Of a DNA stretch of 64,000 nt, positions 1 to 64,000 are shown in pieces. A program made the position numbers and the translations under genes. This DNA comes from Auricularia sp. M13 (taxonomy: Eukaryota > Basidiomycota > Agaricomycetes > Auriculariales > Auriculariaceae). The notes below the pieces were generated by a model. The model saw only the letters and a program-made list of their open reading frames with translations, had not been told where the DNA came from and ran no database searches. Within the stretch, counting starts at the first letter, position 1. The number at the start of each line of letters is the position of its first letter. The stretch covers positions 682,001 through 746,000 of the forward strand of contig CM073196.1 in NCBI GenBank assembly GCA_037042915.1. The letters are read 5' to 3'.

Positions 1-195
1 CCTTGTCGCCTCTTCAGATCGATTCTCTACGCCTGGCTCTGTGTTTTGAGCGGTATACTCACGATGTGCTCGTTCTTCGTCGAACTCGACGAACTTGTGC
101 CAAGCAAGACTCACAGGACTCGTCATCACGGACAGACACCCGGATCAGCCCAACTGACACCTCACCTCTTCTGCTTTCTTGCAACACTGGATACC

Positions 196-305
196 TTGAC
201 CAGTCAAGTCTATCCAGCCGTACCCTTGACCAGTCAAGTCTATCCAGCCGTACCCTTGACCAGTCTGTCCAGCTGTATTCTTGACGAGTCTATCCAGCTG
301 TATTC
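196..305. repeat. Minisatellite, period 30 shrinking to 25
   Basis: Units begin with TTGAC at 196, 226, 256 and 281. The first two are 30 bp and nearly identical. The third and fourth are about 25 bp, having lost TCAAG, and have diverged. No coding meaning is apparent. Confidence 0.8.
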
Positions 306-720
306 TGCTTGAGTCCCGACGTTCGACACCAGACTTGGTCAGAGTCAGCAACTTATGCCTATCGAGACCCCGTTGCAGGACCCTCTAGACGCTCGTGTGG
401 CAAGAGGGCCTCAATGGCTCGGCGGGGTAGTCTGACCAACCAACTACTGTCGGGTAAACACATACCGTGACCACCATGAGTCTTATCATTGACGCTCTGT
501 AGCGTACAAGCTGCACTGGTACTCTCTGTAAGCAGCTCCCGAGCTCCGACCTGCCTTAGATAACCGGGCACGCTATGTGCGTTCCATTCGGCGTTTTAAC
601 GCAATATTTTGCTGACGATCTCTTTCCGCTTTCTGCATAGGGTCTTACATTGCACCGCGGGTGCGGCCGCCGGATGCGCGCTGCCTCATGTAAGGCGCGT
701 CATTACACGGAGGCGTCGTG

Positions 721-727
721 TATAAAA
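721..727 (+). promoter_or_regulatory. TATA-like box of the AspRS-DUF2156 gene
   Basis: TATAAAA lies only 20 bp before the ATG at 747. A TATA-directed start 25-40 bp downstream would fall at or beyond that ATG, so the in-frame ATGs at 780 or 798 may be the ones used. Confidence 0.45.
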
Positions 728-746
728 CCCTTCTAGGACGTTCTCC

Positions 747-3700
747 ATGGTCCGCGCCTCCGACATCTTTCCCCCTTCCATGAAATTCGCTGACGTCATG
801 CGTCGGCTACTTCCGGGTGTAAAACACGGCGAACGACGTCAGCCCGATGCTCCTACAAGTCAGCCCACGACGTCTCCCGAAGGACCCGTTTCCCCCACCC
901 CCTCTGCCACCGTACCACGACCCAGCACGACATTCGCGAGCATGGCGCCCGCCCTCGCCTCCAAAGTGCAGGAAAACATCAACAAAGTCACCACCATGCT
1001 CACCGCCGACGACGGCGAGCCGCTTAGCAAGCACCAGCTGCGCAAGCGCGAGAAGGAGGAGCACAAGCGCGAGAAGATCGCAGCACGCGACCACGAGGCC
1101 GAGGAGCTCGAGCGCCAGCGCCTCGAGGACGACGAGCGGGCCGCGCGCGAAGAGACGCCCGAGCAGCGGGCTCGCTATGGCCCCGTCGAGCGCGCCGCGG
1201 ACTTCAACAACGACCGAGTCCAGCTCAGCTCGCTGACCGCCAACGACATCGACCGCACAGTCACCTTCCGCGCGCGCCTGCACACCATCCGCGTCAAGAG
1301 CGCCGGTTTGGCGTTCTGTCTGTTCAGGCAACGCGGAGTCTCCATCCAGGGCATTCTCGAAACGTCCAAGGACCCCGACATCACCGAGCACATGATTCGG
1401 TGGACGCGCCGCCTGCTTATCGAGAGCGTCGTGCTCGTCACGGGCAAGCTCCAGCACCCGCCGTTCGCCGTCGTCGGCGCCTCCCTTCACGACATCGAGC
1501 TCCGCATACAGTCCATCCACCTCATCTCCGCTGCGTCGACGCCGGTGCCGTTCGACGTATACCATGCCGAACTGACGCCGCGCGACGCCATGGACGACGC
1601 CGACACCGACATCGACGGCGAGCTCAGCGACGCCGAGCTCGAGAAGCGCGTCGACAAGACCGAGCACGAGCAGTACCAGCGCGCGCTCAAGCTGCCGCAG
1701 ATCACGGACCGGACGCGGTTCGCCCATCGCGTCATGGACCTGCGCACGTCCGCGGCGCAGGCCATCTTCCGCGTGCAGGCCGGCATCTGCAGCCTGTTCC
1801 GTTCGTACCTCGACCCGCTGGGCTTCGTCGAGATCCACACGCCCAAGCTACAAGGAGGTGCGACCGAGTCCGGCGCGAGCGTCTTCTCCGTGCAGTACTT
1901 CGGCCGCCCAGCCTTCCTCGCCCAGTCCCCGCAGCTCGCAAAGCAGATGTGCATCTCGGCCGACTTCGAGCGCGTGTACGAGATCGGGCCCGTCTTCCGC
2001 GCGGAAAACTCCAACACCCATCGCCACCTCACAGAGTACACCGGCCTCGACATCGAAATGGCGTTTGAGAAGGACTACCATGAGGTCATGCGTCTCGTGC
2101 GTCCCTGCTCTCTGCAACCGCGATCTGTGCCAGTATTGACGTCCACCGCCCACCGCAGATCGACGGCCTCATTAAGCATATGCTTAAGGGCGTCCACGAG
2201 CGCTTTGCGAACGAAATCAGCGCCGTCCGGCACCAGTTCCCCAGCGAGCCCCTGGTCTGGCTCGACGAGACGCCTGTGCTCACGTTCCGCGAGGGTATCA
2301 AGATGCTGCAAGAATCTGGATGGACCGACGACTCTGGTGCGGTTCTACTCGTTTTTTAAAACTTCAGCTTATGATTCGCAGAGGACGATGATCTGAGCAC
2401 GCGCGGCGAAATTCGTCTAGGAGAACTCGTGAAGCAAAAGTACAAGACGGACTACTATATTCTCGACAAGTTCCCCGCGTCGGCCAGGCCGTTCTACGCG
2501 ATGCCTGACAAGGATGACCCCAAGTTTACGAACTCGTTCGACATCTTCCTGCGCGGGCAGGAAATCCTCACGGGCGGCCAGCGTATCCACGACGCGCGCC
2601 AGCTCGAGGCAGCTATGCGCCGGAAGGGCGTCCGGCCTGAGACTATGGAAGAGTACTTGGACGGCTTCCGGTGGGGTGCGCCACCGCACGCAGGCTGCGG
2701 CTTCGGGTTGGAGCGCATCGTGATGCTGCTCCTGGGACTGGGCGACGTCCGGCATGCAAGTCTGTTCCCGCGCGACCCGAAGAGTCTGCCTGCGCCTCCG
2801 GACCTGGGCGAGCCGCTGCGGCACCCCGAGGCGAACACGCTCGAGCCGAGCTGGGCGCGGCACCGCGCGGAGGGCACGGAGGACGAGTTCCCGCCGCTCG
2901 AGAAGCTCATCGCGAACTATGGCGACGCGCCGAACACCGCGTGGCTCGACAAGCGGTACGAGATCTGGCGGCACGCCGCGACGGGCGCGGCCGTGGGGTT
3001 CTCGCGCCAGGGCAAGTATGTCATCATCATCGGCGACCCGCTGTGCGACCGCTCGCAGCTCGCGCGCGTGACGGGCGCGTTCCTGCGCTGGGTGGAGAAG
3101 GACCTCAAGCTGAAGCCGCTGTGGCTGCTCACGAGCGAGCCGATGGAGCGCGTGCTGGGCGAGAAGTACGGCTGGCGGACGATGACGTGCGTCGCGGAGG
3201 CGCGCGTCGAGCCCGGCAGCGCCGCGCAGGACCCCAAGGGCGACGTCGGGCGCAAGGTCCGCCACGCGGAGAAGGAGGGCGTGTCGATCACGGACATCCC
3301 GCTCGGGCAGGAGGTGCCGGCGGACGTGCGCGCCGAGTGCGACGAGCGCATCAAGGACTGGATGAGCGCGCGCAAGGGGAAGCAGGTGCACTTGACCGAC
3401 GTCGACCCGTGGTCCGACCACGAGCACCGCAAGTACTTCATTGGGCGCGATAAGAGCGGCAAGGTCTGCGGCTTGGTCGTCCTCGCGCAGTTGGCGGTGC
3501 GCAATGGGTACCAGATCAAGTGGGCCCTGGACTTCCCTGGTGCCCCTGGCGGCACGGTGCGTGATATTTCTCCCCTCGTCGATGTGCAGGGCTGACTTGT
3601 GACGTTTCAGATCGAGTTCATGGTGCTGCACGCTATCCGCGAGGCGCAGGGCATGGGCGCGAAGACGGTGACGTTCGGTGCGACGCCGTCCGCCGCGTTC

Positions 3701-4096
3701 GAGGCGGCGCACAACATCCCCGGGCTCAAGGCGAAGGCGCTCGCGCACACGTACACGACGATCACCAAGACGCTGCGGCTGCTCAACAAGTCCGAGTTCA
3801 AGGAGAAGCTCGGCGCGGTGCAGGACGCCGAGTACATCTGCTACCCGCCGCGCGGCCTGGGGCCGATGGCCGTCCGCGCGATCCTCAAGTTCTTCGGCGC
3901 GAGCGAGGAGGTCGCGGAGGAGAACACGCGCGACGTGCGCCAGAGCGAGGATACGGGCCCCGCGAGCTTCATCCGCCGCAGCTTGGACACCGTGCGCAGG
4001 AAGAGCCGGAGCACGAGCCGGAGTCGCCAGCGCAGCTTGCGCAGCGTAGAGACGAACGGCAGTGCGCTGGCTACGCCTTTATCTGACGACGAATAG
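747..4096 (+). CDS. erdS: AspRS-DUF2156 fusion, ergosteryl-3beta-O-L-aspartate synthase type
   Basis: Exons 747-2096, 2159-2336, 2382-3556 and 3611-4096 give 1062 residues in one frame. A charged N-terminal extension is followed by an OB-fold anticodon domain and a class IIb aspartyl-tRNA synthetase core. Motif 2 is seen as FRAENSNTHRHLTEYTG and motif 3 as GCGFGLERIVMLLLGLG. After the synthetase come about 390 residues of DUF2156 (tandem GNAT, lysyl-phosphatidylglycerol-synthase-like), with KYVIIIGDPLCD, WLLTSEPMERVLGEKYGW and QIKWALDFPGAPGG. Known for this fusion family: it charges tRNA-Asp and moves the aspartate to the 3beta-OH of ergosterol, making a membrane aspartyl-sterol. Function here is inferred from architecture. 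The introns (62, 45, 54 nt) are typical in size. The start could also be ATG 780 or 798. The C-terminal tail is Ser/Arg-rich. Confidence 0.93.
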
Positions 4097-4734
4097 ACGA
4101 ATAGAGGCGGCTCTGGTCCGTGGAAAGATAACGCGATGCATTACTCACGAGCGCGACGCGCATTTGGACTTTTCTTTCTTCTTCTTCTCTTGATGCCTCG
4201 GCTACTGTATGACGGTTGTGTCGTTGTTGCATTATGGTCTTCTGTATCGTATACGAATAATATGGATGCGTAATGAGCTCTTGGCTTAATACATTTCCCT
4301 CTGCGATTCGAGGGTCGGATGTTTACTTATTCCTTGCTTGACGCGTGTCAATCTCCGCCTGAAATTGAAACGACTGCTCGTGACTCTGACTCAAACGACG
4401 GCGGGCCGCCGTACGCAAAGTCGTTACGCGCCGGACATTCCTGCAGCTCGTTTGCGGACCGCACGATTTATTGCACCAAGATCCCGGGCCAGCAATGTTG
4501 CGTTCTGGGCTTGCCGCCGATGAGCACCTTCGAGCGGCGTGGGCCTACAGCTCGAAAGTATGTGGTATCAGCATACAGTGGACCAGCTCGTGCTTTGACC
4601 AAGGTGTTGATGGCTTTCGCTGACGTTGAGCACGTCTCTGCTGTCCGAGATGTGCTCCAGGCCTCGCGCTGCACCCACACCGCGCTCCTTGCCCACGTAT
4701 CTGCAACACCTCTAGCACGTTCCTGTTTCCCCCT
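4097..4734. other. Intergenic region
   Basis: This is the 3' flank of the fusion gene and sequence with no recognisable product. An open frame from 4319 to 5029 reads as low-information sequence and overlaps another frame, so I do not call it. Confidence 0.5.
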
Positions 4735-5343
4735 TTGCTTGCAGCTGCTGCAGTCCAGCCAACCGTCTTGCCTATCCTTCGCGCCACTCTTGCCTTTGAA
4801 GCTCTATTGGCAAGGCCTCCCATGCGCCACGCCGCCAATCTGTTATCTTGCTGGCCGAATTCGACTCCTCAGCCCTCGCACGAGATCCTGCGGACGCTCG
4901 CTGCTCATCGGCCTCGAAGCTTCGCTGATACTGTCAATGGAAGTCTTGCCGGTACTGCTTCTGGGACAGGCTATGTCCCTCAGATGTCTCTGCGCTGCGA
5001 CGATAGCAGCTGCAAGGTGGATGCCCTAGAATTGCGCGAGGGCTATCTTCGATTCGTGCCACCCAACATGAATGCATCCAGGAAGACTTCATTGAGCCTT
5101 GTCAGGAGGCCCTGCGCCGATATGCCATATGTCCCAATGCAGTGTCTCGCCCTCATCATCAAGGATGTCTCTGTGCCAGTGCGACCAGTGTTTCTGCGCT
5201 TTCTGCTAAATTGCTATCCCCTGGATCCGGAGGGCTCCGCTTGGGCTCTCGTCACGGTCGAAGTGGACATGGAGGAATATGATCTCTTTGAACCTTTTCC
5301 TCATACGATATTGACCTTCTACTGGAACGCTGCGGTGTCGTGA
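4735..5343 (+). CDS. Possible hypothetical protein, partial or degenerate
   Basis: An open frame of about 200 codons whose second half looks protein-like, for example GYLRFVPPNMN and GSAWALVTVEVDMEEYDLF. It opens with TTG rather than ATG, so the true start lies inside or in an upstream exon. No family is recognised. It could be the last exon of a small gene or a remnant of one. Confidence 0.25.
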   Translation: MLAAAAVQPTVLPILRATLAFEALLARPPMRHAANLLSCWPNSTPQPSHEILRTLAAHRPRSFADTVNGSLAGTASGTGYVPQMSLRCDDSSCKVDALELREGYLRFVPPNMNASRKTSLSLVRRPCADMPYVPMQCLALIIKDVSVPVRPVFLRFLLNCYPLDPEGSAWALVTVEVDMEEYDLFEPFPHTILTFYWNAAVS

Positions 5344-5796
5344 ATGCGGACGCCGGTTCGCACTTTGCTCCGCAACTCTCTGACCGAAAATCACGCAGGT
5401 TCTGTTGGTCCCTGCTGTCAGCAGCGTCTCTCGTAGGTCTGCCAATTAACGTCCTCAATCTTTTCAGGCGTGTGCCTCATTCCTGACAAGGCTTGTCAGG
5501 GACGCCGTCAGCCACAGATAGTGAGGATCTGCAGATAAGCCTTTTAGTGGCATGCATTATCAGCGTCCGAGTGGCCATCTTCTGGGCCACGAAGCTCCGC
5601 TGCAAACCCCGTCTCTCTGATACGATGAGGTGCGTGAGTACGACGATCCCCTCGATCGCAGTGGACCTGACCTGCAGCGGCAGTGCCGCACGTGCGTGAG
5701 CCGGGTGTCCGGGCCGCCTGGTTGCGCCACTGACGGACTCGGAAAAATATCACAGGCGCCGGCTGGAGCCTTGTGGACTCTTCCCTTCCGCCCGCG
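5344..5796. other. Intergenic region before the PRPP synthetase gene
   Basis: No gene seen. It contains the presumed promoter of the next gene. No clear TATA box was identified. Confidence 0.5.
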
Positions 5797-7041
5797 ATGT
5801 ACCACGGCAACGCCATCAAGCTGCTCGCTGGTGCGCGCGATGCCGAGCCCTCTCCCTGGCCCGTGCGCATAGCTGACGAGCCACGTTTGCAGGCAACAGC
5901 CATATGGAGCTGGCGCAGGCCATAGCGGAGCGGTGAGCGCGCCCTGGGGCGTGCTTGAGGGCGCTCTAAACGTCGTCCAGGCTTAACATCCCGCTCACGC
6001 CGTGCGTCGTGAAAAAATTCTCGAACGGCGAGATCAACGTCAAGATCGGCGAGTCCGTGCGAGACGAGGACGTGTTCATCCTCCAGACCGGCTCCGCCGA
6101 CGTCAACGACAACATGATGGAGCTGCTCATCCTCATCTCCGCCTGCAAGACCGCAGCCGCCCGCCGCATCACCGCCATTATTCCCTGCTACCCGTATGCG
6201 CGCCAGGACAAGAAGGAGCGCTCGCGCGCGCCCATCACGGCAAAGCTCATCGCCAACATGCTCGCCGTCGCTGGCTGCGACCATGTCATCACGATGGACC
6301 TGCACGCGAGCCAGATCCAGGGCTTCTTCGACTTCCCCGTCGACAACCTATACTCCGAGCCACACATGGTCGCCTTCATAAAACGCGAAATTGCGGGCTG
6401 GCAAAACAGCATCATCGTCAGTCCCGACGCGGGAGGAGCAAAACGGTGCGCTAGCTTCAACGTCGTAGTTGTTGTCGTTGCTCAGTGCGTCATGAAAGTG
6501 TCACCGCGATTGCGGACAAGCTCGGCATCGAATTCGCGCTCATCCACAGGACAAAAGACCCGAAGTTACAAAACGCGCCGGAGCGCTGCCAGATCCTCGT
6601 CGGCGACGTCAAGGACAAGGTCTGCGTGCTGGTCGATGACATGATCGACACCGGCCGCACCATCGCGTCTGCCGCCCAGTCGCTGAAGGAAAACGGCGCT
6701 GGCGAGATCTACGTCCTCATTTCGCATGGTAAGTGAACTTCATCCTGAGCTTCGGCGTCCTTTACTCGGCTTCGGCGCCGTCGATTATGCCTCCAACGCT
6801 GATGCTCTCCTCCGCAGGGTTGTTCGGCGACATGGATGTGGCGACGGTGGCTGAGCTGCCCATCGCACGCATGATCGTCACCAACTCGAACCCGCAGACG
6901 GACAACGTCGCGCGGTCTGGCGGCAAGCTGTCTGTGATGGACATCAGCCCGACGCTCGCCGAGAGCATCCGACGCACACACAACGGCGAGAGCATCTCGC
7001 TACTCTTCGGCGAGTGGGCCGTCGGGCTCGGCCAATTTTAG
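5797..7041 (+). CDS. PRS: Ribose-phosphate pyrophosphokinase (PRPP synthetase)
   Basis: Exons 5797-5830, 5893-5932, 5981-6445, 6499-6728 and 6818-7041 give 330 residues, close to the family's usual 315-320. It makes phosphoribosyl pyrophosphate from ribose 5-phosphate and ATP for purine, pyrimidine, His, Trp and NAD synthesis in the cytosol. Visible signatures: [20 protein letters not shown] at the start, [20 protein letters not shown] (flexible loop), [17 protein letters not shown] (catalytic region), [25 protein letters not shown], and the PRPP-binding loop [13 protein letters not shown]. The first two exons are tiny (34 and 40 nt). The third intron ends in GAAAG rather than CAG; the nearby CAG acceptor would put a TGA in frame. 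Confidence 0.95.
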
Positions 7042-7479
7042 ACATCGCATCCAAGACATCTGAACTGAACGAACGGATAACACACTGTATCTTATCCAGG
7101 CATGGGTTTTCGTTGCTATATCATTAGACGACCTGGGCCCGTGCGCGGCGGCAGGTCTGTTTGCACGAATTGCTTGTTCTTGTTCGCTGTCTCCCTGTTT
7201 TCAGGGTGCCACAGTGGTCGCGTTGAGCACTTAACTTCATAGGCGGCCTCAACGGAACTACCTTCCTTCCCTCTTCCTTCCTCCGGGAGTTGCATCCTTA
7301 CCCGTGAAAGCACAACGAGTCCGTCGCGCTGTTTCGGTGTGTGTGTGCTTCATGGGCGGGCAACCCTAAGCGCTCACACCTCATGTTTAATTTCCATAGG
7401 TAACGCCACGAAAGTTTAAGCCAAATTCATCGATTGCGAGCACCAGACATTTTCTCATTCGCATTCGCATTCGCATCCG
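7042..7479. other. Intergenic region
   Basis: No gene seen. A small ATTCGC hexamer repeat (about 3 copies) sits at 7457-7475, immediately before the ATG of the next gene. Confidence 0.6.
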
Positions 7480-8793
7480 ATGTCTTTCACCTTGGTCAAC
7501 GACTCTCAGGCTGTCCGAAAGGCCTATACCAAGCTTTCTACGTCAAAGCATCTTTTCTTCAAATGCGAGGGCAAGGAACTCGGTTGCGTTGACGGCGTAC
7601 TGCGTCTCATTGCGATCGGCACCGAGCTCGCGCGCGAGGTCTTCGTCTTCGACCTGAAGGCCCTCGGGCGCGGTGATCTGCAGTCGGTGTTCGACCTCCT
7701 CGCTAACATGCAGACCCCCAAGATCGTTTGGGACGGCAGGATGGACAGCATCGATCTGCGTCGCGCGGTTGGCGTGCGACTTGGGCTTGTGCTCGATCTG
7801 CAGGTCGCCGACGTCAAGTCCCGTGCTAGGCGACGGTCTCGCCTGGCTCCGGGGGATGCGCTGTACGCTGTCAGGCATCTCGATATCTCGGGTGTTCATA
7901 GCTTGAGGTCTCTCAAAGACGCGCGGGCTGCGCTTAGCCCACTCCGAGCCAGTATGATGTTCGAAATTTATTTGAAACCTCCAACTGAATACTGAGTCCC
8001 TGCAGACACTGGTACAGAAGGCGACGCAAAACAGTAGACCATATCTCACGGTGCTAAATCCAAATGGCTCAACACTCCTCTTCCTAACGCCTACCTGGAG
8101 CACGCCGCGAGCGCCATCTACGAGCTCGCAGTCGTCTACGTCCTCTTCCAGTCCCGCTCCTACGTGGGCACCAGCACAAAGCCGCGGTCCGACCTCTACT
8201 CCACCAGCGCGCGCTTCGTGCACATGCACGGCGTGCCGCTGCCCAGGAAGCACTGGCTTTACCACTGCCAGCAGTCGAACCTCCTGCCGCTGGAGATCTT
8301 GAATGCGCCCCGTTACGGAACCTCACAGTCTCAGTGCGCCAAGTGCGTCCGGATGCTGACCGCTGCGAGCTTCACGTACCGTCTCGGAGCTGAGGTGAAC
8401 TCGAACAAGGCGCTGGCAGACGGCAGTAGCACCCAGGCTATGCACACCCGTTGCAAAGTGTGTTACCTGCTGGACGAACGGGCGCAGGTGGAACGTTCGC
8501 TGCTGGAAGCACGCGCCAAGGCGGCCCCGGTGCGTGCAAGGAACTCGAAGAAGAAGCCTGCCTCTGGCAGTGTGCCCTCTGCGGCGCCGTCAAAACGCTC
8601 TCCCAAGTTTGTCAAAGGCCGCTCCGACTCGCGTGTCCCAGCTGCTCCGCCCGTGTCATCAGAGTCCCCCGCCACGATCGGCAGCGGACATGTAGACTCG
8701 GGCTCGGGAGGGTGCGATGGTTACGTTGACTTTTGTTGCCCCAGAGGCAAAATAAGGCTACGTATCAGAGTCTCGAATATCTCTTTCGCCTAG
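7480..8793 (+). pseudogene. DEDD 3'-5' exonuclease-like gene with lost catalytic residues
   Basis: The first exon from ATG 7480 (MSFTLVNDSQAVRKAY) is collinear with the intact paralog at 44926-46132: it shares GKELGCVDG, KIVWDGRMD and VLDLQVADV. The expected Asp-x-Glu motif reads KCEG, so the Asp is absent, and the YxxxD of DEDDy enzymes is also missing (EHAASAIYEL). The 3' part (about 8062-8793) keeps two CxxC pairs (CAKC, CKVC) and a basic Ser/Ala-rich tail. I could not join the two parts with phase-matched splice sites. A GTATGA donor at 7952 fits only an acceptor near 8130, which would remove homologous coding sequence. It is either a drifting, catalytically dead paralog or a pseudogene. 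Confidence 0.55.
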
Positions 8794-9095
8794 CAAGACT
8801 GGACGAAGCCAATGCGTTTGCACTCTCCTGACCTTTAGCTTATACAAAACTCCTTCCGACCTCTGCAGGAGGGAACTGTCCCAAAATTTGAACAACGGTT
8901 TACGGTCTCAGGTACGAAGCCGCTACTACAGTGCTCGCTGTGGAGCGGACAGGAGCATAAGTTTATAAGTTTCAGACTCCCGGCATTTATGAATGAGATA
9001 TCCGTTGCGCTGCGCTTGGGAAGCAAATCATATCGTGCAGTAAAATCATGTTGATGGATAGTCATGGTAAAATCCCTACGAACATATCCCCGTCG
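8794..9095. other. Intergenic region
   Basis: Nothing recognisable. It is the convergent 3' flank between the exonuclease-like gene and the small minus-strand gene. Confidence 0.5.
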
Positions 9096-9716
9096 TCAGA
9101 AGTTATGAAGATAATCCCCAAAGAGCCCCTTCGCGAGTGAGTGGACTTGCTCGCCCATAGCTTCCTGAAAGCCGAACAGTGCTGCAAACTTGACACTACC
9201 GCGAGCGAGGGCGGATGTCAGAGCGGACTCCACAAATCGGTGCTTTGGGGACGTCAGAGTGTGAGGTGATGGCGGGTGTGGCGCGAACCTGATACGGCTT
9301 GCGATCCTTGTCGTGGAAAACGACGAAGCGGCCTTCACCCTCGTGATTCTTCTGCCCGTACTGGCACCTGCCGTCGACCTCCAGCTCGTAGAAGCCTGAT
9401 CGGCTTCAACACAGTTTCCAGGTTGACAGCTGCGAGGGACCTTGCGTACCATTGTTCTTGGACCCCAGATGCTGCTCGTTGTACCAGTTCTCCTGAACGA
9501 AAATCATGACATCCTCGTTGTCTGGAAAGTGTATGATGAGAGAGAGGCAGAGGAAAGCGCGAGGCATGGCATACTTTGTGACTTGTTCTTCGCGAGAACA
9601 ACATAATAGTCCTCCGACTTGTTGCGGAAGCTCTGCTGCCAGTGGACGTTGACGCGAGCCCTGTTCTGATCGTTGCCCTCAGGAATGAGAAGGATGTCGC
9701 CTTTGCTAACGTGCAT
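9096..9716 (-). CDS. Uncharacterised small protein, 155 residues, four exons
   Basis: Exons (complement) 9096-9242, 9289-9395, 9450-9521 and 9575-9716. All junctions are GT-AG and in phase. The protein starts MHVSKGDILLIPEGND and includes HWQQSFRNKSEDYYVVLAK, FVQENWYNEQHLGSKNNGFY, ELEVDGRCQYGQKNHEGEGR and a hydrophobic C-terminal end. There is no signal peptide and no family I recognise. The EGEGRFVVFHDKDRKPYQ stretch suggests a compact beta-rich fold, which is inference. A TATA-like box lies about 50 bp upstream, which supports a real transcript. One intron ends in AAG. Confidence 0.65.
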
Positions 9717-9754
9717 CGTGGTACGTGAGAGTTATGAGCAGTTTGCTGGCCCCG

Positions 9755-9775
9755 AGCGCTTTATATAGGCAGCCG
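9755..9775 (-). promoter_or_regulatory. TATA box of the small minus-strand gene
   Basis: On the minus strand the sequence reads CTATATAAAG, about 50 bp upstream of the ATG at 9716. This is a normal distance for a fungal TATA promoter. Confidence 0.55.
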
Positions 9776-9776
9776 A

Positions 9777-10125
9777 CGAACTAAGGAGCCACCGCTCCAC
9801 GACTGTGGCTAAGATCGTAACCTTACCATAAACCCACAGCCTGGCCTTACCGTGAGGGTACGCAAGCAATGTTTCCGGACGCTTTGACTGACCGCAGAGG
9901 CCATAGGATAAAATTACTCGGGTGCCGCGGCTGCTCGTGTCCTTCGGTACGCGTGCAGGCCTGGAACAACTCCTGGGCCAGGCAGTCTCGCTTAGCTTCG
10001 GGTGGGCTCCAGTACGTCACTCCCTTAATCGGACGCGGTGAGCTGGGCAGGGAAAATGTCCCTGATTTAGGCAAAAGGAGTGAATTCGACGGAGCCATGC
10101 ATTGAAGAAGGTTTCTGGAAAGTTC
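9777..10125. other. Intergenic region
   Basis: Between the promoter of the small gene and the stop codon of the decarboxylase gene. No gene seen. Confidence 0.5.
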
Positions 10126-12144
10126 TCACGGCTCAGAGGTCAGCAGCCCTCGCTCCGTCAGCGTCTGGCGCGCAACCTCTGCGACGACGTCGAATGCATG
10201 CCGGACGTGCCGCTCCTCCGTCCATACACCGCCGACCGCAAAACGCACGCAGAACGCCCCGTTCATCTCGGTGTGCGTCAGGTACACGTCCGGCCGGTCA
10301 GCGAGGTGCCCGAAGAACGCGCGGTTCGCGGCCTCGTCCGCGCCGCGCAGGCGGAAGACCACTAGCGCGAACGAAGGCGGCACAAAGATCTCGAGATGCG
10401 GGCTGGCCTCAATTAGGGAAGCGAACAGCTTCGCTTGCGCAATTCCCTAATTCATCCTCGTCACCCCTCGTGTACTATCTAGCAGGCTGCTTACCTTGCG
10501 TATATGTGCCTGGAACCCCTTTATTCCGTAGCTGCGCAGAACGAACCATAGTTTCAAAGAGCGGAATCGTCGCCCAAGGGCGAGGTGCCAATTTCGGTAG
10601 TCAATAACAAGACCTGTCATCCTGTGAGTAGCTGGGAACAGCAGAAATGTGATAATGAAGATCTACCAGTATCGGCAGCCTTTGTCCGAAGGAACTCGGG
10701 CGTAATGTCCAGTGCGGTCGTGAGCAGGCTACGATTCCGGACCCAGAGCGTCGATGCGTCAAAATGCGTCAAACCCCACTGAGATGAACGTGAATCCAGA
10801 ATCAGCGAGGCGGACGATTCTATGACCCACCTTGTGGAAGTTGGTGCAGAATGAGTGAGCACTGGTGTTGATGTACTCGAGGAATGCCTTCCCGCGATAC
10901 TCCGGGCACGAAAGCGCTACTCCCGCCCAAGCTGCATCAACGTGAATCCAGATATCCTTATGATCCTTGGCTACGAAGAGGAGTCATCATTCGGACGCCG
11001 TATTGGGTCCAAAGACGTACCAACCGTAGCGATCTCATCTAACCGGTCGACTGCGCCAGAGCTGGTTGTTCCCACTGTGGCAACTGCATAAAGCACGATT
11101 AGCCCGGTCCATATGGCATTCATCAGAGCGTCGCACTGAGAATGAAAGGCATCCTCCCAGCCTGCAGGTCCTCCTCGATAGCCGCCTTCAGAACATGTCC
11201 TCGAAGAGCGTATTCGTCTTCCGAAGTGACAGGCAGAGCGCGTATTCCGAGACCTAAAATCAATGCCGCCTTGGCCCCCAAGCTGTGCGTCTGGGTCGTC
11301 GTGTATATGATGAGCTTCTCTTGAGGGACGTCTTTGTGTTTGGACCTATAATGCGACCTCGCCGCGACGACTGCAGTCAGAGCGGAATCGGAGGCAGTGG
11401 TCTTCAACCATGTGACGCCTGTAAGGAGGGGATGGATTGTTGTATAGCGAATTTGGGACGTACCATCATGACCCCGCCTCCACGTCCTGAGGTATGCTGA
11501 AACTCAGGCGACAGGCCGAACATCTTGGCGGCCCAGTCCATAACGACCGCTACGTGCGCGTTCAGACTTGTGGTCACCGTCGAATGGGAGACTGACCTTC
11601 AAGCTCTGTCGCTGCAGGACTACAGGTCCACTACCAAGGATATTGAGGTTTATCAAGCCGGGGAAAGGGCGATGCGTACATTGAATCCAGGGTTATTGAC
11701 GCTGGTGGCATACAGCTCGCCGAGCATGCTTTCGAACGTCGCATTCGAAGGGAAGTACGCGAAGAAGCTGGGATGTTGCCAATGCGTGATTCCTATGTTT
11801 GACCAACACGTCAGTAATATTTCCGACTCTGGGAAACCGAAACACACCAGGCAATATAACCTCTTGGAAGTCGTTCGTGATCGCCTCAATGCGCTCGCCG
11901 TCCTCCGGCACCTGCTCTGACATACCAGACGCGGGTTAACGACGTTTTGGCGTCTGGTCACGCGTCGTACCTGGGAGCAGCTTGCGCAGATACCCAGGCT
12001 CTACCTGGGAGACGACAGGCCGCTGTTCCAGTTGCTGGTAATTCGCGCATATCTGGTCGATGGCGGCGTATCCAGCTTTTCTGAACCTGCGCCGTGTCAG
12101 AAACGTCTTGCTGCGCGCGTGCGCACGCACTCTTCTATGTCCAT
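10126..12144 (-). CDS. Aromatic-L-amino-acid decarboxylase (PLP group II)
   Basis: Twelve exons (complement): 10126-10446, 10495-10613, 10667-10778, 10831-10970, 11021-11083, 11137-11401, 11464-11549, 11597-11630, 11680-11792, 11848-11916, 11971-12086, 12131-12144. They give 483 residues, the usual size. Signatures in order: MDIEEFRKAGYAAIDQI; GITHWQHPSFFAYFP; NPGFNWTCSPAATELE; TTASDSALTAVVAAR; ATVGTTSSGAVDRLDE; DIWIHVDAAWAG (PLP-binding Asp); CTNFHKWGLTHFD, with the Schiff-base Lys in FHK; and LKLWFVLRSYGIKGFQ. Known for the family: decarboxylation of Trp, Tyr, Phe or DOPA to the arylamine. The substrate cannot be read from sequence. FHK replaces the commoner PHK next to the lysine. Two introns end in AAG or ACAG where nearer acceptors would create stops. 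No tailoring genes of a metabolite cluster are adjacent. Confidence 0.93.
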
Positions 12145-12384
12145 TGCTGGCGGGCAGGACGAGGATAACGAAGATCAAGTGCGGCTCAGTCTGAGCTGAC
12201 TCTGACCGCGACGGCGCTTGTGACATCGGCCCGCAAATCCGACCGATACCAGTCGGCCGCGTGTGCGCGGAGAACTGTTTGCAATGCCCAAAGGTTGGTA
12301 ATTGTACACGTACTATAGGTGCTGTAAGAGCAAGCAAGACGAAATTACGAGATAACTGGACGTTCAGAGCACTGGACTGCGTAG
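12145..12384. other. Intergenic region
   Basis: Short spacer between the decarboxylase start and the endonuclease III stop, both on the minus strand. It presumably holds the decarboxylase promoter. No clear TATA box. Confidence 0.5.
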
Positions 12385-13831
12385 CTAGTCCTCGAGAGCA
12401 ATTTCAACCTTCGCTTTCGCCTTGTTGCCCTTTGCAGGGACCACCCGTGCGCTCGGACACAGCTTCTTTGCGCTCAACTCGCACACATCACATTTCGGTC
12501 CTACGGGAAGGCAAACAGTCTGGCATTAACCCGAGAATGGTCAACTCCTCGTCCAGTCTGCGTGGGAAAGAGCGCGCACCTGGCCGAAGCCAACCAGCAT
12601 GTGGTTGACATCGTAGTGCAACTCCTTTGGAAGCCATGACTGGAGGTTCAACCTTCGCTGCGCGTCAAATGCTGCAGAGCTTGAAGAATGACTTGTTACC
12701 TCGTCTGCTCTGGCGCCGTGGTTGGCGGCTTATGCCAGCCCAGGCGATTTGTGATGCGGTGAACATGAGTGTCCACGCCGATGCCAACGTTCCTGTCGAA
12801 CGGAATCAGTGAGAGGTAAGGCGCGTCAATGAAAGACGCACAGCTTCCAGGCGCTCTGCAGGCAGAGGAAAGCCATTTTCGGCCCAACGCCTGGTAGCGA
12901 GCAAAGCTCGTCTACGGTCTTCGGCACGTCAGAATCGAACTCGTCGCGCAGCTTTTGCGCGGCCTTTTTCAGATATTCTAAACGCAGTAAGCACGCGGGG
13001 CGATAAACAGGCGCCCCTTGCTCACCTGTTTTTCGACGCCAGAACCCAACCTTGGCGATGGCAGCAGAGATGACGCTATCGTCTGCCGCGAGGATGTTGT
13101 CGACAGTCAGCCCGCCAAGGGCCTCGCGCAGGTTCATGACAGCAGCGTGGGTGACCTCGTCCTTCGTTTGGGAAGACAGCATGAGCGCCACGAGCGTCAC
13201 ATAACGCTTCGTCTACCAACAATCAGCGGGTGGCCTTATTGAGAAGCTGTTCGGGTCATACCTTGGGATCTTCCTCCTTCGTCGCTGGCGTGTGGCAGCC
13301 CATGGTATCAACCGGCGCGACAAGGTTATCGCGCATCCTGTGGATGGTGTCGTAAACTTCTTTCCAGTGTTCAGGCGCTGGGTGCGGTACTGCGAGCTCC
13401 ATCTGGATAGGTTTCGTTTTGCGCGGCGACGCAGCAGCCTTCTTGACCTTAGCCTTAGAGGGCGATGGACCGAGCACGTCCTCAACGTCCAGCTCATGCT
13501 TGACGTCAAGTGTCGTCTGAGCAATATCGTCCACGAGTTTGCTTGACGAAGCGACGGGTTCGGACTTGATATTCAGCGCCTTCGCCTTGGCCTTCCGAGA
13601 TGAGCGGCGCGTAGGAGTTGCCGATGAAGCTTCAGCTTCCTCTGTTGCAGGAGTAGCCAAAGATGCGTCGGAAACGGATGGCGGATTATTCTCTTCGAGT
13701 TTGATCTTGGATTCAAGATGTGCCAAGGTACTCGGGTCCAGTTCGTAAAGCGTGACAGCAGGATGATGCGGTGAAGGACGCGCTGGAAGCCCAGCATCGG
13801 GAGCCTTGCGTTTTCGGGACGTGGTGGACAT
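12385..13831 (-). CDS. NTH1: Endonuclease III homolog (bifunctional DNA glycosylase/AP lyase)
   Basis: Exons (complement) 12385-12519, 12580-12652, 12700-12792, 12842-12977, 13026-13212 and 13262-13831 give 397 residues. It removes oxidised pyrimidines and nicks the abasic site in base excision repair. The first 140 or so residues form a basic, Ser/Thr-rich extension beginning [14 protein letters not shown], consistent with a nuclear signal. The core shows [11 protein letters not shown], the helix-hairpin-helix LPGVGPKMA with the catalytic Lys, and [17 protein letters not shown] with the catalytic Asp. The C-terminal iron-sulfur loop reads [11 protein letters not shown] followed by a fourth Cys. 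An ATG further upstream (14095) is open but reads as non-protein, so 13831 is preferred. Confidence 0.93.
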
Positions 13832-14594
13832 CAGTATACGCGTGTTTCGTCGTTGTAGGAGGCAGCGCGTTCCAGCTAAGACCGCGCAAAGAATTGTGCC
13901 GGCCGTGATTGGATAGTCGAAGGAAAGATTCACCGCGGACATTGAACTCCGCAACAACATCCATAGTTCGGACTCATGAGAGTATCTTTCATTTGCGCCA
14001 TGTAAAACCTTCTTCAGGGCAAAAAGTAATAAATTTGAAGGTGTCTCTTTGGGTGGGGGTGTGGGCCTCTCGAGTCTCGCTTGCATCGTATTCATTGAGC
14101 CAGTCGCTGGCCCTGGTGCTACGAAAGCTCACGAACGTAGAGATGCTTAGAACTCATGGAAACGTACCTGAAGCAAGTACACGGGCACAAGCAAGCGGCG
14201 CGGTCAAATGTAACTCAAGCCTGTCAACATTCCCGGTCTGCTGATCAGACTTCGCGCGTGCATCGTAGACTCGCAGCGGTCAATGCTGTAGGTGTAATCA
14301 GATATATGTTTATATATTGAGACGCAAGTGTGGCTGCATAGCTGAGATTTGTTGAATGATCAAAGAGCCCACAAGTCTGGTCGGGAAGGGGAAGAGTGGC
14401 AGGCAAAGTGACACCGCGCTATGGCCCGGCGCCAGGGGCCTTCAAGAGTTTGGGCCTGTAGGAAATTGGATGAGAAGCGTAGGCATCCACGTGCGTTAGC
14501 TTCGCGCATTGGACGTTGTGGTTTGTTTGTTGTCTCAACCGTTTAAGAGGCGCTCAGGCCCGAGCGGGGTTTGGTTAACTCTCTGTCGACTACC
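13832..14594. other. Divergent intergenic region
   Basis: Carries the promoters of the minus-strand endonuclease III gene and the plus-strand F-box gene. No coding evidence. Confidence 0.55.
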
Positions 14595-15854
14595 ATGGCT
14601 CCAACCCGCTCCGCCTCTCCCGTCACGTCTATCCTGTCCTATGTATCCCATTCAGACGTGATTCTCTACATTCTCGACTTCCTGCCCCAGCCCGACGTCC
14701 TTAGAGTCTCGCACACTTCTCGCGCACTGAGGGAAGTCGCGCTCTGCCACCCGCAGCGGTACGCAGCAGTGTTCTTTCCCATCTACAACGAGGTCGGGAA
14801 GACCCTGGACGACAATGTCCGTGCTTTTTGTGGCGCTCTCGATGCCATAGACACAAGCAAGACGAGGATGAGCGTCACTGTCGCGACCGATGCCTTCGCG
14901 GAGACAGACGCATTGGAAGCAACCCAGACGGTGCTCAACAGAATCAAGAAATCGATGGACCGCATCGTGCTATTGAACTTGGACCTGCCAGCGGACCTGG
15001 CCAACTCAGTCGTCGATGCCGTCCAGCACGCGCCAGTGCTCCGCTTGATGCGTCTCTTCATTCCATCAAGCGCTCATCCACCGAATTCAGCTTGGCGTCA
15101 GCCAGTATTGGAATTTGGGACGCTATTTGGTGCTAAATGCGACGCGCCTCAGCTCAGACACCTGAGCATTGTTTGCGAGGACCACGGCTTCAGCGTACCC
15201 GAGGGCAATAAATTAGCATCGCTGCCGCGCCTAGAGAGCCTTCGGCTGAGAGGCAACGCGCAGCGCGGCACCTGGCCCGACAACTGGCGAAGGGCCATAT
15301 CTCACGCGACAGCATCCATCCCTGGCATTGTGATCGAATTAAACGACGCAGGGGAGGAGGGCACTGACCGAGTCGAAGTCGATCTTCAGCCCCTCCTCAA
15401 GGGCCTGCGCGGTCCCTGGCACGTCGCCATGCCAGACACGTGCCAGGTGGACAACTACCTCGAGGTCGCAACTACCGACGGCGCCTTCCGCAGGCGCCTT
15501 ATGTGGGGGGACTGCTTGTCGAGCGAGCTCGCGGGGGCGATCACCAAGGAGCTGGGAGAGCGTGACTTTGCTGCCAAGGTGATCAGCATGGACGTAGAAC
15601 CTGACTATGTCCTCGACATGGTGGACGAAGGCCACGTTTTTCCGAACCTGCAACGAGTCACTTTCCACTCTTTGGAATTCTGTGAGCCTCCGCGTACGCC
15701 AGCCGCTCTCGACAAGCAACTCTTGCGGGGTGTCTACGGTTGCACAAGGCAGGACAAGACGGCCGTCGCGGAGAAGCTTTTTAAGCCAGGTTCTTCCTCT
15801 GCGATCAACTTCTGGTGTCCGAGGTGTGGAGACTATACGCCCACAGCGGAGTAA
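14595..15854 (+). CDS. F-box/LRR-type protein, intronless
   Basis: 419 residues from ATG 14595. An upstream open frame starts only with TTG and is not used. An F-box-like helix region occurs near residues 15-55 (DVILYILDFLPQPDVLRVSH), followed by leucine-rich segments such as LRLMRLFIPS, LRHLSIVCED and LESLRLRGN. A conserved-looking end carries a CPRCGDYTP Cys pair. Members of this group are taken to be SCF ubiquitin-ligase adaptors, but the target is unknown. F-box genes of this kind are highly expanded in Agaricomycetes, and three other F-box loci lie in this window. Confidence 0.8.
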   Translation: MAPTRSASPVTSILSYVSHSDVILYILDFLPQPDVLRVSHTSRALREVALCHPQRYAAVFFPIYNEVGKTLDDNVRAFCGALDAIDTSKTRMSVTVATDAFAETDALEATQTVLNRIKKSMDRIVLLNLDLPADLANSVVDAVQHAPVLRLMRLFIPSSAHPPNSAWRQPVLEFGTLFGAKCDAPQLRHLSIVCEDHGFSVPEGNKLASLPRLESLRLRGNAQRGTWPDNWRRAISHATASIPGIVIELNDAGEEGTDRVEVDLQPLLKGLRGPWHVAMPDTCQVDNYLEVATTDGAFRRRLMWGDCLSSELAGAITKELGERDFAAKVISMDVEPDYVLDMVDEGHVFPNLQRVTFHSLEFCEPPRTPAALDKQLLRGVYGCTRQDKTAVAEKLFKPGSSSAINFWCPRCGDYTPTAE

Positions 15855-15960
15855 ACGACAAGGCATATTGTAATACATTTCGACTATGTGAAGATGATAC
15901 ATGTAAATATAGAAGACTGGGATACACGAAGGCCGCGCAATATTAAAGTCTGCTCACAGC

Positions 15961-17469
15961 TTAAACATCTGCGAACGGCTCTGAGTCACGTCTAGCAGTA
16001 CCAGGACGGGACCCGTCGAGCTTCGCAAGCGTGTAAAGATCCTCGTCAGAAAGTTTTTTCCCATCGTCGGTCGTTGCTGTGGTCGCACGGTGCACTTGAA
16101 TGCGAGGAACAGGCATGGACACAGAGTGGACCTTGGGCGACCGTGCCGTAGGGAGCGACGCGCCGAGCGCGACGACGGACATGGGGCGCGGTGGCGGACT
16201 CGTCTTGGCACTGACACCGATCTTCTCTGTCACAAGGAGACGGTGCATGCGGGTCGAGCAGATGGACATCATTGCCACTAATCGGTACGTGAGCTTCGAG
16301 CGATGGTACACAACTTGCCAACGTACGTGCAAAAAGGTTCGGAATCTGAGAGATGGGGTCGTTAAGGTCAAGGAAGAGGAAGACGGTCGCGAGGCCGTAT
16401 GCCATAGTCATGCACACGAAGTAGATGACGCCCTAGGATGGCAGAAAGGTCAGGTCGAAGCATATACACGCTCGCTGCAAACTCGCCTGGTTGAACATGA
16501 GATTCCGCAGCGAGGTGTCCTCTCGTGACCCGCGCGTAAGGTAGTACAACATCGCAATGAGGCATGCAAAGTCGAAGGCGAACTGGACGAATGTATTCGG
16601 TTTGTGCTTGCCAAGGTCCGTGGCATAGCAAAGCGACAACGCGGGCATGTAGATCGCACTGGACTATGGAACCAGGAGTGGCTTCAGAAATCGCACGAAG
16701 TAGTGATTATGCAGAGAGACTCACGTTGTAGATTCCATAAATGACAGCGAGCCAGTTGCCACCATAGAAGATGGCAAATATGGCGACAACCGTTTTGTTA
16801 CGTCCAGAGACGGCCACGCTGCACAAGGCAAGAGCTGTCATATGGTATATCCCGGGAAGGGTAGAGAAGAAAACATACACGCGCAAGAAAAGAAGCATCG
16901 AAGTGAAAGCCACACCAGAAAATGCGAATGCCTGCGAGATTAATGTCAGCGCACGCGGGCGCAACCTGACGTCGGGGAGATCATACATAAAGCAAGTAAT
17001 TCCATGCCTACGTGCGATGTCAGAAGCCTCTTCCCGGGAGAAGAAGGATGCTCGCACAGTGCAATTTATTGGTTCGACCGCGTTTACGACTCGTAGGGCG
17101 ACAATGAGAGACGCGAGAGTGGCGTATCGCGCCATGAGGTATATCTGTTGCGGAAAACATGAGTCCTCCAATAGAAGGCAAAGCGGATGCCACCCACCGC
17201 CGACGCGAACCCGAGCTTCCTCGCCCGAGTCACATATTCCCAATCAAACCAGAGGGATGTGAGATATTCCCACCTACGAAAACTCCCAGTCAGCACTAAA
17301 ACAGGCAGCTCAAGCGGTAGCGGCGCAACGCACAGATATGTCCCGAAGATGGTGTGTACGGAGAGAACCAAGGCGCCTTCATCAAGATGAGCGATAGATT
17401 TGTGATCACGTTAGATGCAGACGCACGCGCCGAGGAGAAGACAACTGCGGGATCCTGGAAGTTCGTCAT
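15961..17469 (-). CDS. DUF6533-type multi-pass membrane protein
   Basis: Eight exons (complement): 15961-16277, 16327-16432, 16487-16663, 16725-16931, 16987-17007, 17058-17144, 17198-17273, 17360-17469. They give 366 residues. The family hallmark near residue 40 is WEYLTSLWFDWEYVTRARK, followed by about six hydrophobic segments, for example YATLASLIVALRVVNA, AFSGVAFTSMLLFLRVYVFF, FAIFYGGNWLAVIYGIYN and FACLIAMLYYL. A cytoplasmic, Ser/Pro-rich tail follows. The function of this basidiomycete family is not established. Exon 4 is only 21 nt (AWNYLLY). One intron appears to use a GC donor (CAG followed by GCGAGT at 16486 on the minus strand), giving GC-AG splicing. Confidence 0.85.
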
Positions 17470-17499
17470 GAGTCCTCGCGCAGGAGGGGCAGCGCGAAC

Positions 17500-18090
17500 A
17501 CGAACGAGGGCATATGACGGGCCGTATTTATGGGCACCTGCTGTGCCACACGCGAACCTGAATTTGTCGTAGTCGGAAAGCCTAGGATGCTCACGAAGGT
17601 TGACATTGACAGCGCCGACCGTCGCGGCGTTCCGAACTCCCGGCGCCAGACTTCCACGGCAGCCAATATTGCTGAAAGCATCCTAGTTAAGTTGAGATTG
17701 AGCATAACGCAGTATAGGAAGGGGAGAAGTCACCGTATGAGTATCGCCGGTGATTGGCCTTGACATAGACCTGCGGTCGTTGGCGTGAGAAGCAGCGAAT
17801 CACTCTGGTGCGACGTGCGAGCTTCAATGACCGGGCCCTGGTCCCTCGTCACTGCGCTACAACCGATCACGAGAGGAATGACAGAGAATGACGACGCTCT
17901 TCCGTTCCAATGTATTTTGGCACCATAGATACTGTATGAACGAATCAGGAACAGCATCCATGCACAGGAAGCGGAAATGAAGGCCTACTTCTGGGTGTGA
18001 ATGGTATATCCTACCACGATGCATCCGACTTGTCAAATGGATTATACAAACCATAATGGCGGCGGCGAGGTTGCTCATAATCATACCCTT
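17500..18090 (-). pseudogene. Probable remnant of a second fungal 7TM (DUF6533-like) gene
   Basis: Short minus-strand frames in collinear order (around 18084, 17957 and 17705) resemble transmembrane segments of the same class, for example LFLIRSYSIYGAK and a late ALSMSTFVSILG stretch. No N-terminal hallmark or complete model could be found. It lies directly upstream of the intact DUF6533 gene, which suggests an eroded tandem duplicate. This assignment is weak. Confidence 0.3.
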
Positions 18091-18111
18091 GGAGGTCGTG
18101 GCGCGTCGTCT

Positions 18112-19822
18112 TCAGGGGCAGTATTGAACCAAAAATGCTGCATCCACGCTGAGTTGGCGTCCTAGCAGGAAATCAAACTCACGTTGAATTTCGTCGCATG
18201 TTCCGGATACTTCCTGTGGGCTCGACACTCGTATCTTTGTGATCGAAGCGTCAGTAGTGCTCACAGCTGGAACGATAGAGCTCACCGGCAATTCTTCTCA
18301 ATAGTACGACCGCCAAACACACGGCCCAGCGCCTTCTCGTTGTACCACCAGATCCACAGTCTCTGTCGAAGGAGTTGCTGCAGGCACTGCTCGCACAGCC
18401 AATGTTCTCTTGTGATTGGGAAGAAATCATCCTTGAAGAGGCGCTCCTGAAGCTCCCGGGAAGCAACAACTGCTGGGAGCGCTAAGATTTCGCGTAGAAT
18501 TTGTGGCGTACGCATACGTTCCGAAAATGTGGGAAGCGAGGGATATAGCGACCGCCTCGAGGGATATAGTGACCGCCTGGTAGAATCCGGCCCATCATAA
18601 CGACTGGAGCGAAAATTGACGTGCTTCTTGAACAAGTCGCACTCGCAGTAATCGGATGAGAGGTGACGGGCTTAGAGGTTTGTCAAGCGTCTGGTATCTC
18701 GCAAAGCGCGCAGATACTGCCAATCTGCAAAGATCGTTCAGAAATCCCACATGAGGCGAATAAATCGCCGAGCACGTACTATTGCAATTCCACAGCTTCG
18801 TTCTACGGGTAATACGGCATTTCCTGCCTTCTCGAAGTTAGAACGAGGATGCAAAGTGGACGAATACTCTCACATATGTCATCTTCGCCAATAATCGTTT
18901 CCGGGAGAGGTATCAATCCCTCGGGGACAGGGAGTTCAGTGCGTGTATGGAAGTCATACTCATCATCCTCGCTTCGTCTGTCGACGCCGCGTTCTTCCCA
19001 GAGGCGATCAAATTCTTCGGCCCATTCGAAATAGATGAGCTCCTCGTCGTGAAGGTAGTCATAGTCATCATCCAGAAACAATTCGCGAAATTGTCCCACG
19101 CCGGTAAGTATGAGGAGTTTGTTCGAATCTGAAGGTTGTGAGCGACAACCCACACGATGGATATTTTCTAACCTGTTTCTCTTTCGATCTGACTAAGATG
19201 GGTCGTCAACCAAACCCTAAGGACTTCCGATTCGTATAGTTCTTGATCGGATAGGTCGTTGTAAAACCATGCTTTGCGGTCCTCGTGTGTTGCCCACAGA
19301 TTGCGCCCGGACTCGGTCCTGAGGATGTCCGAGTAGCCAGAGAGGATGCATGGCCTTGTTGAACGCCTCGCTTTCCCGCTGCGACAAACGACTTTCTGTT
19401 CCTGAGAGCTTGTCCTTATGTAAACCTGTCCAGTTATTAAGTACAATAGTACAAGTCGGTGGCAGGAATTTAAGAGGTATGCATACTCCCTGCCGAAGAG
19501 GGCCTCCAGCCAACGGCACTTGCATACCCTTGCGTCGAGCTCCAGGGCTTCAGGCCACAATATTGGGTCGGAAACAGCGTTTTCCTCGGCGTTGCGCTCC
19601 GACGCGTCCTCAAGCTCAGCGTAAGTCTCGTCGCCCCTCTCGAGTTCCACGCGAACGGCACGCAAAGCCGCCGCAATGACTGCGTCCGACCCCGAGAGAC
19701 TGCGTAGTACACCCTGCATGATGCTGGTGCGGCCGGGCAGCGTACGCGCGATGAACAAAGTCGGGCAAGAGCATCAGAATCATGTCGAGCACGTCGAGCG
19801 GCATTTGAGTCAGGCGGGCCAT
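18112..19822 (-). pseudogene. F-box domain gene, apparently frameshifted
   Basis: The start MARLTQMPLDVLDMILMLLPDF is a clear F-box. The sequence then continues in another frame (RTSIMQGVLRSLSGSDAVIAAALRAV) without a usable intron between. A second frame change occurs near 19340, after QRESEAFNKAMHPLW. Downstream, TESGRNLWATHEDRKAWFYND, a long acidic middle, and a Cys-rich C-terminal part (HWLCEQCLQQLLRQRLWIWW, then via an in-phase intron YECRAHRKYPEHA) resemble complete fungal relatives. The most likely reading is a recently broken copy. Assembly error or an unusual gene structure are alternatives. A 21-bp direct duplication lies at about 18536-18577. Confidence 0.55.
18536..18577. repeat. 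21-bp direct duplication
   Basis: Two adjacent copies of a GGGATATAGYGACCGCCT-type unit within the broken F-box gene. They translate to a repeated RRSLYPS on the minus strand. Confidence 0.65.
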
Positions 19823-20237
19823 GATTGCGCTGTGGTCGCAGGTACGAAGTTCAAATCTTTAGCGCCGGCGCCGACCGCACCGGTACCGTCCCGCCGCTTT
19901 ATTATCGTCGAGCACATCAACGGGACCACAATGGGAAAATCGTAACATCCCCGGCCTCATGAGCCGATTCAAAGTAAAAAGCACAGAGCTTGTACTCAAA
20001 TGCATTGGCGTCTCGTAATAATAGTCACAGCAACTTTGCTCAACATTCCATGCCTTGAAGACTCGTTGCTCCGGCGGTACCGTCTGTATTTCCCATATAC
20101 CGTGGCCAAGGGAATACCTAATTACACAAGAGTTGGCTAATGACGATGAAAGGAGTGACAAGTTTATGTCTCTAATGGATGGCGAACGTCCGTACTAGAA
20201 CCTCGGTATCTAAGAAAGAGTGAAGTTTGGGAGCAGG

Positions 20238-22107
20238 TCACGCAGCCAGCTTCCCTGTGAATGCGGAAATTGGAGGCGAGAAGAAATATTCGCCTGCGTA
20301 ATGATGTCAGTTGAAGCACCGGGGACTAGCAGCAGCGCTGTGACTGACCTCCGCGGCTCACGACAAACTCCAAAGGAAGAGTGAGCTGCTTGTGAGTGTC
20401 GTTGGGATCGAGACCGGTGACATTGCGAGCGCCTCCCAAGTTTTGTCCTACGATAGGGTCGTAACCGGGCTGCACATCTTTTCCAAAGACAAAGCCCGGC
20501 GTGTTGGCCCAGGCATTTTGAATGAACTCGAAGCCACCTGCAATATCGGACTGGTATGCCACGAATGCGAGACCACGCTGCTGAGCAGTTGTGCTTGACG
20601 AAGCTTCGTCAGCAGTGACTGCGGGACAGCATTCAGTGTGACCGGCTCGCCGTGAGAGTTTCAGCTGGACGAACCCTCGCTTCCGTACGGAATACTCGAC
20701 CGCATGATGCTGATGTTTGATGCTGCATCGGCGCGCGGACGAGTTTTCCTGCAGGATTTATGAGCATACTAGTACGAGGGAGAGGTCTACACGTACCGAA
20801 TATGAGCGCTGAATGGGCAACGGCTCTGGTCCGATGTGAAATCCAGGCTGGCATGTGTGTAGTTGAAGTTGTTGTTCCTGTCAACGTCGTTCCCGAGAGC
20901 GGGGTCGTCCTGGTCGGGGGACAAGTCGACAGGAGCACCCTGTTTAGTAGAGCGAATGAGGCATTTCAGCAAATGACCTGTACGCAGGGACGCGGGGATC
21001 TCACGCACAGATTTCCAGCGACCAACCATGCGCGCGCCAAGGAGGTCCGCGCGCTCCTGGACAGTCTTTCCTTCGACAGCAGGGGCATTGTCGAGCAGGA
21101 ACTTGTTGAACTCGGGCACAAGCTGCTCCAGCTGGCGGAAGACGAGGAACGAGCCGCCCGTCATCCAGCCATCCGAGGGGCGCACGTTGGAATCTAATTC
21201 GCGATGAATCAGGGTGAATAGCGCGACTGAGATGCAAAGAAACGACAAACCTCCGTCCATTCCGACGAGAATCATACCGGGAGGAACCACGAGCTGTCCG
21301 GGATGCGGGTCGCCGAAGCCGTCGAGAGCAGGCTGAGCGATGCCATCCTTGTAGCCGAACACTAAGGTTCACCATGAGCCCGCTTTCGGGTGAAAAGACA
21401 CAACGAAAGCGGCATACTTTCGTGACCAGCCAGGTCTCCGGGGCGCATTGAAGCATCGAGCGAGTACACCTTGCTCAGCGACGAGCCGAAGGTGCTCTCA
21501 ATGAAGGCGACTTGCTGGTTGATGAGATCGGAGGTGTCGCTCGCGAGGAGCATCACGCCGTGGATACCAGTCCCTTTGAACTCCTGCTGCCATCCGTCCG
21601 ACGTCTCCGCGAGCGTCTGGATGGCCTGGAGCTGGCCGAGGGTGAAGGATGCATCGCCGACGTCATCAAGGACCCCCAGCGCGGTGAGGCCAGACTGGGA
21701 GAACGCGACGTTCAAGAGGACGAGGGGTTGCTGCGTCATGTTCATCATCTGCTCGGCCGAGGTGAGGACTGGCGCGATGTCGTTCGCGAGATGCGTCTTG
21801 AACGTGGCCACATCCTGAATGGCGAAGAAGTAGAACAATTCCTTCGGCTTCTGCATCCCGACGCTGCGAGGAGTCATTGAGACTATGCGTCGCATAGAAA
21901 AGAATAAGTTCGAGCCTACATGATGTCGCCCTGGATGTCATTCACAGGGAACGCGGTGGCTGCGACCTTTTCAGCAGCGGGGACGGGAGGAATACCAGAA
22001 ATGTCTAGAGTCAGTCAGAAGACCGTATAGTGAACGCGAAAAACGCAGCACGGACTCTTCAGCATTGACTGCTTGCGGGTGCCCTTGACGCCTGCAGGAT
22101 TTTCCAT
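20238..22107 (-). CDS. DyP-type dye-decolorizing heme peroxidase
   Basis: Nine exons (complement): 20238-20293, 20349-20618, 20675-20748, 20797-20939, 21009-21193, 21251-21361, 21418-21863, 21920-22004, 22056-22107. They give 473 residues. The family uses heme and H2O2 to oxidise dyes, phenols and lignin-related compounds. Seen: NDIQGDIIVGMQKPKELFYF, HEMFGYKDGIAQP (the GxxDG motif with the distal Asp), ATEN-type segments, FSAHIRKTRPRAD with the proximal His, the MRSSIPYGSE region of the distal Arg, GLAFVAYQSDIAGGFEFIQN, and a typical end GGEYFFSPPISAFTGKLAA. No obvious signal peptide (MENPAGVKGTRKQ), so an intracellular or non-classically exported form is possible. For one intron either CAG 20619 or a GAAG 15 nt on would work. 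A MITE sits directly upstream of the ATG. Confidence 0.93.
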
Positions 22108-22112
22108 GGCCC

Positions 22113-22787
22113 TAAGGCTGCAACTAATTTAATTAATTACTAAGTATAATTAATTAACAGCCTATATAAATATAATTAAAGTACAGACTCGTGTATTTTC
22201 GAGTAATTAGTTATAATTGATTGTATCTACATGTCAACTTTATGAGCGCTCAGATCAACTGAGATGCATCTAGAGAGAGGTGTTCTAGACCTGATCCACA
22301 TTTATAGAGACCTTGCTGCCATGGGAGTGGAGGTCCTTGACGATATGCAAGACTGCCAAGTACCTTACATGTTGCCAGAGTCAATTTCTGAAGTATCCTG
22401 AGGTTGTAATGCATATGGTATCAAGCCATAAGGAGTCCTATTAACCAATCATATACCTGAGGAGCAGGTATGGTATCCCAGTCATCAGTCATGCTTCATC
22501 TTGCATCGTCTTTCCCAATTTGGTAATACTCTCACCCAAAAAGGTTTCTTGCTTCACCCTCACATTGCAGGCATCCCAACACCTCAGGAACCTTGTATGA
22601 TCAGTAGGTATAGTTATAGAAGCATGTATGATGTCGTCATTAGTTGCCTACACCGAGTATAACTTGTCATCAATGGCACTTTATTTGATTCAGATATAAC
22701 TAGTTATAATTAATTAATACTAATTACATACTAAATCTAAATAAAGTACGGCGAGGTGTACTTATATTTAATTTAGTTTCAGCCTTA
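22113..22787. mobile_element. hAT-type MITE, 675 bp, at the DyP start codon
   Basis: The terminal inverted repeats read TAAGGCTGCAACTAATTTAA (left) and TAAGGCTGAAACTAAATTAA (right, reverse complement). The element is flanked by identical 8-bp copies of CATGGCCC at 22105-22112 and 22788-22795. An 8-bp duplication and a TIR beginning TAAGG (YARNG) fit the hAT superfamily. The interior is AT-rich with no transposase frame, so it is non-autonomous. The left duplication contains the reverse complement of the DyP ATG. Confidence 0.85.
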
Positions 22788-22795
22788 CATGGCCC

Positions 22796-24424
22796 TCGGA
22801 GCAGCACGACGCGCGAAAACCGCGTCCACGCCGAGAGCCAGCATGCAAAGGAGTGATGAGGAGTGCATCGTGCTCTGCGCGAGAAGGGGAGGGGGGGATA
22901 GTTTGAAAGCAGGATACGCGATCACATTTTATAGTGAGCAAGGGCGAACGATGTGGACGGTCCTCACGGCGACCAGCATGCCGCAGGGCAACAAGTAAGC
23001 GTGCGCGCTCCGCGAGCCTGGGAACCGCCAGCGAAGCGTGCCGGCAGGAGCGCGCAGCGCCCAGAGGAGTCACAAACGCGACGACCCGTGTTCATATGAG
23101 CCTCCGGCTTCGCTCAATGACTGTGCTGCCACGGAGAAGCCGCGGTTAAAAGTTAGTAGGCGCGAGTTCCAGTAAGGCAGGGCTTTAATTGGTTGTAATG
23201 CTTTCTTTCTTGTTGGCGCAGACCAGAAATAATAGTGAGAAGAAAGCGTGGAAGCCAGTAAACGGTCGCCCACGACAGACATCGAACAGAAGACCACTAA
23301 GATGCGCAGCTGTCATGTTCCAGCAAAGTCGGAGATAGCGCAAGGCAGAGCTAGTCTACCTGAGAGCGACGTCTTAACAGCGACCCCTCTTCCGGCGGTG
23401 CGGGCGGGGTCGCTGTATAGCGTCTACTTCTAAATGGCCGAGCTTACTGATTGGTGCTGTTCCGAAGATCTTCCGCCTTATGACACGCGTGACGACACGC
23501 GTCTTGTTGCGGAGCCGCGTTGTATACTCGAGCAGCCAAGGCTTTACCTCGCAGCCAGAACATTGTTTTCACTATAAGAGATACAGCTCGGATGTACAGC
23601 TACTTTATGGAGCCAGAGCAGTGGCAAGTTGTACAGAACGGTACAATGTGGTTGAAGGTGTGCCTCAAATTACATGACATTATAATACTCTTGTTCAATA
23701 ACTCAAGATTTATTTTAGACTTCTTGGGTGGCAGCATATCTTCATTATATAACATATGAACCCCAGGATGCATGTGTTGGAAGATGCGGAGAAAGCACTG
23801 TGCTCAGGCGCGGAACCAGGCTGAACGGCCCGGCCGGAGCGAGTTACTTTAGGGCCGGTCATGTTGACCAACCGATAAGCCCACCGCGTTAAAACAATGA
23901 CTAAGGCAGAGCGTATACAGATGGACGTGAATGGCGGTCTGGCGACGGGGAAGAGAGTGATACGGACTCGGACGTGGCGGAGAAGAGGTTGAGAGCTGGG
24001 CCGGGTCCGGATCTGACGTGCCAGTTGCCCGTGCAACAGTCTCCGAGGAAGGAACATAATTTGTAGTGACCTTCGACGCTACCACAGCGGTCGACGTTCT
24101 TGCACAACTGAGACCAGTCGTGTTCGTTCTCCCATGATACAGAGTAACCCGAAGTTATAACTTTGGAAGGCGGGCGTTATCAGCGGTGCTGTCCACTCAA
24201 CCCAACCTCAACCTTCAGTGCACGTTGCAAGCACAAAGCGAATCGTATTTCACGTCGGGTGAAAATCTACAACTGCCAAAAGAAAAGAAAAGCAGCATGG
24301 TCAGACTAAAGCGTGTATAAAGCAAGTTTCTTGGAAAGTGGCGTATAGACAGTAGCGCGGCCGAGTCTGGTAGTTGCGCATATACTCGTACTCACTGCTC
24401 ACTGTCCAGCGCCATCAGCACGGG
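22796..24424. other. Intergenic region beyond the MITE
   Basis: It probably begins with the ancestral DyP promoter. Beyond that I see no recognisable gene. Short open frames on both strands lack family signal. Confidence 0.45.
22926..22935 (-). promoter_or_regulatory. Displaced TATA box of the DyP gene (inferred)
   Basis: Minus-strand CTATAAAATG lies about 140 bp upstream of the right copy of the target duplication, and now about 820 bp from the DyP ATG. If this was the original TATA box, the MITE has pushed it away by 675 bp. Confidence 0.4.
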
Positions 24425-27272
24425 TTATTTGAGAGCGCCGTCCTCCTGGACAGGCTTGGCGTCAGCACCATCGTCCTTGGCCTCAGTCTGCGGCTCCTTG
24501 GCGGGCTCGGCGACGTCTCTTGCCTTCGCACCACCGTCAACAGGACCAGCAGGCTTCGCGGCCTCGTCGCCGGCAGCTACAACAGCTTTGGCACCTCCAT
24601 CTTCCTTGTCGCCAGAAGCGGCCTTCAATGCACTGGGGCTGAGGGGCGTACTCTTGAACCTGGCGCCCTTGGCCTGCGGAGCTGCACCAGCCGTCGCCGT
24701 CGCGATGTTCGTCCCGCTCGAAGCAGGGGATGCCGAGCCCATAGCAGCGCCCGCCGCGCGCCTACGGCGCTCTATAAGGCTGAGCAGCCCGGGCGGGCCA
24801 GGACTCGGACTCCTGCCGGGCGCACTCGCGCCGCGGACGCGGTTCATCGGAGGGACAGCAGCGGGAATCTCGTCTGGACTTTGCACGACGACCGTCGGCG
24901 CCTGGGCGGTGTGGTCCTCGGGCACCGTCGGGCTCGCGGGCGCGGAATGCGTCTCGCGTTCCTCCGTCACGAGACCGAGTCCGAGTCCGCCGGCAGCAAC
25001 AGATGGCGGCCTCGGCGCAGGTGCAGGCAGCGGCGGCGAGTCCGCGCCCAGCGCCACGCCGTCCGCAGACGGCAGCGGCGCCGCCTGGTCGCGCGGCGTC
25101 GCCGGCGCGCTCTTCGTGCGCAGGAAGCCGAACGTCGGCAGGCCAGAGAGCATGCCGGGCTTGGGCGCCGGCGCGGCCAGCGCGGGCTGGCTGACTGTGC
25201 CGCTGGTCTGGAGCGGCGCCTGCGCGGGCTTCTTCGCGCCCGGCGCCGCAATCGTCACGGCCTTGTTGCGCGCGACGCGGTGCGCCAGCTCGATCTCGCG
25301 CAGCGCCTCCGGCGGGACGTACTCGGACGCGGGCAGACGCTGGTTTGCGCTCTGGTCGAACTCGTCAAAGATCTCCTCGCCGATGAGCTCTGTGACAGCG
25401 TCAGCGCCTCTGGGATACGGGTCGAGCTGCAAGTGCGCAGACTGACCTTCAAGCACATCTTCCAGCGTGATGATGCCAACGGGGTCGAGGTCGGGTTTGA
25501 AGCCCATAAGGAACTACAGCACAGCGTAAGCACAGGTGGATCGTTGTTCGCAGATTGTTCATACCCTGTTCGCGCCTTCCTTGCCCAGGACAGCGTCAGC
25601 CGGCATGGTCTGCTCGAGCTCCTTGCCCATCGCAGCCCAATAGCTGCTGGTCGGCTTGGGCATCTCCTGCGAGTCCTTGTGCTCCTTGTCCTTCTTGTCC
25701 TTCTTCTCCTTTGCCGGCTGGCCCTTCTCAAGGTCGACCTCGTTGACTTCGGCCGTCCCATTCGCGCCATTCTCCGTCTTCTCATGCTTCGGGCTGCCCT
25801 TGGGCGTCTTCTTCCAGCCCTTCTTCTTGCGGCCATGCGAGCCCGAGCCCGAGCCCTCGTCGTCCGTGGTGTCGCTATCGGTGGTTGAGTCGTCGCCGAG
25901 GCCGATGTTGGTCATAAAGCGGCGGGTGAACGACTGCTTCACGACGGCCTTCACGCTCGCCGCGCGGCCCTTCGGGATGGGGCTGACGATCGCCATGTGC
26001 GAGCGGCCCTCCTGAAAGCGGTCGAGGATGCCGAGCAGCGGCTCATCGTACGGCACGGAGGGCACGGTGTTCAGCGGCACCTGGCGGATGGGCGTCGCGT
26101 CGGCCGGGTCGAGCAGCACGCACTGCTTCACGAGCAGGATGCCAATGATCTTCTTGACGCGGCGCCCGCCGACGACGCCAAAGTCCACCTCGTCGTACAC
26201 GGGGATGCGCGAGTGCCCCGTCTTGCACACAGCCGCGAGGGTCTCGTAATCGAGCTTGGCGTCGATGTGCAGCATGAAGACCTTCTCGATCGGCGTCATG
26301 GCGTCCTTCGCGACCTTCTCCTGCAGGTCGAGCGTGTGCCCGATGATCGTCACCGTGTCTGCCTTGAGGTCTCCGCCGTGCGGCGAGACGGCGCTGTGCA
26401 GCGCGATAAGCTCTTTGAGCTCTGAGCCACTTTATTAGAAACCAATGCCAAATTCGCAGGTTAATGAAGAAACGAACCGCCGCGACGGTAAATAATACCG
26501 TGGTGAGGCCCAAGGATGAGTTCGAGCAGTTTCGCGACCGGCCAGGCGACGGGGAACTATAGGACGATCGTTTTCGTCAGTTGTTTGTTTTATCTGGGCA
26601 CGTCAACTCTGAACTTACAAAAATCCAGGTCAGGACGCGCACAACGGGCGCGCACTTGGCTCCAATGTACAAGCCATAGCGACTGCACAAGGACTGCGGG
26701 ATGATCTCCGAGAAACTGGCAGAAGGTGAGTTCTAAGATTGGCTTGCCGCAGATACGCACATGACTATCATGGCCGTGGATGCGACGACGGCCTGGATGC
26801 CGCCGCCGAGAACATGGTCCGAGATGACGGGCAGCGTCTCATTCACGATCATGTTGGCCAGGAGCAGCGTTACGAGGAGCAGGTGGCCGTTCGAGCGGAT
26901 CGGCTTGATTTTGGCGGCGTATTCCTGCTGCTTCCTGCGTCGAATTTCAGCCTCAGATATATGACATTGAGAGCTACACACGGTGTTCCGGAGATGCTCA
27001 ACACATTCTGTTGTGGCTAATCAGCTCTGTGGCAATAAATGTCGGTGAGAAATACGCACGAGTTGAGTCTCATCCAAAGACATATATCCCAATGTCAAAC
27101 CAGCGAATACGCCAGACAATATGACGAGTATTGGGATGAGGACGGCGAACACGATGAATGTCGAATCGTGCTCTTCGGCCCTCTTTGCGAGGACGTGAGC
27201 TGAGGGGTCAGCGGTCACGGCAGGGTTGTAGTAGACATGGTAGAGGTACGAGAGCGTAGTCCGTATGAGCAT
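24425..27272 (-). CDS. CNNM/Mam3-family metal transporter (DUF21 + CBS pair)
   Basis: Seven exons (complement): 24425-25513, 25565-26421, 26478-26556, 26619-26715, 26761-26934, 26982-27007, 27060-27272. They give 844 residues. DUF21 membrane domain: STFIVFAVLIPILVILSGVF, AGLTLGYMSLDETQL, HLLLVTLLLANMIVNETLPV and FSEIIPQSLCSRYGLYIG. It is followed by the CBS pair (KVAKDAMTPIEKVFML, GHSRIPVYDEV, GILLVKQCVLLD, GRSHMAIVSPI, then GIITLEDVLEGQ after a long insert). Yeast Mam3 acts at the vacuole in metal homeostasis and animal CNNMs move Mg2+. The metal here is inferred. A Lys/Glu-rich insert of about 100 residues splits the CBS region, and the last 300 residues are low-complexity Pro/Ala/Ser. Confidence 0.93.
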
Positions 27273-28173
27273 TCAACAGTCAAGAGCTACGGGCTGTCTG
27301 CGGGGACGATTTATACCTTGGGTGCGGGCCGACGGTGGTTACTGGCAAGAGGGAAAGGGCCAATGACGCGGTTTCTGCCGGCCCTGTCATCACAATCTCG
27401 CCAAGCCGAAGTTATAAATAGCTCCCGCTCAACTGCGATTTCCCGCTCGGGTGCATCTCACAGCCTGCAGACTCCCGACATTAATTGCGCTGCAGCACTA
27501 CGTCTCATATATGATTACTCGCAAAATCCACAGTGAGATGAGCTTGAGGACCTACTAGCGACACTCTGTCCGCAATAAGATAGAAGGCACCTTACGGCTG
27601 CACTCCAACTTCCATGCATTCAGACTCTTCGCCACGTCGGAGTCTTTGCAGCCCTGTGCCTAGACTCTGCATGGTGTAGAGCAAGATACGCCCGCGCGCA
27701 ATCGTCGTTCCTCTGCGTCACTGCAGGCAAACATCGGCCGGCATGCATGATTAGCCACAACCCCACCTCCTCGGCACAAGGAAGCACAAACTGCGAGTGG
27801 CTGTCTTCCAGTCAACATCGTCAAGGGGTCACGCGAGGCGGGTGCTGATAAGTAGACCGTGTGAACATCAAACAAGCTAGACAAGAGCCGATGCACACGG
27901 TATTTCAACCATTTTTATTGCGCCGTCAATTTCTTTAATCTCAAATCGCACTCCAGATACCTTACATGTCATATTATTGGTTCAGTTCCCCATTTATGAG
28001 CATCTCGACGCGTCGGTGATAGCCGACGGCGGAACGTGGTTCTCCCCCGAGAATTTTAATCGCCGACAAAACCTCTTGTCTCGCCTTTTCGTGCCCTCTT
28101 GCCAACCACGCCCAAGGTCTCCCGGCTTGGAAGCAGACAGCGCAGTAACAGGTCTCTCAGCAAGAATCGAATC
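27273..28173. other. Divergent intergenic region
   Basis: Promoter side of the CNNM-like gene (minus) and of the F-box pseudogene (plus). No coding evidence. Confidence 0.5.
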
Positions 28174-30507
28174 ATGCCAGGCTATGGATATTCGTTCGTC
28201 GACGAGCCGGTTTTCACAATCTTGTCGAACTATTTCGACCCAGAATTGTTCTCCAGGCTTCCAGCAGAGATCCTTGGGATTATATTCAAGTGGGCTACTG
28301 CCTGCTGCGAGGAGTCGGACCGAGTCGTCGATGAACAGCGCGCTTTGCAACCATTCAGATGTGCCGCCGTGTGCAAGCAATGGCGATCTGCTGCTCTTGC
28401 GACGCCGTTGCTCTGGACGTACATTGCTGCCCCAAGATCTATCACTGGACCGGATACCGCTGAGCCCTGGCGCTACCGCGCCGAACGATGCACCGCTCTG
28501 TCCGGCTGTCCACTCGACATCAGCGTCGAGATCGGGGTAGACCGTCATTACGGGGATATCCTGGACCTGGTTCTTTTCTAATACTTGCGCTGGAGGTCGC
28601 TAAGCATTTACGCCGGCGTATGGTGCGATGCGCTTGTGGAGCCTGAGGGAGGCCATGCTGGCTTTACGGACACCGACGCCAAGGGGGGGGCGGAAGCAAA
28701 ATGACGGCATGGGGTCGGTAACCTCTGCAAGCTGCAGAGGCTGAGGGTATCCATCCTATATCCGCGGATATACTTCCTATGACCGCGGATATACTTCCGC
28801 GTGTTCCGCTTTTGATAGATCCGATCAGCGCTGTCGGAGAGAGCAAGTGTTATTGTGGCCAGTCCAAACCGAAGGGACCGGGAGTTCCCGATCCCCATTG
28901 TAGACAACCCTCCGGAACAGTGAATCGTGGATTGCGCCACCAGTTCCCAGCCAAACGCTCCCATTTCTACGTCAAACTGCTTCCTTTATTTTTCGGATTC
29001 AGAATATGAAGAAATTCTAGAGTCTGTAAACCCAATCTCTAAGCCGTTGCCCGTCCGGATGAGAGCTGAGAATGGCATTCTGAGGCTCCAAACTAATAGG
29101 AAAGACACATGTACATGTCATATCATATTCGGAGTGCTTATATTGACGAAATTGCGCCTTTCGAGAGTTTTGGTGCGTGGGTGAGAGTTGGCCGGCAGAC
29201 TTGATTCGGCCATAGAATTCCGAGGACGCGTCGGGGTGAGGTTTTGGGACCTAGAATAGATAGGCCATGCAGATACAAGCAATTCTAGGTATATATGAGG
29301 ACGGAAACTCAAGCGTGGGACTTATTATAAGATGCGGGAGACCCGTCTGCAGGAAGTTGCCAAAACCGTTTACATCCGATTGAATGGCGTTTGGAGTGGC
29401 CAGTTATTGTCAAGTTACTGCTTAGTTGCTGCACATTTGCTGCACACAGAGAGCCTCAAAACTTCATGAAGTGTTGCATTACAGCTCTCAGTCAATATCA
29501 GCATGCAAACATGTAGTCCACTGGGTCTACAACGCACCGGACCGGCCTCCGGCTCCGCCGGAGCCTGGGGTCGGCAACCTCTGCAGCGCAAGCTCGGAGG
29601 ACCCATCCATAGTAACGTGATGTACCGGATTTTGCCGGCTGCCCCCCCTTGACCGACGCCATTGCTAGAGAAAATCGTAATCGTCTTTTCAAGGCACCAT
29701 GAATACGACTTCCCTAATGACTCTGCTAACTACCTACCGCATGCTCCCAGATTGCGCCATGCGCATTTCGAAAAGGTGCCTATCGCGTTCGACCCGCACC
29801 GCCCGGATCTGCTCCCGGCGAGCATCGTCCACATAAATCATCACCCCCCGCGGATTGGCCAGGCTGCGCAGTGACCTCGCATCCTTCGCGTCGATAGAAG
29901 TCCTTACGCTGTACTGGGACGGCGTTCTGAGCGAAGAGGACGATCACCTCCCCATTCCTATTCCGAGCCTGAAGACCCTCGTCGTCCAGAAGTCGCCGGA
30001 ATGGACAGCAGAGAGCTGCGGCTGGGGCTCAGGCCCCGAAGCGCTTTTCCTTGCCCCGATCATAGATCTCCTGCAAGTGCCGAACTTGGCCGAACTTCGG
30101 GTCGACGTCGAGTACCTGCCTGACATGGAGAGCTTTATCGTCGGGCGATGCGCGCAGACGCTCCGGTCTCTCCGACTCAACCACGGCACCCTCGAAGCCA
30201 GCAGCGCACTCACGCTATCCTCCTGCACAATGCTCGTAGAGCTCTCCTGAGGACTGCAAGTTCTCGCCCGAATTCCTGGATGCGCTGCGCCAGTGCGCAA
30301 GTTGGCCGCATTTGCAGCGCGTTGTGTTGCGAGATTTGTGGGTATGCCAACTTCGACAACTGCTGCTGTTGCTTTGCGAGCGCTATCCAGCCGATGACCC
30401 GGATCGCGAGCCTCCCGTGCTCGAACTCGAATGGTTCGATGAGGAGTTGGACGGATGCTACACGCCCGCGTCACTTGCATCCTTCCTCGACGAATACGAA
30501 GAATGAG
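28174..30507 (+). pseudogene. F-box/LRR gene, interrupted by a transposon
   Basis: The start MPGYGYSFVDEPVF is followed by an F-box (FSRLPAEILGIIFKWATACC, then FRCAAVCKQWRSAALATPLL). The frame meets a TAA after DILDLVLF at about 28580, though homologous sequence (YLRWRSLSIYAGVWCDALV) continues in the same frame. At 28680 a hAT-type element interrupts it. The remainder resumes at about 29652 with IVIVFSRHHEYDF-like DNA and LRR-like segments (LASFASIEVLTLYWDGVL, FLAPIIDLLQVPNLAELRV, CAQTLRSLRLNHGTLE). It ends near SLASFLDEYEE at 30506. At least one stop, one insertion and frame changes make it non-functional. A duplicate of the segment after the insertion lies at 49487-49977. Confidence 0.7.
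28680..29651. mobile_element. hAT-type non-autonomous element, 972 bp
   Basis: The 8-bp target duplication ACCGACGC lies at 28672-28679 and 29652-29659. The ends read CAAGGGGGGGGCGGAAGCAA (left) and CAAGGGGGGGCAGCCGGCAA (right, reverse complement), imperfect TIRs of about 27 bp that begin with the YARNG pattern. The paralogous copy at about 49487 has the uninterrupted site, showing precise insertion. No transposase frame is seen. Inside lie a direct 23-bp duplication (about 28761-28805) and a repeated GGGGTCGGYAACCTCTGCA near both ends. Confidence 0.75.
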
Positions 30508-30951
30508 GGCGTGGTCACCGAACCAAAACATTGATGCATGCTGTAAACGCGAAGCCGTCCACTTTGGAGTACTGTAATAGCTGTCCGGACTGTATGGGTA
30601 CCAGTTCTTCTCTCGGCCGAGTCTCCGCTGAGACAAGCGCAATTTGTGCTCAATCGCTGGTACATGAATCTCATAACGGGGATCGCATTACTCTCATGCA
30701 TATCAAACCTCCTTTATCGACCCAAACCTGCATTATGCAAGGAATGAATGGTCGGGCACAGACAGGGCACGCTTTCAGAGTCCGCCATTCCGTCTTTCTG
30801 TTCCGCGTGATGACTTGTTAGACAAGCTTGATATCGCCCGAGGATATAACAAACCATTGAAGTTCAGTCATTCGAAAAGATACACCACCGGCGTACTGTG
30901 CACTGGTACCACTGGGTTGCCTGTCAGGTGCAGTACTGACTGTAGCTGGCC
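30508..30951. other. Intergenic region
   Basis: Between the F-box pseudogene and the kinase-like gene. Nothing recognisable. Confidence 0.5.
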
Positions 30952-32994
30952 ATGCAGTTTTTGCGCGCGCAGTTGACCCGCACGCTGCTGCACCGCTCCC
31001 CCTTTGCCCGACCAGCTGGCAAGATGGTCGGCCTTGTCGTGACACATCAGATACCAGACGGCGTCGGTCCCAACGGCGAAACCGAGTTGGAATACAGCTT
31101 CGTCTCTGAGTCTCTGGGCTTGCCTGCGGACCTGGGATATGGATTCGCCCAGCTCAGGTTCGGCGACTCCATAGGACCCGACAATCGCTACACAATCGTA
31201 CGCAAGCTGGGCTGGGGCATGCACTCGAGCATATGGATGGCACGTGATGCGAAGTGCGCGTCGACTCTGCCACTCGCATTCGGTGAGCTCACTATTGATC
31301 AGAAGCGTAATCATTCGTTGCTATTAAGGTGCTCACGGGCGCGATGACTGCGCCTGTGCTCAACGGCGACAGGTACAAACCGGAGGCGCTTGAGACTTTG
31401 GCGAACCCGACGCCGTCGCCGCACTGTCCCCGCCTTCTGGATCGGTTCATGACACCGTGCCGCAGCTCTCTGGGAGAGCACATATGTATGGCCATGCCAC
31501 TGTACGGTGGCGACGTCAAGGCTCTGCGCGCGACGGAGGACGCCCTGTTCGCACTGCCCCTCGCGAAGCGCATTCTCCTGCACATCGTCCGTGCGCTCGC
31601 CCACGCCCACGGCCGCAACGTCATCCACACCGACATTAAAAAGGACAGCATCTTCTTTATGACCGCGTTATCCGCTGCCGAAATTGAGCGCATGCTCGCG
31701 GACGATTTATCGCGCTACCATCCGCCTGAACAAGGGCCAGGTCTAGGCGGCCGTCTCTCAGCCTTTGCCCGCTATATTGCGAGATGACGCTCTGCGTGCG
31801 ACCCTTTTTCTGGCCGAATTTTGCTTGTCTCAGCCGGTACTTAATCATCCGCCCTGCACGATCACCGCGGCACCGCTGCGAGCTCCAGAGGTTTACCTCG
31901 GCGCGCACTGGGATGCGCCGGCAGATATCTGGTCCTTGGGCGTGCTTGTCAGTGCCTGTCATCCCATATACCGTCAATGTCAGTGCTCAGACATCAACAG
32001 GCATACAACCTGATAACATCGCACGGGCTCTTCAAGTACCAGGTCAACGACAAGTGGGGCTTGACAAAGGACGGCAACATGCTGTACCAGATGATATGCA
32101 TCACTGGCGACTTCTTCGAGCCGCCGCAGCTGCAAGCCTCGCCTGTCGCGCCCGGGTTCTTCACGTCGGAATGTGAGCGATGTTGCGTTGGATTAGATGT
32201 CTTGCGGTGCCGCAACATGTCGGCCGACATGTTGCGGTGAAAATCCGCACGAAATTCTACTTTTGATAAGAAATATATTTTCCTGAGCTAAAATTAATGC
32301 AGGGGGTATTATACTGACCTTAATATGTCCCTCCACAGCTTTCCTTGTCAATGCCCCCGCTGGTTGGTGTTCAGGGAAGCCACAGATTGAGAGCCTGATT
32401 ACGTAATCAATCGGTGATATCCGATTTGCCGCCGCTCAGTGTGGACCGGACTGTGGAGGCTTTCTCAGGGCCTTTCTGCAACTTTTAGGCATATTTTACC
32501 TCCTAACATGATATACCTAGGCATTTGAGGCGATTTTTGTTGGAGGATACAAAACCAGAATTTCGTGCGGAATTTCACCGCAACATGTTCCGCAACATGT
32601 CGGATGTCACCGCAAGACATCTATTCTCACAAGCTGACGAGTGGCCGGCGAACTGAAGAAGAAGCCGAAGATAGTACATTTCCTGTTCGAGAATTCCGTA
32701 TCCGCGTACGGGAATGTCGACAAGGCAGACGTCCCGGCCATTGCGAATTTCTTGCGCAGGTGCCTCCACCTGAATCCACTCGAGCGCGCCACGGCAGATG
32801 AGTTGCTCGCGGACCCTCTTTTTTTGGACGTACCCCCGTATTTCCAAACACCCAATTTGTCTGGCAGCTCTGAATTCTTTTTGGGGAGTTTGGAAATCCT
32901 TTGCGAACTTCGAAATATTCACAGCTCATTGCGTCCAGCTTACTGTAATTTTAGAAATATTGCACCGCTCAACTCAATCCCACATGATAATTGA
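30952..32994 (+). pseudogene. SRPK-like protein kinase, degenerate
   Basis: Collinear with fungal SR-protein kinases. There is an N-lobe glycine loop (NRYTIVRKLGWGMHSSIWMARD, starting about 31180), then IKVLTGAMTA, GEHICMAMPLYGGDV, the catalytic loop HTDIKKDSIFF (HTDIKxDN type, with Ser for the metal-binding Asn), and LAEFCLSQPV where DFG is expected. After that come APLRAPEVYLGAHWDAPADI, YNLITSHGLFKYQVNDKW and FLRRCLHLNPLERATADELL. DFG Asp is replaced by Glu and Gly by Cys, and a frame change with a TAG lies near 31740. The N-lobe halves cannot be joined by phase-matched splice sites. One intron (32173-32641) contains a MITE and still joins in frame. The ATG may be 30952 or 31024. Likely a pseudogene, at best a pseudokinase. 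Confidence 0.65.
32196..32621. mobile_element. TA-flanked MITE, 426 bp, inside an intron
   Basis: The ends are inverted: GATGTCTTGCGGTG at the left and CACCGCAAGACATC at the right. Each is followed inward by CCGCAACATGT-type subrepeats and GTGCGGAATTTC, giving TIRs of roughly 60 bp. It is flanked by TA on both sides (32194-32195, 32622-32623). A TA duplication fits Tc1/mariner-like elements. No transposase frame. Without it the host intron would be about 43 nt. Confidence 0.8.
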
Positions 32995-33055
32995 AGAATT
33001 CCATTCATCGAACTGCGCTTCAACTTTACAATGGTTGGTGATGATGTGATCTTGG

Positions 33056-33611
33056 TAAAGCTCCAACTAAATACATTAATTACCCATTTAATGTGATTAT
33101 ATTACATTATCTATTACGATTATTCTACATGGCTCCGTAATTTCCCTGTAACAGGTTGTAATGCATTATATCAACTATAAGCCTTATATTGTGAGATATA
33201 AGGCTGGTAAGAGATGAGAGGGAAGATTTCTCAGTGATGGCAGGTGTGGGACCCTCATATATACTGATTGAACACCTGAGACCCTGGTGAGAGCATCTAC
33301 CAAAGATCCTTTGGTTCAGTAATTATTGTTTGATCCACACTAACTGCATCCGGGGTGTGTTCAGCCTCTGCAAGACCATTTTTTGGCCAATATACCACCC
33401 CATGCATCTCAAATAGTGCTGATGATTACACTTGGGAACATCTAGTAAGTTGGCAAGTAGTTCAAGTTGATACTAACCCCTCTCCCTGTACTCTAGGCAC
33501 AGGTGTCGCATGCGAAATATAACTAATTATAATGTATTACAACCTATTACATTACTTATTCCCATTAAATTATCTTCGGGCGTAATGGTAATGTAATTGG
33601 TTGGAGCTTTA
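33056..33611. mobile_element. hAT-type MITE, 556 bp, upstream of an F-box gene
   Basis: The 8-bp duplication GATCTTGG lies at 33048-33055 and 33612-33619. The TIRs begin TAAAGCTCCAAC at both ends. The left end TAAAGCTCCAACTAAA resembles that of the MITE at 22113, so they may belong to related families, but the interiors differ. AT-rich, with no protein frame. It ends 76 bp before the ATG of the next F-box gene. Confidence 0.85.
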
Positions 33612-33687
33612 GATCTTGGTTGAAGCACGCTTTGAAAGTCCGCTCGAGCCTCTTACCGTTCCCCGCACTATTTGTTCGGTCCGCAGG

Positions 33688-35322
33688 ATGCCCGACCAGT
33701 CTGCCATGCGCCGGGGACTTCGACAGGACATCGAAGAGCTCAACGCAGTTGAACGCGAAATTGTCGCACTCGAGCATGAACTCGCGTGCACAATGGAGAC
33801 GTACAGGCGTACCCATCTGCGTCTTTCCAACCTCCGGCGCCACCATACACTGCTTGTCCAGCGCAGAGAAAGCACACTTGCAGTGCTAAATACCCTGGCG
33901 ACTTTTCCACGCGAACTGCTGTCGCTCATCTTCGCCTTTGCCTGCACGGAGTCCAGCGACATGTACTGTCCAGGGTTGCCTGATACCAAATTGGAGCCCA
34001 CGAGGTTTCTGGACAATAACCGCATTGCAGCCCCCTGGAGGATCAGCCTCGTGTGCCGCCACTGGCGAGACGTCGTCCTCAGCACACGCGATGCCTGGAG
34101 TTACATTGGTATTTCGTTCACGCCTGGTGCTGGCCCAGACGTCATCAGCACTGAAAGCATGAACTGCCATGGTCGCGTGCGGGCTGTCGTGGAGAAGTCC
34201 GGCTCGGCCTTGCTCGACGTTGTGATCGCGTACAGAGGATCGAATGCGCGCGGCAGTGGCACCGGGGAGGGCGCTAGCAGTGCCCGCAGAGCACTGCTGG
34301 AGGAGGAGCACAACTTCTTCTGGTACATTTTCTCGATGCTGCACGCCAACATGCATCGCGTACGATCCTTGCACATCTACGCTTCCAACCCGCTGCCTTC
34401 CTGGCTCTCCATTCATGCCGGGTTTACGACGACACGCGAAAAGGTCGAGAATTTACTGCGCAGCCCCTGCCCTTCTCTGGTCGACCTGCGCATTTCGTTC
34501 TGTTACAAGGTCGACGACCAAGACGACGAGGACGAGTTCTGGCACGGGTTCCCTGACAAGCCCATCCCACTGTTTCTGCCCCATGCGCCGAAACTGCAGA
34601 CCTTATCACTGCACAACATACCAATCGTCTGTAGACGGCCGCATCCCGGGCTCCCCTCTCTGCGACGCCTCAGCATCAGGCAGGCGATCATGTACAGCGT
34701 GCACATGGCCGATATGCTCGCCTGCGCCCCCAACCTCGAGTACCTATTCATTAACGTTGAGGAAGCGCTCGAGTGGCCGGACGCAATCAACTTCGAGCCC
34801 GCCCTTCACTTATCGAAGCTGAACATCGCCAGCGAGGACGTCCCATTCGAGCTCCTCGCGGATGGAGGGCACCTATTCCCCAATTTGACAGAACTTCGGA
34901 TCCCCCATCTCTCCGCTCTCTGGTCAGTCTCCGACCATCTCGCGCGCGGCCTCAAGAAGCTGTGTGTCTTCAGCCAGCGCAAACTCGAAAAACACCTCGA
35001 CATCCTCCGTCAATTGGCGGCTCTCGAAGAAGTCGAGTTTGAGGAAGGCTGCAGCATGCACGACGACCTGTTCTTCGCGCCGCTCTGCGCGGCCGAGGAC
35101 ACGATGTGGCCAAATCTGAGGATCCTAAGGCTGTCGGCGGCGCTGCTTTCGGTCGAGAAGGACGGCCTCTTGCAGCTCGTACGAGCGCGGAACGCCACGG
35201 ACGGCCCCCGAGTTGCCAGGCCGCTCGAGCGAGTGGACTTCAGTCTGACGCGCCACACGGATCCCACTTGGCTCGAAGCTCCCATCCGCGCTATCATCCC
35301 AGAGGTTGACGGACTGTCATAA
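33688..35322 (+). CDS. F-box/LRR protein, intronless, paralog of 42319-43929
   Basis: 544 residues from ATG 33688 (MPDQSAMRRGLRQDIEELNA). A coiled-coil-like first 70 residues leads into an F-box (LATFPRELLSLIFAFACTES, then ISLVCRHWRDVVLSTRDAW). LRR-like segments follow: HAPKLQTLSLHNIPIVCRRP, HPGLPSLRRLSIRQ, LSKLNIASEDVPFELLADGG. The same architecture and motifs (CRRPHPGLPSLRRL, MxDDLFFxP, SVExDGxLxLLQARN) occur in the 42319-43929 gene, so the two are diverged duplicates. The presumed role is an SCF adaptor. The promoter contains a MITE. Confidence 0.85.
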   Translation: MPDQSAMRRGLRQDIEELNAVEREIVALEHELACTMETYRRTHLRLSNLRRHHTLLVQRRESTLAVLNTLATFPRELLSLIFAFACTESSDMYCPGLPDTKLEPTRFLDNNRIAAPWRISLVCRHWRDVVLSTRDAWSYIGISFTPGAGPDVISTESMNCHGRVRAVVEKSGSALLDVVIAYRGSNARGSGTGEGASSARRALLEEEHNFFWYIFSMLHANMHRVRSLHIYASNPLPSWLSIHAGFTTTREKVENLLRSPCPSLVDLRISFCYKVDDQDDEDEFWHGFPDKPIPLFLPHAPKLQTLSLHNIPIVCRRPHPGLPSLRRLSIRQAIMYSVHMADMLACAPNLEYLFINVEEALEWPDAINFEPALHLSKLNIASEDVPFELLADGGHLFPNLTELRIPHLSALWSVSDHLARGLKKLCVFSQRKLEKHLDILRQLAALEEVEFEEGCSMHDDLFFAPLCAAEDTMWPNLRILRLSAALLSVEKDGLLQLVRARNATDGPRVARPLERVDFSLTRHTDPTWLEAPIRAIIPEVDGLS

Positions 35323-35414
35323 CTCTCCCAACAGGTGCAAATCCCGTCACGAAAGAGTTCCAATCTATAGTCTATACTTATCATACTCATACACCGTCAA
35401 TCAAAATACCAGCG

Positions 35415-37245
35415 TTATTGCTTCGGCCTTGCTGCAACGTCCGCGCCGACCATGCCGGCAATGATATAGCATGCGACCAGCAGAAGCTGGCTGACGAGGT
35501 CGACGAGCGAGCTCTGGATGGGCAGCGCGTACGTGTCCGGGTCGCGCCCGCTCTTCCAGAGCCAGAGCGTGATCCACTTGGCGAGCACGAGCGAAACTGC
35601 GACGGAGAGCGAGAAGAAGACGATGAAGAGCAGGATGAAGGACGCCGGGAGGAGCACCCAGCCCGCCGCGCGCAGGAAGACGATGAAGAGCACCGTCACC
35701 GGCAGCGTCACGAAGAAAAGCGTCAGCGCCACGAGCGTCGGGCGAGACGGCGCCAGCGTGTGCGCGTGCACGGGCACGCCGGGCGAACCGTGCGCGTGCA
35801 GCGCGGTGGACAAGCGCGAGACGAAGACCGAGCCGACCGAGCCGGGCAGACCTATAATATAGTGTCGTCAGAATGCGCGAATTCTACACACTTTTGAGCG
35901 GTGTCGTACCGCCAGTGACGATGGCCAGGACGCCAAAGCCCTCGTAGCTCTGGACGTAATGGTCGAGCACCATCCCCGCGCCGCTCGAGATGACCATCGC
36001 GCCAATGAGCGGGCCCCAGCCGCTGCCCAGCAACGAGCGCACGTGCGGATTGCGCGCAGTCAGCGCGACGCTCATGACGAGCACCCCGACGAGACCTGCG
36101 GCCAGTGCGATGGGCGCGAGCGTCTGGAGCGCCCCGATGAGGCCCGTGGCCACTAGTGCCAGCAGGACGAGCGTCAGAAGATCACCGAGACAGGCTGCTA
36201 CTGGCGTCGCGATGTTGTCTGAAGGCAGGTTAGAAGGCGAGTGGGCAAGCAGACTAAAATTTCACCTGGGTCGATAGCAAAGCGCCGGCAGATGATGATG
36301 AGCGAGCACATGAACGAGCCGAGGATGAGGCCGCTCGCCGACGCCGCTGCTTGTGAGGTTACGAGCAGGAATATGAATCTGCAAAGTATGTCAGCCTATT
36401 ACGAGTTTTACCATGGCACGGCACATACTCTCGGAATCCCGACTGCGCTTTCGACTTGCTGGGATCCGAAGGACGCGGTACACGACGTTGGAGCCTGAAG
36501 AGGTGCCGCAGCTTACTCCCGACTGTGCGAGGTTCTCGTTGCGGGGCTTGCGGAGGCGTGCCCATAATTTTGCCCAGAAGAAACGACACCGCAGCCGCAA
36601 GCGCAGACACTAGAAGCGCCTGTACTTGCAGCAGGCTAAGACTGCCGACCACCATAGATGCTCTGACGCTTGCCATGTCGAGGTCGCCGATGTTCGCCTA
36701 GAAATCGTTCGAAGGGCAGGCTACAGTGACTGGGGAACGTACGGCTGTCGCCAGGCGCGCAGAGAGATTCATTTCAAGGTTGCCTTTGAGATTGTTAAGC
36801 ATGGGCACGAGGATAATCAGCTCGTCGACGCGTTTGAACGCTTGCCATTCCTAAATGACAAATGAGATATTATTTCAAGTAGAGAACTCATTGACATACC
36901 GAGACGCGTTCAAGCAATTCGCCAGTGAATATCAGCCCGACGGTCGTAAGACCCAGTGTCGGCGCCGTCTACAGCAGCGCACGTGATCAGTTTCAGCCTC
37001 GCAGCCTGACACATTGACGAGCACACCTCCAACACAATGTCGCGGACGACTTTCCAATTGGACTCGCGCTCAGCTTCAATCGAGCGCTCGCGACTGCGAC
37101 TGTGGCCGCCTGGCAGTAGCTTGGCTGCGTCCTCGAGCTCGTCCAGCTCCGAGTCGCTATCCGTATCCCGCTCATGGTTCGTATGGTGGTGATTGTGGTG
37201 ACTCGAACTCGCGAGCATTTGCTCATTGTCGCTGTCTATCGTCAT
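35415..37245 (-). CDS. SLC41/MgtE-type Mg2+ transporter
   Basis: Seven exons (complement): 35415-35851, 35910-36218, 36266-36378, 36429-36697, 36743-36850, 36900-36968, 37027-37245. They give 507 residues. Acidic, His-rich N-terminus (SSSHHNHHHTNHERDTDSDS), then two related MgtE membrane repeats. The first has LGLTTVGLIFTGELLERV and DELIILVPMLNNLKGNLEMN. The second has FAIDPDNIATPVAACLGD, GWGPLIGAMVISSGAGMVLD and TGGLPGSVGSVFVSRLSTAL. A further DPDTYALPIQSSLVDLVSQL lies near the end. Members carry Mg2+ across plasma or internal membranes. No cytosolic CBS domains, which fits SLC41 rather than bacterial MgtE. A polar loop of about 50 residues separates the halves. Confidence 0.93.
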
Positions 37246-38570
37246 TTTACGAGCAGGCAAAGCAGAAACAGGAAGAAGCGTGGCAGCCGGCGGGACGGCG
37301 ACATGACCTGAGCGAATTGAGCCGAGATCGGAGCACCGAGACAGTGGCGCCTGTGACCAGCAGAGATTTACCGCAATTTCCTTTGGGCCTTGGCAATTGG
37401 CCAAAGATTTGTGTTGCCATAAAAATTTTAAGGACTTGCAGCAAGGGACAATACGTATTTTTATACATTCTATTGCGCAACGATCCTAAAAACAGTACAT
37501 CGCCCATGGCAATGAAGTTGAAGGCAGTCCCTCAAGCTTCAAGCTTCAAGACATCAGCACGCACAGGATAATCGAGGTTACGGTCATACAAATGTCGAAC
37601 TGACCAGTGGCTCGGGTATCGACTTTTGCAATAAAGGACCTTGGCAGATAACGGCACCCAAGTCAAGATGGAGGTTCGTAGCACAGTTCCATGCTTCGAG
37701 ATAGCAACTTGCTTACGAATGAATTTCGTCTGGGCAGGATTATGGTCAGGGTGACGTGTACGGCGGCTTGAACAGCAACGTCGAGAACGCCGCCGGCAAC
37801 AGGTCTGGCAACAAGTCTTGTCGATGAATCATCGCAATCGGTAGATGGGGGTCCCAGTATGTCGAGAGCCAGCTGCGAATGCCGGTTGAAGCATGGGGGA
37901 GTGTTTACTCGGGCCAAACATGGGGGCGGGGCACGGCGAGAACGGCGAGCAACACAGAGCCGTCAGTACTTGAGATATCCGTAGTAAGACACTCATCGTG
38001 GGGAGCAGGCATCTTGAGGTCATTTACTTTAATTCGAAGCATTTTGAGGTTGCAAGATAAGCCGTTGTCGGCATGGGACGTCACCGACGGCGCAGCGGGC
38101 AGCGAGCAAGGTCTTGAGCTCATGAGCCTCTATCTAAGACCAAGGCGTTTGTACGAGGTCCCCAAACCATCTGAGCACCAGGATAGAGCCATCGGGCCCA
38201 CGTGGGTCGCTGACGACGACGAGCTCGCCAACGGCTCTACAAAAAATTTCGGGAGTTGGCCAGGTGAATTTGTAGTGCCAAGTTGTGGATAAAGGCATGA
38301 ATTTGCGGGCGGAATAAGCAGAAAAGGCGGTCACGGGAGCGTGGGTGCAGGAGGGGTGGGGGGCGCAAGCTGGGCAAGACGCGGTGAGGTGCGGACTTTC
38401 TAGCAAACTCCGACGATCCGCCACTTGCTCTCTACCACAACGGCGTCCGGGACCTCCCGCCGTGACACGCTGCGTGACGACTCCATTCCACGCACAGAGA
38501 GCTTGGTATCACTGGATTACCGTAACGCGCGCGACCTGCATCCTGCAATTTGACTTTCGAATACCCCAGC
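37246..38570. other. Divergent intergenic region, 1.3 kb
   Basis: Upstream of both the SLC41-type gene (minus) and ADA3 (plus). Several short open frames, none with a recognisable product. Confidence 0.5.
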
Positions 38571-40725
38571 ATGGATCGCAAATTCACGCCATTCCCGCAC
38601 GCTCAGCAGCGCTCTCAGCTGCTGTTACGGCCTATAACGGACCGTCTGCCTACCGTGGACGAAATTCTTGCGTACGAGAATGAAGTCAAGAGTGTTCAGA
38701 CGCGTACGGCCGAGCGCGTGTCAATTGCCGAAGCCAACCTGGCCGCGCTCGAGCGACTTGGAAAGAAGATGAAGGAGAAGGAGAGGTCAAAGCTTAAATC
38801 CATGGTCAAGACAAAGCGCGAATCAAACAGTATGTCTGTTGAATTATCGGCGACCGGTGATACTGATGTCGCTCGCGTTCTGCTTTATTGCTCTGTTCAT
38901 TCCTACTTAATGTTGCTCACAACCACCTAACCGACTTCATCTTGACACCGCTGGACTACCACGTGACAACCTCTGACGGACAACCGCGTTATTCTTCCAA
39001 CCCGCCTCTGATCGACCACCATGCCTCCTTGGCTATACGCTGCATTTGGCCCTACTTTTACACTTTACTTCTGCAGCACCATCCGAGATAGTGGACTTGA
39101 CCATGGACTCTGTACCGCAGGCCGGCCCGAGTGCCATTGCACCTGCTGCTTCCACCTCTGCGACTTCGATAGCCCCGAGTCAGCTGTCGAGACCTCCTAA
39201 GAACAAGTACGCGTTAATTCCTCGTGACTCCGTCCAGTTTTCTCATAATCTGTCAGCTCGATGCTGGATCCGAATTATAACAACAAGAAGAAGAAACGAA
39301 GACGCGAATCTACGGGCGTTGAGGACCTTGAAGATGGTCGGTGCCATTCTTCCAATGAAGCGTGATCGCTCCTGACACAGTGAACGTAGCAGACATGGCG
39401 CCTCCACCTGCCCAGAAACCGCGCAAAGCGTCACCACCTCCTCCCGCGCCCGGTCCCGTGGCTTCCACGAGCAGCACCAAGATAAAGATCTCCACGTCGT
39501 CCGGCGGCGGACATTCCAAGACAAACGCGTCGGGCTACCGAATAGCAGAAGACTTCTCCCTACCCAACCGCACGTACATCCCCGCGCGCCCGAAGCTGCT
39601 CGCGCCCATTCCGCCGGGGCCGCGGGAGCCGACGGAGGTGATGGACGACTTCACGAAGGTGAAGCAGCCGGCGAAGCAGGAGCCCATCCACCAGTTCCAC
39701 GCGAGCGTCGAGCCGTACACCCGTCCGTTGCGCGAAGAAGACCTCGCATTCTTGGATTACAATGGCGACGAGAAGGACCCGTTCTTGATCCCCGCGCTGG
39801 GCAAGCATTATCTCGAGGTGTGGGAGGAGGAAGACGCGCTCTTCGAGCAGCGCGAGCCCAGGCCTGGTGTCGCGCCGCAAAGACACCCCGTACCGCCCAT
39901 GCTGCCCAACTGGACTTCTGCGTTGATGTGCGATGCGGACTTGACGAGCGAGCAACATGGCTTTGGCCCGCTTGCGGAACGACTCGTGGGCGGCCTACTC
40001 GTCGATCCGAACGTCAAGGCCGACACGGATCCCGCCGCTGCTGCTGGCCTGGACCCTTGGAAAGGCGACCCGCGACCTCCGCCGCTTAACGTGGGCGACC
40101 TGGAAGAGCGCATGCGAAAAGAGCTCGAGAGCGTCGGGCTGCTGGCTGAGGGAGAGGTTCGTCGCCGTCGGCCTCGCCCTCCCACGAAACTTCACGCTCA
40201 TCTTCCGTCCAGCCTGATTTCTCGCACGCCGAGGACGACCAGATCGTCTCAGAGCTGCGTACGTGCCAGCGCCTCCTGCGCGACCAGATGGCGATCAACC
40301 AGGCGCGCAAAGCGCGGCTGCTCGAGATCGCGCAGGACCGCGTGGCGTACCAGGAGTTCCTGGACAGCAAGGAGAGCATCGAGCGCAACATCCTCGCCGC
40401 GTTCACCAAGCTGCAGAAGCCCGTGAAGAGTGCGACGGCCAACACGAGCAAGAAGAAGAAGAGCGCGAACACCGCGCGCGACGAGGGCCCGCTGCCCCAT
40501 CCCGCCGTCGCCGGGCTCGGGCTCACGCAGGACGGCACGCTCGTCGTGCCGCAGCATCTCAAGACGCTTGTCGACGTCCGCGGTGACTTCGTGCGCGCCT
40601 TCGGCGCTGCGCTCGAGCAGCGCGAGCGTGAGGCGCCTGGGAGCGTGTATGGCCTGCCGCTCACTAGCGCCTACGCTGGCTTGGATCTGCCCAAGGATCC
40701 TGACCCCGGTAAGCGTGCCAGGTGA
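38571..40725 (+). CDS. ADA3: Transcriptional adaptor ADA3/NGG1 (SAGA/ADA HAT module)
   Basis: Exons 38571-38829, 39077-39206, 39257-39336, 39390-40156 and 40213-40708 are in phase. ADA3 links Gcn5 and Ada2 in the histone acetyltransferase module. Seen: MDRKFTPFPHAQQRSQLLL; a low-complexity middle with DLTMDS and a basic NNKKKKRRRE; then the conserved domain EEDLAFLDYNGDEKDPFLIP, ALGKHYLEVWEEEDALF, DLEERMRKELESVGLL, FSHAEDDQIVSELRTCQRLL and AFTKLQKPVK; and near the end LDLPKDPDPG. Intron 1 (247 nt) is long and may hide a mini-exon. The last exon is unresolved. Reading through stops at 40725, but GTAAGC at 40709 is a strong donor, and candidate acceptors near 40860-40870 extend the gene toward the convergent RPA34.5 gene. 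Confidence 0.87.
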
Positions 40726-40992
40726 ATTACTTCTTACATTCGTGTACCCCGTGCTCGCTACCTACTGTACTCGCTGTTTGGCTGTTTGTCGTGCTTTTGT
40801 TTCTGTGTGCATCATCCCATCCTGTACTTGTATACATACATCCCTGGCTTGTGACTTGAAGGAAATGTAAAGCGACCCGGACTTCTCTGCACAACTTCTG
40901 CGCGATGACAATCTGCTGGACGGGCCAACACGCAAACCATTGCCCATTAAGAGAAGGACGCGACAGCGGCCATACATAATGCTGAGCAGAAC

Positions 40993-42095
40993 CTATGCGA
41001 TTTTGACCTTTTTCGATTTCTTCGTCGAACCGGGCGCGTCTGCTGCCTCTGCTGCCTCTGCGGCCTTACGTTTCTTCTCCTTCTTCTCCTCTCTGTCCTT
41101 TTTCTTCTTTTCCTTCGCCTTCCTCTCGTCGTCGTCGTCGTCTGCATTCTTCTGATGCTTTTCCTTCTTCTTGGACGAGTCTACCTGGTCACTGTCGACC
41201 TTGGCCTTCTTCTTTGCCGGCGGTTCGTCGTCGCCCTCGTCCATGTCGTCGACGGCAATCGAACTGTCCTCCATCGCGGCAGCCTGGACGCCCTTGACGC
41301 CACACGGCTCGAAACGACCCTTGAGCATCGCCGCAGGCCATTCCGGCCGCTTCGCTCGCGGACGTTCGTCAGTGCGCGATGTAAGGTCGACGGTCGGCGT
41401 CGCGGGGACCTGCGTGACGACAAGATGCTGTGAAATGGGCTTGGGAGCTGCGTGATACTGTCAGACTGAAGTGCCGTGGAGGTCGTGCAAAGAACTCGCA
41501 CCTAGGAAGAGTTTGCCGCTTTTGCGCTTGCGCGGCAAAAGACAGCGCAAGGACGTTTGTTCGTCTGCTTGGTCCTCCGCGGGGGCGACTAGGTGCGTCG
41601 CGGTGCCCGTTTTTCGCGATATTGTGCCGCGTCCGTGGCGCAGGGATAGGCCGTCCAGTTGTTTCGATTTGAACTGCGTTCAAACGCATGAAATGAGCAT
41701 AGCGAAATTAATTCAATATAGTAAAGATACGTACGCCCTCTGGTACGCGTATAAGCCATAATTCGGTATTTGGGTCTGCGGATACAGCGTCCCAATCGAA
41801 TTCGGCGTCCACTTCGACGTTGAGTGGGTTGAATCCTTTTGGTGGCCTGTAATCACTAGAGGACAGGTAGGTCTGTCTCAATACATAGGACCAATGGTTA
41901 GAAATTCACTCACACGCCTTCTTCCTCGCTCGAGCTCGCGTCGTCCTCCGAGTCGATCGTTGCACGCGACTTGTGTTTCGTGTCCGCTTTACTCGGTCGT
42001 TTCGCAGCGGTTTTCGTTTTGTTTTTCGTTTTGTCTTGCGTCTTGGACACGTCAACGGCCATAGCGTCCGAATCCGACGAGCTGCTGGACGACAT
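40993..42095 (-). CDS. RPA34: DNA-directed RNA polymerase I subunit RPA34.5
   Basis: Exons (complement) 40993-41447, 41502-41673, 41735-41846 and 41914-42095 give 306 residues. The subunit pairs with A49 as a TFIIF-like module on Pol I in the nucleolus. An acidic and basic N-terminus (MSSSSSSDSDAMAVD) precedes the domain PPKGFNPLNVEVDAEFDWDA followed by ELWLIRVPEG. The middle includes FKSKQLDGLSLRHGRGTISR and KPISQHLVVTQVPATPTVDL, then MLKGRFEPCGVKG. A long Lys/Glu-rich tail (KKKKDREEKKEKKRKAAEAA) ends in KKSKKVKIA. All junctions are in phase. Convergent with ADA3, so the 3' ends may overlap. Confidence 0.9.
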
Positions 42096-42318
42096 TGCAG
42101 GAGGAGGGAGGAAAGCAAACGAGGGAAAGAAACCAAGATGTCACCGGCATTCACCGGATGCGCGCGACAAATAACTGATATCTCCAATTGACGGCACCGA
42201 ATGGTTCATATCGGTACTTATTTATGGATGTAACTGGTCATATAATAACTAGCGACCGTACCATAGGCTACCGTGCTGAGGTCGAGTTGGCAGCGGGTAG
42301 AATCCAAAACGATTCCGC

Positions 42319-43929
42319 CTATTCTCGCTCGGGAAGAATAGCTCGAATTTGAATTACCATCCACTGCGGGAGAGAGTTTTCCGCGTCTATCACCTCTATC
42401 GGGCCTGGCTGGCCGTCGGCAGGGTCGTCCGATTCGCGCTGGGAGTTGCGCGCCTGCAGCAAGCGCAAGATTCCGTCCTGCTCCACGGACAGCATCTCGA
42501 CCCCGCTCAGTGTGATCGTTCGGAGTTTGGGCCACATGGGGTCCCGCGAGTCAAAGAACGGTTCGAAGAAGAGGTCGTCGCGCATCGTGGCGTTCGCACC
42601 AAATTCGACGTGCTCGATGTTTTTGAGTTGTCGGAGCGTACCAACATATTCGTGTAGGTCTTCCTGGTGGTCGACGGTGAGCGAGGTCAACCGCTGCGCG
42701 AGGGCTGGGGTGACCGAGAGGTCGGAGACGTCGTGAATGGTGAGGTGAGAAAGTTTCGGTAGAAGACGGGCGCCGTCTGCGAGGAGGCCGAATGATTCGC
42801 CAACCTCCACCTCGAGCCTCGAGAGGCGGCTGAGCAGCTCCGTTCCGGCGGGAGAATTCCCCGAATCTAGTGCCTCTTCGACCTTCAGAGATAGATGTTC
42901 GAGGCTTGGGGAAATGGCGAGCATGTCGTAAAGATGCTCCGTATATAAGCTGTCCATGCGGAGATGGAGACGTCGAAGAGACGGAAGACCCGGATGCGGT
43001 CGCCGACACATGATAGGTGCCCCTGACACCGAAAGCACTCTCAGCCTTGTTGCGGCTGGAAGAAGCAACGGGAATGGTTGCGCAGGGAAGTCGAGCCAGA
43101 AACCGACAGTCGTATGAGCACGCCGTGGCCGAGTGACGAATGAGATGCGCAGTTCGAGCAGTGCCGGTGCAGGCGTACGCAGAAGGTCGATGACTCTGCC
43201 ATACAAAGGTTTCCATTCCCAGCCCGAGTTGGGCTCGCCCGGTAATACATGGTATGCGCCGATGTGCAAGATTCTGACGCGGTGCATGTTGTTATGCAGG
43301 TGCTGGAACATGGGAGCGAAGTAATAATCCTCGTCTGCCAAGAATTTGTCTCTGGCATCGCCTTGAAGCTCGGATTCGGATAGTAAATGCCTCGCCCCTC
43401 GGCTGACAATGACGATTTCGAGAGGCACAAACCCGGACCTCTCGATGGCGGTCTGGAACCTGCGACTGGTGGTGGAGACAAACTGTGTTTTGCCTAATTT
43501 CGTATCCTTGTACGAGACGGCGATGCAGTTCCAAGCGGCAGGGGTAGAAAGCACGGCGTCGCGCCAGTGGCGACATACAGACCCGAGCCGATAGGGGAGG
43601 AGAACGCGCTCCATATCGACGGGTCTCGGCTCGAGGTGTTCGTCGTAATGCTGCCAGTTCTCGTTTTGCGTGTTGGCGTACGTGAAGATCAGCGAAAGCA
43701 GTTCGAACGGGAAGGTGGCCATGGTATTCAGTGTGCGAACTATGCTCTCTGCGTCTTTTATGAGCGTCTCCTGGCGAAGGCAGAGGGTCGAAACGCGTAG
43801 CCGCGCCGCTTGATAGGCAGCCAAAGCTCGGGACTCCTCTTCGAGCGCGTTGGGGATCTCGTCTTCAAGCGCCTCAAGGGTCTCCATATTGTATCGAAGC
43901 TGCTTGCGCATCACGGCGGTCGTAAACAT
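42319..43929 (-). CDS. F-box/LRR protein, intronless
   Basis: 536 residues. A coiled-coil-like start (MFTTAVMRKQLRYNMETLEA) is followed by an F-box (MATFPFELLSLIFTYANTQ, then GSVCRHWRDAVLSTPAAWN). LRR-like segments follow: ATRLRVLSVSGAPIMCRRP, HPGLPSLRRLHLRMDSL, LRQLKNIEHVEFGANATMRD, LRTITLSGVEMLSVEQDG. It is the paralog of 33688-35322, in inverted orientation about 9 kb away. The substrate is unknown. Confidence 0.85.
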   Translation of the reverse strand: MFTTAVMRKQLRYNMETLEALEDEIPNALEEESRALAAYQAARLRVSTLCLRQETLIKDAESIVRTLNTMATFPFELLSLIFTYANTQNENWQHYDEHLEPRPVDMERVLLPYRLGSVCRHWRDAVLSTPAAWNCIAVSYKDTKLGKTQFVSTTSRRFQTAIERSGFVPLEIVIVSRGARHLLSESELQGDARDKFLADEDYYFAPMFQHLHNNMHRVRILHIGAYHVLPGEPNSGWEWKPLYGRVIDLLRTPAPALLELRISFVTRPRRAHTTVGFWLDFPAQPFPLLLPAATRLRVLSVSGAPIMCRRPHPGLPSLRRLHLRMDSLYTEHLYDMLAISPSLEHLSLKVEEALDSGNSPAGTELLSRLSRLEVEVGESFGLLADGARLLPKLSHLTIHDVSDLSVTPALAQRLTSLTVDHQEDLHEYVGTLRQLKNIEHVEFGANATMRDDLFFEPFFDSRDPMWPKLRTITLSGVEMLSVEQDGILRLLQARNSQRESDDPADGQPGPIEVIDAENSLPQWMVIQIRAILPERE

Positions 43930-44925
43930 CGTACTCGACTGTCAGGTGCGCGGATAGTGGTGGAGCGGATCAATGTGAATATCGGAGATTCAAACCGTGC
44001 GACGGTGCCAATTGCGTTGTTTTGCAACGAAATCGAACAGTATTACCTCCCTCAATGGCGACGAGAATGACTGACAGTAGCGCGCCCGACTCTTTACGCG
44101 CGGACGGAGGGTCCATGATTTTTTCACGACTTTAGGCTCAGTATTAACGTTGAAGCGCAAAAATTCACAAGGCACTGATTCGGGCTACACCGATTCTGTC
44201 CTGTGCGAGATCGATCTCAACGACCTGTTGGGTAGTAAGAGGTGACCTGGTGTAAGATGCACATTCCGAGATTGAACGAAGCTCGCCCTTTGAAAAGCCC
44301 ACAGCCAGCTCGCCCTTTCTAGTGATATATTCCGCGCACTGCGTCCCCAGCTACTTCGAGAGAGACAACTACACATGCGGGAATGACCCTTATATTCCTC
44401 ACTGGTCATAATGGACCCTTGTACCGTCCGCAGCACTACATCCGTCTCTCCTTCGTTCTCGATGGTAAATCTGAGGACTCTAGAGACAAATTAAAGCTTT
44501 TCTTCGTCATTGAACAACCCAAAACCTAGATGTGCATAAATCATGTTGTGGCGCGACCTGTTGTGCACGCGACCTAAACAAAACGGGGCTGAGGCAGTGC
44601 GTTGCCCGGCCCCCTTGGGCGTCGCCAGTCCGAAATGAGGCCGGTGCTGTCCCCGCCTTGCTCATCCTTGCTTTCCTCCCCTCTGCACGCCTGGGCTGAG
44701 GGCCGACCCCGCGCTGCGAGCCTGCGCTGACCCAGGCCGCCCCCTGATCAGACGTGTCTCGGACCGCGCGCCCGTGCTTGCCGATCCTGTAGCATACTTA
44801 GGCGTCTAGTACCGTTGCAGTCCAATCTTGCCTGACTGGTCCGGTTCCCATTGGAATCCTGGTTATTACAGCGCAACCTAGCGCAGTAGCAACGCACTCT
44901 CCCTCCCCCGCCTTCGATCCCTTTT
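43930..44925. other. Divergent intergenic region
   Basis: Upstream of the F-box gene (minus) and the exonuclease-like gene (plus). No recognisable product. Confidence 0.5.
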
Positions 44926-46132
44926 ATGATGTTCGCTCCGAGCCTGGTCACGACGGCGTCCGCGGTGGACGACGCGCTGGCTGCCATAGCATGCTCGCCG
45001 TATCTCTATCTTGACTGCGAGGGCCATCGGCTAGGTTGCATCGGCGGCGCGCTTTCACTGCTCTCAGTCGGCACAAGCAACGCGCGCATCTTCCTCTTCG
45101 ACGCCATCGCATTGCGCGCGATCGGCCAGCTGCAGCGGGTGCTGCACGCGGTGGCCAGCAGCGAGAGGATTACATACGTCTGGGACGGCCGCAAGGACTA
45201 TTCTGAGCTCTGGCACGGCCACGCTGTCCGTCTCCGCGCCGGGCGCATACTCGACCTGCAAATCGCCGACGTTGGCCGAAGGGCAGGCGCGCAGCCCGGC
45301 AAGCCCGGGGTCCACCAGCTCGGGAGCCTCAAGGGCGTCCTGCGCGAGCATGGCATTCGCGGCCACTCTCCTTCAGGTAAGCCCAGCCCAGTCAAAGCCG
45401 CAGGTCCTGCAGCCATGTTGAGCGATATCGATTGCAGAACCTGCCCGGCACGATGAATGGATGACACGCCCGCTGCCAGAGGATCTCGTGTCGTACGCAG
45501 CGCGCGACATCATCATCCTCGCCCTCGCCCGCGAGCACTTCTCGCGCTGCGGCTATCTGGACGACATGAACGCGCTGCTCGCCCAGAGCGCCCGCTATAT
45601 CACGCTGCACGAGCGCTTTCGCCCCGCGCCGGAGGATGCGTTCCAGGGCTCATGCCTACTCCCGCCCGACATCCTGCACGATCCTCCTGCGGGCGCAGCA
45701 AGGCTCGAGTGCATGGGCTGCAGGCGCAGCCTCGGGGTAACGAATTTCGCGCACGCGCAGTTCGGAGCCGGCGTCCGGTTGTGCTTGATTTGCACCACAC
45801 TCGTCCAGCGGGGCAAGGCTGCGTTGCCCTCTCCACCGCCGGTCAAGCACAGGAGGACGCGGTCCAGGCAGAAGATCCAGCTTAAGCCCGAGCAAGTCGA
45901 GCAGCTGCAGGCATACGCGGCGGGGACGGCGACGGCGAGAGCCTGGGTAACCTATGGACCGCCGCACACATGGCACGTGCAGCTGCACGTGAACCCGCGT
46001 CTGCCGCCACCACACGTTGGTGTTACGTCTGTGCAGATGCCGATAACCCAGTCCTGCGGCATCATCCAGCTGGACCGCGAGAAGACCGAGGCGTGGAGAA
46101 ATTATGTGTGCAACACGCTTGTAGGTTTGTAG
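44926..46132 (+). CDS. DEDDy 3'-5' exonuclease-like protein with Cys-pair tail
   Basis: Exons 44926-45376 and 45438-46132 give 381 residues. DEDD exonuclease signature: YLYLDCEGHRLG (Asp-x-Glu), TYVWDGRKDYSELWHGHAVR with the next Asp, and DLVSYAARDIIIL (YxxxD, so DEDDy type, as in WRN/Rrp6 relatives). A treble-clef-like element, LECMGCRRSLG then LCLICTTLV, follows the nuclease fold. The C-terminal 100 residues are not recognised. The substrate (RNA or DNA) is unknown. The degenerate paralog at 7480-8793 shares the whole architecture. ATG 44929 is an equally possible start. Confidence 0.75.
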
Positions 46133-48219
46133 TTGTATCCTTCTTGTGATGTCTCCGCGATCCTGTTGCTTTGATCTATCTTACTGTAGCCCCATAAATG
46201 TCTAGAAGGAAGTGTACGATACTCTATTAGCTAGGCGCTTTCGATCCTTTGCTCACACAGCCTCACTCACAAACAATAGCACTCATTTCCATCTGTCTGT
46301 TGACAAGAACAACACCGAATAGTGTCTCCAGCAACACGAAACGGCGAGGCAGTGGTGCTACGAGATTTTGGCAGGCTGTTGAGGGGCTGCTTGGAGTTGA
46401 CGTGTCAGCGACACAGCAGGGCCCGAAATTTGGCGTCGTAGCAATATTGATTAGATGCCCACTGGCGACTGAGTCGTAGGCAACGTATGGGAGGTAGGAT
46501 ACGGCACGCGCTGGCGTGAGGGGTTGTTGAGGTCAAGGTCTTTGGAGCGGCGATTAAAAGCGTTCCTCTTCTTCGAGTTTCGTTCGTGTCCCGATTGAAC
46601 TCCCAGCTTCAACTATCCTCAATGCATCAATAACCCCTAGCAGGCAATAATACCGCCAAAATTTTACAAAAAAAAAATATAATCCATTGTTTTGGACAGC
46701 TCTCGTGGACAGGGCCGTATATGATTCCTACACATGTCAAGACCCGCTGGCGTTGAGCGTATAAACTGAGAGTCCAGATCACGAGTTAGGACTGGAATAA
46801 TTCGTCTTCCGCGACAGACCGGCAGTAGCAGATGTTTTAGTCTTCAAGCGGGTTTCGGTCTTCAAGCGTGAAGGTTGAGCGTAAGGCTGATATGCCTCGC
46901 CGCACAACGTGCGCGGGTATCTTGACAGCTAGAACAGCTGCAAAGCAACGTTGGTTCGTATGCGACACGTTCAAGAGACTGCGAGCCCTTTGCAAATCCC
47001 TTGCTCGGGGACGAGCCTGCGTTGGTCGACGACGCTTGCTTAGTCGGAGCATCAGACGCAGCCGTAGACTTGGGGGTCGACAACACACCTTCCTGGCTTC
47101 CCGATGAACCGCGTAGGGTACAGATAGCACATGATGCAACTTGGCCAGATGGCGACCATAGACGACTTCATCGCACAGTCTCTGCCGCTCACGAATCGTC
47201 ATGCCAAGTGGGGAGACTGAACTGAAGTAGCCATATGAGCAGCTAACGGACGAAGATGTTGCGTATGAAAGCGGCATCGATAGCACGAGGGAACGTAGAC
47301 GAAAGCATTGCAGTGCACAAATTATACTGTAACTTCAGAGCGCGAATGCGACCTCAGGTGCATCCTTCGATGGCCTGCTGAGAATTGTCGATGAACCAAG
47401 TCCAGGAAATCCGCCACGGCATAGCTTGTCTAGACCTCCTTTCCACCAGATAAGCGACGTCGTGGAGCATTTCGCAGCGACTCAAGTGGGAGTTGGGACC
47501 AACCCGAAGGTGAACACTGTCGATTGGGAGGCCTCCGAAGATGCAGACGAACACACCAGGAGAGTCATTACTACCATGTTATCCTGAGCTGCCTGCAGTA
47601 GCATCAGTCCGTAGTCTTTTGAATGCCAAACGCTTCGAATAGCTGAAGCGTCATCATTGCAGGAAATTTCCGGCATTGTGATCGACCAATGCCTCGCATA
47701 CATGAAACACGGGCGCGCCAAACTCGTTGGAAGTAGCGCTGAGCGCTCAAGTGGTAGAGATGTGCGTGTTAACGGCGATTTTGAGATGACGGTCAAGGAG
47801 CAGATCTTTGCGCCCGAAAGTCCGCCGTTCAACGTTCAACATTGGCGACTCAGGGTCATTGTCAACCGGCTTCCAGCAAATCGAAGTATCCTACGCACGA
47901 TGCTACACTACGCTGCTTCTCACGATATAGACCTACTATTGCTTCGACGACCGCATGGATAAGGGCACCGTAGCAGTGGTCTCGCCGGCGTAGATACAGC
48001 CCGGTATATTGGCCCGGCTGCAATCCCATCATACTAGGGACTCCGTGCACAAGCGCACAGCGATTCTACTGGACGTTCGGATATCCGGCATTCGCGCTAT
48101 CGGGCGGCCCGCCCAGGCTGTCCATCGTCAGTTTGGTGCAACGGGCAACATGCGCCCACATTGCCGACTGGAGGGTGTTATAAACCTCGCCTGAACAGCG
48201 GGCTGGCCTCAGGGTAACG
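46133..48219. other. 2.1-kb region without a resolved gene
   Basis: An oligo-A run lies at about 46668. Minus-strand frames at 46837-47286 (with TIRERQRLCDEVVYGRHLAK) and 47482-47832 (with KDYGLMLLQAAQDNMVVMTL) look partly protein-like, and the second resembles a membrane helix. They may be remnants of a multi-exon membrane protein gene. I could not build a model. Confidence 0.35.
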
Positions 48220-49006
48220 ATGAGCAGAGGAGCTCCCCAGCCGCCCAAGCCGCTCATCCTTGAGCTCACGACGACGTCCGTGCGGAACGTCGTCTTCTCG
48301 ACTCCGGGGGATTCGATTTGTGCGTTTCCAAGCCTCCGAGCTAGCCTTCCGCTCATCTGGTTCTGTAGATTACGAGGCGGTGACGCTAAAATGGATTCCC
48401 TCCATCACAACCGTCAAGAAACTGGACTTCGCGAGCGGCGAGATGGTCCCGTTCGCCGACATTGAGCGCAAGCGCGGTCAGGAGCCACGCGTCAAGTTCA
48501 GCGGCCAGGAGAACTTTTCCCCAGCGTCGGAATTCGTGTCTAGCGACAACCCATTCGCATTGTGAGTCTTATCACAGCCTGGTCAGTCTTAACGTAGTTA
48601 TTGACTCGGACTTAGACAGGGCCGCTTCCGTTCTCCCAACAACAAAACGTACAAATGGGTGGCGAAAAGTGGACATCTAGAAGTCAGCTAGGTTCCTGTC
48701 CTTAGTCCACCATTGACCTCTTATAGATGTTCCCATACGACGCCGAAAACGACGCCAATACCGACACCAAGCCGCTTGTTGCGTACCGCAAGCACAAGCG
48801 ATACTTCGGTTGCGGGCTCATGTCTCGCCGGCCTGCTCTTGTCGTGCAACAGGAAGTGAAGGATTCTCTGGATTCCATCATTGGTGAGCCTGGGCAGTTA
48901 GCCTTAGTCAACAGCGTTTGCTCAAGCGGCACGCGTAGTGAGCTTTCTGTTGATGGAGCGCGTCCGCCGCGACAGCAGACTCAAACTGCGGCTAGCTCGC
49001 AAGTGA
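48220..49006 (+). CDS. DUF6593 domain protein
   Basis: Exons 48220-48319, 48369-48561, 48616-48682, 48727-48883 and 48939-49006 give 194 residues with all junctions in phase. The pattern is that of the small basidiomycete DUF6593 family: a beta-rich fold starting TTTSVRNVVFSTPGDSIYYE, then VTLKWIPSITTVKKLD, FRSPNNKTYKWVAKSGHLE, KPLVAYRKHKRYFGCG and ALVVQQEVKDSLDSIIVSF. It ends in a Lys/Arg-rich tail (MERVRRDSRLKLRLARK). The function is unknown. The fold somewhat resembles tubby/scramblase-like barrels, which is inference. For intron 2 the acceptor is TTAG at 48615; the ACAG four bases later would break the frame. Confidence 0.82.
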
Positions 49007-49486
49007 ATGCGTACCGGCTGGAGACTTTGGGCTGTCTCGAGTTACAGGCATGTAGGATATCGAGCAGCTTATCTTGTGACTGCGTTCAATTGATTTGAAG
49101 TTTGTGGCTAAGTTCATGAGGTCCAGAGATACGGCTGCCGCGCAGCTCCGTCCTTGCTACCGTTGTGTTGACTGAGAAAGTGGGACAAATCGCATCGAGC
49201 GGTGGCTCATTGAAGAGGCCGCTGGGGTGGCGTCCAACGAAACATGAGCCTACTATCCTTCAATTGTTCCGACTCGGGTATAAATCCGCGTCAGGCTTCC
49301 CCAACCCAGGTGAAATTGCAAACATCTCCCCCCACTGTCGCCCTCCGACTCCATGGCACGCGATCAGGCACGTCCAGACGCCGCGCGGTTCAACGATCGC
49401 GAGCTATGTGCACCTCACGCCACCCGATGCCTCAGCAGGAATACTTGTCAACTTCTAGTCGAGGGAGATATGCTTGGGTCTACGGA
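49007..49486. other. Intergenic region
   Basis: Between the DUF6593 gene and the F-box/LRR fragment. No gene recognised. Confidence 0.5.
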
Positions 49487-49977
49487 CACCGACGCCATTG
49501 CTAGAGAAGATCGTAATCGTCTTTTCAAGATACCATGAATACGACTTCCCCAATGACTCTGCCAACTACCTACCGCATGCTCCCAGATTGCGCCATGCGC
49601 ATTTCGAAAACGTTCCTATCGCGTTCGACCCGCACCGCCCGGACTTTCTCCCGGCGAGCATCGTCGGCAGGGCTCCCCATTACTATTACGAGCCTGAAGA
49701 CCCTCGTCGTCCAGAAGTCACAATGGATAGCAGAGGGCTGCGGCTGGTGCTCCAGGCTGGTTCCAGCCCCGAAGGTCTGTCGCTTGCGCAGATTTTAGAT
49801 CTCCTGCAAGTGCTGAATATGACCGAACTTCAAGTTGACGTCGTAGACAGCAGGCGGCTGCGGCTGGAGATCTGGAGACTCGGTGCCGAGGCGCTTTCGC
49901 TGACCCCGATTCTGGATGTGCGGCAAGTGTCGAATATGACCACGCTTGATGTCGAAGGCTGTGGGGCCATCGACTGA
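49487..49977 (+). pseudogene. Duplicated F-box/LRR fragment with the empty insertion site
   Basis: By eye this matches the segment after the transposon in the 28174-30507 pseudogene at roughly 95% over the first 190 bp (49487-49675 against 29652-29833), then diverges with indels. It reads IVIVFSRYHEYDFPNDSANY and two degenerate repeats ending in LLQVLNMTELQV and VRQVSNMTTLDV. The junction ACACCGACGCCATTGCTAG is uninterrupted here. No F-box is attached, so it is a truncated duplicate. Confidence 0.65.
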
Positions 49978-50261
49978 GGGCTTCCTCGCACACGCTCGGA
50001 CACACTCTCCGGCTCAGAACTGCAGGCTTGGACACTACAATTAATTTCACACTGTGCTCCTGCACGGAGTCTGTGAACATTTCATTCGTGGACTGCGACA
50101 CGTCGCGAGATTCCATGAAGTTCAGAGGCAGAAAGTGGTTCGTGGCGCCGCCGGACAAATGCAGAGCAACATCGAGAGCAAAAAAGTGTGGAGGAAGCAG
50201 TACGGCGCGTGATCAAGATGGGTTGCGCAACGCGGGCTCGGCACGACAGGAAATGAAGTGG
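49978..50261. other. Spacer before array unit A
   Basis: No gene recognised. Confidence 0.4.
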
Positions 50262-50325
50262 GGGTGGTCGCGGCACGAGACCGGCGGAGTTGCAACCGCG
50301 CTTCGCCAGGACATTTAAAGCCCAG
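50262..50325 (+). promoter_or_regulatory. Array promoter block, unit A
   Basis: A conserved block of about 64-75 bp seen before all four array genes. It contains GTGGTCGCGG, GACCGGCGGAGTT and ends ACATTTAAAGCCCAG. The TTTAAA box (about 50313) lies about 70 bp before the ATG at 50385. Confidence 0.7.
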
Positions 50326-50384
50326 CAGGTGGTTGTCGCTACTCTCCCATTTCCTCCCACAACCACGAGTCACGCTCTGCGACC

Positions 50385-52435
50385 ATGGAGGACTTCTTCG
50401 CGTGCAGCAACAACGCGAACTCGATAACACCACCGCTAAACGTACGTCCGCACTGTCGCGCCTCCGGATGGCACCGGCCACGGTGGTCGTCGTCGCGCGC
50501 GCAACGTGAGCTCACCAATGTGCAGGGTGATGGCGACGCGGCGTATATTCGCGCTGCGTGGCAACACATCGACGAACATTTCGGAGGCCAGACCATCCTC
50601 TTCAACCCATTCGATTTCAGCTTGACGGGCGAGACGACACCAGGCTTATCGGCTGGCTCAACCGTCAGTACCCCAACATCTCTCGAGCAGATCGAAGAAG
50701 CACGCAGCGATGGCGGCGATGGTCTGCAGCCTGATATGGCGCCAGCACTTGCCGACGACCAGTCCGAGGCGGGCGATGAGAACACAACTGAAGTGTCGAT
50801 GCCAGAGCTGGTAAGTCATGTCCACAATGCTCAGATACGTATGTTTTTGACGCGAGCAGATGCAGGAGGCTGACGTGATACCGGAGACCCCCAGCCCAGA
50901 GGCGACTGGGCGCGATCCCAGCTCGGCGGCCTCCATCGAGCAGCAATTACCTCCAGAGCAAGTCGCGCGCCCCTCTTTGATAGAACCGCAGCAGGGGAAG
51001 AGCACGAAGGCGGCCAAGGTCGTCGAGTTCTCTGGATCGGCAGTACTTGTCGAGCGGTCATCGTCTGCAACGACTGTTGTGGCTCAGGCGACGAAAGCAA
51101 GCAACGGGCGCAAACGGCGGGCGGAGGAGCAGGACGAAGTGTTGCCTGACTCGGTGAGTCCAGCAGCGTCTGAGGCGTTCAGAACGGATGCTGAATGAAA
51201 TTGCAGAGTATCAAAAGGCAGCGCTTTGCGGCAGGGTCCAGCGTCGCAGGTCCCTCGGCAGATGGACTCGCGGCAGGTCACTCGACAGCTCTCGTTCGCA
51301 CAGCACCTCTCGCCATGTCTGGAAACCCGTATGCCAGTGGCAGCGCCCTTGAGCCGTTCCCGGGAATGCCGCCAGCGCTCCATCCCGGGATGCACTTGGA
51401 CTCTGCGGACGAGAGTTCGCCCGCACTTGCATCTGCAGCATTTGTGAGTTGATTATGTAGTCTTGGAATGCAGTTTGACTTACCCCGTCACCAACCGGAA
51501 CAGCTGGCGCAGGCGGGGCCGTCGACAGGCGGACGAACACATGATCAGCGTGGTCAGGAGCAGGTAAGTGCATGAGGGACATGTACCTAGTCCGCGGGCA
51601 TTTGCTGACAGTCATCTTGCAGACTTCTGCCGCGCAGGCTGATGGGCAACGCGCCCAAAAACAGAACAACACAATAACTCGCCTCAACCGGGCGTTCAAG
51701 AAGCTGATAGAGGAACGGTCCGGGCAACTGAAAGCGGAGGCGAAGGCCATTATCGATCTCGAAAATGCACCAGCATCCGCGCTGCCCGCTCCCAAGACGC
51801 TATCCGACGACGACAAAGAGCGCATTGGGGAGCTTGCGCGGGGAGGCACGGCACGTGCCATCGCTGCGAACGCGGCAGGATACGTGACCTGCCAGGAGTG
51901 CAAGAATGAATACGGGCTGGACGATGAGCTCGTAATCAACAAGCAGTCGGCGCTGCTGCGGCACTCGACAGAGTACCATTCCAGCGCGGCGTGCTCAGCC
52001 TGCGGCATGCCCGTCGCAGGGCGCGACACCAAGGCGTTCCGCAGACACCGCGCAGTCTGCGCCGTATTCCACGCGCTGGTAAAGAGCGGCCGCCATTGGG
52101 ATTGGCTGCTGGAGTACGGGCTGGTCCGGGCGGACGTGCAGTCGATGGGCAACGAGTTCTTTAACCGGGATGAAAGGCTCGCTGCCAAGGGCGCAGACGA
52201 CAGCATCGAATCTCTCCGCAAGGTGATGAAGTACGGCGAGATCAAGAAGCTGAGGAAGAGCCTCAAGCTCGCGCCGGAGGAGGAGACGGATGCCGAGGAC
52301 GGCGAGCAGGACGAGACGGAGGGCGAGGAGGACGAGGCAGTTGCCTGGCCATCCAAGCTGCATGGGCACCAAGCGTGCAACGATGACCAGGGAAGCTCTA
52401 CAGGCGGCACTGGGACATCCGTCGCGCAGGCTTAG
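50385..52435 (+). CDS. Array gene A: unknown nuclear-type protein with double zinc-finger-like module
   Basis: Exons 50385-50441, 50511-50810, 50860-51153, 51207-51443, 51504-51563 and 51623-52435 give 586 residues, with every intron in phase 0. The short first exon encodes MEDFFACSNNANSITPPLN. A segment with AYIRAAWQHIDEHFGGQ and FNPFDF leads into an acidic, Ser/Glu-rich middle. GRKRRAEE (exon 3) and KRQR (exon 4) form a split basic motif, probably nuclear. The last exon carries a helical stretch (ITRLNRAFKKLIEERSGQLK) and, at about residues 406-466, C-x2-C-x20-H-x4-H then C-x2-C-x14-H-x3-C. After it, HWDWLLEYGLVRADVQSMGN and an acidic tail. No family recognised. A DNA- or protein-binding role is inference. 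Confidence 0.7.
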
Positions 52436-52968
52436 GCGCTCCAGCTCCCGATATACACGGATCGTACTTCTTTGTCGACCCAGACAATTCTACGTCGACG
52501 TTGACTCAACGTATGAGAGCGCCGGGGATGCAAGGCATTGTGGATGGTCAATGATGGTCAAGAAGACGAGGAACATGGTCAGGACAATGTAGGATAGCAG
52601 GTCATGGACGAGGTATTGCGTTGTTACGAGTTTGAGTGCGATGCCCAAAACCAAGCGACAGCCTGTGAATAGAGCGAATCAAGAGCAATAGTCAGCCAAA
52701 TGGTACAACATGACACTCATCGTGAAAGTATCTCGCTATCGCGTGCCGTGCAGTGACAGAGCTAAGAGAACTGGGGTCAAAGGAAGTGGTTGGGAGCGGA
52801 ATCAGAGCGGTAACTAACGGCCGTTGGCACGGGGATAAAGGATTCATCGCCGATGCCTTCACACGCATGAAGAGGTTTCATGTTCCTGGGGTTCAATTGA
52901 CAACGGGTTTGAGCAGTATATATATGAGATCTGAGTACTGGAAGTAATTCTCATGCCAGTGGCCTTTA
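52436..52968. other. 3' flank of unit A with conserved downstream block
   Basis: Contains sequence shared after all four array genes: a block near 52590-52665 (GTTGTTACGAGTTTGAG) and GTCAAAGGA followed by the palindrome AACGGCCGTT at 52816-52825, then GGCACGGGGATAAAGG. Confidence 0.6.
52816..52825. promoter_or_regulatory. Conserved palindrome AACGGCCGTT, unit A
   Basis: A perfect 10-bp palindrome in a conserved context downstream of each array gene: 52816 (A), 56455 (B), 59842 (C) and 63486 (D). In A, C and D it is followed by GGCACGG and an AT-rich TATAA/GATAAA-like stretch. Function unknown. Confidence 0.45.
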
Positions 52969-53684
52969 CTGCCATCGGCGTTCCCGAAGGCGCGACCGGA
53001 AAATCGCCGAAAAACGCGTGCGCGACCCGCCGCAACCGTCCGCGTCACCGCCGGCGCATTTCTCATGCTACACCTTCCAGACTCTGGGGCTAGGGTTGCG
53101 CAGAGGATAGCCTCTATCCACGCGCAGGATCAGGGCCAATGTCGACTCCATAATTTTCGACGCAATCTGAGCATCCATTCTCCCCTGTTGCTCCCCTGGC
53201 TCATCCGACGCACTTAGCTCAGGTCTGACACCGGTAGCACGTAGGTAGACCATGGCCATGGATTATGCAGTTTTTTTTAAGGATTATTCTATATGCCTGG
53301 GTCCTCAACGGCCGCTGTGAAATAGCATGTAAACAGGCTCGGCAGCGGCAACGTCTGAGCGCAACACACTGTGAAACGAGGGCTTGTAAAGATAGATCAT
53401 CCTACCACCGACCCTGTACATGAGTTGTGAGCGCTCCTCGCTCGATACTCGCGGCTCTGGACCAACGATGCCATGTGTGAGTGTAAATTAGCCATTCTAA
53501 TAAAGAGATCACACCAGCTCTAATCTTGCGCGTGCATAGCGGGCATCCTCTGCAAGACCTCATTCCCAGAGTGTGGAGGGTGCAGGATGAGAAATGCGCC
53601 GGCGGTGACGCGGACGGTCGCGGCGGGTCGCGCACGCGTTTTTCGGCGATTTTCCGGTCGCGCCTTCGGGAACGCCGATGGCAG
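52969..53684. mobile_element. TIR element with long inverted repeats, 716 bp
   Basis: The ends start CTGCCATCGGCGTTCCCGAA on both strands and stay nearly identical by eye for about 95 bp, then similar to about 190 bp. It is flanked by TA at 52967-52968 and 53685-53686. No transposase frame. It separates array units A and B and lies outside the conserved unit, so it probably inserted after the duplication. A TA duplication points to a Tc1/mariner-like origin. Confidence 0.75.
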
Positions 53685-53847
53685 TACATAGTTCTCTTCG
53701 AAACGCAGGAGTGCAGTGAAAGTCGCAAATTGAGCTCATATTGACGGAAGGGTCGCAACAGACTTCACAGTGGAGGACTGCGCCTCATTCATAACATCAG
53801 ACGCGCCCGGCAGGCAATCGAAATGATATTTGATTTTTTTCACAGTG

Positions 53848-53922
53848 CCACGGTGGTCGCGGGCACGCGGCACGAGACCGGCGGAGTTGCAACCGCGCTT
53901 CGCCAGGACATTTAAAGCCCAG
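53848..53922 (+). promoter_or_regulatory. Array promoter block, unit B
   Basis: GTGGTCGCGGGCACG, GACCGGCGGAGTTGCAACC and ACATTTAAAGCCCAG, nearly identical to unit A. It lies 60 bp before ATG 53982. Confidence 0.7.
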
Positions 53923-53981
53923 TAGGTGGTTGTCGTCGCTCTCCCATTTCCTCCCGCAACCACGAGTCACGCTCTGCGACG

Positions 53982-56026
53982 ATGGACGACTTCTTCGCGT
54001 GCAGCAACGACGCGAACTCGATACCACCACCGCCAAACGTACGTCCGCACTGTCGCGCCCCCGTGTGGCACCGGCCACGGTGGTCGTCGTCGCGCGTGCA
54101 ACGCGAGCTGATCGATGTGCAGGGTGACGACGACGCGGCGTATATTCGCAACGCGTGGCAGCACTTCGACGAGCACTTCGGAGGTCAAGCTGTCCTCTTG
54201 AACGCCTTCGATTTCCATTCGACGGACGCGACGACGCCGGGTCTGACGGTTGACTCGGCCACGAGCACCCCATCAGCATGGGAGCAGACCGATGAAGCCC
54301 ACAGCAGTGACGAGGAAGACGCGCAGCCTGACGCGCCCCTGGCGAACGATGCGCCCGACCAGACGACGAATGACAACGAAAGCGTTAGCGACGAGGCAGA
54401 GCCAGAGCAGGCAAGTCGTCTCGTGGGAACTCACGCAGGGCTACTGCTAACGCGAGTAGACACAGACAATTCCAGAAGACCTGCGTTCAGACGTCGACGC
54501 AACTGGGAGCGATGCGTATCCTGACTCGGCGCCCATCCTCGAGCAGTCCTCACCGACGGAGAACGTCACGGCCCCATCGACAGCAACAGAGCGAGGGCGT
54601 TTCCAGTCGACGGCGGCGAACATTGACGAGGATGCTGGCTCGGCGCCGCCAATCGAGCAATCGTCGTCGACGACAGCTGCCGCACCCTCGACAAACGTCC
54701 GCGGGCGCAAGCGGCAGGCAGACAATGAGCAGGGAGAATCGTTGCATGGAGTGAGTCTAGCAGCGCCATGCCCATTCATACCAAATGCTGACTAGGATTG
54801 TAGGGCTCAAAGAGGCAACGATTCACAGTAGGAACGGGATCGGGATCGCAGGTGGCGACCTTCAGCGACGCAGCGCCCGAGAAAGACGGACTCGTTGGGC
54901 GGTCGACATCCGTCATCCACACGGCACCTCTCGTCGTGCTGAGCAACGCGTACGGTGATGGCAGCGCCGTTGCGTCGTTCCATGAGGCAACGGCGGCGTC
55001 GAACATGGGACTGCACGCACACCCCGCGCCGGGCTCGTTTCCACAGGCGATGGGTTATGCGGCGTCTGCGCAATTGGTGAGTGGACGATGTCCTCCTGGG
55101 TCACGACCTTGGCTGACCTCGACAACAGATGTCGCCGTTCAACGCAGCTGCACAGCAACCACTTCCGGGGCCGTCGACGGCCGGTCAACCAGAACATCTG
55201 CGCGGGCAGGAGGTATGCAAAACATTTACCACACGCACCTGGCTGTAAGCTGACCGCCGTGTTACAGATCTCCGCCGCGCAAGGTGATGGGCAACACGCC
55301 CAAAAAGATAGCAACACAACAACTCGTCTGAACAGAGCTTTCAAAGCGCTGTTCAAGGAACGGTCCGCGCAGCTGGCGGAGGTCGCCCAGAGCATCATTG
55401 ATCTGGACGACGGGCCAGCATCCGAGCTTCCCGCGCCGCAGACGTTCTCAGACGAGGACAAAGAGTGGGTGGGGGCGCATGCGCAGAAGTGCCCCGCACG
55501 CGCCATCCCTGCGAACGCGGCAGGCTATGTGACCTGCGAGAAGTGCCAGCGGGATTACGGGCTGTCCGATGAGCTCGTCATCAACAAGCAGTCGGCGCTG
55601 CTGCGCCACGCGACGGAGTACCACTCCAACGCGGCATGCTCGGCGTGCGGCCTGCCCGTCGCGGGGCGCGACACGAAGGCGTACCGCAGGCACCGCGCAG
55701 TGTGCCCGGTATTCCACGCGCTGGTGAAGAGCTGCCGCTACTGGGAGTGGCTGCTCGAGTACGGGCTCGTCCGAGCGGACGTGAACTCGATGGGCAACGA
55801 GTTTTTCACTCGGGACGAAAGGCTTGCAGCCATTGCCAAGCGCCCAGCCAAAAGAATCGAGTCTCTGCGCAAGGTACTAAAGTACGGCGAGGTCAAGAAG
55901 CTGCGGAAGAGCCTCAAGCTCGCGCCGGAGGTGGAGACGGATGTGGAGGACGTTGATGCGGAGGAGGCGGAGGACGAGGAGGACGAAGAGCCTGTGGCCG
56001 GGCCGTCTAGACTACCAGAGCACTAA
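53982..56026 (+). CDS. Array gene B: paralog of array gene A
   Basis: Exons 53982-54038, 54108-54410, 54460-54750, 54804-55076, 55129-55212 and 55268-56026 give 588 residues, all phase 0. Start MDDFFACSNDANSIPPPPN, then AYIRNAWQHFDEHFGGQ and LNAFDFHSTDATTPGLT. The split basic motif is GRKRQAD / GSKRQR. The last exon carries CEKC with H-x4-H and CSAC with H-x3-C at the same spacing as A, then YWEWLLEYGLVRADVNSMGN, an acidic stretch and the end VAGPSRLPEH. Intron 2 starts GCAAGT, so it needs GC-AG splicing, where gene A has GTAAGT. It is closest to A by eye. Function unknown. Confidence 0.7.
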
Positions 56027-56757
56027 GCGGGCGACGACGACCAGAGCAGCTATGCAGGCGGCGCTGTACCACCCGCGGCGCTGGCGCTGGCGCCCCCGAT
56101 GCACAAGGATCGTATTTCTTTGTTGGCTCAGATTGTTCCCTCGTAGACGTCGACGCGGATGGCTGGCTTGTATGAACACTGGAGATTTAGGATAGGGTGG
56201 AATGTAGATGAGGCACGGAAATGGACAGCAATGTGGGATAGCAAAGCATAGACGAGGTACTGCGTTGTTACGAGTTTGAGCGCGCTGCCCAAAAACCAAG
56301 CGGCAGCCTGTGAACAGAACAAGTCAAGAGCATAGGCCAGAGTTAACATGAGTTGTACTACTCATCGGGGAGGTAGCTTGGTACTCAGCGCGGCTTGGAA
56401 GAGACAGCTGGGGTGTCAAAGGAAGTGAGCAGGCGCGGGATCGCAGCGGTAACTAACGGCCGTTGACGCGGGGTTAAAAGGCCAATCCCCGTTGTCTTCG
56501 GCAGCGAAAAAAAAAATTCAGCGCTACGCAGTACTCGCAGGTACAAGAGAAATGATGAGATGGTACGCTGAACTTAATTCTGAAGCAGGTGGCAATCAAA
56601 TTGCTGCGCATCGAATGCGCGAAAGTCATCGACATTTGGGGTTTATTTTTGCCTAGAGACGTGTGCAAGTGATCTCAAGAGTGTTCAGAACTCAAAAAAT
56701 AGTGCATATTCAGTGCATCATGGTCTATACAGTTATCAGGAAAAAAAAATCGACAAG
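56027..56757. other. Spacer between units B and C
   Basis: Holds the conserved downstream block of unit B (palindrome at 56455-56464) and oligo-A tracts near 56509 and 56741. No gene recognised. Confidence 0.5.
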
Positions 56758-56832
56758 TGCCACAGTGGTCGCGGGCACGTGGCACGAGACCGGCGGAGTT
56801 CAGACCGCGCTTCACAGCACATTTAAAGCCCA
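56758..56832 (+). promoter_or_regulatory. Array promoter block, unit C
   Basis: GCCACAGTGGTCGCGGGCAC, then CGGCGGAGTTCAGACCGCGC and ACATTTAAAGCCCAG. It lies 70 bp before ATG 56902. Confidence 0.7.
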
Positions 56833-56901
56833 GCGCGTGCCCGCTCCTGCTCTCCCACATCCCACCACCATCCCGAGTTCCCCCATAGACTTTCACCGAC
56901 G

Positions 56902-59591
56902 ATGAACGGCTTGTTCGACGACGCGAACTCGAGCAACCTGCTTACACCACCACTGGCAGCTCTGGCAGACGTACGTCCTCAATCACGACTGCGGGTGGCA
57001 CCAGTGGTCGTCGTCGTCGCGTAGCACGAGCTGACTGACGTGCACTGGCAGAACGACGACGACTTTTGGAAAGAGCTTGAGCGAGAGGTCTTTGGCGGCA
57101 AGGTGGACCCACTGAACGCGTTCGACTTCGGTTCGCTAGACACTGCGGCGCTGGGGCTGACTGCCGGGCCAACAACCACCGCCACTGGCGCGCAAGTCGT
57201 CGAGAACACTGAACACGACGACACACAGCTCGAAGCGAAACCCGCTGCCCAGGAGCTCGATGCGCCACGCCGAGGGGAGACGCCGGTCGAGCAGCCCGCG
57301 CGCGATGAGGTGCGTTCCCACTGGCAGTTTGGAACCGGCCTTTGCTGACGCGACTGGAAGACGGTGGTCAAGGCGGGCCCGAGTTCGACGGCGAACACCA
57401 GCAACGCGCAGTTCAACGAACCCGCCGAGCCAGTGCAGCAAGCCAAGGTCGCCGCCGAGGCCGTCAGAGGCCACAAGCACCGGCCGGACGCGCACGAGGC
57501 GACGACAACTGCGCGATCGAGCAGGCAGGCGAGCATGGACAACGCAATGGCCAGCGCCTCAAGCGCGCCGCCCGTCGAGTACGCCATGCCGCTGCGGGCA
57601 GCCAAGGAAGACACCAAGCCAGTCCGAGGCCGCAAGCGCCGGCCAGACGAAGATGTAGAGTATGAGGTACGTCCATAGCCAGCAAGTTAGCGCGTGCCCA
57701 TATTGACGCTCATCACAGACTTTGAAGCGCAAGCGACGGACCGCGCCCAACGCAATTGTCGAAAGTGGGGCGCAGCGGTCGGTGTACCAGCATTCAGTAA
57801 ATGTAAAGCTTTGCCCGAGAGCCGGCCGCCTGCTGACACCCGCGAAGGACGTCTACGGGACGCCAGCAATGCTGGGCGCGACGAGCCAAGCTGCGGTCGG
57901 GTCACTTCAATTGGCGGGAGCAGCTACAGGCTATGCGCCGTACCAATTCGCGGTTCGTGGGCCTGCCATTGAGCTGACTGCATGCTGATAATTGCGAAGG
58001 GTGCATATGGCACGCCGGCTATGTTCGCCGAGACAGGCGGGGACGACACGGCACCGTTCGCCTTTCCGTATGCGCCGGCATCCCTCGCTGGCGCGCACAC
58101 ATTCCTCGCGGACGGCACGGGCATTGCGTCTGGCAGCAACACAAGGGCAGCTGGTGTTGCGATGCCTGCCCCAACATACGTGCATTATGCAGGAGGAACG
58201 GTGCCGTTTCCAGGCGCATACGAGCTAGCTGGTGTCCGCAACGCGTCGGCCTTCCACGGTGCGGCGTATGTGGCGCCCGGGTTCGGCGGCATGCACACGC
58301 CTGGCAGCGGGCACCTGCCGCTCCGTGTACCGACCCAGTATGAGCTCGCGGACGGTCATCAGACGCACGGCGCGGAAAGCATCGGGCCCTCAGCGTCAGG
58401 ATATGTTGCCCGTCCTGTACAGCTGCCTGTACCTGCACAGCTGGTGAGTACAGGATCTGTTCGTGTTGGAAGGAAGTGACTGACTTACAATAATGCCAGC
58501 CGTCGGATGCTAGCGACTCGGGGGTCGGCGAGGCCCACGGGCAGGCCGGACCATCATCTGGGCACATGACGCAGCGTCAGCGCATCGGAAAGAAGGTACG
58601 CATCGAATGTCGCTTACTTTATGTCGCGCACAATCTGACAGTGCTCTTGCAGACGTCCGCCGCGCCGGGAAATGGGCCTCGCGCCCAGAAACACAACACA
58701 AAAATAACTCGCCCCAACCAAGCTTACGCGAAGCTTCGGGGCACATACAAGGACCAGCTCAGGCAGGAGGCCAGGCAGATCCTCGAACTGCCAACTGGCC
58801 CTGCACCAGTATCCGCGCTGCCTGCGCTGAAGATCCTGGCTCCAGAGCACAAAGATCTCGTCAAGGTGCTCGCCCAGAAGACAACGCAGCGCGACATCAA
58901 GCAGGAAGACCTGGAAGATTACACCGTGTGCACGCGGTGTAAGACGGACTTCGATCTCGACGGCGAGCTCGTGCTCAACAATGACCTGGCGATCCAGCGC
59001 CACATAAAGGAGTACCATTCAGACGCGGCGTGCTCCGCCTGTGGCATGCCAGTCGCCGCACGCGACGTCGAGGCGTACCGCCGGCACCGGGCTGAATGCC
59101 CAGTCTTCTGCGCGCTCGTCAAGCGCGAATGGTACTGGGACTGGATGGTGCAGAACGGGCTGGTCAGGGCGGTCATCGACGACATGAACGCCGAGTTCTT
59201 CGTGGAGAGCGAGAAGAACACGGCGAAGCGTGCGGTCGACGGCGAGGGCACTCTGAAGACGATATTGGAAGATGGCGAGATCAAGAAGCTCTTGGAGCGC
59301 CTTCCCAATATCCTCAAGCGCATGGGGCTCGACAAGGTGCAGCCAGCTGAGGCGCAGCGGGAGACAGCGACTGCCGGTCCTGTGGCTGGACCGTCAAGGC
59401 TGCCGGCGCACACAGCTCCAATCGCCGGCCCGTCCAGTCTGCAGGGGAGCAAATGGAGCGACGAAGACGAGGGCGAATTTGCTATCCCGTCGGCCAGCGC
59501 ACAGGGATCGCATTTCGTCTACGGGGTAGACGGCTCTCTCATCGAGGAAGACGCGAATGGCTGGCCCATACGGACGCATAGAATGCAGTAG
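56902..59591 (+). CDS. Array gene C: longest paralog, one extra exon
   Basis: Exons 56902-56970, 57031-57309, 57361-57666, 57719-57952, 58000-58443, 58500-58595 and 58653-59591 give 788 residues, all phase 0. Start MNGLFDDANSSNLLTPPL; LNAFDFGSLDTAALGLT; split basic motif GRKRRPDED / LKRKRRTAP. Exons 4 and 5 hold a Gly/Ala/Pro-rich region in which KDVYGTPAML and KGAYGTPAMF recur, suggesting an internal duplication that added the extra exon. The zinc-finger-like module (CTRC, RHIKEYH, CSACGMPVAARD, RRHRAEC) and VAGPSRLPAH are present, with a further 50-residue tail. Intron 1 contains an in-frame TAG, so it must be spliced in this copy. Confidence 0.68.
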
Positions 59592-61051
59592 AGGAATGAG
59601 GATGGCATGGCATGGATAATGGATGGCGGAGTGTAGGATAGCAGGGTGTGAACGAGATATTTCGGTGTTATGAGTTTGAGCGCGAGATCCAAGGCCAATT
59701 GGCAGCCTGGGACTTTTAGAAAACGCAAGAGCTAATGTGCAGGTGCAGTACGGTACTCATCGTCAAGGTATCTTGCTGACGGGTGCTGCGCCTCGAACGC
59801 GGGTTGGTGTCAAAGGACAACGAGCGGGATCGGAGCGGCAAAACGGCCGTTGGCACGGGTATAACGGCTTTAAGCCTGACAATGTTGCGGCTTTCCGAAA
59901 ATTCAACTCGCGGATTTAGACAAAGCCTCACCTGTAGCTGAAGATTAAATTCCCAGATCGTGCTCATGTCGTTTGTCTGGACGGTGGGAACTCGGAACGC
60001 CCACGTGTGTTGCGAAAGTTACATTCAAGCCGAATGCCCAATACCGAATGCTCGCAAAATCGCGCGGACGTCTATTAGATAGTGTACGACCTCAAGTATT
60101 GTCCATGTATTATACTCTGTAAGTGGCAACTGGATGTTCATTGTGCTCTGAAGAGCTCGGAGAGACGCCGCCTTCGTCACTCTGGATCGACCTCAGGAGC
60201 CTTTATTGTCTTTCCCCCCGTATTTATGCCGCCCCGAACCTAATATCAATCTCCCAAATATCGCCTATATGCACCCCACGCCATGCCACCTCGCTGCGAT
60301 GGACGATCTCGTCCAATTAAATCGCATCGCAGTTCCCAGCCGTGTCCAGATCTTTCCCCAACGTCCCACTGGCACGCCGCGGTGTTGCATACAGATCCGG
60401 TGTGCAATACGCGCCCACCCCGGCCGTCTGAAAAGCTCCCCCGAGTCGTCGGGTGAGCCCACACCCGTCACATGCGGGGCGGGGAGAGAGGGGAGAGCCA
60501 GAACATCTGCAGCCTGCATTCTCTCTTCAAGAATTTGGAGCGCAGGGAAAGATTTTCGCATGACATCGACCTGGGTCCCATTCCTCTACGGTGCCACCGC
60601 GAAGAGGTCCTTCAGTCTGCCGCCGTCCGACGTTCCTCTACCACGGAGGACGTCGCCTCATTCATCGGCGACGCCAACGCCGGTAGCGTATTCAGCACAA
60701 CACCCCAAGACTGGATCGAGCAGTGACGGCAGCTGTTCAACACGCCGTTCATTCGACGATTCAGCGGCCTGCTCATTTCCCGCTACGTCGGCGCCAGCGG
60801 GAGTCCGACCGACTGCGCTTCACGCGCCATGTGGTGAGAACGCCCGGAGGCCCGTGGTCACGACGACTCCCAGATGTTGACGATAATACTGGTTGCCATT
60901 GGCCAGAAGGTCACCCAGGCCGGAGGATCTCCATTCGCCTGGAACCGTCCTCAGAGTCAAGCGACCTGAAACCCGAGAATACCGGGAACAAAACGTCCTC
61001 ATTTATCCCATCACACCACACGTTCGAAACAAAAAATATTTTCACCCCCAG
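59592..61051. other. Spacer between units C and D, with possible small gene
   Basis: Begins with the conserved downstream block (palindrome 59842-59851). From about 59880 to 60300 it matches 63540-64000 after unit D, including CCTTTATTGTCT, a TATTTATG box and CTATATGCACCCCACGCCA. The ATG at 60299 (MDDLVQLNRIAVPS) and the frame 60472-60726 (ending SVFSTTPQDWIEQ) may belong to a small unknown gene just after that box. I could not build a model. Confidence 0.35.
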
Positions 61052-61120
61052 CGCCACAGTGGTCGCGCGGCACGTGGCGTGACGCGACCGGCGGAGTTCA
61101 GACCGCGCTTTAAAGCCCAG
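61052..61120 (+). promoter_or_regulatory. Array promoter block, unit D (shortened)
   Basis: Same block as the other units (GCCACAGTGGTCGCG, CCGGCGGAGTTCAGACCGCG). About 10 bp are missing between CGCGCTT and TAAAGCCCAG, so the box reads CTTTAAAGCC. It lies 78 bp before ATG 61198. Confidence 0.65.
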
Positions 61121-61197
61121 CAGCCGCTCCTGCTCTCCCATCTCCCATCTCCCATCTCTCCCCGCCACCACCACCACCACCCTACTCTTATTCCACG

Positions 61198-63208
61198 ATG
61201 GAAAATTTCTTCCCACTCGCATGCACCAACGCCAACGACTCGCTACCAGTAGATGTACGTTCTGCCAAACGGGTGGCACCGGCGGTCGTTGATGACGCTG
61301 CAGGACGATGGGTACCTTCGCGACGGTTGGGCCCGGCTCGACGAGCTGGCTGGCCGCGCGCGCGTCCCGCTCGACCTCTTCGACTTTGGCTCGACGGGCG
61401 ATGCGGACTCGACGCCGGCGCTGACGGCTGGTTCTATCGCCGCCAGCACACCGCCAGGCGACGAGGACGAGGATTTCGACGAGCAGGACGAGCAGCGGAG
61501 TGACGCGTTCTTTGACGAGGAGGAGAGTGACGCGTTATTCGAAGACGAGGAGAGTGACGCGCTGTTCGAAGACGGCGAGGACGCGGAAGATGAGCACGCC
61601 GACAACGAGTGGCCGGAAGAGCGCGACGACGAGCCAGAGATCAGTCACGCGGAGAGCGATCAGGATGCAAGGGGGTTCACCCCGCCGCAGGTATGTCCCC
61701 ACATAACGCAGGACTGAACCGCTACTGACGCGATTACATCAAGGTCGCGGAGGAAAGCCCCAGCGCAGACACTGGAGCGTCCCGTGTCTCCTCCATCCTG
61801 GCGCCGTCTGTCGGGCTGTCAGCGCATACTGTCGAGCAGTCAGTGCGGCCCGATCAAGCTTCAGGCTCGTCGACAAATGCACCTCGAGGCCGCAAGAGAC
61901 GCGCAGACCAAGACCAGGACGACGCGCTGACCGCTGTGCGTGCGCAATTGTGACCGCAGACGTTCCGTTTCATTCTGACCGCAGGCGCAGGGCGCCAAGA
62001 GGCAGCGGGTCGCGCAGATGGCACCTGGGGCTCCGTATTTCCAGCAACGCGCCGGCGTCTAGAGTCGCGCCGCTCCCAGGAATGGCGCCAGCAGCCGACC
62101 TGGGTATACCGTTCGACCCCGCAGTTGGAATGCCTATGCTGCCAGTAGGATATGCCGACAATATCTTCGGCAACTTGCAGCCTCGGGCGTCCGAAGACGC
62201 TGCTGTTCTTCAGCCGGCACCAGTCGCTGAACAGATGGTCAGTGGATATTGTAAGCTCTAAACGCGAGCTTGGCTAACCTCAATGCCAGGCATCTCAACC
62301 CAGCGAGGACGGCGATGATCAGGACGATCAGGAGGAAGCGGAGCCGCCGGCCATGATAACGCGGGCATGGCGCAGGAAGAAAAACGTACGCACCTCAGGG
62401 GATGGTCTGTTCGGTGTCTGGCCACAGACTGACGCTCCAGTTGCAGTCTTCCACTGCGCCTGGCAATGGGCAACCCGCCCAAAAACATAACAACCAGAGA
62501 ACTCGTCCATACCGGGCGTACGAAGCGCTGCGGCGCGCACATGCCGACGCGCTCAAAGCGGAGGCAAGGCGTATCCTCGAACTACCGGAGAATACGCCAG
62601 CGTCGGCGCTGCCTGCGCCCAAGACGCTATCAGAGGACCTGAAGGACGAATTGAAGGATATCGGTCCAGGCACGACGGGCCGTGTCATCGCAAACCCGAC
62701 GGGCTATATCGTCTGCGCCATCTGCAAGGAAGACTTTGATCTCGACCGCGAGCTCGTGATCAACGAGGACTGGGCCATCGAGCGGCACATCAAAGAGTAC
62801 CACTCGGACGCCGCGTGCTCGGCCTGCGGGATGCCCGTCGCTGCGCGCGACGTCAAGGCCTTCCGCAGGCACCGGGCCGTCTGCCCCGTCTGGCACGCCC
62901 TGGTGAAGAGCGGGTGGCACTGGGCGTGGATGGTGGAGCACGGTCTCGTCCGCGCCGACGTCGACGAGATGAACGCGGAATTCTTTGTCAAGCGCGAGAA
63001 GGACGCGGCGCGGCGCGCGGACGATACCCTTGGCTGTCTCGAGGAGATAATGAAAGGCGGGGAGATCGCGGAGCTGACGAATATCCTCGATAAGTTCCTC
63101 AAGCGTCTGGGTCTCGATGGCGTGCAGCGGGCGGCTGCGAAGCAGGAGACGGCGGACGGCGGCCCCGTAGCTGGGCCGTCGCGGCATGCGGACAGCAGGC
63201 CCGTATGA
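61198..63208 (+). CDS. Array gene D: paralog with an apparent frameshift
   Basis: Exons 61198-61254, 61304-61690, 61744-61935, about 61985-62237, 62290-62385 and 62447-63208. Start MENFFPLACTNANDSLPVD; LDLFDFGST; a very acidic stretch with tandem EESDALFED repeats; split basic motif GRKRRADQ / AKRQRV. In exon 4 the KRQR frame meets TAG after QQRAGV, while the rest (APLPGMAPAADLGIPF) is open in the next frame, so one indel separates it from a complete gene, or the assembly is wrong there. The zinc-finger-like module is intact (CAIC, RHIKEYH, CSACGMPVAARD, RRHRAVC) and the end is VAGPSRHADSRPV. Closest to C by eye. Confidence 0.58.
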
Positions 63209-64000
63209 GCGCGGGGAATGCAGGAAAAGATGGAATGTGGGGATGATGGGGACAATGGACAGCGCTGTGTAGGATAGCAGGGTATGGACGAGCTGTTTCG
63301 TTGTTACGATTTTGAGCGCGAGACCCAAGACCATTCGGCAGCCTGTGAACTGAAGGAATCAAAGCAGGAGCCGGAGGAGCGTTTGCGTCGCACTCAGCGT
63401 TAGGGGATCTTGCTGCTCGGTGCGCTGCCTCGAACGGGGAGTGTCAAAGGACAAGCAGTGGAATCGGAGCGGTAAAAACGGTAAAAACGGCCGTTGGCAC
63501 GGATATAACGGCTTCACATAAGCCTTACACAGTTTGCATCTTTACAACAATTCAACGCGCAGGTTTAGACAGAACCTCACGTGTATCAAAGCTTTATATT
63601 TGTCCCACTCTTATCATTGTAGTCATTTGGACTGCGGGAAGGCCCACCTGTGTTGCGAAAGCCACGTTCAGGCCCGGGCCTATACTCGATACTTGCGCGA
63701 TCGCGCGAACGAACGTCAAGCAGACGATGTACGACCTCAAAGTATTATCCGTAGTTTGTAATGCGCAAGTGGCAACCTGATGTCCTTTGTCTCCACGAGC
63801 GCTATGAATGGTCCGCCGCGCTCAAGCCGTCGTCGCCACACCGCGACCAGTGGCACCTCGCAAGCCTTTATTGTCTCTCCAGCCTATTTATGTTGAACTC
63901 CCGCGCCCAATCTCAATAATGCCGCACCGCGCCCAATCTCGGTTCTCGATTCTCGATCTCTCACACACAGTCTATATGCACCCCACGCCATTCCACCAGG
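63209..64000. other. 3' flank of unit D, window end
   Basis: The conserved downstream block with palindrome at 63486-63495, then about 450 bp similar to 59880-60300. It runs into a TATTTATG box and CTATATGCACCCCACGCCA at the last bases, so whatever follows at 60299 is probably repeated just past the window. Confidence 0.5.

Follow-up and report, generated by a model that had tools for sequence, protein, structure and literature searches.

A tandem array of four genes with a non-canonical Cys/His module in Auricularia sp. M13

A 64,000-nt stretch of the Auricularia sp. M13 genome (hereafter the window, with coordinates counted from its first letter) carries four similar genes in a row whose products end in a Cys/His module of no recognized family, which raises the question of what these proteins do and whether all copies still do it. 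The answer that we favor, with modest confidence, is that the genes arose by tandem duplication and encode nuclear regulators of the transcription-factor type, which would be co-regulated and carry a non-canonical two-zinc module.

Organization of the array

Hand-made splice models placed four paralogous genes, A to D, head to tail at 50385-63208, all on the + strand (as are the features of the units given below) and with a common exon order, in agreement with the four-copy array proposed in the initial annotation. The frame was open from ATG to stop in A, B and C (5, 5 and 6 introns, respectively, 16/16 in phase 0). Gene A (50385..52435; exons 50385-50441, 50526-50810, 50860-51153, 51207-51443, 51504-51563 and 51623-52435) has 6 exons with GT..AG introns and encodes 581 aa. 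Gene B (53982..56026; exons 53982-54038, 54123-54410, 54460-54750, 54804-55076, 55129-55212 and 55268-56026) has 6 exons, encodes 583 aa and needs a GC donor at intron 2 (54411); its last-exon protein sequence is 73% identical to that of A. Gene C (56902..59591; exons 56902-56970, 57052-57309, 57361-57666, 57719-57952, 58000-58443, 58500-58595 and 58653-59591) has 7 exons, owing to one extra intron (57953-57999), and encodes 781 aa. Gene D (61198..63208; 6 exons, 61198-61254, 61304-61690, 61744-61935, 61985-62237, 62290-62385 and 62447-63208) follows the same layout with 5 introns, the first 3 in phase 0, after which the frame breaks in exon 4; splicing of a 28-nt intron (62035-62062) would restore it.

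A to D are four paralogous units of common descent, promoter and 3' flank included. This copying of whole units, as had been claimed, was confirmed by alignments and extended to intron 1, which is 90% identical between A (50442..50525) and B (54039-54122), the shared stretch being still visible in C and D. The 3' flank contains a conserved block with AACGGCCGTTG (52580..52860 in A, and 56220-56490, 59610-59870 and 63230-63510 in B, C and D; 64-74% identity over the six pairs). An RNA gene was considered for this block and rejected, because the window had no Rfam match at gathering score and no tRNA (search with the bacterial code), and RNAalifold of the four blocks yielded 39 pairs, 7 with double-sided changes, and a small covariation term (-1.25 kcal/mol). 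It is simpler to see the block as a 3' UTR or flanking regulatory DNA. The palindrome TAACGGCCGTTG of the 3' flank, with at most 2 mismatches, was found 10 times in the window versus 4.8 expected, a weak statistic that 3/100 shuffles reached.

A conserved Cys/His module in the last exon

The last exon of all four genes encodes C-x2-C-x20-H-x4-H-x4-C-x2-C-x14-H-x3-C, with the spacing of its two halves exactly as given in the initial annotation (51860..52168 in A, 55505..55813 in B, 58896..59207 in C and 62687..62992 in D). In the alignment of last exons 24 columns contained any Cys or His, and the eight that were invariant all belonged to the module (in A, C90, C93, H114, H119, C124, C127, H142 and C146, last-exon numbering). 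Finger 2 has an Arg-rich helix, R-D-x-x-A-x-R-R-H-R-A-x-C, in which only the x positions vary; W159, W161 and GLVRA are conserved on the C-terminal side of the fingers.

Adjacent classical C2H2 fingers are expected to be joined by a TGEKP-type linker. Such a linker was not found, the last His of finger 1 being separated from the first Cys of finger 2 by four residues, S-x-A-A, in all four copies, and none of the four had the classical spacing C-x2,4-C-x12-H-x3-5-H. Because the finger 1 loop has 20 residues and the linker only four, it is doubtful that the module forms two independent classical fingers.

Consistent with the earlier remark that no named family could be recognized, Pfam and NCBIfam gave nothing at any curated cut-off, PHROGs gave no family for the 2/4 last exons scanned, and PDB sequences gave no match above threshold. 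PF00096 was absent from Pfam matches at E up to 10 for the four last exons and modules, in a search whose HMMER filters drop most matches above ~0.1. Two zinc-ribbon families recurred below threshold, Zn_ribbon_4 (PF13717; best 20.1 bits, E 0.0006, copy A, versus a cut-off of 30.3) and Zn_ribbon_Nudix (PF14803; best 15.1 bits versus 25.6). They have a CxxC knuckle in common with the module, but the matches covered only 17-24 residues around one knuckle. Two scans of viral_contigs yielded 40 and 174 pattern matches and a scan of genome_contigs yielded 105, with none confirmed (by tblastn for the viral matches); these collections cover viruses and prokaryotes and are uninformative on other fungi. 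The family was not named in the papers listed by our literature searches, which is weak evidence of absence.

AlphaFold2 modeled the last exon with moderate confidence (mean pLDDT 66.5) and the module alone poorly (mean pLDDT 46.9), so zinc-coordinating geometry is unproven. The last-exon model had short strands at 87-89 and 103-105 followed by a helix at 108-118, and a further helix, downstream of the second CxxC, at 136-145 (block pLDDT 72-87 for these elements). Foldseek searches with this model returned 32 matches in PDB and 13 in BFVD at E up to 10, none of them at E up to 0.001, and we regard these as noise.

The module could instead be a zinc-stabilized protein- or RNA-interaction domain of a nuclear chromatin or RNA-processing cofactor that does not choose DNA sites. 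The four-residue linker, the long finger 1 loop and the conserved W159, W161 and GLVRA suggest one compact fold, and a helical stretch precedes the module (residues 21-70, block pLDDT 84-92), all of which would suit such a cofactor. However, the Arg-rich helix of finger 2 fits nucleic-acid contact, and the overall layout of the proteins, described below, also argues against this possibility, which we consider unlikely although it deserves to be taken seriously.

An acidic N-terminal part and a split basic motif

Exons 1-3 encode an acidic N-terminal part in each copy (pI 4.05-4.67; 36-59 acidic versus 8-22 basic residues) with a short FDF motif in 4/4. A bipartite basic motif lies over the exon 3/4 border and is split by intron 3, again in all four copies, as the initial annotation had noted. 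An acidic N-terminal part, a nuclear localization signal and a C-terminal Cys/His module together form a layout that is usual for transcription factors. These features support the nuclear-type layout suggested earlier, as far as this can be judged from sequence, and they are more readily accommodated by a regulator of the transcription-factor type than by a cofactor.

Coding constraint

The module is under purifying selection, with NG86 omega values of 0.12-0.44 over the six pairs (AB 0.21, AC 0.44, AD 0.33, BC 0.32, BD 0.28, CD 0.12; bootstrap upper bounds 0.23-0.76). The rest of the last exon was looser, with omega up to 0.80 before the module (B-C) and 0.73 after it (A-D). An absence of purifying selection had been set beforehand as counting against the proposal, and since purifying selection was seen in the last exon, this was not the case there. 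The locus had also been called fast-evolving. This holds for the middle exons, with A-B pN values of 0.38 for exon 3 and 0.35 for exon 4, and does not hold for the module or the promoter core.

A shared promoter core

A core of 62-70 bp precedes each gene: 50264..50325 in A (with TTTAAAGCCCAG at its end, 59 bp from the ATG; identity to B at 62/62 aligned bases), 53853..53922 in B (59 bp before the ATG), 56765..56833 in C (68 bp; 63/69 aligned bases identical to B) and 61059..61120 in D (77 bp; 56/58 aligned bases identical to C). Identity in the core was 88-100% in 6/6 pairs versus 41-66% at last-exon four-fold sites, which codon bias may affect (Fisher p 1.8e-7 to 2.4e-12). The core was chosen after its conservation had been seen, and it is incomplete in both A and D. 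After removal of the two words used for cutting it out, identity was 83-100% (p 1.8e-4 to 2.1e-8), and the unselected stretch from -150 to -1 gave 61-80% (p 1.2e-2 to 4.3e-6); in 40 random quadruples of 150-mers, mean pair identity was 0.41 and the maximum 0.58. The window had just 4 exact copies of GACCGGCGGAGTT, one per core. CCACNGTGG had 7 sites in 64 kb versus 0.94 expected, and 5/7 were in array promoters or intron 1, but these five are not independent because they descended from each other.

Some of the promoter identity could be due to gene conversion, most of all in the A-B pair, which differed in exon 1 by 4 non-synonymous changes and by 0 synonymous changes at 11.2 sites. From 50280 to 50559, every 40-base bin of the A-B 5' tract was 88-100% identical; identity was 47-50% upstream of this tract and fell off downstream of it. 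As the sole cause it was rejected, because between the pairs (A,B) and (C,D) the core was 88-91% identical while four-fold sites were at 41-48%; for A-B it is kept as a likely contributor. Diverged proteins behind a nearly identical promoter stretch suggest that the copies, which are presumably expressed, are switched on together.

Is copy D broken?

A one-interval search of exon 4 of D (GT..AG or GC donor, list of five; 24-140 nt; open frame after removal) found two frame-restoring intervals, the 28-nt one given above and one of 124 nt (62057-62180). Both are unlike the introns of the array, which have 47-84 nt (intron 4 of D has 52 nt). The frame break may be a true break, an assembly error or an ultrashort intron, and copy D may thus be broken.

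It is conceivable that the array consists of decaying duplicates, of which only some work and at least D is becoming a pseudogene, with promoters kept alike by recent gene conversion and not by selection. The frame break, the fast middle exons and the A-B tract could all be read in this way. However, the other three genes have reading frames that are open from end to end, and the contrast between core and four-fold sites persists between the pairs. In addition, last-exon changes polarized by A=B and tallied at codon positions 1, 2 and 3 were 17, 12 and 27 on the D branch and 23, 21 and 21 on the C branch (12, 8 and 19 were ambiguous), and by these counts the last exon of D is no less constrained than that of C. 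We therefore regard decay as improbable.

Possible function and relation to known systems

If the proteins are indeed duplicated regulators of the transcription-factor type, the acidic N-terminal part may be an activation region and the split basic motif a nuclear localization signal, and the Cys/His module would form a single compact unit with two bound zinc ions and make contact with DNA. One upstream factor would drive all four genes together via the shared core, although self-regulation through this core is possible. Finger 2 hardly changes between the pairs (A,B) and (C,D), but the presumed helix of finger 1 does, so the pairs may differ in target or partner even when co-expressed. Spacing and linker count against this reading, as they look unlike those of classical DNA-binding fingers, and so does the lack of any known DNA-binding domain above the Pfam cut-off or by fold. 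A bolder version, which we consider improbable, is that the compact C2H2-C2HC unit is a hitherto undescribed fungal two-zinc DNA-binding domain and that the products of the expanding array control the core shared by their own genes as a self-linked circuit, which would be why the core changes far less rapidly than the proteins.

According to a C2H2 survey of Basidiomycota (PMC12295980), only PF00096 matches with C-X2,4-C-X12-H-X3,4,5-H were kept, Agaricomycotina C2H2 genes show an acidic bias and several introns, and wood-decay species have some tandem duplication of these genes, with dispersed duplication predominant. The genes described here are similar in their Cys/His fingers, acidic bias, several introns and tandem duplication, but differ in the x20 of finger 1 and in finger 2, with x14 and a final Cys. 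The filter of this survey would drop the A-D family, because the spacing differs and PF00096 was not among the Pfam matches. In studies on mammals, local zinc-finger gene clusters are likewise attributed to tandem duplication (PMC2443715, PMC2604467); in contrast, the array has two non-canonical fingers per protein, a conserved module and no variation in finger number. Tandem duplication of zinc-finger regulators is known, and the unusual part is the module. If the module is a zinc-dependent DNA reader, such a domain would have been discarded by the spacing rule in at least one recent survey of mushroom-forming fungi. The well-kept core beside fast middle exons offers a ready test of how proteins of duplicated regulators diverge under one switch. 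Should the array prove to be no more than a local family expansion that includes a broken copy, it would be ordinary tandem duplication.

That a mobile element carries the gene or gave rise to it, with multiplication in place, is very unlikely: an element whose inverted ends measure 170 bp, with TA at either edge, does lie between A and B (52967-53686), but it has only ~720 bp, occurs once in the window and is outside the repeated unit, and no transposase family matched in the scanned parts of the array proteins.

At its right end, the array probably continues past the window edge (64000). The stretch 63953..63997 (+ strand) repeats 60246-60290, which is ~0.9 kb upstream of the D start codon (37/45 identical, E 1e-8), and therefore another unit, whole or partial, probably begins outside the window.

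Gene models and relations among the copies

The four-copy array described in the initial annotation is real and was well observed: splice models place four paralogous genes head to tail at 50.3–63.5 kb of the window, all on the + strand (A, 50385–52435; B, 53982–56026; C, 56902–59591; D, 61198–63208). C carries an extra intron relative to the other three. All 16 introns of A, B and C are in phase 0, as are the first three of D, after which exon 4 of D breaks the frame. A GC donor is used at intron 2 of B, and the predicted donor for intron 4 of D is GTCAGT at 62238, giving an intron of 52 nt. In exon 2 of D, a 27-bp tandem repeat (61487–61574; ~3 copies) extends the acidic stretch of this protein in frame. 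In the last exon, B, C and D are 73%, 43% and 51% identical to A at the protein level, and C and D are 58–60% identical to each other (tblastn); on these values the array falls into an (A,B) pair and a (C,D) pair. The sequence from 59560 (end of C) is repeated from 63195 (end of D), and 60246–60290, ~0.9 kb upstream of the D ATG, is repeated at 63953–63997, so another unit, whole or partial, probably starts past the window edge.

Conservation of non-coding sequence

The most informative new fact about the array is a well-kept promoter core, which in the alignment of A–D runs from GTGGTCGCG to TTTAAAGCCCAG and ends 59–77 bp upstream of each ATG. Its identity is 100% (AB), 90% (AC), 88% (AD), 91% (BC), 90% (BD) and 97% (CD), not counting gaps (8–9 columns absent from A close to the left end, and ~12 from D immediately 5' of TTTAAA), whereas last-exon four-fold sites give 66, 44, 42, 48, 41 and 44% identity in the same order (Fisher p 1.8e-7 to 2.4e-12). 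The end words are identical by choice, as they were used to delimit the core; without them, identity is 100, 88, 83, 88, 84 and 95% (p 1.8e-4 to 2.1e-8). The conservation also holds, with smaller figures, in unselected sequence: positions -150 to -1 are 80, 68, 61, 77, 74 and 74% identical, and the contrast with four-fold sites persists in all six pairs (p 1.2e-2 to 4.3e-6). For 40 random quadruples from the window, mean pair identity averaged 41% and reached 58% at most.

The conserved 3' flank of each unit is 64–74% identical among copies and is more conserved than four-fold sites in five of six pairs (p below 0.05), the exception being A-B (p 0.22). All four 3' flanks keep AACGGCCGTTG, which includes a 10-bp perfect palindrome (52816–52826, 56455–56465, 59842–59852 and 63486–63496). 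A and B are almost the same in sequence across the core, exon 1 and intron 1, with no synonymous change in exon 1; this pattern suggests either a further, recent exchange between the two copies or constraint acting on the DNA as such. Identity in introns 2–5 of this pair is 54–68%.

Protein layout and selection

Exons 1–3 encode an acidic region (pI 4.05–4.67) that starts with a short conserved stretch, followed by a region containing FDF in all four copies. A bipartite basic motif, also present in every copy, is divided by the junction of exons 3 and 4, with one half on each side. In the last exon a helical stretch precedes the Cys/His module, which has two finger-like halves. Among the 24 last-exon columns with Cys or His in any copy, eight are invariant, and these are exactly C-x2-C-x20-H-x4-H-x4-C-x2-C-x14-H-x3-C. 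Invariant tryptophans and GLVRA follow the module, so the domain probably reaches beyond the second finger. The AlphaFold2 model of the A last exon was moderate for residues 21–170 (block pLDDT 72–92; mean 66.5).

NG86 omega for the six pairs was 0.27–0.54 over the last exon (bootstrap upper bounds 0.38–0.74) and 0.12–0.44 over the module (0.23–0.76), and was higher in the last exon outside the module (up to 0.80 before and 0.73 after it); these values are rough because dS is 0.85–1.14 in every pair except A-B. The middle exons are looser still, with A-B pN of 0.38 and pS of 0.51 in exon 3, and 0.35 and 0.59 in exon 4. By changes per codon position, the last exon of D is as constrained as that of C, so the frame break in D would be recent, an assembly error or removed by splicing.

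Comparison with known families and proposed function

The initial annotation recognized no named family, and the genes are indeed unnamed as far as Pfam, PHROGs, NCBIfam, PDB and fold searches reach. In Pfam, the module gave only sub-threshold zinc-ribbon fragments, and the N-terminal parts gave no match for A, one sub-threshold match for B and none for C and D (scanned as exon 2 alone). Nothing convincing was found in PHROGs (two of the four last exons), NCBIfam (all four) or PDB sequences (D last exon and a four-module profile), and a fold search with the A model gave no match. A 2025 survey of C2H2 genes of Basidiomycota required PF00096 and x12 spacing, a filter that A–D would fail, so they would not be kept (PMC12295980). 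The survey reports that tandem duplicates occur in wood-decay species, although dispersed duplication prevails there (PMC12295980), and the array as such is therefore unsurprising; tandemly duplicated zinc-finger regulators are a known kind of array.

We infer that the products are probably regulators of transcription-factor type, presumably nuclear and capable of activation, and that the common promoter core probably brings about their co-expression. The compact module would bind two zinc ions and read nucleic acid, presumably DNA. The finger 1 helix differs between the pairs, KQSALLRH[SA]TEYH in (A,B) versus [NE]D[LW]AI[QE]RHIKEYH in (C,D), and finger 2 hardly varies; any difference in target between the pairs would therefore most likely lie in finger 1.

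Neighboring features

Between A and B lies a ~720 bp element (52967–53686) whose 170-bp ends form an inverted repeat (89% identity), with a TA at either edge; it looks like a TA-inserting MITE, and no second copy occurs within the window. Directly left of the array, 49501–49843 is a duplicate of 29665–30110, 20 kb off, with 94% identity across 165 bp and 79% across 174 bp. An F-box/LRR-like gene may be the source of both fragments, but the overlapping open frame 49459–49974 had no Pfam match. Introns in the window are short, and its gene content includes F-box/LRR-like genes (below Pfam cut-offs), a DyP-type peroxidase domain and a lysyl-tRNA synthetase; by these features the window is probably fungal. 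In two likely genes (7420–8793 and 44890–46132) the first part resembles a 3'-5' exonuclease (PF01612 scores of 26.4 and 19.0 bits against a cut-off of 23.6), and the part after it has CxxC pairs and matched nothing in Pfam at E up to 0.01. The DyP-type peroxidase N-terminal domain is at 21365–21937 on the minus strand (PF21105, E 3.9e-43). The lysyl-tRNA synthetase domain lies in two adjacent open frames (726–3592) that end with an LPG_synthase_C-like domain (PF09924, E 3.1e-10), a fusion known mainly from bacterial LysX.
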